This document shows, in pieces, positions 1 through 64,000 of a stretch of DNA of 64,000 bases (position 1 is the stretch's first letter; every line of letters begins with the position of its first letter). Source of the DNA: Apostichopus japonicus (taxonomy: Eukaryota > Echinodermata > Holothuroidea > Aspidochirotida > Stichopodidae); contig NC_092563.1 in NCBI RefSeq assembly GCF_037975245.1, forward strand, positions 17,659,594-17,723,593, given 5' to 3'. The position numbers and the translations under genes are program-made. The notes beneath the pieces are model-generated. The model had not been told where the DNA came from. It saw only the letters and a list, made by a program, of their open reading frames with translations, and did not search any database.

Positions 1-1166
1 TCAGTATTGTTGTGCTAATCTTGAGCAAGGAATGGCACACATTATTAAGGAAGTCTGTGAGATTATCAAAATAAGCAAGATTATTGTGTTGTGTGATCAT
101 TTATTGAATTTGAAGCCAACCCAACTCCTAGTCCTAGAGTCCTAAGCTGTTCACTTTCGTTGCTAGAGCCTGGGTTTTTGAAAGTGTCTTTCATTATTAT
201 TTAGCCTTGTAATGGTAATGGACTAAGTCTATTTAGTCTACTAGGCTAAGTACTATCTACCAAGTAGGATGGTGACTTCGAAGTTCGGACACTTAAAACT
301 TAAAACACCCCAAAACTAAATCTTCTGGTATAAATCACCAGAAAATATACTTCATATGGTGGGAGAATTTTGGTATATTACGATACACGGCCAAACTTTC
401 TTTCCTGCAAACTGTTTTCACGTTGTTTTCCAAGAAGATTCTTCGTGATTGTGGAACTGGTATTTCTTTGCTAGAGTATTGCGAAGTTCGGACACGCAAC
501 CCACAGTGTGGCGCTGGTGATAAAATTGGTGGCGCAGTTGCTCTTTCAGTAATTATATCAGACTTCATAGATCTTCGTCATTTTATTGACAAATATGTAA
601 GTAATTTCTTGCACACGGGTCATTTTGGAGAGAAAATAACTGTAGCTTCGTACTTTTTGGTGAAATTTGGCTCTTCCTGTAGGTTTTCATGGTGAAAATC
701 GTGTATTTCTTAGGGTGCCCGAACTTCACAGTATGCCGAACTTCGCAATACTGACTATACCAGCATTGACTGAGAAAAAAAAATACAAAGATTGATGCTA
801 TAGCTTTTCTGTCTGATTACCTGGAAAATAAGCATGAAATTCATTGATTCACCTGCTTGCTGTGATGGAAGAAGCTCTATACTTGTAGTGCTTAAATAAG
901 TTTAACAGTCCATATTAAAATCAACAGAAAATTTTGTAAACAACAAGAAGGAATTTTAAGAAAGGTAGAAAGATGTGAGCTACCAAACTTCAATGTTCTT
1001 CAGTAAGAACCTGTTTATCTTATAGAACAAAGTATCTTGAGGTATATGTGTCAGTACTTAGGAAAATATGGTATGGTATATGATCTACTATTTTAGTAAC
1101 TTTAAAGGTTTATTTTCATGACAGTTCTTGTTACATGAAACACCATGTTTTCTCATTCATTTCCAG
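1..1166. other. Intron 1 of the V-ATPase subunit d gene (3' part)
   Basis: No exon-like peptide was found here. The first coding exon of the subunit d gene, about 43 residues in the human protein, is not present, so this stretch is read as intron sequence upstream of the acceptor at 1165-1166. It holds a short inverted-repeat element (475-752) and another copy of that element's terminal motif near 277-290. The short open frames here look like chance. Confidence 0.7.
475..752. mobile_element. MITE-like element with 17-bp perfect terminal inverted repeats
   Basis: AGTATTGCGAAGTTCGG at 475-491 is matched exactly by its reverse complement CCGAACTTCGCAATACT at 736-752, giving a 278-bp element with perfect 17-bp ends. 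An inner inverted copy of the GAAGTTCGG core lies at about 719-727, and a further GAAGTTCGGACAC copy sits outside at about 278-290. No transposase frame is visible, so it would be non-autonomous. A target-site duplication is not obvious, and the superfamily is not assigned. Confidence 0.6.
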
Positions 1167-4100
1167 ATTTAAAACTTCACTTACAAAGCACAGATTATGG
1201 TAACTTCCTACAGAATGAACCATCACCTTTGACAGTGTCAGTCATTGATGACAAACTCAAAGAGAAGCTCGTAGTGGAATTTCTGCATCTCAGAAAGCAG
1301 TCTGTAGAGCCCTTATCAAAATTTCTTGACTTTATAACGTAAGTTTTATAGTGTACATTTTACCATGACTTCATAGGGGCTAAACACAGTTGTATAGATC
1401 TATATGGTTATAGGTTGTTCCAAAGAGAACCTATACTTCAGCTGGTGGGTATGCATATGATGGTTTGGTTGATGCCAAGCTTGTGATATATGTCAAAAAG
1501 GGTAGCATGGACAGCTGTCTCTTACTTTTGCAGATGCCCTTTACTATGTTCTGCAGAACAGGAACATTCAATCTTCTTAATGAGATATCTCCAGATAGAC
1601 AGCTTGCATAAATCTCAGTATGTACCATAAAGTAAGACCATGCTTACAAAGGAAATTCTATTACTTTGTGGAACTAAAGCATCATCGTCAGTGTGCACCT
1701 TGTAAACATGTTATCTTAAATATGGTGTATGGATGACCCATAGCTACTAAGTTACAATTAAGTAGTCACTTTTTTTATTCATGAAGGTCAGAGGTCACTT
1801 GAGGTTAACACAGGCAATGATTTGAATCACTTTTAAACCGTATCTGATATTTGTCGCATAAGTCGTCCTGAATTATCTACGACAAAGCCTTGTGATCAAT
1901 CTAAGTTAAATTTAATTTGATTTTATTAATGAACTATAGTAAATCAGCTGAGTACATATTTAATCCTACAGCATGAAGGTCTCCTTTCAAACACAATGTA
2001 CTCACTTGAAGGTAGTATTTCAAAACATGGAGAGTAGAGTGAAAACAAAAAAAGTTGCACCCACTTCTCAATCAAAATCAAGTTCCTTGAACTTGTTTAT
2101 CCTTCTTGAACAGTTCAATCAACCACTGCTGGTCAGCAGAGATTAACCCTGTTTGTTTGAAACTGATTCATCCTAGCTGAGTTGGATTTTGCTACTGTTG
2201 CTGCAGCTTTTGATACAGTGCCTGATTGTGTTTTCTTATCTATACAGTTACAGCTATATGATTGACAATATCATTCTACTCATCACTGGGACTCTCCATC
2301 AAAGATCCATCTCTGAACTCATTCCAAAATGCCATCCTCTTGGCAGCTTCGAACAAATGGAGGCAGTCAACGTGGCATCTACTCCAGCAGAACTCTACAA
2401 TGCAATTATTGTAGATACTCCATTAGGTAGGTGCTTCAAGGATCTGATAGTTTAAGAAAACCTTCAGATATTTTTCTTTGAAACATCTTATCACTAATGT
2501 TTGGTAGTGTACTCTCTAATTATGGAATGGCAAAGCCAGAAATATATCTGAAATAGTTTGCAGATGGTTGTAGTTTGTGAAAGTTAGTAGACTAGGACAG
2601 TTGGAAGATGCCTTCCAAACTCAGTTTTGTACAAACTGTTCAGTAGAGGAAATGCATCAAAACACAAGAAGATGATGGATTGCATATTAAAGTCAGGATA
2701 ACTTTAAAAGGGGTAGAAAGGATTTTTTATTTGGTACAGTAGTTTGAAAAATTCTGTGATTTTCAGTAAAAAATGTGTAAGTGTTATCTAGCATTTGCTA
2801 TTAAGATTGTGTCAATATCATATTTTATTCAAACAAGAATTTTATGGGACAGACCAATCAATTGTCAAGAATTATTCAATCTTTTTAGCAACTCACATAT
2901 AGTTCTGCCCTTTAGCACATCATATTGAAAAGTCAGTGGCTTTTGCATCATCATACTGTTAATGGTTACTTTCCAAATAATGTACAATAAATGTAATAGA
3001 TTTGCTAACAGCCAATGTAGCAGTACAGGCCTATAAAACTCCAGCCAATAGAAAAAAGTACAGTAAATTAACCATAATAGACTTGTTAACAGGATATGAC
3101 CAATATTAAAGCTGTTACCAGTAAATGAAACTGAATAGGAAGAGATGACTTAGCCATTTGCTTTGACTTAAACAAGGATGATTTGATATGGAATTTGGTT
3201 TCAGTCTGTCCATAGGTACATGGAAAATGGAAAAGCTATATATTAACTGATGATTGCTAATAGGAAATAAAATCTATCTTAGTATCTTGCATTCAAAGTT
3301 GTGTCCTGGTTTGCAAAACAATCTAATTTGCAGACTGAAAATGTTTCTTTTTAGCAAACAACTTTCGGCAAAAATGAAATAAATAAAATAATTCTAGAAC
3401 AAATAAAAAAAGAACTTTCACACTATTTTCCAAAAGATTCCAACAAGAATGGAAAGTTTGGTGTGGGGAGGGTTGGGGAAGGGGTATCACAACAGAATGG
3501 AATAAAAAGAAATTTCTTAGTAAAAATAATAGTAATCACAAGCTTTTAACACCAGACAAAAATAATGAAATTGTTAATTGTTTTGTTTATTATCATATCT
3601 CTTTCAAGTTACATGTGTAAAGACACTTATGGAAATATATTTCTTTGCATTGTCTCTTTCAGCTGATTTCTTCCAAGACTGCATTTCCGAACAGGATCTA
3701 GACGAAATGAATGTTGAAATAATCAGAAACACTCTGTATAAGGCCTACTTGGAGGCATTCTACAAGTTTTGCAAAGAAATAGGCGGTGCTACAGCTGATG
3801 TCATGTGTAACATTCTTGGGGTATGTAGTATCAATCCTGTCATATGGCAAGACTATTGTCAGTGAATGAACCTAAAGAATGGCATGATGCATATATATGG
3901 GTGTATATTTGAGTGTTGAGGGGGGGGGGGGTTGAGGGAGTAAGTAGAGGGGTTGCTGCTTAAAGGAAATTGCATCTCTCTGATCTGTTCAGGATGAGAC
4001 CCCTTTCTTCACCCCCTGGTCATTATGTTATTAGCTTACAGAGCAAGAACAGTATAGCATTTTATAGAACTGTCAACATGGTTAATGTTATCCTAAGCCA

Positions 4101-6451
4101 AGTATGCTAGCTGTTACAATTGATGCCATATTTGAGCTCTCAATAGTGGTTTTGGCAAACTTTCGCCTGCAATAAACTTACAAATTACATTTAAAATCAG
4201 TTTGCGTACAGTAGTAACTGAAGTTTGGACACTACCGCTCTTTGTCAATCATTTTGCAGTTTCTTTGGAAGGCGGTTTATTCTACAACGGGCACAATATC
4301 AAGATTGTCCCAACTTACAAGCATTAAGAAATTACAAATATGCCACTTCTTATCAGAAGGTTGTATATTTGTCTCTGGGATGAAACTTGTTTACCTGAAA
4401 AGTTATTAAAGCATAACAAAACATTTCCATAAAAAAAGAGATGAACACAAATATCAGATTCATGAACCAAAGGTTTCTATTGGTCTTGTAGGACAAGGTA
4501 TTTCTAGTCAGTTAGATTATTTTTTTTTCATATCACAGTCTAAGTGTCCCAACTTAAAGTGAACAATAAACTCCAATAAACGGTAGTTAAGGTTCATATT
4601 ACATATGACTGGAGCATTACATATTCTTTCTTGTCTGAGTAATTCTAAGGCATTCCTTGAGAAGCCTGCAGAAAAGAGATCTCATTTGCAGTAATTAAGC
4701 AAAGAATTTCTTACCCTTTCGTTAATAGTTTGAGGCGGACAGACGAGCTTTTATCATAACCATCAACTCCTTTGGCACAGAGTTAACCAAGGAGGACAGA
4801 GCTAAACTGTTTCCCAGATGTGGACAGTTAGAGCCCTACGGCCTAGCAGACCTCGCCAAATGCGATGACTACGATCAAGTCAGGGCAGTCGCTGATAACT
4901 ACCCTGTAAGTATTATTTATAGTTGTAAAAGTGGTCTGAAAATGTGACCTGATTGCAGCAAATATCATTTTTGAGAGGTAAAAAGTCTTTTAAGTTACTC
5001 AACTACAATTTGGAAATGAGTAAACATCCATTACTGTCAATGATTCATTTGTTCATTTCCTAATGTGATCGATAGTTTCACTGCCTGAAACCAGGTTTGG
5101 TCTTTAAGGGTAATGAAATTTCAATGGAAAGCCATATTTTTTCCAGTCATTATTTGATTTGAACCCCCTGTTGCCTTTTGTAGTACCCTTTGCATTTTTA
5201 TTCTTATCAATTGAATGTTTCCTACAGGGAGTAAAGCTTTGTCACATTCACAATTGGAATAAGTTAGATGTATTCCTGTGCCTTTATTCAGTTGTCATTT
5301 GTTAATATTTGTGTGTGTATGTCATCTATGACAGAAAATTTGTTTTCAGTATTGTTCCTACTGTCATACCCTGCACAGTAAGAAAAAAAGCCTGAGTTTT
5401 CTGATTTTTATTTTTTGTTTCACCAGGAGTACAAAGCACTGTTTGAAGGAGCAGGAACAAACTCTGGAGAGAAGACTCTGGAAGATAAATTCTTTGAACA
5501 TGAGGTAAGATAACTGCTTTCCCTATCCTTCCCCCACCCCACCCTGTCTCTCACTTTCCAACCTCTCTTCATACTGCATTTATTTACAGCTTTACACATC
5601 TTCAATTTGTAACCAATGGTTTACCTTACTTGCTAAGTTTGACAATATTTTGTGGTTACGTTCCAAACTGCTCAGTGAAACTGCAGAAACAATTGGTTTG
5701 TTTGTTAGCTTGTGTGTAGCTCATGTCAGTGTCTGTGGTAATGTCAAAAAACTACTTGGAGAGATCAAATGGCAATGATCTCTATGATAGAGCCTGCTTA
5801 ATTGTTGATGACTTTATGACTCAGGTTTCTTTGTAACATAATACAAACAGTCTAATGTACTTATCTATCTAAGCTACAGTGACTAAGTACACACAGAACT
5901 TTATTCAATGCAGTGTTTCTTTCAAACAACATTTCAACCTTCGCATTTTGTTTGTTAAGTTGCATTTCCATGTATTTCTCTGTACTATGAGTTAAAAGCT
6001 TTAGTGATACATAAAGGAACTTATAAATAGTTCGCTCGGATATTTGTAATAAAAACATGTCAACCAAAAACCAGAGGTAAAGCAAGAGCCAATCCAGATG
6101 ATACTACCTATACTCAAATACGATACTGTGTGATGGTTTGTCTTTGACCTTCAGATGTTGTACACTGCAAACAACAGTACACTTGTACCATTAGTGTCAT
6201 CTCTATAGAGAAAGGCAAATTTGGTTTGCAATTCCTATCAAAACCTTTACTCTGTTTATATTTCCCCTTCGTACAACCTTACACAACAGGTCCAGCTGAA
6301 TGTGAATGCATTTATGCAGCAGTTCCACTACGGTGTTTTCTACTCGTACGTCAAGCTGAAGGAACAGGAATGCCGAAACATTGTGTGGATTGCTGAATGT
6401 GTTGCACAGCGTCAGAGGGGCAAGATAGATAACTACATTCCAATACTCTAG
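1167..6451 (+). CDS. ATP6V0D1: V-type proton ATPase subunit d (V0 sector), exons 2-7, 5'-partial
   Basis: Coding exons are 1167-1338, 2248-2426, 3663-3820, 4729-4905, 5427-5504 and 6290-6451 (stop TAG 6449-6451), all with GT-AG borders and matching phases. They encode 308 aa, exactly what remains of the 351-aa human protein after its first 43 residues, so only exon 1 is missing and it lies before the window. Recognisable blocks in order are [81 protein letters not shown] and the C-terminal [16 protein letters not shown] followed by KIDNYIPIL. In the family, subunit d caps the proteolipid c-ring and couples it to the V1 central stalk in endolysosomal, Golgi and plasma membranes. The sequence is highly conserved, and no frameshift or missing block is seen. 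Assignment to the ubiquitous D1 rather than D2 type rests on overall resemblance only. Confidence 0.96.
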
Positions 6452-9400
6452 AGAAGCAATGCAGAGACAACACATTACGAAAGAGAGAGAATTTATCAGT
6501 ACAGTCTGCTATTTAATTTCCATGTTTTAAGAAAGAATGTACTCCTAATTTGACCAATGCCTATTGAGTAAAAAGATAAGAGTATTATGTAAATGAAAGA
6601 CACTAAAATATGTAAATAACATAAGAAGAGGAAAAGCAGTTTGGGCATTTCTGTATTTTCTTTTTTTCCTAGTTGATATGTAAAAGATTGATCTTTGAAA
6701 AGGTCACAGTCATGTGGTGATTGTAACTACATGACAAATGTGTACTCTGCACATGTCTGTATGTGACTTGCAAGCACCTGAGTTACATGTGACCAGTCTA
6801 GTGATTATGCTGGATGAATGTCTTGAACCACTGGCTGAAATGAAATCATTTTACATGTGGCCCTGTGGATATGACAATTGGCAACCTCTGGTACTCAACA
6901 GAGGTAAATCACCCTATGTATAAGGAAGGTAAGAAAAACAAAAAAATATATGCACTTAAGACTCTTAACAGTGTATTCTCGCATAGACGATGTGATAAGA
7001 AATAATTATTGAACAAACAGGCATAAGATATTTGCATAATTCATTTAAAATGAATAACAAGGATTTTTTAACCACCAAAAGTCTTATCTTGTTTCTCTCT
7101 TCAGAAACATCTGGTATATAGTTGGCTATTTATTACAAGAGGTATTTAGGAACTCATAATCAGTGTTGTTGAACAGCACTGTCCAAGATGTAAACAATTG
7201 TAAAAACCTAGATTATCTGGACACACCAGGATCTGTGTTTATGTGAGTATGAGAAAGATTGGGATAATGATAAGGATGTCTATACAGTAATGTCATTTTA
7301 ACTTTTAAGATGAAGTTTTAAGAAACAAACATATTGTTCGATAATGCTAACTGCAGTGCTGTTAAGTACTACTTCAGCATTTTACCCTTCTTTAGTGTGT
7401 TTCTGCCCTGGTTTTTCTGTAGCTGGAAACAAACAAAAAATCAAACTTGCTAATTACCAGCTTCCTGATATCAGTGGTCATTATAATCAACTTTTAATGT
7501 GGTGTCATTTTGCAAATAAGCTCTGGTTTTTATACCAGTTAAATCTTAAAGAGATCATTTTAAGTGTGATTATGAGAGGATGTGCATCATGAACCAAACA
7601 ATCTATGTTTTTTGTTTTCTTCTTCCTCTGGCATGCTGATTTTTTTTTGTAAAAAAAGTGTTTCTCTTTCATTCCAATTCCATCACAGAATAGATGCTTG
7701 TAATATGTAGCACTATGGATTCATGTGTATTCCGAGATAATATGGAATTTTAGAAGTTAACCTCCTTACAATAAAATAGTATAGAGGGAAATAAATCTGT
7801 TAACAAACTGCTTACCTACTGCAAAAAGCCTGAATAGGTAAATTTAGAGGGCCTGATGTTTCAAACGTAGAAGGATCTTTTTCAAGGCAAACTGTCAAAA
7901 AAGTATTAATATAGTGTTGTTATTATATTTAAGTTTTGTTGTTGTTGCTGTATCCTTGTTTTTATGTTCTACTCATACAGTATGTCTATTATTTAGCCTG
8001 AAAAACCATATGCAATGAACCTGTTTGTGAAATCTAAGTCCTATAGTTTGTGTCTTTTAATTTGTTGTCATATTCACTCATCTCTGGTATGCCTGTATAC
8101 TAAGTAATTAATACATAGTAACCAGTCAGAATATATGAATTGGTTATGATTACTTGTTATTCTTGAAATCATTTCCAAAAAAAAGGTTTATGTAGCCGAT
8201 ACATGTACTTGTTATGGGTAAAGTCGTTGATAATAAGTCTTGTGGTTTGGTCATGAAAATAGACAAACTAATAGGAGGTGACACAGTATCCAAATATTGA
8301 AGGACTAGAGAGTTTCTTAATCAGTGTGGGGAAGGGATGTTGGGGGGATGGGAGAAACCCAAGTTTCCTTCAAGTTCTTTTGGTATAGTGTATAATATTA
8401 TTTGGTAGTACTATTTGTCAACTCATTTTTAGGAAATGGAAAGATTGTGTTGCTGATATCTTTGTTCTTGTAAACATATGACCATCTCTTTCAAATATTC
8501 CCTGGTTGGATAAATCACTTTAGACTGAGTGAAAGTAATAACTAAAAAAAAGCATTATCTTTTAGTTGTATAGTACAATCCTATGTTCTAAATGTGAAGA
8601 AATTAGAATGATGTAAACATGGTTCCCTTGTTTTTCCTGTAGCTGTGTCACAATTGAAAGATGATTTGCATTATATTTTGTAGTTTGTAATGTGTTAGTT
8701 GGTTTTGTTCATTAGCTCTTCCGGTAACAACCATTGACATTCAGTGTACTTTTATTTAAGATTTTGATTAAAGATATCTGGTTGTTGTTTACATATGCCA
8801 GTGAGATTGGTGGAAACAAACAGAACTTTTTGTGAATTTGATATTCCAAAATAACAGTTACAAAACAAATAAGACACAGCCCTACTTGTGATATGTACAT
8901 TTTATATTAACAAATTTTCCCTCAACAAATCTCAAAGAAGCTGATGTAGCGGACTGAATGAGCTGTTCACCTTTTTTTCCACCCTTGTTGTTTCGATGGA
9001 ATTGAGGGGAAGGATTTAATTTTACCAAGTAATGAGTTTCTGTTTACATGAAATGTGTAGAAAAGTATGTTTTATGTGATTGTTTGGAAGATTTGCTTAT
9101 CTCCCCCCCCCCCCCACTCCCCCATTGTTGGTCCCCTTATCAGCCAATGTTATGCTTATTACTGTGCAATTTTCATGAATATTTTTATGTCATTGGTAGT
9201 CTGTGGGGTGTGGAGTAAATTTGAATAAACTATATTCAGTTATCCTATTATATTTCATGGTCCATCTTTTCTTTTTGTCTCAATTGCTTGCACCCATTAT
9301 ATACACAGAAATTTGTAGAAAATATTGATGATGGAATATAGCAACTTTTCCCACAGATGAATTTTCAGTCATAAAATAATTTTGATTCCTTGCAAAAGGC

Positions 9401-10378
9401 AAAAGAAATATATGTGATCATTGAAGTATTACCCTGACATGGTAATACTTTAATGATGTGGTATACAAGTGTATACACATGACTCCTTGGATTGTAAACA
9501 AAACTTAAAGTACATGGTGGTTGAACTTGATACTTATTATGGAGATCCACCTCTGAATACATAAACCCTATTGGTTCTAAAGGTCAGTCTCTTGAGTTCA
9601 CCAGAGGTCAAAGTATTATTGCAACTACCATCTTGTATTTTTTGTGGAGGTCAAAGGTCAACATAGATCATATCATAACATGTGATACTTCCTTGCTAAT
9701 GGTGACTGGGTGGGAAAAAAGTCATGGGACCTATTGATCTGTCCAAGAAAAGCAATCTTTTAGTGAGTATTTAGGGGAAACTATTATTTTTCATGAAGGA
9801 TCATGTTAGCACAACCACAATGAGATGAGCACATGATGTCAGTAACAACCAAAAACTTGAAAATCTTGTGTCCAATGTTAGCGTTCAATTTTCTAATATA
9901 AAATTGGCAAAGCGTCACAATTCTTCATGAGACCTTTACAAACTTGTCAGTTGTATCTGTATAGTGTCAACAGAATTCATTATTGACTATGACGCATGAC
10001 TATGTAATGCATCACAAGTTAATACATAACTGCAGTTTTCGCAATCGAATGAACGTTCTAGTGATCCCTTTTTTTACCTGATTTTTTTTTAACTGGCGAT
10101 ATAACTAAGTCTTATTCGCGTTCCACATACAGTTACGTTTAGGTGAAAATAGAAAAACTGGAAGTACATCTCAATCTGCGCATGCGTTGGAAATGTCATG
10201 TAGCAACCATGAAAATGGAAATGTACGTACTGTACGTTGATCACTATGCTTAGTTACTAAATTGACAAACTACTGTGTATACACAAGCCAGTTTAGTAGA
10301 GCTAAGTTTAACTCAACAGTGAATCCACTACAAATACTTATTTTCGTCTTCCTGTCACAGTTTCACTCAACAGTAAAC
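6452..10378. other. 3' UTR of the V-ATPase d gene and intergenic region
   Basis: No coding exon was recognised between the subunit d stop codon and the first roadblock gene. AATAAA-type signals near 7770, 7789 and 9223 are candidate poly(A) signals, and which one is used cannot be told from sequence. A C-homopolymer run lies near 9102-9114. The last 300 bp is richer in CpG and contains an NRF1-like site, consistent with a promoter for the next gene. Confidence 0.6.
10177..10187. promoter_or_regulatory. NRF1-like palindromic site upstream of the first roadblock gene
   Basis: TGCGCATGCGT matches the known NRF1 core GCGCATGCGC apart from its last base. It lies about 190 bp upstream of the proposed ATG at 10379. 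NRF1 sites are common in metazoan housekeeping promoters, which fits a constitutive dynein subunit. Use in vivo is inferred. Confidence 0.45.
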
Positions 10379-13300
10379 ATGGTTTGTACTTTCATGTTAA
10401 TATTTCCGGGCTTCTGAGATCCAATTAATCGTTGCCAAGCCAATCCCAACTAGTTTGGCTGGCATACATTTCAGGTTAAACGTTGAAACCAGGGAGCTGC
10501 TACTTTAGCAGCTCCCTGTTTAGACCAAGTGACGTCTTGGCCTAGGCTAACGTTAGAACTAACAAGTATAGGCTTGTTTGCATAGGCCTAGGCCAGTTGG
10601 GAAACATGAAAGAACATAATATTTATCCTAACTTCCTAAGCAGGCTTTGAAATGAGTACACAATATCAAAATGTTGTTTCAATTGACTAGGTCCTAGGCT
10701 ACTTCAAGATACAAATGTCAACTGAACACAACAATATTCCATAGGCCTATGTGTTCAGAGTAATTATTTAGGCTGTACTCTGACCTGGGTAATAAGTTAA
10801 TCTGTAACTTAGATTCTAACTGCACCATTTTTATTCTTGTTGCTGCATCCCCAAATGGATCAGTAACATGATATGTTTTTTAATAAATAGCTAGCCTAAA
10901 TCCTGTAAATCGAGTAAAAAGTGTGCTAACTGTTATAGCATGCTTAAATAATTCTCTATTCCATGAGGGACCAGTGGTGTATGTAAAAGGACCCACATTT
11001 CCCATTGATTGCAGCTTTTCCCCTCCCGGAAGTCAATTAATGATGTCTTGCACTCTGTATACTGTGTAATCATATGTAGCTGTACTGACAGACTACAGAA
11101 TATATGCAGCTTCAATTGCTAAAATTTGCTCAGCGAAGGAAGGAAGGATCGCGAAGCATCAATTTTGTATGCCAAGGCACTTTGACAAATTATTTCACCC
11201 ATTTACTGGAATTATACCATAAATATTACACATGCATGCACAAAGTGAGGGAATTTGTTTCCTACCTTCTACTGTTTTGACTCAAGATCTTTACAATGAT
11301 AAATCTTTATATTGTGGATTCTGGAAAAACCTGATCAAATCATTAAAGAAACCACAAACATGAAATTTAAAAATGAACCCCAATGAAACAGAGAATTTGT
11401 GCTCTTAGTATCACACCTGATAATGTGAGCTAATATGACTGATAGAAAGAAGAAGTTAAATTACATCTTAATACTCATATATTGGACATAAACAAATAGC
11501 AACTTATGTCTGGGTGATGAAACGATGAGATTTGAATCATGCTTGTGAATTGCTCATAAATCTTTACTTAGGGGAGTAATCTTAAAAAGTAACTCTCTGT
11601 TTCTCTTTCTTACAGTCAAACGAAGTTGAAGAATCACTGAAAAGGATCCAGCAGATGAAGGGAGTGATTGGAATTATTGTGATCAATGCAGAAGGTATTG
11701 ATGCAGTTTGCTCACTCGTTATTGCATTAGTAGTATCATGGTCTAGCTGTGCTACCTGATCCACTCTGATTTCAAATGTTGAAGTATAACTTGATTTGTT
11801 GGATCCAGTGGGTTGTGGAATATTCAATTTATAAATGTTTGGATATTGGTTTAAATTATTACAGGGTTTCTTGCATGTAGTAATCACTGTTTCATAATGG
11901 ATATGATCTTTGCCTTTGCTATGATTTGGTGTCCAGTAAAGAAGGGAAAATATCCCTTTTTTGGCATTGACAGCAATTTACACATGTAGTCAAGTTGGCT
12001 GGTGTGTATATGTGTTAATGAGCACATAGTTTATGTGTTGATGATAACGCAAGAACCCATTTGTGGTTATAAAATTGTTAATGTGTAAAATTCTTCTTTA
12101 ATACTATACCTCGGGAATTTGATCATGAACAAAGCTTATTTTTTCAATCATAAGTTGCTATGTAACAGATGGAGGAAATGTGCATATCATGTAGGGAAGT
12201 TTCAAGGTCAAAGCATGAATACCTTGTAACAACAATATCTGTTAAAGCAATTGATTGGTAGATTTCATACTTGACATGTGTTCTATTGATGAGTGCAATA
12301 GACGTTTTGTTCCTTTGTGGATGTCATTTGAGGCCTATGAATGATAAATGTGAAGAAATCTTCTTTAACATTACATTTCAAGAGTTCTGTTATGGAAAGC
12401 ATTTATTGTGTCAGTGAAAGGTTGCTTCACAATAAATGGAACAACTGCCACATTCTGAATTTCAAAAGTCAGTAGAGGTAAAGAAAGAATTCACTTTATT
12501 ATCATATCAGCATCTCTAGAAGAGAAATGTTGCCATCAACCAAAATTTATGAAATTCATATTACAATGATTCAACTGTAATGTAGTTTGTAAAAAATTTC
12601 ACCTTATGTAGCAAATAAAAAAAAAGTAGCTGTGCATTTTAATATTTTTGCACACACATTGTTCTGTGTTACTGTTACATCTTTATATTGTACTATATAA
12701 TAAATGGTGTGTTTCGTTTAGAAATTTGATACTTTAGTGCAAGTTTCAATTTCCTTATATGGCAAGTACAGTAGCCACTGGTAGGTTCCTCACTCTGGTT
12801 TCATAACTTTCATTTTGTTCTATTTATCTCAGGCATTCCAGTGAAGACAACATTGGATAACTCTACTACAGTGCAATATGCTGGTTTGATTCATTCATTG
12901 ACAGCTAAATCAAGAAGCACAGTCAGAGATCTTGATCCACAAAATGACCTTACTTTTCTGAGAATCAGATCTAAGAAACATGAAATAATGGTTGCACCTG
13001 GTAAGTTTGTTCACTAAGTTAATGTATTTGGTATTTAACACCATTGCTTCATGGGCTTTACTAATTCTTTCAAACTTCCTTAGTTAATGGTAGGCAGGGC
13101 CTACAGTAACAGCACCACTTTGACAGGGTCCTTGTTATGCTAAGTATCAATTGTATTTTCTGTCAAAATCTCATTAATTCTGGAAGATATTTACATGTAT
13201 TTGGATCAACACTAAAATATGATGCTGATAATAGTTCCTGAATTGGGATCAAACCCTGATAACAGGAAACAAAAATGCAGCTCTTTTGAAGTTTGACTCA

Positions 13301-13611
13301 TCATTACAAGTGACCCAAACTGACCCCACCCCCCTCCCCCCCCCCCCAAGAAAATGTTAAACGAATTAAGATATAGATTTGATATGTGTCATTGTGGCAA
13401 AGTTTTGGAAATTACTTTGTGTAGTTAGATGTGAAAGACCTGCAATATGGAAAGTCTGCCATCACAGTTCTTTTGGAAACTTTTTTTATAGATTTTTTAT
13501 TTTAATTTCCTACTATCTCAATACAAATGGTATGAATAATTTGTTTTATTTCATCCAACAGAGAAAGAATTCCTGCTCATAGTGGTCCAGAACCCATCGG
13601 ATGGAAGCTAG
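10379..13611 (+). CDS. DYNLRB: Dynein light chain roadblock-type, tandem copy 1
   Basis: Proposed exons are 10379-10381 (ATG only, donor GTTTGT), 11616-11694, 12833-13000 and 13562-13611 (stop TAG 13609-13611), totalling 300 nt and 99 aa. The single-codon first exon is inferred: exon 2 opens in phase 0 with [12 protein letters not shown], which aligns with residue 2 onward of human DYNLRB1. Hallmarks are the roadblock/LC7 strand [17 protein letters not shown], the near-invariant [20 protein letters not shown] and the last strand [12 protein letters not shown]. Length and fold match the usual 96-99 aa. Roadblock light chains dimerise and bind dynein intermediate chain, helping cargo attachment in cytoplasmic and ciliary dynein. 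A likely poly(A) signal is at 14747-14752. A second copy with identical exon sizes follows 2 kb downstream. The start exon is the least certain part. Confidence 0.92.
10490..10518. repeat. Perfect 13-bp stem hairpin in intron 1 of roadblock copy 1
   Basis: The arms at 10490-10502 and 10506-10518 are exact reverse complements (CAGGGAGCTGCTA and TAGCAGCTCCCTG), separated by a 3-nt loop. Pairing can extend about three more A-T pairs past one bulged C. The stem is too short for an ordinary pre-miRNA. It may be the centre or end of a palindromic MITE or a local structural site. Confidence 0.7.
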
Positions 13612-15624
13612 GAAGTCAAGCATTTCCATTTTGTTATAATGAGATACTTTCCAAAATGTATTTGAGTTTAATATTTGAAAGAGGTTACCTCTTTGTTCAG
13701 TTAAATCTGCAAAATAAGCATATGGAACCCTGTGGACTTTGACACTGTTCACCACAAAGTTGTGCTCAGACCACGCTTGTAGTATCAGCACAACGGCATG
13801 AGCATGATTACTAGTAGGCTTGCCTATGGTAGGAGTACTAGTACCAGTACAGTACGAGTACTTGATGTAGCACTAGTTTCTATATAAAATTCCAATTTGC
13901 CTTCCATAAGATTATTGGATTCAATAAGAGTCTGGCTTTGACTAGGACATTAGTGGTGTAGAGATCATTTACTCAAGACCTATTGTTGCCTTCAGCATAA
14001 TGTGCAGTGGTGTATGTAATCAAAAGGGATCTTCAGAACTCAGATATGTTGTGTTAGTACACTTTGGTTTTCATGAGAAATTTTTTTGGCAAAATATTTC
14101 ATGGCCAAGGTATGTTACTATTTAATTTAATTACTCTGTGTGCAGAAGATAGAGATGCTTCCTGGTTTCTTGTTAGAATAATTAGTATTTGGGGATTAGT
14201 AAATTCTGCAAGTTTAGACCTTAATATGTTTCACAAATTTTGCTTTGCATGATTTCATTAATGTTCATATCAAGCATAGTTATACAGGCAGGCTCTTTTG
14301 TCATGGTATTTTTGCTTCTTCTAAATTAGAAACTTAGAAGATCATGTTTTTGCACTTTAAAGTTACCAGTTTTAGTATGGTTATGGATATATTCTGTGTA
14401 AGTTATCACAAAATTCAATTGTGAGTCTCATCTATGTAGAAAAATAATACACAGAAATAGTGTTTAACTTCATGCCAAAGATAGTAGCATGTTATCATTC
14501 CTGTCATTCTGAGACTTTCTGAGCATACAAATGACAATATATTAACATAATTGTCAATGTAAATCCATGCTACAAAACATGTTTAGATTTTGCTTTAAAG
14601 TTTGCACATGTTACATATTTAACATAAACAAAGTGCCCTTCGTAATAGTTTGTACTTTACCTGAGAGTATTAGTTTAGAAGTAGCAACCTGTTTGCTCCT
14701 AATATAGTTCTATTTAAAAGTCTTTGAAATTTTGGATTTGAAGAGAAATAAAAGTTTGATTAATGTTCAGTAATTGTGTTTTTATTTTCTCTGTTTATCT
14801 CTGTTTATCTGTTATTGGGAGGAGAAGGATATAATAAAGATAAATGTCCCTGCATGCCTGTTGAAACTCACCCCATTTGGATGATAATGAAACCAAAAGG
14901 TAACCTAGAAATGCTTCTAAGCTACTTTGCTAAAATGTTCATAATCTGGCAGAATGTGTTTGCCCCTAACTTCCATTTTGTCTTGTTTGTAGGAATTGCT
15001 TTGGGTAGTGGTCCCTATTTGTCCAAACTTTATTTTATCTCCTCTATATGAGCAATTTGCCTGCCAATTATTTTGATACCAGAGTAGTATTTTCTGGACA
15101 TGTTGATATATGCAATGTTACAAGCAGCAAGGGAATACATTTTGCGTACCGTTTGGTTCATTTCATTTTCATGGCGTTGTGCATCCAATATGATTAAATA
15201 AATAGTTGAGTATATAAACACTTGATCAGTTAACTGACTTCGGGTAAAATTGTGATGGAGGTATACATTGTACGACATCGGAATTTTTACTTGATTGGCG
15301 TTCAATAGTATTGCCATGATCCTTAGCAGAGATTTGACGACCACAGAACTGCATATTCTGTGTGCCTGATACACATAATATGACTAGACTGACCGCATAT
15401 AAATTATAATGATATAGTGCAGAAGCTGTTTAAAATAGTTCTGGGAGTGATTCCAATTCTCACAAAAGGCGTATAGACCTATGTTGACTTGACTGACAAG
15501 TAACATTATTGTTGTCTACTAGTACTACTACTGGGTGAAGTCTTATCCAATCCATTTTAAAAGATCGTGGCAATTTGTGGTTAATGTGAATTTACGATTC
15601 ATCCGACGGGTCGCCAACATCAAT
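13612..15624. other. 3' UTR of roadblock copy 1 and spacer to copy 2
   Basis: No coding exon was recognised. AATAAA at 14747-14752 is a plausible end signal for copy 1, about 1.1 kb after its stop codon. A short self-complementary patch rich in AGTACT and CTAGT lies around 13810-13875. Upstream of copy 2 nothing stands out except moderately higher CpG near 15590-15620. Confidence 0.55.
14747..14752 (+). terminator. Candidate poly(A) signal, roadblock copy 1
   Basis: A canonical AATAAA lies 1.14 kb past the stop codon and is followed by a T-rich tract around 14775-14795. The assignment is by position only. Confidence 0.4.
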
Positions 15625-17784
15625 ATGGTCAGTGTTGTTTATGTTTCATGGTAATTTTACAAATAGGTTGTCAGACCTAGCCTGTCAAAAGTACATTAAC
15701 GAATTACAACTATAGCCTACGCCCCCCAGCACACCATGGATGATTCCGAAGAAGATTGCGAACACGAATGTTTCTTGAAATAGTTGATAGGCCTAGTCTA
15801 GATCTATGACCTTTTCTCTGTAGCTTAACAAAACATTTGATGGGGCATGGTTGGAAAACATTGCTCCATACTAATTTACAGAAGGTACACGGCTATATAT
15901 GCCTTGCATTGGAAACATGCAATAAAAAGTTTCACTTTTAGGCAATCATTTTGGGGGAAAGTGCCAACACCCATCCCCTTCTTAGTCCAGCAGCAATGTT
16001 AGTGAACTAATAGGACCTTCATAGTGCCCCTCATCTCTTCTTCTAAGAAGAAAACGAGATCTGTGTCAAGGTCGACATTGACTGAAGCTTGTGGTTGTGT
16101 TGGGAGATTGATAATTTATACAATTGAAAATCCTAAACATCTGACCCATGCATACTTTGTTAGTGTATCAATCCATATTGTGTGTTTGCTATTATAGTCA
16201 AGTGAAGTTGAAGATGCCTTGAAGAGGATCCAACATATGAAGGATGTGCATGGTACAATCATCATCAATGCAGAAGGTGAGTGTATTGTACATACAGAAT
16301 CCCATCTCTTTGCGTTTCCCCTTAACAGAAAATAGATTGGAATTGGATCAAATTATTACAGTGAGGAGGGAGGGGAGGGGCTACATAGGGACATGCTTAA
16401 TCCTTTTCATTTAGTGTCATTATAATTTAGCCCCATTGAGGTATTTCAAAATTTTTACTCTTGATACTGCTATGCATTGTCATATGAATTTTCATTCTGA
16501 TGTAAACAAACCAGACAGTTTGTCAAAATTTACTTTTTTAAGCAAAACATGAATATGAATGATCAATCATCTGATTGAGTGATAACAGGTGAACAGTATT
16601 GCAGTATAAACACTTATTTTTCCATGCAACTGGTGATAATTTTCAATGTTTAGTATTTATGTTTTTTTTTATATATGTCAGTATAAGTACAATTTTCATT
16701 AGGTCTGGCAATTAGATTACATGATCACACATATATCATTTCTTTTCAAAGGTACTCCAGTTAAAACAACTCTAGATGATTCCACTACATTGCAGTATGC
16801 TGCTTTAATCCATCAATTAACTGCCACAGCAAAAGGCACAATCAGAGAAATGGACCCACAAAATGACCTTACATTTTTGAGAATTAGATCTAAGAAACAT
16901 GAGATCATGGTGTCACCTGGTAAGTATTCCTGTGGGGTGTCTCAATGAGACAATGGCTCTGTTGTCTCAATCTCTTGTGATTGTTTTGTGTTAAAAAGTG
17001 TTTTTAATTTGATGGTATTACAGGATGACTTAATGCACAAAATTTAGTTTGATATGTTGTAGACCATTAAAAACACTGCTATCAGTTTACATTCTAATTT
17101 TTATATCATTTTTTAATTTTTGAGAAATGTCCATTTGGCCTTTAAACTGCTGAGGTTCATCAATTAAAGCAACAAAAAGTTACATAAGGTAAATATAGGG
17201 CCTCAAATGGCATGTTTGTAAACAATGCTTTACAGCTGTAGCAGCTGCATTTGGATAGCTAATATCTGTCACATCCATAAAATAATGAATATTGAGTTAA
17301 AAATATGTAATGTTGCCAGAGTCATGAGCAGTGATAATATATAAATACTACAGAATTTAAAAGTGAGAGACCCAAGATAGTGTTTTACTTTGCACACAAA
17401 CATCAACATTTAATGTAGGCTAACAGCTGAGTTATCCAGGCTGAACAGTCTTAACACCAAAGATGAGTGGAACTTGCTAAAATTTCATTAATTTATTATA
17501 GCAATTTGAAGTTACATTCAACATAGTAGTAGTACTTCATAACATTTGTAATATGATTTAAAATTTTGGTATGTGGAGTAAGAGGAATGTTAATTAATTT
17601 CTTTAAGAACTACCAGTAACATTAAACCATCTTCATTTTGAATTTATGATCTTTTGGGTGGGTTTGTGGTATGAAATTGTCTCAATATCTCCATGCAATC
17701 TCTGATTTTTTTTTTTTTTTTTTTCTCACTACAGAAAAAGGTTTCATGCTCATTGTCGTTCAGAACATAACAGAAGAAAAGTGA
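15625..17784 (+). CDS. DYNLRB: Dynein light chain roadblock-type, tandem copy 2
   Basis: Exons 16198-16276, 16752-16919 and 17735-17784 (stop TGA 17782-17784) have the same sizes and phases as copy 1 (79, 168 and 50 nt). The ATG-only first exon is placed at 15625-15627 (donor GTCAGT); an ATG followed by GTAATT at 15648-15650 is an equal alternative. The protein is 99 aa. It begins [15 protein letters not shown], keeps the invariant [20 protein letters not shown] and ends [16 protein letters not shown]. By hand count it is about 71% identical to copy 1, with changes concentrated in the N-terminal helix, the central helix (residues about 50-64) and the C-terminal tail. Open frames, good splice sites and conserved core residues argue for a functional paralogue rather than a pseudogene. 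Signals AATAAA at 19509-19514 and 19523-19528 are candidate 3' ends. Confidence 0.9.
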
Positions 17785-20320
17785 GCTGTGGTTGGAATGT
17801 GCTCTCTGTTGACTCTCATTTCAGCTTCTCTAATATTTCAAGAGAGACAAGTCCCATGCACTCTAGAAGTGTTATGTCTTAACATGTTGGGAATGTGCTT
17901 ATCCAAATAGGTCAACTTGCAATAGTCTAATCTAAAATAATAGCCTCTCTATTGTCTATAGTATTAGTCAGGGTTTGCCCAGGTATTCCACATCTCATGA
18001 TTTTCAACACATCAAAGAACTAAATGTGCAACTTTCAGCTCTTTGTTCCGGTTCCAAGAATATCGGTAAACTCTTCTCAGAATTTAGGACTCCTGAAATG
18101 TATGAAGAAATTTATTTATATGTTTTGAGTATTTTGAAAAGAAAGTTGCATTTAATATGAAAGTAAGTTTAACATAGGATGCATACCACTGATTCGGGTG
18201 TCTAATATCAGTTGAAACTTTATTGTGAGGAACTGATCTTTGAACACCAACCATTGGAAGCAAGGACTGCCTTGTATTGTGTAATATTACATGAGTATTA
18301 CATAATATTACATTGTGTAACATTACATATTACATAGGCCATATTTAAACTCGGATTAGATTAGATGGCTTCATTAGCTTGCTAATGACGAGAGATACTT
18401 GTAACTTGAAAATTTGGAATGGCAGAGCCAACCTCAACTATGTTAGAACATGCAATTTGCAAAACCCTTTCTGACTTGTAAGTGTAACAAGTTGTATTTG
18501 CTGAAGTTGGTCTCTTTGTTTTTATAAGGTTTTCTTCATCTTTGCTTTCATGAGGGCTTTTCATATATGAATGGTTTGTAAATATTTCATGCCAGGTTTA
18601 TTTATGTGTTTTTTAGTGTATATTTTGTACTCAATTGAACAGAGCTGCCGGTGGTCGTATACTTATTTCTTAGAATGAAACGGTTAATATTTACAGTTAA
18701 TTAAGATGCATCTACTTTGTGAAAAGTAGACCTGTGCATTAGCAATATGACAGTGAGTGGCAAGAAGGGTTTTTACTGGTGATTGGGAGAACATTAAAAG
18801 GATCAGTTGTCTACCATAGGGAGGGAATGTTTCTATTGTGTTCACCAAAATATAAATTTATTTGATTAGTAATGCTAATATTAGAACAAGAATTTCGTGG
18901 TTTAGAAAATGATAAACGGAAACAGTCAATCTGGGATAGTCTGCTTGCAATTTCCTTGTAATAGTTGGTAAATTAATAAGAAAAAATCTAACACCAAAAT
19001 GCGGTCATTAAAGGTAATTTGGAACTGCTATATTTTCTTAATTTGATGTGTCATAGACTCTTAGTTTTCAACTCACTTTTGCACATTGCTTAAACATTGC
19101 TTTTGCTGTTATCTCAAACAGTATTGGCTGATATATTTTAAACAATGCAAAGAGTGATTATATCAGAGATAACACAGCATTATGGAATGGAAACATTAAC
19201 ATTTTCAACCTACTTTGGTTAGGTTAGGTCTCATTATTAACTATTCAAATCTTGTAAATTTTCTCTTTTGCATGTGCGGCAACATAAAAACGATAATCAA
19301 TATCTACCAGGAAGACAGATTTTGCATAGCTTTTTAGAGGCCAATTTAGAGATTGAGTTTGTTTGGTATCATTTTTGTCAATATCTAATAACAGCTAAAT
19401 GAGTGAATATCACACTTAAAATCTTTCTCATTGCAACACAGAAACATCTTCACATCCTGACTCGATATGTCATGCATCTTTCGCTGTAGTATTACGTTAC
19501 GATTTAGAAATAAAGTTCTATTAATAAATCTTTGAATTCACTTTGCACTTTTTTTTCGTCACGTTAACTCTATTACCATCTAAGGAAGTGAGATTTTACA
19601 GTGAAAAAAAGTTGCCAGGGGGGATCTCCCTGCTAATTGCTTCGGTGAAGCGAGTGCCATCTCAATAGGCAGCCTTTCACCATTCTGCTTACATCTGTTA
19701 TATTTCCATAACCCTCCCCCTTCCCCCATCCCGTCCCCAATATTCATTAAATGTTGATCCCACCAACAAGCTAAATACTTAGTAACTGTTTCTAGACTCC
19801 TGTGATCTAGTACTATTATATGTTTGAAAAAAGACGAGGTTGGCCAAACCGCCTTAGGACTTAATTTTAGACAACCAAGTAACAAGTAGCCATTATTTTG
19901 GGAGCATTGATGTGCAAAAATGTTTCACATGGAAGACAAAACTTAACCTACCTGAATAAAAGCTCTGCATCACAGGGTACATGGTAGTGATTACTTTCTC
20001 TTTGAAGACAAGCTACATGGAATCCTTTCATGCATTCAATTTATTATAACACTTTATTAGAGTTTCTCTTAAATCAATTAAACATGATGGTGAAAGTTCA
20101 CTTCACATAATACTCACAACAGAGTCTTCAATCTTCTTTAATAATAAGAACTAATATTTTTACTTTAATAAGATACTTTTATGTGGTCTAAATGGGGATG
20201 CCATTCAGCCCCCTGGTCTAAACCACTAAGTATATGCAGAGCACATGATAGTCTATGAATGTCACTTTAGCTAATGAGACATCCAAATACGCCAGTCCAC
20301 CATACCAATATCATAATTTG
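17785..20320. other. 3' UTR of roadblock copy 2 and convergent intergenic spacer
   Basis: No coding exon was recognised. Two AATAAA signals (19509-19514, 19523-19528) followed by a T-run are the best candidates for the end of copy 2, which would give a 3' UTR of about 1.7 kb. An AT-rich palindromic stretch built from TGTAATATTACAT-like pieces lies at about 18278-18335. Confidence 0.5.
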
Positions 20321-20684
20321 TTAAAGGGTGTGAAGACTCGCGCACAAAGAAATGTGTCGTGCCGGTAATCTGACCCAAGTTTCAAATGAGGTGTAACAGA
20401 AGTGTTAGACACCACCATCGATCCCAGAAAATACATACACAGCTTGCTACCGTCGATAATGAGAAACTAGTTTACAGTCAATACATACAGCTACGGTCGA
20501 TACCCACAACACAGTGTACATAGCAGCGTGGACATCTCAGGTCTAGATTTAAGATAACAAGGTATCACGCTTCATTACTGTCTGCATTTTGTAGCGACAA
20601 GAAGAAAACGTCATTTGCGAGCAATGGAAAGTTAACTTTTTCAGAGTGCGGCACGCGGTTTGGGGCGAGTCTTCAATGCCTTAA
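20321..20684. mobile_element. TTAA-ended MITE, copy 1
   Basis: TTAA at 20321-20324 and TTAA at 20681-20684 bound a 364-bp element whose ends are imperfect inverted repeats: AGGGTGTGAAGACTCGC at the left against the reverse complement of GCGAGTCTTCAATGCC at the right. A second copy in the same orientation is at 25441-25814 and shares most of the interior, including the CACCACCATCGATCCCAG and CAGCTTGCTACCGTCG blocks. TTAA target sites are typical of piggyBac-type transposition. There is no coding capacity, so it would be non-autonomous. Confidence 0.7.
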
Positions 20685-20699
20685 AGCTACGGCATGTCA

Positions 20700-20800
20700 G
20701 TTATCTGTAATAAGCATCCCCATATGTATCTTGAATTGGGTCGAATATGCCTACCAAGTGGCGGCTGTCAAAGGCAGCAGCAATATTCATTAAGACTATA
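20700..20800 (-). pseudogene. CIAO2B last-exon relic, unit 6
   Basis: The minus-strand translation NIAAAFDSRHLVGIF resembles [15 protein letters not shown] of the functional exon at the same register. The rest has diverged, and no splice acceptor precedes it. It sits next to the TTAA MITE that ends the array. Confidence 0.5.
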
Positions 20801-21099
20801 CACAATAGATACAATACTGTATATGAAGCTTGCAGAAAGTCCATGCTTCCCCCATTTGACATGTGGTGAGATGTACAATTTTTGTCAGACAACTACAACA
20901 TGACAGTAAACAACATATCTATATTCCTCTTATCTGCCTAACTCCTGTAGACAGTTCTGTATAAGTTGTTTCAAAGTATCTATCTGCATCAAGAAAAACA
21001 AGTATATGAAGCTCACACTGTTGTAAATAATTCTCTCTGACAAGAATGTACAGTTATTAAGCATTATCCTAGGATTAATGACTGTCTGTATGTAATAAC

Positions 21100-21192
21100 C
21101 AGCGTATCCATCAATCTCTATCTGATAGACTCTTGTTGACAATTCCCAATAAGTTGTTTGGAAAGGTAGCAGCGCAAGCCTCATCAAAGAAT
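21100..21192 (-). pseudogene. CIAO2B last-exon relic, unit 4 (best preserved C-terminus)
   Basis: After a one-base deletion the minus strand reads AATFPNNLLGIVNKSLSDRD then stop. This compares with [22 protein letters not shown] then stop in the functional exon, so the stop codon region is also shared. The segment upstream that would carry NKQLADKE and the acceptor is lost. Confidence 0.65.
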
Positions 21193-21304
21193 GGATGGTT
21201 TATAAAAAGGAGCTCATGCTAGTCTATGCCTGCCCAGTGATCTTAACTAGATATTTATTTCAAAAACTACTACATGACAGTAATCAGCCAATCTATGCAT
21301 TCTA

Positions 21305-21372
21305 TGCAGACTCATTGACAATTTCTTTTCTTTTGACAAAGGCCACTGCAATCCTTATGCAGTACTTTCCAG
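21305..21372 (-). pseudogene. CIAO2B last-exon relic, unit 3
   Basis: The minus-strand frame RIAVAFVKRKEIVNESA followed by TAG parallels [19 protein letters not shown]. Its downstream flank repeats the GGGCAGGCATAGACTA motif that also follows the real exon, supporting a 390-bp higher-order unit. Confidence 0.6.
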
Positions 21373-21499
21373 AATAGAAAATTGAAAAAATTGCTGTTCT
21401 ACCAAGCCAGTCCATTTGACATGATTGGTCAGTTCTTTAACATGGTCCTTATAAAGCTGCCTGCCATTAATCAGGCAGTAATAACCAGCATATCCATGG

Positions 21500-21585
21500 A
21501 TACATCTCTTTCTGACAGTTGACAATTCTCAGTAAGTTGCTGTCAAAGGCAGTAGCAATCCTCATTAAAGAACGGATTGTATATA
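21500..21585 (-). pseudogene. CIAO2B last-exon relic, unit 2
   Basis: The minus strand encodes RIATAFDSNLLRIVNCQ, matching [18 protein letters not shown], with a small deletion before the CTGTCAG motif that shifts the frame. No usable acceptor AG lies at the equivalent of the real exon border. Confidence 0.65.
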
Positions 21586-21681
21586 TAAGGAGTTCATGCT
21601 ACTGTAGTCTATGCCTGCCCATCTGATGTGATTGATCCGTCTTTTATAGCATCATTCCAAGAGTGGCAGCAACAACCAGTT

Positions 21682-24041
21682 CTATGCATCCCTCCCTGAC
21701 AGGCACTGGTTCACAACTTCCAACAAGTTATTGTTTTCCAATGCAGCGGCAATCCTTTCCTTGTCAGCCAATTGTTTGTTTACTGTGAGGTGCAAATGAA
21801 GTTTGAATTTTCTATTACTCAACCAGAACTTTGCAAATGTATTTCTATAATTCCTTGTTAAATTACTTTAAGAGAGAAGAAGAAGAACATTCACAAATAA
21901 TGAATAATTTAATAACAATAATAATCAAAATAACAAAATAATAATACACCTACTTATTATTCATGACAGCTACAGATTTTTGGGAGAGTTCCTCTTCTCA
22001 ATAATCTGTAATTTCTCCCTCCCCCCGTTTCCCCCTATACAGGACAATGACAATAGACGGTGTCAGCAACAAGAGATACCAGTATCCAAGCAGTTACTGC
22101 CTCTACTATTTCTACCTGTTATGAGTTGATATTACTATTACAATTACTACAAAAAATAAAGCTATGATCACTAAAAGGTTATCATTTGAATTCATTTCAG
22201 GATAACAGTGAAAAAAACATCACCTGCTTTCTCTGATACATGGGTGCCTTCTTTAATGCACACATCCACCTAGAAGAGGAAGAAAGAGATCAAGACTAAA
22301 TTAATATGTTCAAATAGAAGATAATATTAAAAATAACTTGGAAAGAAAGATATCAGAATATCAAGATATTGCTGATCTGTTTAAATTTTCAAAATAAGCC
22401 CTAAGTAAGCTCAGGCCCTTAGGCTAGTTAGTACTTACTGTATTTTAATACAAGCAAAGGCATTACACACACACACACACAAGCCACCAGTATTGCATCT
22501 ATTTTATTTGTCATCAGAAAGGAATAAAACAAATGTTTTTGTCTGATACACAAGGTTAAACAACGATGTAACATATCGATAGGTTATATCTCAGGATCAA
22601 TCTGATATTAACAATGTTACACAGAGTCAAGTCACATTAAAAAAAAAATACTTACCTTAAATCTTGGCGGAAGTGCTCTCTGTAATTTTACCCTTATTGA
22701 CAATCCAATCAAAGTTGCCATACTGCAATGTGGAATTGTTGGAGTAAAATTAACTTTGATGATATTATCTTGGTTGTTTACCTAAGAAAAGACAGAAAAC
22801 AAATGAAATAAAACATGCTAGAGTTCCTTTGTATGAGGCAGTTTTTTTTTTTTGATTTCCACACCACTTTTACTACCAAACTGGGAAAAATATGATATAA
22901 TACCTGTTACTACTCTGGTTATATGACTACCATGCACATTATTTCCACTATGTGAAGGTCACTTGCTGTTATTTATATTGTACAACTTACAAAGTTCAGT
23001 ATTTTGAGCCTCCACTAACAACAGTAGTTTAGTAGTCACATTACATTCACAAGTGGATTTAATAAAACAAAGCAACATGCATTCATTGATAGTAATAAAG
23101 ATATATAAATATATATATTTATTTGAACAGCCTGTTAGACATGTTTCTGCAATTTCCAAGTTTCAAAGATTGATGTTACAATACTTCACCTACCTCTATT
23201 TCTGCATTCTCAACCACATGAAGTTCTTCTAATGTCAAGGGATGCTCAGGGTCGTTGATATTTCTAACAAGATGTGAATCAAAATTAAGGATGAATAAAA
23301 TAGTTGGCAGTGCCACTGATTCTCATTAACAACTTCTCAACACTGTAATAGTTAGCACATGACTGTACTAAGTATAGGAAAGGAAAATGGTTCACACCTA
23401 CCTGGGTTCTACCAAATGGCTGAAACAATGGCCTACTGTGCATTTTTAACCGTCACAGCCAATAGGAATGCCATTTACATATCTTACTGTATTACAGAAG
23501 AACTACCACTCCTCCACAAATACGTAAGGATGGTGAAAGGGATTGTATACAGTGTTAAAAGTCACTATGTTAAGGGACTAGTAAGGGCACAACTTTTGGA
23601 TTAATCATTCATAGGACAGCGGTAATACTAGTAATAGTGATCTCTCTGATATTCCTATGAGTTTTTAATTTTGTCCTTCAACTTTGTGATTTATTGAGTA
23701 TATTACTAAAAAAGACCATAATTAACCCACGAAGAGGTAATCCCTTGGCCAAACTTAGTTAAGGCATAGTCAAGCCTAGATGTATAATTAATGTGCGATT
23801 ACTAACACACTTACGTTATGCCTATGGGTCTACTGTAGCCTAAGTCAAGTGTAACGTTACTCGTTAGCAACTTAGTGTTATCGCAGTTCATTAATTTTGA
23901 TATAGAAAGGATATCAAATATTTCTCTAGTGTCGAATAAGTCCTCTATGTCATCATCTTCATCTTCGGCGGTAGTCTTTCGTTCAACAAGACGTTCATGA
24001 ACTGTTGGATTTACATTTTCTAGTGTTTCATTGCCTGCCAT
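21682..24041 (-). CDS. CIAO2B: Cytosolic iron-sulfur assembly component 2B (MIP18/FAM96B)
   Basis: Minus-strand exons are 24041-23815 (ATG 24041-24039), 23263-23194, 22781-22656, 22269-22224 and 21782-21682 (TAG 21684-21682), giving 189 aa. Conserved blocks in order are [22 protein letters not shown], the DUF59/MIP18 core [20 protein letters not shown] with the reactive cysteine of [34 protein letters not shown] and the C-terminal [13 protein letters not shown]2B works with CIAO1 and MMS19 in the CIA targeting complex, passing Fe-S clusters to cytosolic and nuclear apoproteins such as DNA polymerases and helicases. The protein is about 26 aa longer than the human one, because exon 1 runs about 31 codons past EIFDIL before its strong GTAAGT donor. 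The only other in-phase donor, GTTGCT, would leave about 14 extra residues. It is divergent from TTC5. Its last exon is the first unit of a decayed tandem array. Confidence 0.93.
22465..22481. repeat. (CA)n microsatellite in CIAO2B intron
   Basis: A short uninterrupted CA run lies between CIAO2B exons 3 and 4. It is a possible polymorphic marker. Confidence 0.9.
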
Positions 24042-24323
24042 TGTGTGTTAGGTGTACTGTACAGTCTTACTTCTTTGCTGGTGTGTGTAACGTGGATACT
24101 CAATACAAGTCGATGGTTTACAAATATTGGTATGGTAGCAGTTTCACGAGATATTAACCCAAACGACTTTTGTATGTTGCCTAACGTCAGGCTCTGTATA
24201 TTGATTAGCGACGACCTAACACTAAAACAATCAGTAACTCACCAGCAACTCATTAACCCGGGCTCAAATCAGAGGATCTCGAAGTGACCGTGGTGTCAGA
24301 CTGTTAAAGAATTTTAGTTTAAA
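24042..24323. promoter_or_regulatory. Shared bidirectional promoter of CIAO2B and TTC5
   Basis: The CIAO2B ATG (minus, 24041) and the proposed TTC5 ATG (plus, 24324) are head to head with only 282 bp between them. No TATA box is evident in either direction. CpG-containing motifs such as CGACGACC and GTGACCGTGG occur. A shared promoter is inferred from spacing. If TTC5 instead starts at the ATG of its second exon (26231), transcription could still begin here. Confidence 0.6.
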
Positions 24324-27300
24324 ATGCAGGCAGAGGTTTTATCACAAATGAAGGTGATGTCACGTTATCGTCTTTTGAACTTCTCAGACAAAGTTAGGTT
24401 AATGTTGAATGAATGCCTAACATTAGGCCGTCCGTAGTAGCACTGGTCTAATGTTAGTCTACTTTACCGTATTTTGTGTGTTAATGGGGGTTGTTTTTCA
24501 ATCCCTGGCCAGACTAAGTAACGGTCTTAACTTTGAATAGGGACCTGGGGCCAAGGATTACACAAAGCCCCAAACTGAAGCAAAGCAAGCAAATCATTAG
24601 TGCAAAGTGTTTCGTTCTCACATCTTCTTGATGATGGTGAACCTGTCATTGTTTAAAGCAATGTCATGCTGTGTGAACCATATACTGTAGGCTTGGGACA
24701 CCTACGAATCCATGCTTCAGGGCATTGCACCCCTCAAATCCCTGGCCTTACCACTAGATAAAACTGGTCAAACACATGTCTCATGCACAATGATTTTGGC
24801 CAAAGTTACGTTGTGCATTCAGTGAGTGCCCCTCCTTGTGACTAGGTTTTGCTCAGTGAAAGACCTGAGTGGCATGATATATGATATAGTTTGTGGGGGA
24901 GACTGAAAGTTACGATATAGACCAAGCCTATGGATAATCTCTCATATAAAGCAGCAAACCTATGGTAATCATTATTGATTTATGTAGATAATGAGAGTAT
25001 AATGTAGTATTCAAATTTGTGAAGCAGTGTTGATGGCTCTAAATTTTGTGTCTCATAAACCACATTTGTTCCTGAGTAAAAAAGAGTGCTATACATGATT
25101 GGACTTAAATATCAATTTGACCATATTTGGATAGCATTTTATGATGTGATACTTAATAAATCATTCCCTGATAATTACTGTTGCATCTTTTTTTAGCATT
25201 CTAAGGTTTCTGTCGGTTACCTTAGGCCATGTGAAGTGTCCCATCTGTACCCCAGGATAATTTCGCATGCTTTAGTTTACAGCATGTATGAAAAAACAGC
25301 AGAGCACACTCCAATCATGGCTGTGTTGTGGGTTCACAGTGTTAAACAGCATGTGTGCAGGGATAAGAAAAATTTGAATATATATGCTCATAAAGTATAA
25401 TTGTCACATATAGGAGATAGAAATATATCTGGGCATTAATGTAAAGGGTGTGACGACTCGCGCACAAAGAAACGTCTCATGCCGGTAATTTGACCTAGTT
25501 TTGAATGAGGTGTAACAGAAGAGTTAAACACCACCATCGATCCCAGAAAATACACACACAGCTTGCTACCGTCGGTAATTAGACACTAGTGTACAGTCAG
25601 TACATATACAACTGCGGTCAATACCCACAGCACAGTATACAAACGATACAGCAATGGACATCTCAGGTCCAGCTAAAGATAACAATTAAGGTATCACGTT
25701 TCATTACTGTCTGCATTTTGTAGTGACACGAACAAAACGTCACTTGAGAGCAACAGAAAGTTAACTTTTTCAGTTGACCGCATGCGGTTTGGGGCGAGTC
25801 TTCAATGCCTTTAACAGACATTTGTTTCTTCTAACCTTCTTCTAACTACATGCTATTGTTTTATTTGTAAATCTCTCCAGTGCAATCACCTCTTGCAGTA
25901 CTAAGTTAATATTTAATTAATAATTTTATGCTTGATTGTCAGAGTAATGATTGTATTATTTTTAAGGCCATAATTTGCTCATTCCTCACTTAGATTCAGC
26001 AAACTCAAAATGCGAGAATTAATTTTTATTCCAAAAGTGACAGCATAGACTTCATTTATCAATTTTAAGTGATCATGATTTAAGCCCACAGACAAGGTTT
26101 GGTTACTTTATATTTGAAATGGAATTTACAGTATAATAGGACTTAGTCATATAACTGAAATCCATAGGTTCTTGCCAAAATCTATATATTTCAAAATTAT
26201 ACCTTCAATTTTATTTTCAATATTTTACAGATGGCAGTCGATAATCTCTATGATTTCCGTGATCATTACTTTGAAAGAAATCCAATAGAGAAGGCTATAG
26301 ACAAAACGGACGATGTGCGAACTGAGCTGGAAAAGGTTTTGAAGAAACTCAATGAATCTCAAGGTTTGTCTTCAAGTTGCACTATTTATTAACTGTGTCA
26401 AACTCTGGTGATACATTGTGAAAGGAAAAACACTGTAAGGGTATCTGTCATCATAAACTGCTCAACGAAATTAAAATTTGGTGATGCAGAATTTATTGGA
26501 TTGGATTAAGCTATTAATAAATCACTAATTAGGTGTGTGACAATTGGTTATTGCAACATATCTCTTTAGTTAGATTTAGGCATGTCCAAATTATCACAAT
26601 GCATGTTCAGAACTATGCAGAATTATGCAAGTACCAAGTTCAACTTTTAAGTTAAGCCTTTTTAAAGCATCCACTGTAGTTGCTATGGGAGAGTAGTTTT
26701 TACTCATTCCAGGTTTACATTTTGATTGTTCACTTATAGGGTTATGTGGGACCTTAAGTCCTGGGTATACTTTTTATTCAGTTTTGCAAACTTTATGTTT
26801 CAACTGAATTCTGTCCTTCAACTATTGAACAGGTCAAATTGAGAGCAAGAGTGAGTTTCTTCTTCTGAAAGGGAGAGCATTAAACATCTTACCAGAGTTT
26901 AGTCCTGAAGCCCTTGATTGTCTTTCAAAAGCTGTCAAGTTGGATCCTAAACTAGTAGAAGCCTGGAATCATCTTGGAGAATGCTACTGGAAGAAAAAGG
27001 ACATAGAAAATGCAAGAAATTGCTTTACAGGAGCCTTGAATTATGTAAGTTGAATTTAACATCCAGTCCCCCCACCCTCCCTCCCTCCCCCCTCATGCTT
27101 TGTTCATCTGATATTGAATGGTTCAATTGGACCCTAGGTGGGTTTTAGGAAAATTTCATGGCATTTAGTAGGAAAAGTATATCACAAAATTTTTTAGATG
27201 GTTTAGTGAAGTTCTATGCTTTTAAATGATTAGGAAATTGTCTAAATTAAAAATTACTAAATAAATCTTTAAATTTTGCTCTTTGTATGAGCTAAATATA

Positions 27301-30300
27301 CATGTGAAATTCATCGGGTGATGAAAGTTGTACTCTTTTAATTCAGTGCATGGAGCAATATTGGCCTTTCAGTTGTATCCTTCTTTAATCTGATATTTGG
27401 GAAGTTTGGTCAAATTTGCAGGAATTGTTAACCAGACACAAACAACTGGACTCTTACTTCTTTAAAATTTATTCCTCAGCTTAAATATAAAGCATCTGCA
27501 AATAGCATCCTATGAGCATCTTCTGACCTGGAAGTTTCTTCCTCATTCATGTAATCTCACCACAATATTTGTCAATTTCTGTGTCAATGTTTGTTAAAGA
27601 CTCTGCCAATGCCGGCCGCATTCGAATTGTCACTGTCAGAAAAGGTTAAAATACACTTTGAACATTGACAAGAGAACAGAGGCTGTACCAATCATTTTCT
27701 TTGTATTGTATATATTTCCTCTTCTGTAATTTCATACATGTTTCTGTCTTCTATGTTAATTGTTGGTACTTTTTGCCTGATATGAATATGCTGCTAAAGC
27801 AATAGAAGTCTGCAATATAATTCTTCATTAAATACTCTGTTTGTTTGTATTCGTCAGTCGGAGAACAAGGTTTCCTTGCGTAATTTGTCCATGGTCCTGC
27901 GGCAGCTTGGTGGTACTCCTGAGGAGAGGTCAAAGTTCATGCAGCAGAGTGTGGATAACATCAAGAAAGCTGTACAGTTGGATTTCAATGATGGCACATC
28001 GTGGTGTAAGTAACCAGTCCTTCTATTTTGTACAGCTCAGGATTAATTTAAAATGCAAGCCTTATCAAATACATGTTTGATAAACTTAAAAGAAGGAAGG
28101 AATATCTTTTCCTTGTTACTACAGTGCTCACCACTCGATTTCAGTAATGGTACATTGTGGTGTAAATGTCCAGCAAGTTATTTAGTACAAGTTGGAATTA
28201 ATGTATGCATACGTACACTCAACAATCACATGTTTGTAGTTTAGGAGTAGGAATGCATACCATTGGCTTGAAGCTGATACTGTCGTAGTCGTTTTAATTT
28301 CAGTGATAGTTCACACTTGTGTAGGTCAGCAGTTTACTATCACTCAACCGGCACTGTCAATCCCAGTTTTTTTTTTCTGCACCACTTTCGAGAAATGATC
28401 CTTGACCTGATATGTTGATCCGTCCAAGTAACTAACCTGGATTACTTAGTCTATATGAAAAACAGACCATTAAAGGGTTTAAGAGATCACAAAATAATTT
28501 GATTCCAGTGATATGGTTCATCATGTTTTAAGTGTTCTTTACTTAAAATCAAGTGCCATCAGTTCTGGCTTTGTTTCTGTACCAATTTAAGAATTTTCCT
28601 TTAAAAAGTGACAGGTTAATCAGTCAAGTGACTGGATTACAAAAGATTCTCAAGACATAATTTTTAAAAACAGTGAAGTAACTATTAGACGTCAATATTT
28701 CGTTATAGTGAGTTATTTAGTTTTATTTCAGTTATAGAAGTTCTTTCTGATTTAAATCAACCTGTTCTTTGTCATTTTTCATAGTTATTGCCGGAAACAC
28801 ATACTTGAGTTTATTCTTTGCGAGTGGCCAGAGTGCATCGATACTAAAACAGTGCCTTGGAGCGTATGCCAAAGCAGTGAGTATTTGTGATTCTACTGAA
28901 TTTTATTGTACACTGTTGATATTCAATAGGTAATCATAGCAGTAAAGGCAACACAGTATGTAATTGGTAGACAATCACAGCTAACCTTTCAGCTTGCCTA
29001 AAAAATAAAACAAAAGAAGTCACTCACCGTCAATGTTATTTGTGTATTTAATTAAATGAATAATGGAAAACAGACTGGGAAATTATAGAAAATCAAACAG
29101 AGAAATGAAAGTTATGCCTAGAGATCTAGCCATGAGTTTCTTAGCTCTTTCCAATCTTGCTTTCATCAGAGTTGTAATAAGTGGTTCATTTAACCATTGA
29201 GTCAAGTCATAACGAGTGATTTTCCTGACTCAAGTCACTCAAGTCACCTTTACAATCTTTTCGAGTTGCTTTTTTAAAAAAAAAAAATATTTTAACTTGA
29301 TTCATGACCAATTACAACACTGGTTTTGAATCGATCAATTATTTCAGACAACCATTATTTATCATTTTCAGTGTCATTTTGACTGTGTGTGCAACCTGCA
29401 GTATGTCTGAAGAAGTAGTCCTGATGTTAAGGAAAACAACGTTGAAAATGTCAGAGTTTGTGATTTCTAAGTTGTAGAGCTGGACAGAGATTTAAAATAT
29501 GATAATTATATAAACTTAGTGGTGATACCAGAGGTTTCAACATATTTGAAATGTTATTGACTGTGACTTCTAAATGTTACTGCCTCCTTTATACTTGGGT
29601 GTTTGGTTAACATCAAGTTTTTGGTTTCTAAGCCATACAGTATATATGTGCTGTGAACAGAGATACAAAACAAAGTATAGAACATCACAACCTGTCTCAG
29701 TGTTAATTTAAACTATGAGGACACTTTGTAATTTTTTACTGATAATTTTTGGTTTTCATCCTACAGGAGAAAGATCCAGTTGCCAAGAGTAACCCTGACT
29801 TACACTTTAACCGAGCTGCAGTAAGTATGGTTTTAATACATTTGTGTGGTATCTACCTATAAAGATATGTACTTCTTAAATGCCAGGATTTTTCACTAGT
29901 ACCATTGGTTAATGTGTAGAAAGATTGCTTTCATATCCTACTAGTGTGGTTGATCAAGATGTAGCCTGTCACCTACAGTATAATCACTAACCAGACACTT
30001 GAAATTTATGAGGAGTATTAGCTGTTAGCCGATCAGATAGCCTAGTTCAGATGACAGGAGAAGTAGAAGGGAAGGCCAGGCCAGGACGTAGGAAAACAGG
30101 ATGGATCGATAACATCAGGAAGTGGACGGATGGAGGAATGGCCATGGCAAGAGCAAAGGCACACAAGAGAATGCTGACGGTTCTGTGAGGACTATGGCAA
30201 ATCAGCAGCAGCAGCAGCAGTTAGCTCAGTGGTTAACGCCGGTGCCTTCCAATCATAAGGTCCCGAGTTCCAGTGTCTCCAATATTAATATATGTCATCC

Positions 30301-32628
30301 AGTTACAGAGTTGTTGACAATTCATAACCATGGACTTTAAATATGAATGTAAGAAACTGACTTCGGTCAGCTTGGGGCTTTGATAAGCCAATGAGGCTTC
30401 TTCGCCAGTTCCTGTTTGCAGGAGGATCTAAAATACAATACATACTTTAAATTTAAATCCTGCCAAGGTAATGTTTTGTAAAGAGTATTAACAAAGATAG
30501 GATAGATATTGAAATGCAATGTTAGAGGTGATATATGTAGGAAACAATGAAATTTTTTGGAAGGCAAATTCCTCGGAGCAAAGATAATTGATGTTACTTT
30601 CATCCTTTATCGCAGATTTATAGATTCCAAGAAGAGTACCATTTGGCAATCGAAGGGTATGAGAGAGCTACGGCATTAGACCCACTATGGAAAGAACCGC
30701 AGGAAAAACGGAAAGAATTGGTCAATTTTTTGTGGAAAGTGTCCGAACTTGTCAGATTAAAGGTAATACTTTAGTAGAGTTTGAGGTTGTGGAGGAATTT
30801 GGTCATGCGTGAGTTTTTTCTTACCTTATAAAAGTATATCATATTTGTATGGTGTTAATATCTTGAAAAAGCTTGTTTTCAAATGTTTGACTTTCATTGT
30901 ATTTATTACATTCAAAACTAATATTCTGGATCAAGTCTTTATTTTACAAGAAACGTTTTTTACTCCACAGGGCAAGTTGAAAAACAAGAAGCTCCAACAA
31001 TTGATATCATCTTTGACAGAGGCAGATTTAGGGCCATACGCCGGAGGATCGTACACGGGTGCGAACAAGGAGACGGTGAAACTAGAACCATGCCCCCTCT
31101 CTAAGCTGGTGGAGGGTAAGAACCTTGAAAAGGTCGTGGTAGGAAAAGTGGTCTGCAGCGTCAGTCTCGACGAACCGATTCCTTTGTAAGTAAAAGAAGA
31201 TCTGTTTTGATATGAATGCCATTTGTAAAAGTTACTTTTACTGTACCATAATCCACTTAATAACAGATTCACCTCAGATATTAGTAAATACATTAATTCA
31301 GTTATTGAGATATGAAGTATAAACCTGCTTCAGTCCTGATAAGCAGATTGCTTTGTGAGACTATCATAGAAGTAAAGGAGTCATCATTATTAGATATTAT
31401 TAATAATTTCTATATTCATTGATAAAGTGTCTGAATGATAAAAACTTGTTCGAGTTCTGCTTGTTGAAAGCATAAGGAAGACTTTGCATGACATGCTACC
31501 ACTACTCTGTATTGTACTGGAAGCTTTATAAATATAAAAAACTTGGTGACTGTAAGACTTGTCCAGAAGTCTGAAACAACTTCATATCTCATCAGACAAC
31601 AAAGTTATCCCAAAGAGGTAGTCTGAAGGAAAACCAATGTATTTTGGAAAAAAAACGAAAAAACCCACCCCTTCCTTCCAATAAACATTAATCTTGTTGT
31701 ACAATCAAACTTGCTGTTCTGAGAAGTGTAGAATAATCCCAGGTTGATGAGCAAGGCACAAACTTTCCTCAAAAAACCAAGCCATAGATAATGCGCAAAT
31801 ATATTCGTAATTAATTTTGTTTTGTATTTCTTTCCCCTTTTGTTTTATTTATCCATTTCAGCACATTTGCAATAGTAGATTCAGAGGGATCCTGCTATGT
31901 TGTTAATCTTTACAACGTCGCTCAGGGTCAGGGGGTCATCATCGGAGATTCAGTAGCCATTCCAGAACCACACATCATGAAAAATGATCTTTCAGTCGAT
32001 GATAAGGTGAGTCAAGTTTGGAATTTAGTTCCTTGCATTTGTCTTCACTGTTTGTCTTGAGTAATTTAAACAAGTTGATATTCGCTGAGATTTCCGGTTA
32101 CCTTGTAGCATTTTTTCTACCGGGCAGTTGGCAATATGCGGTCATTTAGGACTACCACTGCAGAGTTTTTACGAATCTAACCAATCACAGAGAAATCAAT
32201 TTGCACGAAACCTTTGGAAGCACCTGTCATTCACAGCAAACAGTTGTTGTGTTAACCCATCATTTGTTCAGTGTTGAAGGGGAGGGGCAGGAGGAGGGGG
32301 GAGGGGAGGAGGGGGAGTCAGTAGTGTAAGTATGGGTATTCAAGACTTTCCTTGATCACAACGATCTAGTTGAGTAAGGTCACATTCAGTCAGGGCAGTG
32401 TACTGTGGACATCACAGTGTAGTATGTGGTGTTCCCAGTCATCAGTAGATATTGGAGACCTACCAAGAGTGATTATCTTATCAACTTTTTTTTCCCTCTC
32501 CTCGTCAGCATATTAACTTCTTCAGCATTCGAGTGTTATCACCAATATACCTGGTAGTGAACAGGAGGAAGTTAGGTGCAGATAAACAGGCACCTGCTAC
32601 TCTGCAAGTTAGCACCTTAGGAGAGTGA
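24324..32628 (+). CDS. TTC5: Tetratricopeptide repeat protein 5 (STRAP)
   Basis: Exons are 24324-24353, 26231-26363, 26833-27044, 27858-28005, 28785-28876, 29767-29820, 30616-30762, 30971-31185, 31862-32006 and 32509-32628 (TGA 32626-32628), together 1296 nt and 431 aa against 440 in human. The TPR region includes KAVKLDPKLVEAWNHLGECY, NKVSLRNLSMVLRQL, AGNTYLSLFF, NPDLHFNRAA and EGYERATALDPLWKEP. The C-terminal OB-fold region includes KKLQQLISSL, VVGKVVCSVSLDEPIP, TFAIVDSEGSCYVVNLYN, GVIIGDSVAIPEP and IYLVVNRRKL. In vertebrates TTC5 is a p300/p53 cofactor and also reads nascent tubulin N-termini on ribosomes to trigger tubulin mRNA decay. Exon 1 (10 codons, donor GTGATG) is the weakest part. 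The ATG at 26231, directly after an acceptor, is an alternative start. Intron 6 carries a LINE fragment and a SINE. Confidence 0.94.
25441..25814. mobile_element. TTAA-ended MITE, copy 2
   Basis: This is a same-orientation copy of the element at 20321-20684. It begins GTAAAGGGTGTGACGACTCG and ends GCGAGTCTTCAATGCC-TTTAA, with the CACCACCATCGATCCCAG interior block. It lies in intron 1 of TTC5. The 3' TTAA is present; the 5' side has decayed to GTAA, with TTAAT just before it. Confidence 0.7.
30020..30188 (+). mobile_element. 3' end of a LINE reverse-transcriptase ORF (5'-truncated)
   Basis: One frame of about 55 codons reads SRSDSLVQMTGEVEGKA, then RPGRRKTGWIDNIRKW, then TDGGMAMARAKAHKRM, and ends in TGA at 30186-30188. 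The pattern GRxxxxWIDNIRKWT followed by a basic tail is typical of the extreme C-terminus of non-LTR retrotransposon ORF2 proteins. Nothing upstream preserves the catalytic domain, as expected for a 5'-truncated insertion. It ends in a CAG-rich tail and touches a SINE. Confidence 0.6.
30203..30220 (+). repeat. (CAG)n tract between LINE fragment and SINE
   Basis: About six CAG units lie between the LINE stop codon and the A-box end of the SINE. This could be the LINE's own simple-repeat tail. Confidence 0.8.
30220..30446 (+). mobile_element. tRNA-derived SINE, copy 1 (TTC5 intron 6)
   Basis: It starts with the A-box TTAGCTCAGTGG and a degraded B-box (GAGTTCCAGTGTC), and continues through ACAGAGTTGTTGACAATTCA and the AATGAGGCTTCTTCG and CAGGAGGATCTAAAATAC body motifs into an ATAC-rich tail. 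It is the same family as 37686-37824, 38790-39036 and 44956-45200. Confidence 0.8.
32279..32316 (+). other. G-rich tract with G-quadruplex potential (TTC5 intron 9)
   Basis: Several runs of four or more G separated by one to four bases lie on the sense strand of TTC5, about 190 bp upstream of the last exon. This meets the simple G4 pattern. Structure and effect on splicing are inferred. Confidence 0.5.
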
Positions 32629-35600
32629 GAAAGACCTGGCATGGACTGCTGAGATACATGCTCAAAACATAATCTCCTCATGTTGGAGAAGAACTCTCCC
32701 AGAAATCTGAACTAGTAAGGATGTGAACTTGAGGCAGAATTATCAGTACTGGTAACTGATAGAAGCATCCCTGAAATATTTTAGAAGTCGTGACGAATGA
32801 TCAACACCTTACACAGCTTTACGAGAATAATTCAGAGTTAAATGTATTCTTGATGGAAAGATGAAGACAATCTAAACCCCTTTGGTCCAAACTTTTTACA
32901 GTTTACACCTCTGACTTGTCCTTTTCAAGTTGTTAACATTTGAAGTTGATACATTTTGTACCAAACTTTCAAAGATTATGTTCCTCTTTTGTCAGTCAAA
33001 TGATGTCTACTTCTAGACCTTTCTTTCAATTGTATCAACAGTTTTGGCTTCATACCAGTAAGCCAGTCTTTCATAGTTAAAGAAGCAAATATTCTGAATA
33101 GCAAAGCTGTCAGTGGGAATTGCAATATGAAACTAACTGTTAATTATTTGTGTGAATTATGACAACAGTGGTGTGATGCAAAGAAAAGGAAATAGGCTTG
33201 GACTTTGTGCATCTGATCTAACAGGGATAGGGTCTCAAATAAGCTACTATAAGGCTTCCGGATCCTTGGGTCACTAAACTAAACTGAACTATCTTGATAC
33301 ACCCTTACGTAAAGACGTAAAACATGTTCACTGCTTGATAAGGTCATCTACTACTTTGATTGATAATAAACACTGAAATGTGGCATCATATCATTTGAAG
33401 TACAATAAGACACAAAGGATTTATACAAGGAGGAGAAGGGGGTGGGGGAGGGGATGGATGCAGGACAAGCTTTATTACAGCAGATGGTTTTGTGTCCCAC
33501 AAGTTTCAATGTTATGTCTTTATGTCTATGCATTATTCATCATTTCTTGGTACAAATTGTAGGACTGTGGTAAACAGAGTATTAACAGATTTTTGAGCGT
33601 GCTTATGCTACCACCAAATTGTGACCGATGTAACACAAAGTACAGTTTTAAGAAAGTTTATGGGATTAAGCTCTGCAAATGTTTTGGTAATGAGAAGATT
33701 CTTATTCAGCAACTTTGGATGTGTGGTGTTAGAAATGAATGGTAAAGCAAACAATGTATACATATGCTTTATAGTTGTTTTATATCTCAGAGAAATTTCC
33801 AAACATAAAATATGTTTCTGTATTGATGCAGTTTTTACCTACAGATGCAGACATTTTGTAGCATCCTTTACTTCAAACAATCCAGATATGCCTTGTGATA
33901 TTCAGTTTTCATTGTTGTGTAGTCTCTAATGAGCGTTTCTATAATGGGATCAACCAACCAAGTGGATTCATTAATGAATGTCAGTGAAGGAAGCAACCCT
34001 TCACACTGAACCTGAGGCTTACTTACTTTGTACTATATAAAGGCTGGCTCATGTATATAAATTGTTGTTGTTTTTTTTATATTTTTTGTTATATGTGTCA
34101 GTGCTTTTGAAGTGCAAATATAGCCATTGATGAAAATTGAAAGAGTTAGTTTCTTTTATTGATTGTGTCATAATTTCAGTGGGATTGCATCCAAATGTCT
34201 TTGTTACTAGAACAGTTCTGCAAGGTGGCTAAATGAGGGACAGCCTTCCCATATCTAGTATGTAACCCACTACTGTAATAGCCAGTGTATCCTGAGAGTC
34301 ATTGCTCTTGTACTTCCCCGTGGAGAAAACTAAAAGACAAAATTAAGAAACTTAGAAGGAAAATCTTAAAAGTAAACAAATGTTTGAACCAGAAAAACTA
34401 ATGAAACTAAACAACAGCTATAGAGGAGATACCGCTAGAGAACTCCATAAACAATCAAGAAAGGATACAAGATTGTTCACAAACTCAACAGGGGGGGGGG
34501 AACCTGGGAAATTTTTGGTCCCAATTTACAACTGCATTAAAATTTGACAAATGAGTGTGCCACTGAGGGGTTGTTGAATGCGCCTCTCTTGTTGGGGGGG
34601 GGGGGGTAATTCGAAGTAAAGAAGTCGTATATTGCATTCTGGGGTATTTAGCCCATAATGTAGGTCTGAAATTAGTTCTAAATGCAAGTTAGTGCTAAAA
34701 ATACTAATTTCTTTTATAAACCCTGTTGCCTGGCCAACATCGACATGTTCTCGGAGATAAGCTGGCAGGGGATACGGAATTTAAAATGTTCAGTAGAGGG
34801 CGTTAAAAACTGAAGTACGTCAAGTGTTTTCTGCATTCGAAACCTATGTTTTCTACATACTGACCACCAAACAGGGTAGATATATTGGGATTTTAAAATA
34901 CAAATTTTGCTTTCAGTGTTTCAGTTTTTTTACTTGTTTGTCATTGGGCTTATTCCCAACATTCGGGAATTTTTCGACTTTCCTGCCTGCAAAACTTTTA
35001 ATGGCCTAAAATGCATTTTTTTACTAATATTATTGCAATGATGATTCGATAAATTAAAGGTATACAATATCTCAAATTTTCAAACTTAGTATTAATTCAG
35101 TACTTTCAGAAAATACTGTACAGTATTTACACTTGCAGGTGTAAAGTTTAATAAGACTTCGCCAACAGTTTCGACCATCTACCAACACTGGCACCATGCC
35201 CATTCAAGGGACGCCCCCCCCCCCCTCCCCAATAAAAAAAAAACAAAAAAACATGTCCATGTTTATAGAGTTTCAACGTTCAAAACACTTTACTTGAATT
35301 TAAATTTCTGTTAATTCTTTGTTCAGCAATAGGCCCTATGTAATCTAAGGAGAAAAAAAGGACCCTATTTCAAGTGGCTCCTATGTTATAGTCTTTCCCT
35401 TCCTCAGTTCCTTCCACAGTCATCCCAGTCGGAGCCCCCAGTGCATCAACAACACATGCCATTATGATTGCCATGATTAGGCTATAGGTCTATTTATAGT
35501 TGTAAGTGTCCTGGGACTAAAGTTTTTCAAGGGGAACTTAAAATCTATATGCAAATTATATTAATCCGTTAGTATACATTCCGCTTTTCTCTGAAATTAG

Positions 35601-36828
35601 TGACGCAAGATCGATGTGCTATAGCTATAGCCGCGTGTCAAATTTCAAGTTCACCTTGAAGGTGTTGAATTCATTGCAAAAGCAAAAATTTTCTCTGTAC
35701 TTAGTACAATGCATGGTAGCAATCTGCGCTCCGCGCTAGCGATTCCGCCTGACCCGACAGATCAGCTGTGTGACAATGACAAACAGCGGTATTTCGCAAC
35801 ATAACTTTTATCTGCTCCTTGGACTTGGTGAACAATTGAACAAAATTTTCCACTGGATTGTAAGCAAGGGAAGTAAATAGCAAGGTTTCGTGTCCTTCAT
35901 GAGTAAGCAGGAGAGTAGATGAGAACTATTCCTTTCACTTCGTAAGTTACCCTACGAAGTACAAAGTTAGGCCTACATTAACTATGTTAAACGGTTTGTT
36001 TACAACAAGGTATCGTAACTTGGCCTAGTTTGTGTTACTACTAGTAACACTATTTAAGTTGGGCCTAGCCTCTCACTCAGTTTCGCAGTCTGTTACGTTG
36101 TGCATAGCCTAAGCTATTAGCTGTACAAAGGCTAAGGTGAAAGTACAATACGGTACTATATACATTAGTGAGGAGTGAGCAAACAAATTAGTAACTAGTG
36201 GTAAGCACTAATTACAACGCCTTATCACTATTTTGTAGTTGTAGACGTAACATTGTATTAAAACTGTAGCCTAGGGTAGGCTTTGGCCAAAGTTATCAGT
36301 AGGTATCCTTCAAGGTGGACTTGTGGAGTATAAAAGTCTAAATCTAATTAATTTTGGAAACAGTGAGTGAACCCTTAATAACTTCCATTGACTTCACTTC
36401 CATTGGAGTGCCTTTAAGAAAAATAACTCCATTGCTGTCTGTGTGATGGCACAGTTGGGTCGGTGCAAGCTTATATGGGTGGAATGCATTCACATGGGCA
36501 GCCAGTGAGTAGTTTCAAGTATTGTCTTATACTTTATATAGACATTTTGTGCACAACAAGAATGGATAAAAAAGTCTCACAGGGGGATATTAATTGTTCT
36601 TTACATTAATTGGACTCCATTAAACATTTAATACAGTGGAACTAACATCAGTACCTTTACATAATCAAGAGTTAGTGGATAGAGATGATTTCAATAGTTT
36701 TGCATCATGGTTTGACTTCACTAAAATTGTAAGCAACACATTGAATGACTCACTGGTAAACTTTGCAGTGGTTTACTTTGTGTTGCTATGGTAAAATCAT
36801 GAAATTCTGCTTTAGTGTGGCATAAAAT
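32629..36828. other. TTC5 3' UTR and TTC5-DGAT1 intergenic region
   Basis: No coding exon was recognised. AATAAA at 33365-33370 is a candidate poly(A) signal for TTC5. G or C homopolymer runs occur near 34491, 34597 and 35215. The segment at about 35600-36350 is less AT-rich with more CpG, and could hold the DGAT1 promoter or a non-coding first exon, but nothing in the sequence fixes a start site. Confidence 0.5.
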
Positions 36829-37558
36829 CAGGGGCGTAGCGAGCGGGGGGGTGTGGGGGGGTGTCACACCCCCCCAATAATTTGGTCGCTGTCGGCAAAT
36901 TTTGGGTCTGTCGGCAAAAGGAGAAAAGGTGAAGAGAGCGGAAGGGGAAGAAAGAAGGAAAGCTGAATAGAAAAAGGAGAACGGGAGCTTCTTCCGTGCC
37001 AAATTTGACTTAAAATATGCACCAGATTGCATCTAAGGACGTTCAAACTAATTTTTCCAAAGGGGGAGGGGTACACCCCCTCCCCTTAGACCCTCCCCCA
37101 TTTCAGTCACCACTTCCAGATCCGTCGGCAAATCAAATTTGACTTAAAATATACATCAGATTGCATCTAAGGACGTTTCAAAACTAAAAATTAGACCCCT
37201 CCCCCATTTCAGTCACCACTTCCAGATCCGTCGGCAAATCAAATTTGACTTAAAATATACACCAGATTGCATAAGGACGTTTCAAAACTAAAAAATTTCC
37301 AAAGGGGAGGGGGACACCCCCTCCCCTTAGACCCCTCCCCCATTTCAGTCACCGCTTCCAGATCCGTCGGCAAATCAAATTTGACTTAAAATATGCACCA
37401 GATTGCATCTAAGGGCGTTTCAAAACTAAAAATTTTCCAAAGGAGAGGGGGACCCCCTCCCCTTAGACCCCTCCCCCATTTCAGTCACCACTTCCAGATC
37501 CGTCGGCAAATCAGATTCTCCACACCCACCCAACAAAAAACCCTTCGCTACGCCCCTG
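36829..37558. mobile_element. hAT-like non-autonomous DNA transposon with 8-bp target duplication
   Basis: The ends are inverted repeats, CAGGGGCGTAGCGA at the left and its near reverse complement TTCGCTACGCCCCTG at the right. The flanks CATAAAAT (36821-36828) and CATAAAAT (37559-37566) are identical, a perfect 8-bp target-site duplication. CAG-starting ends and an 8-bp duplication are characteristic of the hAT superfamily. The interior is an imperfect tandem repeat with no transposase. The perfect duplication suggests a fairly recent insertion. Confidence 0.85.
37000..37515. repeat. Internal tandem repeat of the hAT-like element
   Basis: Four units start with AAATTTGACTTAAAATAT at about 37000, 37135, 37229 and 37375. 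Each runs through a C/G-rich block to CAGATCCGTCGGCAAATC. Full units are about 135-147 bp; the second is shortened to about 94 bp by loss of the AAAGGGGAGG block. Confidence 0.85.
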
Positions 37559-37685
37559 CATAAAATGTACTGCAGGATGGTAAGGGCCCAAGTAAAATGT
37601 ACTGCAATATGACAGTTTGAATTAATTCATCAGTTGTGAACAAAGTTTTGAGCGTGGAGAGTAACTAGAGCATTTACAATTAATT

Positions 37686-37824
37686 GTATGTATGTATGTA
37701 TTTCAGATCCTCCTGCAAGCAGGAACTCGCGAAGAAGCCTCATTGGCTTATCAAAGCCGCTAGCTGACAGAAGTCATTCTCTTAGATTCATATTTAACGC
37801 TCATGATTATGAATTGTCAACAAC
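37686..37824 (-). mobile_element. tRNA-derived SINE, copy 2 (5'-truncated, just upstream of the DGAT1 start)
   Basis: On the minus strand it contains the SINE body from TTGTTGACAATTCATAATCA to the GAGGCTTCTTCGCGAGTTCC and GCAGGAGGATCTGAAATAC motifs and a (CATA)n tail. The tRNA-like A and B boxes are missing, as expected for 5' truncation. It ends only about 30 bp before the DGAT1 ATG. Confidence 0.8.
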
Positions 37825-37854
37825 AATATTAATAACATTTTCTTGTAGATTAAG

Positions 37855-40072
37855 ATGGCAGGAAGACAGGATGGATCTACCAATGAGCAAACTCTGCATC
37901 AGCGTAAACCAAGTCAGGGCAAAGGAAATGACAATCAGGCTAAGGTCACAGGTCAGGGTGACAGTCAGGTGACAGCTGAAGATGAAGTTCTATCAGAAAA
38001 GAAAAATTATGGCACTGAAGCTGATATGAAGTAAGGCTATGAGAGTGGCAGTACTTGGTTTCTTGATTTTAAGAAACATCCGACGATCAAGAAATTATAT
38101 ACTCCGCTAGAGTTGACCAAATCTGCTTATTTAAGCAAACATGAACAGTGCTCTTTTATAACTTTCCTGCGTTGAAAGGCTTTCCAATGTTTCTTTGGAG
38201 TAAGAGTTCCTCCCTCCATGAAAGCCCGTCTAATAGAATGTAAAAATTGCTGATTTATTTCGTTATTCGCACTAAATCCAGAAAGTAGTGCAGTTTATTT
38301 ATAAATGCATTAAAAGCTGGTTGCAAACGTTTAAGGGACCAATTGCTGATTGGTGGCTTTTAATAGGCAATAAACACTGTTAGCTTATCAAATCTGTTTC
38401 AATTGACAACTTTGTAATGTTTGGAAACAATTCTCATTCTGCTCTGAACTTGAGAGAGGTAAAATGGTGATCAAATTTGGTGAATTATGGGATATATGTC
38501 ATCGAGAGTGGCTCTTACCTACTCACAGTTAACATTATGTGTATTTTAACATTTTTTTTAGTTTTTTATGCAAGTTGTATAATATACAGTACACATGCTT
38601 TATTGTAAATGTTTTATAATTTACTATCAGCTTTTTTTAAACTTCTGCAGGGTTCATACAGCTCAAGACTCTCTGCTTAGCAATGCAAGTGGCTTCAACA
38701 ACTATAGAGGCTTTTTGAATCTTTGTATTGTTCTGCTGGTAAGACAATTACTTCTTTGTTCAATTGGTGGGATTGGTTGGATAAGCAAAATGTATGTATG
38801 TATGTACTGTATGTATTTTAGATCCTCCTGCAAGCAGGAACTCGCGAAGAAGTCATCAGTGGCTTATCAAAGCCGCAAGCTGACCGTAGTCAGTCCCTTA
38901 GATTCACAATTTAACGTCCATGATTATGAATTGTCAACAACTCTGTAACTGGACGACATACATTAATCTTGGAGTAGCTCAAACTCAGGACCTTATGATT
39001 GAAAGGCACTGGTGTTAACCACTGAGCTAACATTCCAAAATCAATTAATTTATAAAAGAATTATTAAATAATGGGAGTCAGTCAATTTGTAAGTGCTCCC
39101 ATCATTGCACTGATCATTGTAACAAATTTCAAAATAAAAAAAATGTGATGTGTTAAATAACTAAAAAGTACTTATCAGAGAATAATTTAGTGTTCAAATT
39201 TTGCACAGCAATTTGTCTTACATCATTTGGTAAACTTTCTTAAGAAAGGAATCTTTTGAATGATCAATGAATTTTACTTTGCAAAGTAATTTGTTGGACC
39301 TGTTGCTGTAAATTTCTCACATGCTACATGTCTGTGAACTAATAGCCTTTTTTGCCTTTGCTCAAATAGGCAATGTCCAGTGGTCGTCTTGTCCTGGAAA
39401 ACTTATTGAAGTAAGTGTTTGTTTTCTTTCTTGGTTTAATATTGAGCAATGCTAGTTGAGTTCATCCATCTTCTCCTTTTTTTGTTAAATGTTCACAAAT
39501 CACAGTTTTTTTTCTGGTCTCAAAGTTTAGTTTCGTTGTTATCGGTTTGTGACACACAAGAATAACTTTATTTGGACTTAAGGTATAGTTTTATGTCAAA
39601 TCAGTGCAAAGTGTGATAAAACTAACTGCAAAATGTCAAACGGATTTGGTTAGAGAATGGTTGGATCTCACCTCAGTGTAGTACCTTTTTGGATTTTGCA
39701 CAAATATGAAGCAATTTTATCACATACATGCATGATCACAGTTAGCGACTTCAATGTGACGATATATATAATTCAATTATATATATATATATTATATATT
39801 AGGAATCGAAAATGATTTTGAGTCAGTTAGCATGATGTTTGATCTCTAGAGTAAGGCAAATATCTCACCAAAACAGAACTAGTATTGTTCACTACAGGTG
39901 ACAAATGCCTACAGTGGAATTACGACCTTCCTTACCGGTTTCGAACCTCTGAACATACAATCAGCATCCATGGCCTAGTGGTTAGAGTATCCACGTATAA
40001 AGGGGGGGGGGGCACGGGTGCGAGTCCCAGTGGAGGCTGGAAGTTCTGGATTTTCCAACTCACTACAATTTC

Positions 40073-40113
<41 letters not shown>

Positions 40114-43100
40114 TATATAGTATGTCCTACATGGGGAATTATATATATGGGGGCTTCATTTTCATTGAGAGTAATTGTGGTCTATATACTTTGTTGACCA
40201 AAAGTTACTGAAAATACTTATCGGTTCCATGCAGAGAATTAATCAGTGCTCAAACAAAGATTGTGTAGCAGTGTTGATGGCTTTGAATTTTGTCACTTGT
40301 AAAACAGTATGGTGCCTGTTAAGAAAAAGGTCCTATATATCTTCATACTTGTTCAGAAATGTGATTTTATTCTGCATAACATTTTGTTGTGCGACTGGAT
40401 AAATTATTCCATTATTCTGTGTACTAAAATCTACTAGACATCTTTTGCTCTTTGTGTTGAAATTTGACCATTTCTGTGTAGCATTCTGCTTTACATACCA
40501 GATTAATGATTCCCATCTTTTGTTTCCCTTTGTTTTAAACCTTAGATATGGTATCTTAGTTGATCCTGTATCGTGGGCATCTGTGCTATGGAATGACCCT
40601 TACAGATGGCCCAATGTTACATTAGCAATATGTAAGTTCACCACCCTTTCTCAAATACTTAAAGAGATTATAAGGGTTGTTTCACCAATTTGGAGTCCAA
40701 CTTTTGACAGCTTTCTCCTCCCCCCTGTTATACTATGTGTCAGTGAGAAATTTTTTGTACGAATTATATTAGCCTACCATTAATTATGTAATAAAAAAGG
40801 CGATTGGAAATATTTTTGAGCATAAAAGATGTTTCATCATAGAATGGGCAACCCTTGTTATTAAATTGCTACATTTTTCAAATTCAGTGGTCAAATACAA
40901 GTGTTAGAAGGACACCAAGAATGTCAGAAAGTTGGACCCTTCATTCATGGTATTTCCCCTCACTATCATTTTTCCCATGCAGTAATTTTTCTGTTATTAA
41001 TTCTGATCCATCATTTTATATACGCTTCTGCCATTAGAGCATTTAGTAACATTTAGAGGCCAAATCTGAGAAGGAAAAGACACTAAATGTCGTTATGTAT
41101 TTTTTTTGTACTTTTTGCAACAAATATGGGAGCATAAACAATTATAAGCTATATAGAGTTATAGTTAATGGAAAAGCTTTCTTGTCAACTCGACTAGATA
41201 TGACTGTTGCAACAAATAAAACAGTCTGGTTTCAGCTTTCATTCAACATCATTGGGTGGGTCTTTAGAAACAAATGGGGGAAATTCTATGTTATTATTTC
41301 ATGTAGTCATCAGGTGAATTATCATACAGATTTAGTACTTATTTCATGCATCTTTTTTTTTCGTTTTCTCACATCCTATAGGTATCAATTACTTCATTCT
41401 ATTTTCCTTTGTTGTCGAGAAATTAACCACCAAGGTAAAATAATTTACGCCTTTTCTTTTCATCTTTGTTTTCACTGTCATAAAAGTCGAAGGATACCTG
41501 AGTGGGGCAATGTTGCTGATAATGCTGTAGTTGAAGTCTCTTTGCTTTAATATACACCCTGGGGGTCACTGTTTCCAATCCAGTCCTTGCCAATAGGATC
41601 TTAGCTATTTCAAAATTCATTTATTATTTGCTAGTCCGGTTTGTGTTCATAATTAACTTTATTGACAAGAAGTCATCGTAGTCATATTTTTGCCAGATTG
41701 CCCACATATTGTTCCATAAATGTAGTTCCTTCTGTGTGTTAGTAATTAACAAAGCAGTTGGATTGTGTAACATGAACATTGTGAATTAAGAAAATTAATT
41801 AACTTTGTGAGTCAATGTTTTTATTCTTTTTCGACAGTTACACCTTTCTGAAAACTTGTTCGATTTTCTCAGCATGGGAAACCTTGTCGTCTTACTCTTG
41901 TTTCCGGTAATTGTCATCACCGTTGTGGAACCTAATCCAGGTAAGAATTGCCATGGTAACCAGACATCAAACACAGGGTTGGCCCTTTTTTCCCAGAGGG
42001 GTGTCTCCTCTCACCCTTTCTGAGCTTGAGAAACAATAGTACAGGAAATGTCTTTACCAGGTTCAACAAACTAACGTTCAAACTTTGTAACTGTTTATTG
42101 CAGCTTTATAGGTTTATATCTCACTGTCACCGTTTACATCCAATTGTTGTGTTGTTTGTTTTTCATTATCATTTCTTTTACTGTATCAAAGGGTAGAAAG
42201 TTGTATGTATTCTTTTCCAAAACTACAAGAAACAAACAACCTTGTTCACCACAAAGAGTGTGTTTATGCTCTCTGTCAAGTTAATCCCTTCCAGCAATAA
42301 TGAAGAAATGAACACATTGTTTTCTTAAATAGTTAAATGTTGTGAAAGGAACTTGGCTGTTAAATTCCAGTGAACGTGAGATGAGTGTACAAAAGGCTTG
42401 AAACTAAGGACAGAAACTGTACGTTGAACTGACTATTCGGAGAATACTAACAGTCTACTGTATATCCCTTGAAATTGCCAGCATTTTACAATGGTCTTAC
42501 GTTCATGCTAACGTTTATTTTTCACCAACGAAGCTTAGTTATAGACTTCCTGCATGATCAAAACTGAACCGATTCTTATTCTTTTTGTAAAGTGAAAGTT
42601 ACAAACAACCCCATCCAGGTCACTTCCTGAATACTAAGATAACAAACTGATACTACAGAACTAGAGTTCTTTGGCAGCATTCCATATGAGAGTTTATTTA
42701 TATCTCTGACTCTATTGGCTATGCCTTATGTAGTAACGGTCCAAAATAGGGTTGTCTATTCCTAAAAAGGAAAGTTTTGGATATTCTACATTGCATCTAT
42801 TTTGTTATGAGAACTGAAAGTAGTGTTATACAAATTGGTTTTTAAAGGTACGGCTTATTTAAAAATGTTGGTTGTTATTCTTTTCATAATCTAGTTGCAC
42901 TGCATTTACACTTTTGTATTGATTGTATTAACAGGATTTGACCTAACAACAATTTCCTAAGGGGAAGCAATGGCTTATATGTGAAATGCATTGTACAAAA
43001 CATTTGGTATAAATTCCGTTTTGAATATTGTGAGTGAGCAAAAATAGTCTGACGCAAACACCCCCTTGACCATAAGTCTAATCAAGATCAAACCTGGTGG

Positions 43101-46100
43101 TTAGGTGCCTGACCGTGTAAACTCCTGCATGATAGGTCAAAGATCAGAAAGGTCAAGAAACCTAAAATTGTTTTTTTTTATCCATTTTCTGTTTATCAAC
43201 ATGTAGGAAAATGGCATTAATCCGCATGATATGTAGAGAATGATGAGACAATATTTAAAAATAATATCAGTTTAGGATTTGGTCAAAGGTCAATTGAGTT
43301 TAATGGTTTAAAATTGGTCTGAATTGTGCGAAAAAGTGAGTCGTGAAATTCTCCTAGATCATAAGTCCAATCAAGTTCAACCTTGGTGGGTAGGTATCTG
43401 ACCATGTTAACTTTTGCATGGGGGATCGATAATGTTGTATGTCAAAGTTCAATGGTCAAGATATCTTAACATTTGGTTTTTAGCCATATTCTGCATGCCA
43501 ACATGTTGAAAAAACTCATTACACCAAACAATATGTAGAGAATGATGACGCACATTTTGTAATAAGACGGATTTAGGGTCAAAGTTCAACTGAGTTCAAA
43601 GTTAAGACTGGTCCAAATTGTGGAAAATGAACACAAAAAAAAAGGAATAATATTCATAGTACAATGCTTTAATATATCTTTCCAATGCTTATAAAAATCT
43701 TGGTACAAACAAACAATAATTAAACTAATTTGATTGATGATGGTTGATTACATTGAGCATCATTATCATTGGGGGTCGACAGCTCAGTTATATTTTGAAA
43801 GTGAGAATACATTGTTCTTCATGCCATATTTGCCCAGGTAATGTTCCCTAACCGACCTTGGACTTCAGGGATGTATGTAGCCCACATGACCATCCCTCTA
43901 CAGTTAGCATAGCAGTAACTGTCAGGGCTGCTTCAGAATGTTTAGCAATATATAATGGATGCTCTGACTCAGTGAGTCTGTTCTTTAATCCAAGTAAATA
44001 AAGCTTGTAAATTACATCTGGTCTGAAGTGTTTTATTGAGAGGATGAGAGAGGATGAGTAAAAACAAGTAATCTAAATAAATCATACAAACACACGTAAT
44101 GGAGGTTTCCTGATCACTTTCTTAAAGATTTCAAAAAGTCTGTGAAATTTGGTCTATTTACTGACCAAATACCCGTGAAATTTGTCATTGCCAGTAGGGA
44201 AAAGAGGTACTGGCATTTTTCTGCCAGATGCCATTCAAGTTTGATAAATCGGTTAATAATCTTTGGTCAAAAAATTATTTTCTCTTCTATTTAATGTACT
44301 TGCTTTTATTTATCAACATATTAGTGCTCTTTTAGTTAGTTGCTGCAATACTTTCTTTTTGTGATCAAAAAGATCACAAGTTGATTTTTTGTTAATATCC
44401 TTTTAAAATTCAAATTTTTAATATCACAATTTGCTTCTGCACTCAAGATGTTTAGAGCAGACTTTTCCTTTTTTAAATCTAAATCTTAAATAAAGCTTTG
44501 AGTGTTGTCTACACTCTTGTCTGTCCTTCTGACTGTCTTCCTTATTCTGTCTGTGTGTACACACATCTGTGAGTTTACTACTTGCCTTGTTATTCTACTT
44601 AAGTTTCATCTACTTAAAGTCCCAATGATAAACACTTTGAAATCATCTCAATGTTTCATTCACACTTTGTTCTCTCGTGTTGTCATTACGGTTCTATTCT
44701 AAGCCACTCTGTTGTATACTTTAATGAATAATTGCTTCTTATTTATAGAAGCCCAAAATAAAATATAAAATATTGTGTAAACTAACCGTGAATGAAGAAA
44801 ATCTTCAGGGACAGTTTGTAAAGCAAAGTTTAGAGGAACATGCATTTGTCACAAATACAATAGTGTTAACATTCTGTCCAAATTTACATTCAACTTTCTT
44901 ACAGTGCATCTTTTTAGATATGTCAGATATTGGCAATTCCAGTTGTCACATTTTAGGAGTGTTAGCTCAGTGGTTAACGCCGATGCCTTTCAATCAAAAG
45001 GTCCCGGGTTCTAGTCCCAGATTAATGTATGTCGTCCAGTTACAGAGTTGTTGACAATTGACAATTCATAATCATGGATGTTAAATGTGAATCTAAGAGA
45101 CTGACTTCGGTCAGCTTGCAGCTTTAATAAGCCAATGAGGCTTCTTCGCGAGTTCCTGCTTGCAGGAGGATATAAAATACATACAAATACATACATACAT
45201 TTTATATAAAATGTGAACTTGAAACAAAACAAAACATGATGTCATAGATGCACACATTGCATATAAAAAGGGTCTTCTTTATTTCTCATGTAAATATTTG
45301 ACAGTCTTAATATCTTACTTTTATTTTTCTCTTACCAGTGGGAGCATGCTTTGCTCTGGGGATGTATGCCATGGCTGCCATGAAGTTATACTCCTACCAC
45401 GTCGTCAATCAGTGGTGTAGACAAGCGATCGGGGAATCGAAGAAGAGGAAAAAAAGTTTAAAGAAGACACCACCGTCGTCTCCAAAGAAAGAAACCAATC
45501 AAAAGACTGACCTGGAGAAACCCAAAGGTAAGGTTAGAGATCAGCTGTGGTTGTTTTTGAAAATAGAAGTTATTCATTTTCTCATTTTCAGACAAACATT
45601 TCAGAGGTGGGTCGTTCTTGTTTTTGACTGTATAGGAGAGTGCGTACTCGTTGAGTGCGTACAGTCCGTACTCGTTTTTATTTTTTTATGTTTTTTGTTG
45701 TTTTTGTTGTTGTACTGTACTGGTACTTTTGGTAATGGATATATGTACTCATAGTCATAATTGGATCAATGTCGGAAATGTAGTATTATGACCCTATAAT
45801 GCAACACTAAAAGCCTGGTCATGCTACAAATATACCATGGGCGATAATGTAAACGAATCTTTTATTTGTTAAAAACATCTTCATCGCAAGTGGTAATTGT
45901 TACGTTTAGCCAAGGGCTGAATTTTGTTTGACATTTGTAGCACATAGCCTGTATTAAACGTCACTAATTGATAACTTGATCTCCCAGGCTGATTCTGAAG
46001 ACCGATTTAAAGAGCGATGGGTCCAAATTGCAGGCTTTGACTGAAAGTAGGCAAATAGGTGGGCAGTAGCAGCTTCTAAAATAGGATATGATGATAAAAG

Positions 46101-49100
46101 TTAGTTTGTATCTTCCAACTTGATTGTGATCATAACAGGGTAGTTTATGGACGGGCCCATTAAACTATGTACTCAATGCATGTTGCACTTGCTAGTTAGG
46201 CCTATATACTATTGTGTGCATTGGGATGTGTTCCACGCTACATTTGTGTTGTGCAGACTTAAATATTTTGGCATAGCTGTGAAGTATGCATCAATTTCAT
46301 AATAATATCTTGCAACACTGCTATAGTTTTTTATATATAGCTATAACATGCTTTACTGCATAATAAACTAGCCTTTAGTATGCATACTTAGAGCTCTGTA
46401 TGCAAATGTTTGTACCCATCCCAAGTGAAATTCTAATTGTACTAATGTTGTTGTACTAAAAGTCTGCTTTTAATACAAACCTTTCTACTTGTATGGTTTG
46501 TATTCTTTGGTAATTTCTCTATTTGTATTTAAGAATTAAACGTGAAATTTACTCTCTTTTTTTCCCCTCTCTCTTCAACTTTCAAGATTCTTCAACTGAA
46601 AATGGAGATGCTCTCCATGTGAGTGAAACAGTACAGCAAGAATACCCACAGAATATTAATTTGAAAGGTAAACTATTCTTTGGGACAATTGTCTGTCTCT
46701 TGAAAGGACGGGTGCAATCTAAAATGCTGTCAGTAAATGTTATCCAAGCTACAAAATTGAGTGCCAGAATATATATTATGTACAGGTGAAATTAATTGTG
46801 GTTATATACCCTAACAAAAATATATTGAATGTGTAAAAGTAAGTTGGCCTGACATTTCGATCCTAGCAGGATCTTCTTCAAAGGCTAAATGACAAGTAAC
46901 AGAAACAGAAGGGACAAAAACACGGACAGAATATAGACAGGTTAATGAGCATGGTGAACACAAAGAGATAGATGTAAGGGATGGAGAGAAGAAAGAAAGA
47001 AACAAATATTGAAAGTACTGTAGAGGATACTTTGAAGTTTATCATAGGCAACTGTTTTAAAGAAACACTTTCCCTTGAATTTGAATATTCTTCTTATAGT
47101 CTCATTGCCAACCCTTGTCATGTCCCTTGCTCTTAAAACTCTTTCAAATTTCAATTCAAATGTAAAATAAAATTAACGTCTTTTTTATGCACTGTCTGTT
47201 TGAAATTCCACAATTATACGAATATAACCAATAATCTGCACCACCAGTTGTTCAAGAGGAAACTTAAAACTGTGTTGTTTTATTTATTTATTGGCCGGCC
47301 TATTTTATTGGTTTGTTATTATATAATAAACGTTTTACTTTCACTGCTGTTAGAAGTGAAGACTTTCTCTAGTAGCTCCAATTTCTAAGTTCATTTTTGC
47401 ACTCTCTCCCTGTTGCTGCAGATATCTACTACTTTATGCTCGCCCCGACTTTGTGCTACGAGCTTAATTTTCCAAGAACGGAGAGAATAAGGAAAAGGTT
47501 TTTAATTCGAAGAATTGTCGAATTGGTGAGTGCTCCGTTCATCCATTCATTTTCTTCTTTGTCAATCCTATTCATGTCTTTACTTTAAAAAAATGGACAA
47601 GGTGTTTGAAAAAATATAAGACAATCTATCATAACAACTCTTTCTCCTTTTTGTGTTCACAGGTATTTTTGCTCCAATTGAGCCTTTGTTTAATACAACA
47701 GGTGAGATCTGGAATTTTTATATATTTTTTATTTTGGTCATAAAATATTTAACAACTGAATACAGTTTACTGTTGCAGATTCCATTTCATTAACGACACT
47801 ATGCAACTAATAGTACACCTGCCGTAAGGCTCACCAGGTTTACTTCATCTCATGTTTGTGGCACAATTTTTTTATAAACGATGCATTGACGAGGCCTTAA
47901 ACATCCAATGCACAGTAATAACATGTGTGTATGCCTTTGTATGTTATATGTTTGCGTGTTGTTGTGTATTTATGTGTGTGTAGGTTCAGATATGTTTGTA
48001 TGTTGCTATATGTCTGTGCAAGGCATTGTGTACGTTTGTGTTGTTCTCATACATTTGTAGGTCATCCTTATTTATTGTTTTGTTTTTTTTAATTCAGAAA
48101 TGTACTTGACATGCGCATGATGTGTATATAAAGTGTCTCATTGCTTTATTCTTTGACTTCACAGTGGATCGTACCACTAGTCTACAATGCCATGAAACCA
48201 TTTTCGGTGAGTTTTTTTTTTTCCTTCTTTTTCTTATTTTGCCTTTATATGGTTTTTGCCATTTTTGGAGTATAAAAATGATGGCGTGTATCCTAAGAAA
48301 TGTTCTTTGCACTTTCATTGATGTCAGAGCATGCTTATGTACAGATGTCTTATCACCAGAGGATGATGGGATGGGGGTGGGGGAGGGAGAGAGGGGGTCA
48401 GGAAGAGGTCAAAGCAGGTATTGTGTGAGGGTGAATTTCCCCTCTCCAACCCATCACTCAGGTGTATAACAATAAACAATGATATAATGAAAACATCGGT
48501 GTAGCTCTCGAAATTTCAGTGTGTTTATTCTCAGAATTTCATTTACATCACATTGAATATACTAGATTAACTATTTACTTTCTGTTTTCAAATGTTTCTT
48601 TTGGAATGAAATTGAGTGATTTTATTTTTTATTTCAATAGGAAATGGATGTGACTAGAATGGTGGAAAGGATACTTAAACTTGCCGTAAGCGTTTTCTTC
48701 CAGTTTTCACTCAAATTAAAATTTCCTACTTGAAATTCACCATTCATTGCCTATTGTCATGTTGTTTCAAGGGGAAACGTCAAACAAGTAAAATCAATGT
48801 GATCAGAGTTTATGGGAACGATTTCTCAGGTACCATCGAAAGCTTTTATAACCCCTAGAAGCTGTAACAGATAGTTTATAATTTCATATTTTACCTAGAT
48901 GCTTAATTTACCGCAAGTTTTCCCTCTGCTGTCTTCATTGTTTTTGTTTGTCGTGATTATCACTTTTATAGATATGGCTTGTTGATGAGGGCTACAGTGG
49001 TTTTGAAATTTTATTGATGCTTTTTTCTTCTACCGACCCGCCCACCCAGCACTAAACTGTCCTCTTCCTACAGCAGAAAGACAATAAATAAAAGTGCAAT

Positions 49101-52100
49101 TAAGTTCCTCTCAGAAAAATAATATGAATGGATTTACTAACTTTCCCCCCCATAGTGAACAAACTGACGACTAAAACTGTCATAATTTGATAGCATATTT
49201 GTCAAAGTTAATTTCATTCCATTTTTTCTCCTCTCTTTCACAGGTTCCAAATCATTTTATCTGGCTTTGCTTCTTTTACTTTTTCTTCCATTCTTATCTT
49301 AACATTTTGGGCGAAATTTTGAGGTTTGCCGACCGAGAATTCTACAGAGATTGGTGGTGAGTCGACAAAATTTCATCATCTGCATTTTATTACTATCACT
49401 TTCAAGTGATTCATTGATCTTGATATCAGTTCCTGGGCTGAGGGTAATATCAATTAACCTGATTAAAATGGCTGTATTGGATATGCGCACAATCTCAAAT
49501 CAATCTTAAAGGTCAATACAAAGCCATGTAATACTATAATTGGAAATAAATAAAATGCAAGAAATAATGGAAGCAGAACAAAACAGAGCGATAAAACTTA
49601 TCATCTGCCTGGGATATTACCTGGAAGGCAGTTACTTTATGACATTAACACATGTGCACCTGGCTCATTACTTTTACATCAAATTCTATTGGCCTATTTG
49701 AAATTACTCTTGACATGATTTAGGCCAGGTGGCATAAGCTGCCCTCTGTCTTTGAAGTCTGTGGCTGTTTTCTCATGGTTTTCTATAGGTAGTGTGAGTC
49801 ATATTCTGAACATAGCTAAGGAATGTTTCATGCTCTGTTTATGAACATTTTTACCATGTCTTGTAGGAATTCAGAAACAGTCGGTTATTTCTGGAGGAAT
49901 TGGAACATACCAGTCCACAAGTGGGCAAGAAGGTAAGATTAGGCGTTTAAGTAAACACATTTTCCAAGAATTGCAGTAAAGAATCTCATGAGATTGTAAT
50001 TTGTACTGTGTTCATGAAATAATATGATAGCTGTAATTTCCAATAGCTTTAGTAGAATCACAGATCTTTCCTGTCAACTTAAGCCCTTGCCCATTCAAAC
50101 TGAAAAAAAGTTGCACTTTTCTTGGCTAAATCTATGGACGTATAATGTGAATTAAGCTGTCATTTTCCGTTATTAGCTCCTCACATCACCATCGATCATC
50201 ACCTGGTTACATTTGTGTTGTCCAATTTCATCCTACTGCTCAAGAAGCCACGTAATATTTTATTTGCTAAGTGGGTGCAAGTGTCCCCCCCCTCCCCTCC
50301 CTCCACCATCCCTCCACCATCTTTTGTTCCCTTGCTAAAAATTTGGAAAGATTGCACTTCTTGAGTTTTTAATTATTGCACCTGTTCGGCCAACTCAGTT
50401 TATTACTTTACATCCTTCAGTGTGTGTTTTACAAAGCAAGTGTGTGGATAATTTACTGTCCATTCCCAAATGGGTCGTACCACCAGGCTTGATGTACATC
50501 AGTGGTATACCATCTATGTATAACTGGCAATACTATTCAATAATATCATTTATTCTGTAACATCTTTTCGTTTGTTAAATATTTGCCGGGGAATTTTTAA
50601 CGACATTCCAGACATCATTGTATAGCCAGTGTACAATCATAGCAGTACAATCAATATTCTAACAAAGTATTTTGACCATCTTCCTCCTTTGACAGGCATG
50701 TCTACAAACCAATGAGAAGGAAAGGCTATACAGCCTATTCTGGTCAAGTGGCTGTATTTATCATGTCGGCTATTTTCCATGAGGTAGGCAAAGGAAAAAA
50801 TTACTCAAATGATTTCTATTCAGTCAGCAGTTTGACGTTATAGCTGCTCCAGTTGCATTTGCATAATTCCTCTTTAATGTAGAATTTTAATTATTTTAAG
50901 TAAATGATGAGTTTAAGAAAATTAATATCAATTGCAATTACCATCCACCTTGAAGCCTGCCACCTGATGCACCCCCCCCCCCCCTCCCCCATCCGAAAAA
51001 CTCATGTATGACTCTCCTTCAATTGCTTGAATTTCTTCCTCCCTGAATCCACTCCTCCTTGAATCCGCTCCTTGAGTTCCCTCCTCCCTCTCTTCCCTGA
51101 TTTACATCCTCTCTGACTCCTCGCAGATTCCTGATATTCATCCTCTTCCTTGAATTTCCACATTGCTATTTCCCATCTACCTGGACTTTTCCTTCTTCTA
51201 CTTACTCTGTAAGTTCCCAGCTGGTAGTAGATATGCTTCACCACATCTATCTTCATGTTTTTTCTTTTCAGTATCTTGTCAGTGTTCCCTTACACATGTT
51301 CAAGTTGTGGGCTTTCATGGGAATGATCATGCAGGTAAGGCTTATAGGTTATCTGTTATGATTTTCTGCAAGAGCTAACTTCCTTACTTTGCTGTCAACC
51401 AAGTAGTAGATTGGTGAATGGGCATTACAGAATCACACATCAGTGACCAGTTTAGAAATTGCTTTTGGCACAATAGAAAAGTCCTTAAAAACTCTCTAAA
51501 TTCATTTGTTTTTCAATGTCTTGCCAACTGAGCTATGCAGCTCACTAGAAATGTCAGTCAACTTTAGTTTGTTTACTCTTCTAAATATGATTTTACTTTG
51601 TTGACTTGAAAGTATGAACTGTGAGTTTTAGTTTATCATTTTCTTCCCAAAAGTTAAACAATTTTTGGATTCTTGATAGAATCAACATATCATGCTAGTG
51701 GTTTTTTTCTTCACTTGACTGGAGAAAGATTATATATATATATATTTTTATATTTTTATTTTTTATCTTACATATTTGATGATCATTCCATCAAGAGTCC
51801 AAACAATGTACAATTCATAAAAACATACATTATGATCATTAGTCAATATTATCAACAACAACAACAACAAATAAATCATTAAACTTCAAATAAAGATTTC
51901 CAGTTATGCCTTCTGATATCAAAAGCTGACAAATAGTTTTATACATAAACTTTTATTTTGGGAATGCGGCTTCACCCAGAAACAATGGAGGGATTTTCAA
52001 AACTGGATTCAAATCAAATTGAATATCATTATTGCAGTTAGTAAAGAGCTTGTTCTGTCTGGAAATTATTTGTACAAAGACTATGTGTTTAATAACATCC

Positions 52101-52426
52101 TTCTGGTTCTGAAATTTTGTGTTTACAAAAGTAAGGTTAAAAATGAGAAACCTCCCTTTAGCTATGGTAAAATTGATTTAAAGAATTCTTATCTTAAAGA
52201 GAAAGATTATATGATTGATTTTGATAATATCCGACGCTCATTTCTTTGGCAGATTCCGTTGGCTTACGTCGTGTCCATGTTCTTCACACGACATTATGCG
52301 AATATGGCGGTTTGGCTGTCCATCATCATTGGTCAGCCTGTGGCAGTTTTGATGTACGTCCACGATTATTATGTCATCAATTTTGTGACCACAAATGAAA
52401 GCAGCATAAACAGCACAGCGACATAG
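37855..52426 (+). CDS. DGAT1: Diacylglycerol O-acyltransferase 1
   Basis: There are 17 coding exons: 37855-38030, 38651-38738, 39370-39410, 40546-40631, 41382-41434, 41838-41940, 45339-45527, 46587-46667, 47422-47525, 47663-47701, 48165-48206, 48641-48685, 49244-49356, 49867-49932, 50696-50783, 51272-51334 and 52253-52426 (TAG 52424-52426). They total 1551 nt and 516 aa (human 488). DGAT1 is an ER multi-pass MBOAT enzyme that joins acyl-CoA to diacylglycerol to make triacylglycerol. Diagnostic blocks are [53 protein letters not shown] (the FYxDWWN motif), NWNIPVHKW with the family's conserved Asn, SAIFHEYLVSVP with the catalytic His, and [16 protein letters not shown]. The N-terminus is a polar, low-complexity tail, as usual. 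The loop after NQWCRQ is lysine-rich and longer than in human. An acceptor-like TTTTCTTGTAG nine bases before the ATG hints at a 5' UTR intron. Confidence 0.95.
38790..39036 (-). mobile_element. tRNA-derived SINE, copy 3 (DGAT1 intron 2)
   Basis: This full-length minus-strand copy has the A-box GTTAGCTCAGTGGTTAACACC and a B-box region near 38975-38995. The body motifs are shared with the other copies, and a (CATA)n tail lies at the low-coordinate end. Confidence 0.85.
40076..40119. repeat. (AT)n microsatellite in DGAT1 intron 3
   Basis: A long alternating AT run with one interruption. A shorter TA run lies nearby at about 39777-39800. Confidence 0.9.
43000..43640. repeat. Two-unit imperfect direct repeat in DGAT1 intron 6
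   Basis: CATAAGTCTAATCAAG at about 43071 recurs as CATAAGTCCAATCAAG at about 43360. Parallel copies of the GGTAGGTRYCTGACC-like, ATATGTAGAGAATGATGA and GGTCAAAGGTCAA-like motifs follow each, giving a period of about 289 bp. The phrasing resembles the 3' regions of older non-LTR elements, but no coding trace remains. Confidence 0.6.
44956..45200 (+). mobile_element. tRNA-derived SINE, copy 4 (DGAT1 intron 6), best preserved
   Basis: A-box TTAGCTCAGTGG is at 44962-44973 and B-box GGTTCTAGTCC at 45007-45017, spaced as in a tRNA gene. Then come the shared body and an ATAC repeat tail. This copy best defines the family: a tRNA-like head, a roughly 150-bp unrelated body and a tetranucleotide tail. 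Confidence 0.88.
46831..47003. repeat. Dispersed repeat, copy A (DGAT1 intron 8)
   Basis: The block GTGTAAAAGTAAGTTGGCCT, GATCCTAGCAGGATCTTCTT, GACAGGTTAATGAGCATGG and AACACAAAGAGATAGATGTA is shared with 63683-63880. The two are very similar over about 170 bp. CCTAGCAGG forms a small palindrome. The class is unresolved. Confidence 0.75.
48368..48397 (+). other. G-rich tract with G-quadruplex potential (DGAT1 intron 11)
   Basis: Five runs of three to five G separated by one to five bases lie on the sense strand, within 165 bp of the exon 11 donor. It fits the simple G4 pattern; function is unknown. Confidence 0.5.
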
Positions 52427-54061
52427 TTGTCACAGGGAATCGTCAGAGGTCAAAGGTCGATAGAACATAGAGGAAGTAATGTGCTGCAGCTGTATGTATG
52501 CTATATCCATCGCAAGTCTAACCACGGAGGAGAAGATTTGTAGAAGATTACCTAAGAATGGGTCATTATAAGAAAACTGGTTCTATTAAATGTTGTGATG
52601 TAAGGTTTTCTAAGTGAACTTTCCATTACACTGGACAAGGCCAAAGGTCATCAAGAACATTCTAGGAAAGTTACCACTTTCTAAGGAATAAGATTCTTGT
52701 GATTGGTTAGTGGTTGGGGCCAAATGTTTCACCTCACCAGGCAAGTCCAAAGGTTAAAGATAAGCCCATAATAGCCATCTTCGATGAACCTGTTGTTACC
52801 TTTTAGTGGTGCTGGAAGAATTGCCGACTATTTTCGTGGAAATTTATTTTGTGATATGAAGTTTTTGAAAGAATAGTATTTACCCACACAAGAAAAGTTC
52901 AGAAAATGACGATTCATTCTAAGGCCCCAGTTGGTCAACTTTTATGTATTTTTATTATTGCTGTAAGGGTGAGAACTCTTTTCATTTAGAGCTTCTGGCT
53001 AGCAAATGCCTTAATAAGGCATGTTTCCATGACAACACTTGTATAGGACTACCACAGTAAACCTTTGTACATGTCTGATGTAACAATAAGGAGGGTAAAT
53101 GTGTGCCGTGATACTTCATACAGTGAAGTTTAAATGTTCTCTGGCATGACTAATCACCCATTAATGTGCAGCAGCAGCACCTTTAGACATTACATAGAAG
53201 TTTCAGGTCTACTCAAACATGTCATTTTAAATAGAAAAGTGTACATTATACTGCTATTAGAAGTCCAACAAAGCACAAAAGACATGCATGAGAATTGCAA
53301 TCAGGGGAGCATGCTGTTAGTACATCTCCCATTTACCTTTTGCTAATTAAGTCTAGTTTGGGTGGTGATGAGTTTTTGTCTCATCTTAAGCAACATGGAT
53401 TAATTAAGTCATTTAACCCCAAAAACAGATGTCAGTTTCTGATTATGGGTGAGTCTGTTATAATTTTGGAATCGTGGACATTGCACTGCCAAGAAGTATG
53501 TTTTCTATTAATGAAATTGAACGTGCACTAAGACAGTGGTCCGTAGCACTGGGATTGCAGAAGATACTTCATTTGCTAACAGGGTCGATGTGGAGTGAGT
53601 AATTACTTTGACCGGATATGATGTGTGTCACACGCTCTCTTGAAAAGACGCCGGAGGAGAATGAGTTCACGAGTCCATGAGTAGTAGTTTCCAGTTAATC
53701 TATTGTACACTATTTACAGTGCTTTGTAATGGAGGGTAAAACCCTGAAATGAATACAATTAAAATATATGGTGACTCAATGTGAGTGACACGAAAAATGA
53801 ACAAATTGTAGAAATGCTTTATACTTATCATGAACGTAGTTCAGATAACCATTGTATGCTGACCCATATCAATGCTTTACTAATAACCCAATTCATTCAA
53901 TAAAATAATGGTTACACAAATCAGTCTTTTCCTCGTTTTATTATCATTCAAATACTTTAAACTCATTCACTCTAATTAAAATGAGGTCGTACTTAACATT
54001 AAATTACTTTACTTTGTAACCTCAAGACATATCTATCAGGAAATCCCAGTTTTCTGGAATC
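52427..54061 (+). other. DGAT1 3' UTR and flank
   Basis: No coding exon follows the DGAT1 stop codon. AATAAA at 53899-53904, with a T-rich downstream tract, is the best candidate poly(A) signal, giving a 3' UTR of about 1.5 kb. Confidence 0.6.
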
Positions 54062-54591
54062 TGGTATGGTACTAGTTCAGAGTTTATACTACAACCTGCC
54101 ATCAAATGTACCTATGGTACTAGTTCAGTGTTTATACTACAACCTCCCATCAAATGTACCTATGGTACTAATTCAGTGTTTATATTCCAACCTCCCACCA
54201 AATTTATCTATGGTACTAGTTCAGTGTTCATATTCCAGCCCCCCCCCCCCCCCCACCAAATCTACATGTTTATATAAACACCAACCTGCCACCAAATGTA
54301 CCAATGGTAGTTCAGTGTTCATATTCCAACCTCCCACCAAATGTATCAATAGTACTAGTTCAGTGTTCATTTTCCAACCCCCCACCAAGTTTACTTATGG
54401 TACTAGTTCAGTGTTCATATTGAATTCCAACCTCCCACCAAATTTACCTATGGTACTACTTCAGAGTTCATATTCCAACCTCCCACTAACTTTACCTATG
54501 GTACTAGTTCAGTGTTGATACTACAACCTCCCACCAAATGTACTTATTGTACTAGTCCATATTCCAACTCACCAAATTTACCTATGATATT
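54062..54591. repeat. 48-bp minisatellite
   Basis: About ten imperfect units follow the consensus ACCTATGGTACTAGTTCAGT, GTTCATATTCCAACCTCCCA, CCAAATTT. The period of 48 is a multiple of three, so the array creates a repetitive 150-codon open frame that is almost certainly not a gene. The array is interrupted by an inserted element at 54592, and a unit fragment (TTAGTTCAGTGTTC) reappears at about 55819. Confidence 0.9.
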
Positions 54592-55818
54592 CAGTGGCGG
54601 ATCCAGGATTTCGCCGAAGGGGGGGCCCAGATGGGAAATGCCTAATCGTCGTCCTGGGGGAGGGGTCTAAGGGGAGTAGGTGCCCCCCTCCCCTTTGGGA
54701 AAATTTCACAAAATATGGAGGTCCTCGGTGCAATCTGGTGCTACTTTTCGTGAAAGTTTGGAGTAAAATTTATTTCCAATAAATCATGTATTCATGGTTT
54801 GCCGGGCATATATTTGCAATTTCGAGCAATGAGCTGGGATTTACGTCTTTGGGGAGTAGGTGGTGATGCAAACTACTTTTTACCAGGCTACTCCAGGCCA
54901 TTTCATCTTGGATGCCCCCTTCCAGATGGAGACTATTGATGCAGTCAGAGTGCCCCTCTCACCTTCACTTTATCAGAATGATGGTGTACTCTTTTTGCAA
55001 ATATATTTTACAAAAAATCACACGCACAGTGGCGTAGCTAGGATTTTTTGAGTGGGGGGGGGCCATGGGGGCTGTTCTTTCTTGTGGGGGGGCGGAGTTT
55101 ACTATCTAAGCGGAGCGCCACCTTGGTTGGCGCGGAGCGTACAGAGAAAATTTGAGATTTCAGCACCCCCCAGATCGCAGGAGATGGCACCTGTGAGGCA
55201 AAATAGCAACCAAAAAGATGTGCAACTTTGGTGACAGAAATGCAAAAAAAGTTTTTTCTCTTTCATGCTGACTGGCCTTGCCAACTCAGCCAGACTTTTA
55301 ACTTGAGGGAAGTTGGCATCATTTGTCGTTTCAAGCTGTCAAGGCCTTTCTCCCAACTCAAACCCCTGTGGGCTACCGGTAGATTTGCAGGATATGCCCA
55401 CATGTGGACTTAAATAGCATTAGAGGAAGGGGGTGGAAGACTAACACGCATCGATGTTTCGGTAATGGTCCACATTGATGGCTCGGTGATTATTAGGCCA
55501 TTTATTGGGTTTCTTGAGGCAGCTGTCATCAGAATCTGGCTTTTTGTGCCAATCGATGACCGATAACATGTATTGGTATGTAAATTTCTTCTTCATATAT
55601 CTAGCAACACGCTAAAAACCCCCCAGATGGCCGGAAACGGCACTTCCCGAGTATTCTAAGCAGCATGTACCTAGCCTGAAAATATGGATCTCATGTCTGC
55701 AATTTCAGGCCCCCCGTAGCTACGCCACTGATCACGCATGGGGCACTTTCCCTCGAACGCGGTAAAAAAAAAAAAAAAATCAGGATTTTCAAAAAGGGGG
55801 GGCCCGGGCCCCCCCTGG
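54592..55818. mobile_element. hAT-like element inserted in the minisatellite (composite, decayed)
   Basis: It begins CAGTGGCGGATCCAGG and ends GGCCCCCCCTGGAT, a truncated inverted match of the start. The block GGAGGGGTCTAAGGGGAG near 54658 is the reverse complement of the repeat unit in the element at 36829-37558, so the two belong to related families. A second element (55027-55730) is nested inside. No transposase frame is present. Confidence 0.6.
55027..55730. mobile_element. Nested hAT-like MITE
   Basis: CAGTGGCGTAGCTA at the left matches the reverse complement of TAGCTACGCCACTG at the right (14 bp exact). The flanks CACACGCA and ATCACGCA agree at 6 of 8 positions, a plausible decayed 8-bp target duplication. 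It is about 704 bp long and non-coding. Confidence 0.72.
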
Positions 55819-56701
55819 ATTAGTTCAGTGTTCCTAACAAAAATTATTTCTTTTGCCCCCCCCTCCCCCAAAGAAAATTTGCAAGTAGCTAGTTGTTAGC
55901 TGTCCAATTTCTTATATGTAAAGTAGGCTAGGTGTAACTGTTGAATTAAGCACATAATGGACCTCCTGTAGGCTAAGCATTGATGTTTGATCCGTCTGGA
56001 AATCTAACCAGCTGTTTTAAGCTGTGTAATAATTCATTATTTGCCAAATAACATTTTTTTTTCCCTTTGCACTTTTGCAGGTAGTGTTGGGTTGCTAAGT
56101 CTTATCTATGTAATATCCAACAGCATCATCATGTGGAAAAAAATTCAATTTCTTAGTAGAACATTTGAATATTTTATGAATATTAACTTTATATAACTTC
56201 ACAAACTTAATTTCCTTAGCCTTCTGGCTCATTCATCAGTGGCCTCAAATAATTTTAATCCAAAAATACTTCACGCTGCTCATCATCATATCGGTTTTAC
56301 TATATATTTTTATGTATTTAATTTTTTTTCCGCAGTAGGTAACATTAAAATATTAAAAAACTTAAAGAGAAACAATGGATTATAGATTCTAGCTATTTTG
56401 CTTTTATTGTTGTTGATGTATATGTCAGAATCAATGAGAAATAATTGTCATACTTCCTTACAGACAAAATGTGTTTAAATCTATAGATTCAAGACCACAC
56501 TATCAAACTAAAATATAAATGAATTTGGTAACCAAAATTCTAAATAAAAAAATCACTTCAATTTTGGCAGTATGGTCATTCAATTAATAATTAAACTAAC
56601 AAAAGGAAAAAAGAACAAAAATGTATAGAAGTATATGAAGATTGTAAATGCTAAAAGTAAAATCCCTTTGATCCTCTGTCACATTCAATGAAAACTAAAA
56701 A
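55819..56701. other. Intergenic AT-rich sequence
   Basis: Apart from a leftover minisatellite fragment at its left edge and a C-run near 55856, no gene, repeat or signal was recognised here. Confidence 0.5.
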
Positions 56702-57860
56702 CTAGAGCACCAATGGTGCAGAAGCTCATACCTTTTCGAGCTTAAAAATGTAGGGCCCACAAAACCAATTTTGGGCCCATGAGGGATACCCCCCCCCCCT
56801 CCATTAGCAGAATCCTGGCGACACCACTGGCTATAATTCCTATTTTCCCCTTTAAATCCTATTTTACCCACTCTCTCAACAATACCACTGACCTACCCTA
56901 TTAAACTTTCTCCCCTCTACCTTAGCAGACATAACAAGCACTCCTTACAAGGCATAACTTCACAAGCTGCCTACATACCTCAGGCTCAAAGACTTCTAAG
57001 AATCGGCAAGTGCTGATTGGCTATAGGGCTCTCATGCTTACAGTTCAACAGTTAATAACAACTCCCAGTCCTGCTTTAATTCCACTAACAGCCTCTGCAG
57101 AGCTTAACCACAAATGTAAACAAACACTGCAGACACTGGGAGACAAATTAAAGGAGCTTTGGCAAAAAGTGAAGGCTCAGATTTTTTTAAACAATGGGGA
57201 TTAATTGTAATTAATTAACTTTTGACCAAATTTTTTTAGGCATCACCTTATTCATACACAATCCAACAATCATCAGTTCAACTTTGAATATGATCCATCA
57301 AAATCTTGAGAAGATTGAGATATTTGAAAATATTACAAAGAATGACCCCCGATGACCCCCTAAATGACCTTTGACCTCAATTTTCCGAACACCCCTCGTA
57401 ACTCTCATCCCGAGGAACATTGTGACCAAGTTTCATTATAATTGGCCATACACTGTACGAACAGGAGCAATTTGAAAATATAGGACCGCGGCCCGGGCCA
57501 CAAAAGACCCCTAGTTGATCTCAAATTCATGAACACCCTGAAGGTAAAACTACCATAGTACTATCGTGACAAACCCTCAACATTGTACCATGGAATCTGT
57601 AGGAGAAGAATCATTTTGCATATTTCCACAAAATGGCCCATTACAGCCCACAGGTGACCTTTGACCCCAAATTTTGGATCATCTCTGATGGACCTATACC
57701 TAATGGTCCTTGTGTCCAAGTTTCATGAAATTCCATCAAACACTGTGCGAGTGGGAGCGGTTTTACCAATTGTTGACGGATAGAGTGATAGAATGATAGA
57801 GTGATAGACGCCGCACTGTAACAATAGCTCACACCAGCATGCTGGTATGAGCTAAAAAGA
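56702..57860. repeat. Dispersed repeat with terminal hairpin and GATAGAGT-type tail
   Basis: AGCTCATACC near 56726 is inverted as GGTATGAGCT near 57843. The right end carries (GATAGAGT)n at about 57777-57805 and a strong palindrome at about 57825-57853 (TAGCTCACACCAGC against GCTGGTATGAGCTA). Two related internal blocks, both with TGACCTTTGACC and GTGTCCAAGTTTCAT-like phrases, lie about 300 bp apart. It could be a SINE or the 3' part of a non-LTR element, or a TIR element; no coding evidence decides. Confidence 0.55.
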
Positions 57861-58499
57861 CAAGAATTTAAATTCCTGATTTTTTCTATGAGAATTTAAA
57901 AGCTCAAAAGTTGTCTATACAGTCTTATATCTCATTTATAATTCCATACATGATCAAGTTAACAAAACTGCCTAGAATAGAGGTCAATGCTAACAGAGAT
58001 ATAAGGAAAGAAAGTCCTTGTGAAATACTGAGAGGCTATGAGGTATACAAGTTTTCATTGCATTACAGGCACAATGTGTTTTAAATCTGTAGATTCATGA
58101 CCACACTATCAAACTAAAAACCAGAATGCATAAGCGTTATTAGTTTCCATGATGTAACATGAGCAGTTTTCTTAACAAAACTGCCTAGAATAGAGCTACA
58201 TCTCTTGAAGGTAAAATATTGGTTTATCTGTTAGCTTCATTTAAAATATTGAACTTTCTTCATAACAGCATGTTCTGGTGTCATTAAGAACCAACTTCTT
58301 CTTCTTTCATTGTTTTTTTGCTTCCTTGGCAATAAGAATTAATTAGCATTTGTAATCAGCTTGTAACTTCCCTGACTTTTACTTGATCACACCTAAACAA
58401 GGAAGAGAAAGTTTTGGAGGCATTTAGTGGTGTAACTTTGAACAACTTTTACAAGAAACCTAATACCAAGGTTCATTTCTAATACAGTATAGACCATTG
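57861..58499. other. Intergenic sequence
   Basis: No exon was recognised. The phrase AAACTGCCTAGAATAGAG occurs twice (about 57964 and 58178), and the GATTCATGACCACACTATCAA phrase at about 58091 echoes one at about 56487, which hints at further old duplications. Confidence 0.45.
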
Positions 58500-59190
58500 C
58501 TTTAAGAACACTAACTCTGCAAAGAATGGCTAATATGAATAATATTGCATGCAGTAAATAAGTGAAAACTATATTTATATATAAATGTATCTTAAAATTT
58601 TTCATCACTATTTGATTAATAGCATTCTGATTAATGGAAGTGCTTTACAAGGCACTTTTGAAGGTTTACTTAAATGATGATTGGTTCATAGTTACATGGA
58701 AAGTTGTGACGGGTTCAAAGACGGTCTTTAAGAACACTAACTTCGCAAAGAATGGCTAATATAACTAATATTGCATTCAGTAATACAGTAAGTGTAAAAT
58801 ATATTAATATAAATGTCTATTAAAAATTTAGTTTCATCACTATTTGATTAATAACATTCTGATGAATGGAAGTGACAAGGCAGTTTTGAAGGTTTACATA
58901 TTTTAATGATGATTGATTCATAGTTACATGGAAAGTTGTGACGGGTTCAAAGACGGTCTTTAAGAACACTGACTTCGCAAAGAATGGCTAATATAACTAA
59001 TATTGCATTCAGTAATACAGTAAGTGTAAAATATATTAATATAAATGTCTATTAAAAATTTAGTTTCATCACTATTTGATTAATAACATTCTGATGAATG
59101 GAAGTGACAAGGCAGTTTTGAAGGTTTACATATTTTAATGATGATTGATTCATAGTTACATGGAAAGTTGTGACGGGTTCAAAGACAGTC
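58500..59190. repeat. Three-unit tandem repeat of about 230 bp downstream of the sulfotransferase gene
   Basis: Units start CTTTAAGAACACT at 58500, 58726 and 58958. The second and third are almost identical; the first is more diverged. Each contains TTCGCAAAGAATGGCTAATA-type sequence and ends GTGACGGGTTCAAAGAC. It lies just past the stop codon of the minus-strand sulfotransferase gene, so it may be in that gene's 3' UTR. Confidence 0.9.
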
Positions 59191-59261
59191 GTTTATGTAA
59201 TGCACATTGGATATTTACTTCATTGCACAAGCCAATACTTCATAAGAAATTTCAAAAAGTT

Positions 59262-62200
59262 TTAAATTCCCCAAGAAAAACTTGAATGGCCCAATAACTT
59301 GACCAGTTCTCTATTCCATGGCCGATAAAATTCCTCCAGAAGATGTCTGGTACTATTGAGCATAATTTTGAACTGTGATTTCCTCTGCTTTCGACTATTT
59401 CGGACTTTTCTCATCAAAATGGAAGCCAATTTGGTCTCTGGGAGTGGATCTGTTGAATGGAATAGAAAAAAAAACATGTACAGCAAATTTCATTTCTACA
59501 GGAATTTACAGAAAAACATTCTCCTTTTCAACAGTTTCACAGGGGATGTGTAAATGAAGTTCATACATTTATATTCGGCACATTTTCAGCTGACAAACAA
59601 GTAGGACATTGGGTTGATGTTATAAGGTTTTTTCATTAAATATTTATGATTGCTGTTCATGACCTGATGAACATTTGTGATTAAGGTTCATAACCTCATT
59701 AACACTTATGATTAGGGTTCATCAATTAATTAAGGTTTGTCGTTAAGGTCCATAACCTCATTAAGACTTCTGATTAGGGTTCATCAATTAATTAATTAAG
59801 GCTTGTCATTAAGGTTCTTAACCTCATTAAGATTTATAATTAGGGTTCATGAATTAATTAAGGCTTTTCATTAAGGTTTATAACCCTCCTAAAGACTTAT
59901 AATTAGGGTTCATCAATTAATTAAGGCCTGTCATTAAGGTTCATAACTTCATTAAGACTTATGATTAGGGTTCATCAATTAATTGAGGCTTGTCATTAAG
60001 GTTTATAACTTCATTAAGACTTATGATTAGGGTTCATCAATTAATTAAGGCCTGTCATTAAGGTTTATAACTTCATTAAGACTTATGATTAGGGTTCATC
60101 AATTAGCTAAGGCTTGTCATTAAGGTTTATAACTTCATTAAGACTTATGATTAGGGTTCATCAATTAATTAAGGCCTGTCATTAAGGTTTATAACTTCAT
60201 TAAGACTTATGATTAGGGTTCATCAATTAGCTAAGGCTTGTCATTAAGGTTAATAACCTCACTAAGACTTATGATTCGGGTTCATCAATTAAGGCTCGTC
60301 ATTAAGGTTCATAACCTCATTAAGACTTATAATTAGGGTTACATTACAATTATGGCTTAGGTTCATGACCTGACATTCCACCTCTCACCTAATTTCAAGA
60401 AGCTGATTAAATTAGTCAAGACTTCTTTGGGTTCATCAATCCAGTCCTCTGTCTTGATGACATGTACATTATCTCTGCCATAGGCTTCTACCCATTCCTT
60501 CAAATACAGATAGTAGGCACCATGCAGAGGAACCTGGAAAAGAAACAAAAAGCATCAAACTCGTTCAGACCAATGACGGCTAAATGGTATTTATTTTTTT
60601 TATTTTTTTCATTTCTTTATTCCAGTATAAATTTACAGAGAAATTTATAAATAGGATAAAAATATAACACTATACAGAACATCAAAACTACAGGTTAAGA
60701 CATATAAAAGTTTATGAGATTAAGATGATAATGAACGATAATCGCCACTGGAACAGATGTTTTTTCATTCAAAACGTGGAAACTTTAAACATCTGTAATT
60801 TGTGCTTTAAGCAATGGATGGAATCTTTGGACATAAAAAACTACATTTATCAGCAAATCTTCAATCATAAAAAAATGACAGAAGAAGCAAAGAAATTATT
60901 GGCTAGAACGAAAAAAAAGAAAAAAAAAGATATGAACCAGGAAAATTAGAATACAAATTTTTTACTCTACCAACTCGGCTATGAAGCTGTAAGTGGGTAT
61001 ACAGGGACTGCCACATACTTAAAGGATGGATCGCTTATCCTTGTTATAAACTGTGAGCCGCAGTGGTTCTGTAGAATAATTCAAACTAGCAGATTCAGTT
61101 TCTAACAGACACTTGATACACCTAGTTACCATTTCTACAAAGCTTTCAAAAAATGATCTTCCACATTGTTGCAACAACAACAAAAAAGTCCAGGTTGCAC
61201 AGTTGCACAGCATCAACTTACAAATTTCGTCCAGTTTCCAATCTTTAGCGAGAAGGCACATGCTCTGGCAGACTTTTTAGTTCGAAGGCAATCCTTGGTT
61301 TCTTTGAGGCTTTTCACCACTTCCTCATGGAATTCCTCTGGTGTTTTGGTTTCTCTCTTGTGTGAATAAAAGTATTCTGACAAAGCCCTTATAAAGAGAA
61401 TATATCGAAAAGTTATATTTCAGTGACTGACATTTTTAAACGCTTCCACAGAGCTGTGGTAATCCCCTGACTGAGATGTAACCATCTCCGTGTTTGTAAG
61501 GGCAAGGAGAAGAAAGAGGAGAAGAGAGGGGAGAATCAAATGGTTTGATGGAGAAACATGAAATTTTGGAATACACCCACCCATACATCTTTTTTTATTT
61601 TGCAGAAACTGCAATGAATGCCTAACCTGTGGTCTCTGTTCAAAGGGGAAGTTATACAGAAAGCAGACGAAAATTGTATTGCCTTAATAGCATCTTGTGT
61701 GTATAAACATAGATATTCTTGCGAGCTTGTCTAGCATTCTCACACCCGTCTAGTTGGTTTGAGTTAGGTTGCACACTTTTGCATTATTTGAGTACACAAT
61801 GTCATAGTCACAAAATAACTGGATACTCATGAATCCAACCCAAGAAATACATACATTGTATATAACTACATTGGGTACATACCGTACAACAACTCCACTA
61901 AGCCTTATTGGTGTATTCTGCAAGACTTTGGTGGTGCAATTCATAAAATGTTTGTGGTTTACATAAAACTTAATGTTTCATCTTGAAACATCTATAGTTT
62001 ATGCCCAATTTTGGAATCGTCATATTTCATGGTGCCATTTCGGAGGACCAAGGTATAGACAGGTATAACCCTCGAGTGTGGTACCCACAGACAGTGGAAA
62101 ACTTGACACAACATTCTGCATGAAAAACAGCAGTTGCCATGGGTTACAGTGGTACCCCGTTTGAATCTCACCTGTCTAATGGGTTGCGGAGTATGGCATA

Positions 62201-63584
62201 AACCTTAGCACCTGGTTGGACGGCATGGATGACATCAGCCAAAACATGGCTGGGTTCCGGATCGGTGTAATTGGCAATTCCGTCAGCAATCCCCCAAAGG
62301 GCTGTAATGGATCCATCACCTGGCGTTATAGAAGGAACATGGATTGCGGAATAAATCAAGGTCAATTAAGTCAGTTTTGAATAAGTATTTCAATGCCATC
62401 TGTCAACTTCCTTTATACAATGACAATGGTCAATTGCCCGGTTTGGTCAAATTTCATACAAAAATTAATGAAATAAAAAAGCGATAAAAGTTTGAAATTT
62501 TACCATGGCCAACTTTACTGTAAACTAAACCATCAAATATCACATACTGCTTCAACAAAACATACTGCTTTAACACAACAGGCTGCTTTTAACACAACAG
62601 ACTGCTTTTAATACGACATACTGCTTCAATACAACGTACTGCTTTAAGTGCTCTAAACTTACCAATCACCTGATTTGGACTCATGTTTCCTGTTTGATGC
62701 CTGAACCAGTTTAAGTACCAATCAAGAGAACTGTCGTCTCCTTTGCCAGTCAAGTCTCGTATTTTCAACACTAAGGGGAGCAAAAGAAGAATTGTTGTTC
62801 TTTTTTCTTTTTCTAATACTTTTGTACCAGTACAACATGATAAATACATGCCACATCTAGCATCATACTTTCATTGTGTTACATTTGTGCTTTTCATTCC
62901 ACTGACAAGTATTGCTGACAAAGGTCCCAGGGGAACGAACTTTCCAATATATTTTCTAAAACAATACTCCTTATTTGTCAATTATGATGAGTCATATCTT
63001 ATTTCTCTGCTATCGTCTAATAATATATATAAAAATATATTAACAAAACGGGATGGGGCAAACTGGAAACAACATTTTTCCCAGTAAAGAGATATTAAAA
63101 TCAAGTACACTTTAGGACACCCCATCTTACTCTACTAAACCACCTCCAGCCCCCTCCTCCCAGTCCCAAATATGTATTGACTCCACAAATAAAACATGTA
63201 AGTACTGTATGTCCATACTACATAGTCTAATGCTCGTTAATGTTAACTAGATTTCTGACAATGAATGTGTTGTCTTCATTTCTTTATTTACTTAGGTCGT
63301 TATATTTTAAACCTTTCAAGCAGTAAATACAATCAGCCACTTTTACCCATTTCATGATGACAAGGCAGCTCTTTGTAACCGAACCGTCTCCATGCCCACC
63401 AGTGCGGTTCCTTCAGAACAGGGACCACATCTGGGTGTTGCACCAACTTATCCCAGATATCAGAGGTACCAGACTTGTAGGAACCAATTTGGTAAAAGTA
63501 TGGCAGACATTTGAGTCCATCGGTTTCCTGCCAGCATGGACTACGATATGAGGGAAGGAACTTCTTTGGCACCCTCTGAGAGAT
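59262..63584 (-). CDS. Carbohydrate sulfotransferase 15-like (GalNAc4S-6-O-sulfotransferase type), C-terminal exons, 5'-partial
   Basis: Minus-strand exons are 63584-63347, 62770-62663, 62319-62172, 61387-61222, 60533-60389 and 59449-59262 (TAA 59264-59262), totalling 993 nt and 330 aa in phase throughout. The protein begins mid-domain with RVPKKFLPSYRSPCW, so earlier exons with the membrane anchor lie outside the window. The 5'-phosphosulfate-binding loop of PAPS sulfotransferases is seen in YQIGSYKSGTSDIWDKL, and the 3'-phosphate motif in KVYAILRNPLDRALSEY (R-x-P-x-x-R-x-x-S-x-Y). The end FYRPWNRELVKLLG is typical of this family. Known relatives are Golgi type II membrane enzymes that add 6-O-sulfate to 4-sulfated GalNAc in chondroitin/dermatan sulfate. 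Exact substrate cannot be told from sequence, and a CHST15 paralogue is equally possible. The last intron is filled by a 62-bp tandem array. Confidence 0.85.
59625..60345. repeat. 62-bp tandem array with dimeric higher-order structure (sulfotransferase last intron)
   Basis: About eleven units follow the pattern GACTTATGATTAGGGTTCAT, CAATTAATTAAGGCCTGTCA, TTAAGGTTTATAACTTCATT, AA. Unit starts at 59956, 60018, 60080, 60142 and 60204 show an exact 62-bp period. In the right half units alternate between AATTAATTAAGGCCTG and AATTAGCTAAGGCTTG, giving a 124-bp dimer repeated at least twice. Each unit carries one TTAGGG, but it is not in telomeric array form. Confidence 0.92.
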
Positions 63585-64000
63585 CTGAAGATATAATAAC
63601 ATGTAGCATGATACGATAGAAGCTGAGGCAGCATTCAGTGTTTAGATGGGGAGTGATTCAAAAATCTATCGAATAGTTAAGTTGTGTAAAAGTAAGTTGG
63701 CCTGACGTTTCGATCCTAGCAGGATCTTCTTCATGGGCTAAATGACAAGTTACAGGAACAGAAGGGACAAAAACACGCACAGAATACAGACAGGTTAATG
63801 AGCATGGTGAACACAAAGAGATAGATGTAAGGGGATTAGTAGACAATGGATGGAGAGAAGAAAGAAAGAAACTAAAAGAAATAAATAAACATCGAACTGG
63901 ATTGTGGCTCAAAGATGTAAAGAGCATATGAAAGAAGTGCTGGATTGGAAAAAAAGCTGATTGGGATCAAATGAAACAGGAGTATGGACAGATAAATTGG
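63585..64000. other. Intron of the sulfotransferase gene (upstream side)
   Basis: This precedes, on the minus strand, the acceptor at 63586-63585, so it is read as intron. It contains copy B of a dispersed repeat. No further exon was recognised before the window ends. Confidence 0.6.
63683..63880. repeat. Dispersed repeat, copy B
   Basis: This is a near-identical partner of 46831-47003 in the same orientation, with the shared CGATCCTAGCAGGATCTTCTT region and AACACAAAGAGATAGATGTA, plus an extra GGATTAGTAGACAATGGA segment. It may extend toward the window edge. Confidence 0.75.

Follow-up and report, generated by a model that had tools for sequence, protein, structure and literature searches.

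Local satellites and minisatellites may show a higher-order (dimer) periodicity. Another source of local repeats is tandem exon duplication, which PMC9013439 describes as abundant in both the coding parts and the UTRs of genes. That paper names the terminal exons of the fly gene pip among the duplications, and it reports that exons of OBSCN, UGT1A, hydra and pip are spliced, with some unannotated homologous stretches. Here we describe an array of diverged repeats at the last exon of a CIAO2B-type gene of Apostichopus japonicus, and we compare it with both kinds of system. We analyzed a stretch of 64,000 nucleotides (the window).

The minus strand of the window carries a gene of the CIAO2B type (MIP18, galla-2). 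Its last three coding exons, joined (22781 down to 21682), matched fly galla-2 (PDB) over 87 residues (E = 2.9e-38), and the same query matched FAM96A behind it (E = 1.3e-30). Against the Pfam family FeS_assembly_P, the C-terminal query scored 22.1 bits, slightly under the cut-off of 23.5, and the N-terminal pieces scored 19.4 bits. This relation to solved CIAO2B-type proteins, along with the Pfam domain, points to membership in the CIAO2B/MIP18 family. The peptide encoded by the last exon aligned without gaps to galla-2, reaching the G of SGRDA, and also without gaps to FAM96A. A search of viral contigs for relatives of the gene gave 24 pattern matches, of which none was confirmed.

Other genes in the window include an opposite-strand gene upstream of CIAO2B, seen as a TPR-repeat coding stretch at 26829-27050 on the plus strand (PF07719, E = 1.2e-9), which by eye we take to be TTC5-like. 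Two similar open frames on the plus strand (12775-13014 and 16703-16945) match Roadblock/LC7 (PF03259, E = 1.3e-12 and 4.1e-12) and are probably tandem paralogues of the dynein light chain roadblock. No tRNA genes were found in the window with the bacterial code setting.

On the minus strand, six units lie head to tail from 21757 to about 20690, and most of the last exon of CIAO2B belongs to the first of them. We set the unit starts at 21757 (U0, the exon), 21566, 21356, 21182, 20994 and 20791, which gives spacings of 191, 210, 174, 188 and 203 bp. A first-pass annotation of this DNA had proposed that the exon heads a decayed array with five more units about 190 bp apart; we did find five, at spacings of 174-210 bp, and the exon-like peptide fragments that it had read from the relics are present in the translations. 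Its extent for the array holds in that the exon and five units belong to it, and needs correction at both edges: the similarity sets in some 25 nt past the exon's start, and the far end is at about 20690, next to a dispersed element. The features are:

21682 to 21782, minus strand: the last exon's coding portion in the CIAO2B/galla-2-like gene, with acceptor AG at 21784-21783 and stop TAG at 21684-21682, placed from the translation and the galla-2 alignment.
21567 to 21757, minus strand: U0, type A; covers the exon from codon R of DKE/RIAAA through the stop and then about 115 nt of 3' flank; found by the relic-only profile (E = 2e-13); aligns with U2.
21357 to 21566, minus strand: relic U1, type B, MRIATAFDSNLLRIVN...; its exon part aligns, with 0 of 1264 controls as good.
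21183 to 21356, minus strand: relic U2, type A, RIAVAFVKRKEIVNESA*; the first canonical AATAAA past the stop lies here (first base 21259); its exon part is equaled by 2 of 1266 controls.
20995 to 21182, minus strand: relic U3, type B, AATFPNNLLGIVNKSLSDRD*, ending in a stop close to the homologous position; its exon part aligns and is equaled by 0 of 1264 controls.
20792 to 20994, minus strand: relic U4, type A; recognizable from its flank and from the other units only (exon part, 1119 of 1264 controls as good).
20690 to 20791, minus strand: relic U5, type B, truncated, MNIAAAFDSRHLVGIFDPIQDTYGDAYYR*; exon part, 12 of 1264 controls as good; profile matches to it come from profiles that include U5.
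20322 to 20685, no strand assigned: dispersed, presumably MITE-like element that adjoins the array distally and has imperfect terminal inverted repeats; 85% identical to a copy at 25442-25814 (E = 9e-103).

Several comparisons confirm that the exon heads the array. Self-BLAST against the window aligned 21417-21757 with 21038-21356 (350 columns, 64.6% identity, E = 1.28e-24) and gave three further, shorter pairs (30-65 columns, 71-90%). A profile of the five relics, built with the exon left out, recovered the exon unit at E = 2e-13, while its next match in the 64 kb was at E = 0.4. We also compared the exon to each relic zone and counted how many real stretches of the window scored at least as high. 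None of 1264 such controls did so for U1 or for U3, 2 of 1266 did for U2, 12 of 1264 for U5, and 1119 of 1264 for U4. Judged by these controls, the resemblance of the exon part appears clear in U1 and U3, good in U2, fair in U5, and absent in U4. What places U4 in the array is its flank, together with its relation to U0-U3.

When whole units were compared, with U5 including about 80 nt of the neighboring element, 9 of the 15 pairs scored above all 300 shuffles. These include U0-U4 (19, against a shuffle maximum of 18), U1-U4, U2-U4 and U3-U4. For the remaining 6 pairs, 1, 3, 8, 10, 20 and 48 of the 300 shuffles were as good; U0-U5 (10 of 300) and the weakest pair, U4-U5 (48 of 300), are both near the shuffle level. 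Identities between whole units are mostly about 60-66%. The tandem-repeat search that had been suggested as a check came back empty, as Tandem Repeats Finder at a score of 50 gave no entry over the array. The homology of the units and their order are established by the comparisons above, and the units are what a (partial) tandem exon duplication consists of: copies on the same strand, head to tail, and homologous to an exon of the neighboring gene.

The copies appear to share a boundary inside the exon. When the exon was aligned locally with each relic zone, the match in 4 of the 5 zones began at 21757, 21756, 21756 or 21753, or 25-29 nt into the exon. All four starts are within 4 nt of one exon base, and three are within 1 nt; the relic zones that were compared extended 34-49 nt further upstream than these starts. 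Upstream of the boundary, U1 and U3 are alike (ATTCTTTRATG or nearly so) and are unlike the start of the exon. With the resemblance setting in some 25 nt past the exon's start, the copied segment would comprise most of the exon together with the stop codon and some flank, and would lack the splice acceptor. We consider this to be well supported rather than proven because the absent stretch is only about 25 nt long.

The units also seem to fall into two types. There are 10 ways to split six units into two groups of three, and the alternating split (U0, U2, U4 and U1, U3, U5) ranks first, with an excess within-group similarity of 8.6 score units. The second-ranked split, in which U4 and U5 are exchanged, reaches 6.3. 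Because the alternating split is the best and because the 350-column alignment joins one dimer to the next, it is supported that the six units are a dimer repeated three times. The dimer starts are separated by 401 and 362 bp, as compared to the 390-bp higher-order period of the first-pass annotation, whose alternation of unit types is favored by this result.

The element at the distal edge is not a part of the array. Its label as MITE-like is provisional: its length of about 365 bp, its terminal inverted repeats, and its second copy (85% identical) are what it has in common with a MITE-like non-autonomous DNA transposon. Its arms (20321-20341 and 20665-20685) are inverted and 81% complementary, and its two copies flank the coding exons of CIAO2B, one on the 3' side and the other on the 5' side. 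If the element is excised in silico (an empty-site test), then the profile match to U5 runs across the joint. With the profile of U0-U5, the match to U5 at the joined site scored 7.0 bits higher than with the right flank by itself, which 3 of 400 random flanks equaled; with the relic-only profile, the gain was 2.8 bits, which 26 of 400 random flanks equaled; both of these profiles include U5. It is plausible that the element inserted into the last unit, U5, and the empty-site test is suggestive of this. The flank beyond the element (20120-20321), taken alone as a continuation of the array, was not above controls (299 of 814 were at least as good). The element's end sequence had no matches in viral contigs.

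The distribution of differences across codon positions bears on which sequences have been constrained. In the common alignment, with the five relics pooled, the exon and the relics differ at 74 of 221 first and second positions and at 56 of 108 third positions, an enrichment at the third. Between relics (10 pairs pooled), there are differences at 178 of 404 first and second positions and at 74 of 197 third positions, so there is no third-position excess. The corresponding Fisher values, 0.0018 for exon-relic and 0.135 for relic-relic comparisons, are not strict probabilities because related pairs were pooled. For single relics against the exon, there was no third-position excess for U1 or U4 (p = 1 for each), and there was one for U2, U3 and U5 (0.023, 0.055 and 0.019). 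Separate local alignments gave a third-position excess in U1 and U2 and none in U5. The pattern is what one constrained source and several free copies would give, and an absence of coding constraint among the relics is supported by it; we use the counts as support only because the pairs are not independent.

We propose that a tandem duplication first copied a stretch of about 190 bp, which began some 25 nt into the last exon and continued past the stop codon into the 3' flank. The pair so formed would then have been amplified to three dimers, probably via unequal recombination. The first copy would have been kept as the real exon by purifying selection on the protein, and the other five would have decayed. 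We put the probability that a decayed, partial tandem duplication of the terminal exon explains the array at roughly 0.87. The first-pass annotation's proposal that the terminal exon and its 3' flank were amplified in tandem is supported by the relic-only profile, by self-BLAST, and by the shared boundary; what we infer is that recombination was the mechanism, which amplification step came first, and that the relics lack a present role. Several observations count against the account: the exon part is not recognizable in U4, two pairs (U0-U5 and U4-U5) are near the shuffle level, the second-ranked split is at 6.3 against 8.6, and U1 and U4 taken singly have no third-position excess.

It is unlikely, although it is the best of the alternatives, that CIAO2B still draws on some or all of the relics for alternative terminal exons or 3' ends, in the manner of the duplicated terminal exons of fly pip. 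Near the relic starts, we found 10 candidate acceptors, for each of which 7 or more of the 12 bases ahead are pyrimidines. Two of these lead into a relic in the exon's frame, which speaks for use; both are ahead of U5, and the predicted product is VLMNIAAAFDSRHLVGIFDPIQDTYGDAYYR or a longer form. There is one candidate ahead of each of U1, U2 and U3, all out of frame, and U4 has five, one of which is in the frame of the multiple alignment, yet a stop is met first. Overall, the number of in-frame candidates seems to be about what chance gives (about one in three), and the segment that was copied starts inside the exon and so would have carried no acceptor. Splicing to a relic would also cost the protein its conserved C-terminus. 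As for 3' ends, the canonical AATAAA at 21259, which lies in U2 some 420 nt downstream of the stop, and those at 20058 and 20045, beyond the array, are compatible with use; these are the canonical signals on the minus strand. Because the first of them sits in the third unit, the distal relics may be beyond the transcript.

Alternative terminal exons would each be expected to have an acceptor of their own in the right phase and to show coding constraint. To judge from the candidate acceptors and from the relic-relic differences, which have no third-position excess, the copies have neither, and the alternative ends that the first-pass annotation had envisaged are unsupported. Its other suggestion, a self-complementary transcript, fares no better and was set aside because the repeats are direct and because shuffled versions of the 990-nt strand fold about as well as the strand itself (z = -0.28, with 6 of 20 shuffles at least equal). 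This unremarkable fold also counts against use of the relics more generally. Among RNA families, searched from 19000 to 24000 up to E = 1, the single match was mir-302, at 23.2 bits against a gathering score of 55 and outside the array. A more specific version, in which U5 would, through an in-frame candidate acceptor, occasionally replace the usual last exon (a diverged second C-terminus for CIAO2B) and the repeated 3' flanks would form a ladder of alternative 3' ends, is still less likely than use in general. Nothing in the sequence suggests that the copies still act, and most likely the relics are decayed and functionless.

We also considered whether the exon was recruited from one unit of an older satellite, as the first-pass annotation had offered as its second option. 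The exon unit is indeed in register with the array. However, the exon peptide is common to fly galla-2 and FAM96A without gaps, so the exon predates the array and is its source rather than its product; the peptide is ancestral and the exon older than the copies. Furthermore, the relic profile finds no unit below E = 0.4 in the window outside of the array. Satellite DNA has many homogenized copies, usually at several loci; the 64 kb contain these six diverged units and none elsewhere. We reject recruitment from a satellite as very improbable. Least probable of all is that chance and low-complexity sequence explain the similarity: Tandem Repeats Finder was silent, the identities are low, and some pairs are within the shuffle range, but the self-BLAST, exon-to-zone, whole-unit and profile results with their controls all stand against it, and it is refuted by the leave-exon-out profile search.

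Outside of the array, the relic profile has three short matches (30288-30323, 38923-38963 and 45026-45064) with E from 2.8 to 7.2. They have an identical 25-bp motif in common (at 30298, 38929 and 45035), which lies inside open frames with LAQWLTP...KVPSSS or KVPGSSP (30113-30337 and 44749-45054). The three sites look like a dispersed SINE-like family that is unrelated to the array. The window also contains tandem arrays at 54065-54556 (period 48 bp), 58500-59195 (period 232 bp) and 59655-60340 (period 31/62 bp).

How does the CIAO2B array compare to the known systems? Like a satellite or minisatellite with dimer periodicity, it has alternating types, a monomer of about 190 bp, and a dimer of about 360-400 bp. 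Unlike these, it has just six units, one of which is a coding exon, and the units are strongly diverged and not homogenized. A working exon beside its decayed copies is a readable fossil of a failed exon duplication, which is instructive if unsurprising: selection on the exon and decay of the relics can be compared because both stand side by side. If the copies were to occur in transcripts, then they would illustrate how partial exon duplication gives rise to new gene ends. As in the tandem exon duplications of PMC9013439, an exon and adjoining DNA were copied head to tail; in contrast to the cases named there, the CIAO2B copies start inside the exon, are without an acceptor, and look decayed. 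The CIAO2B array is most likely a decayed, partial example of tandem exon duplication, which is an ordinary and already described kind of event.
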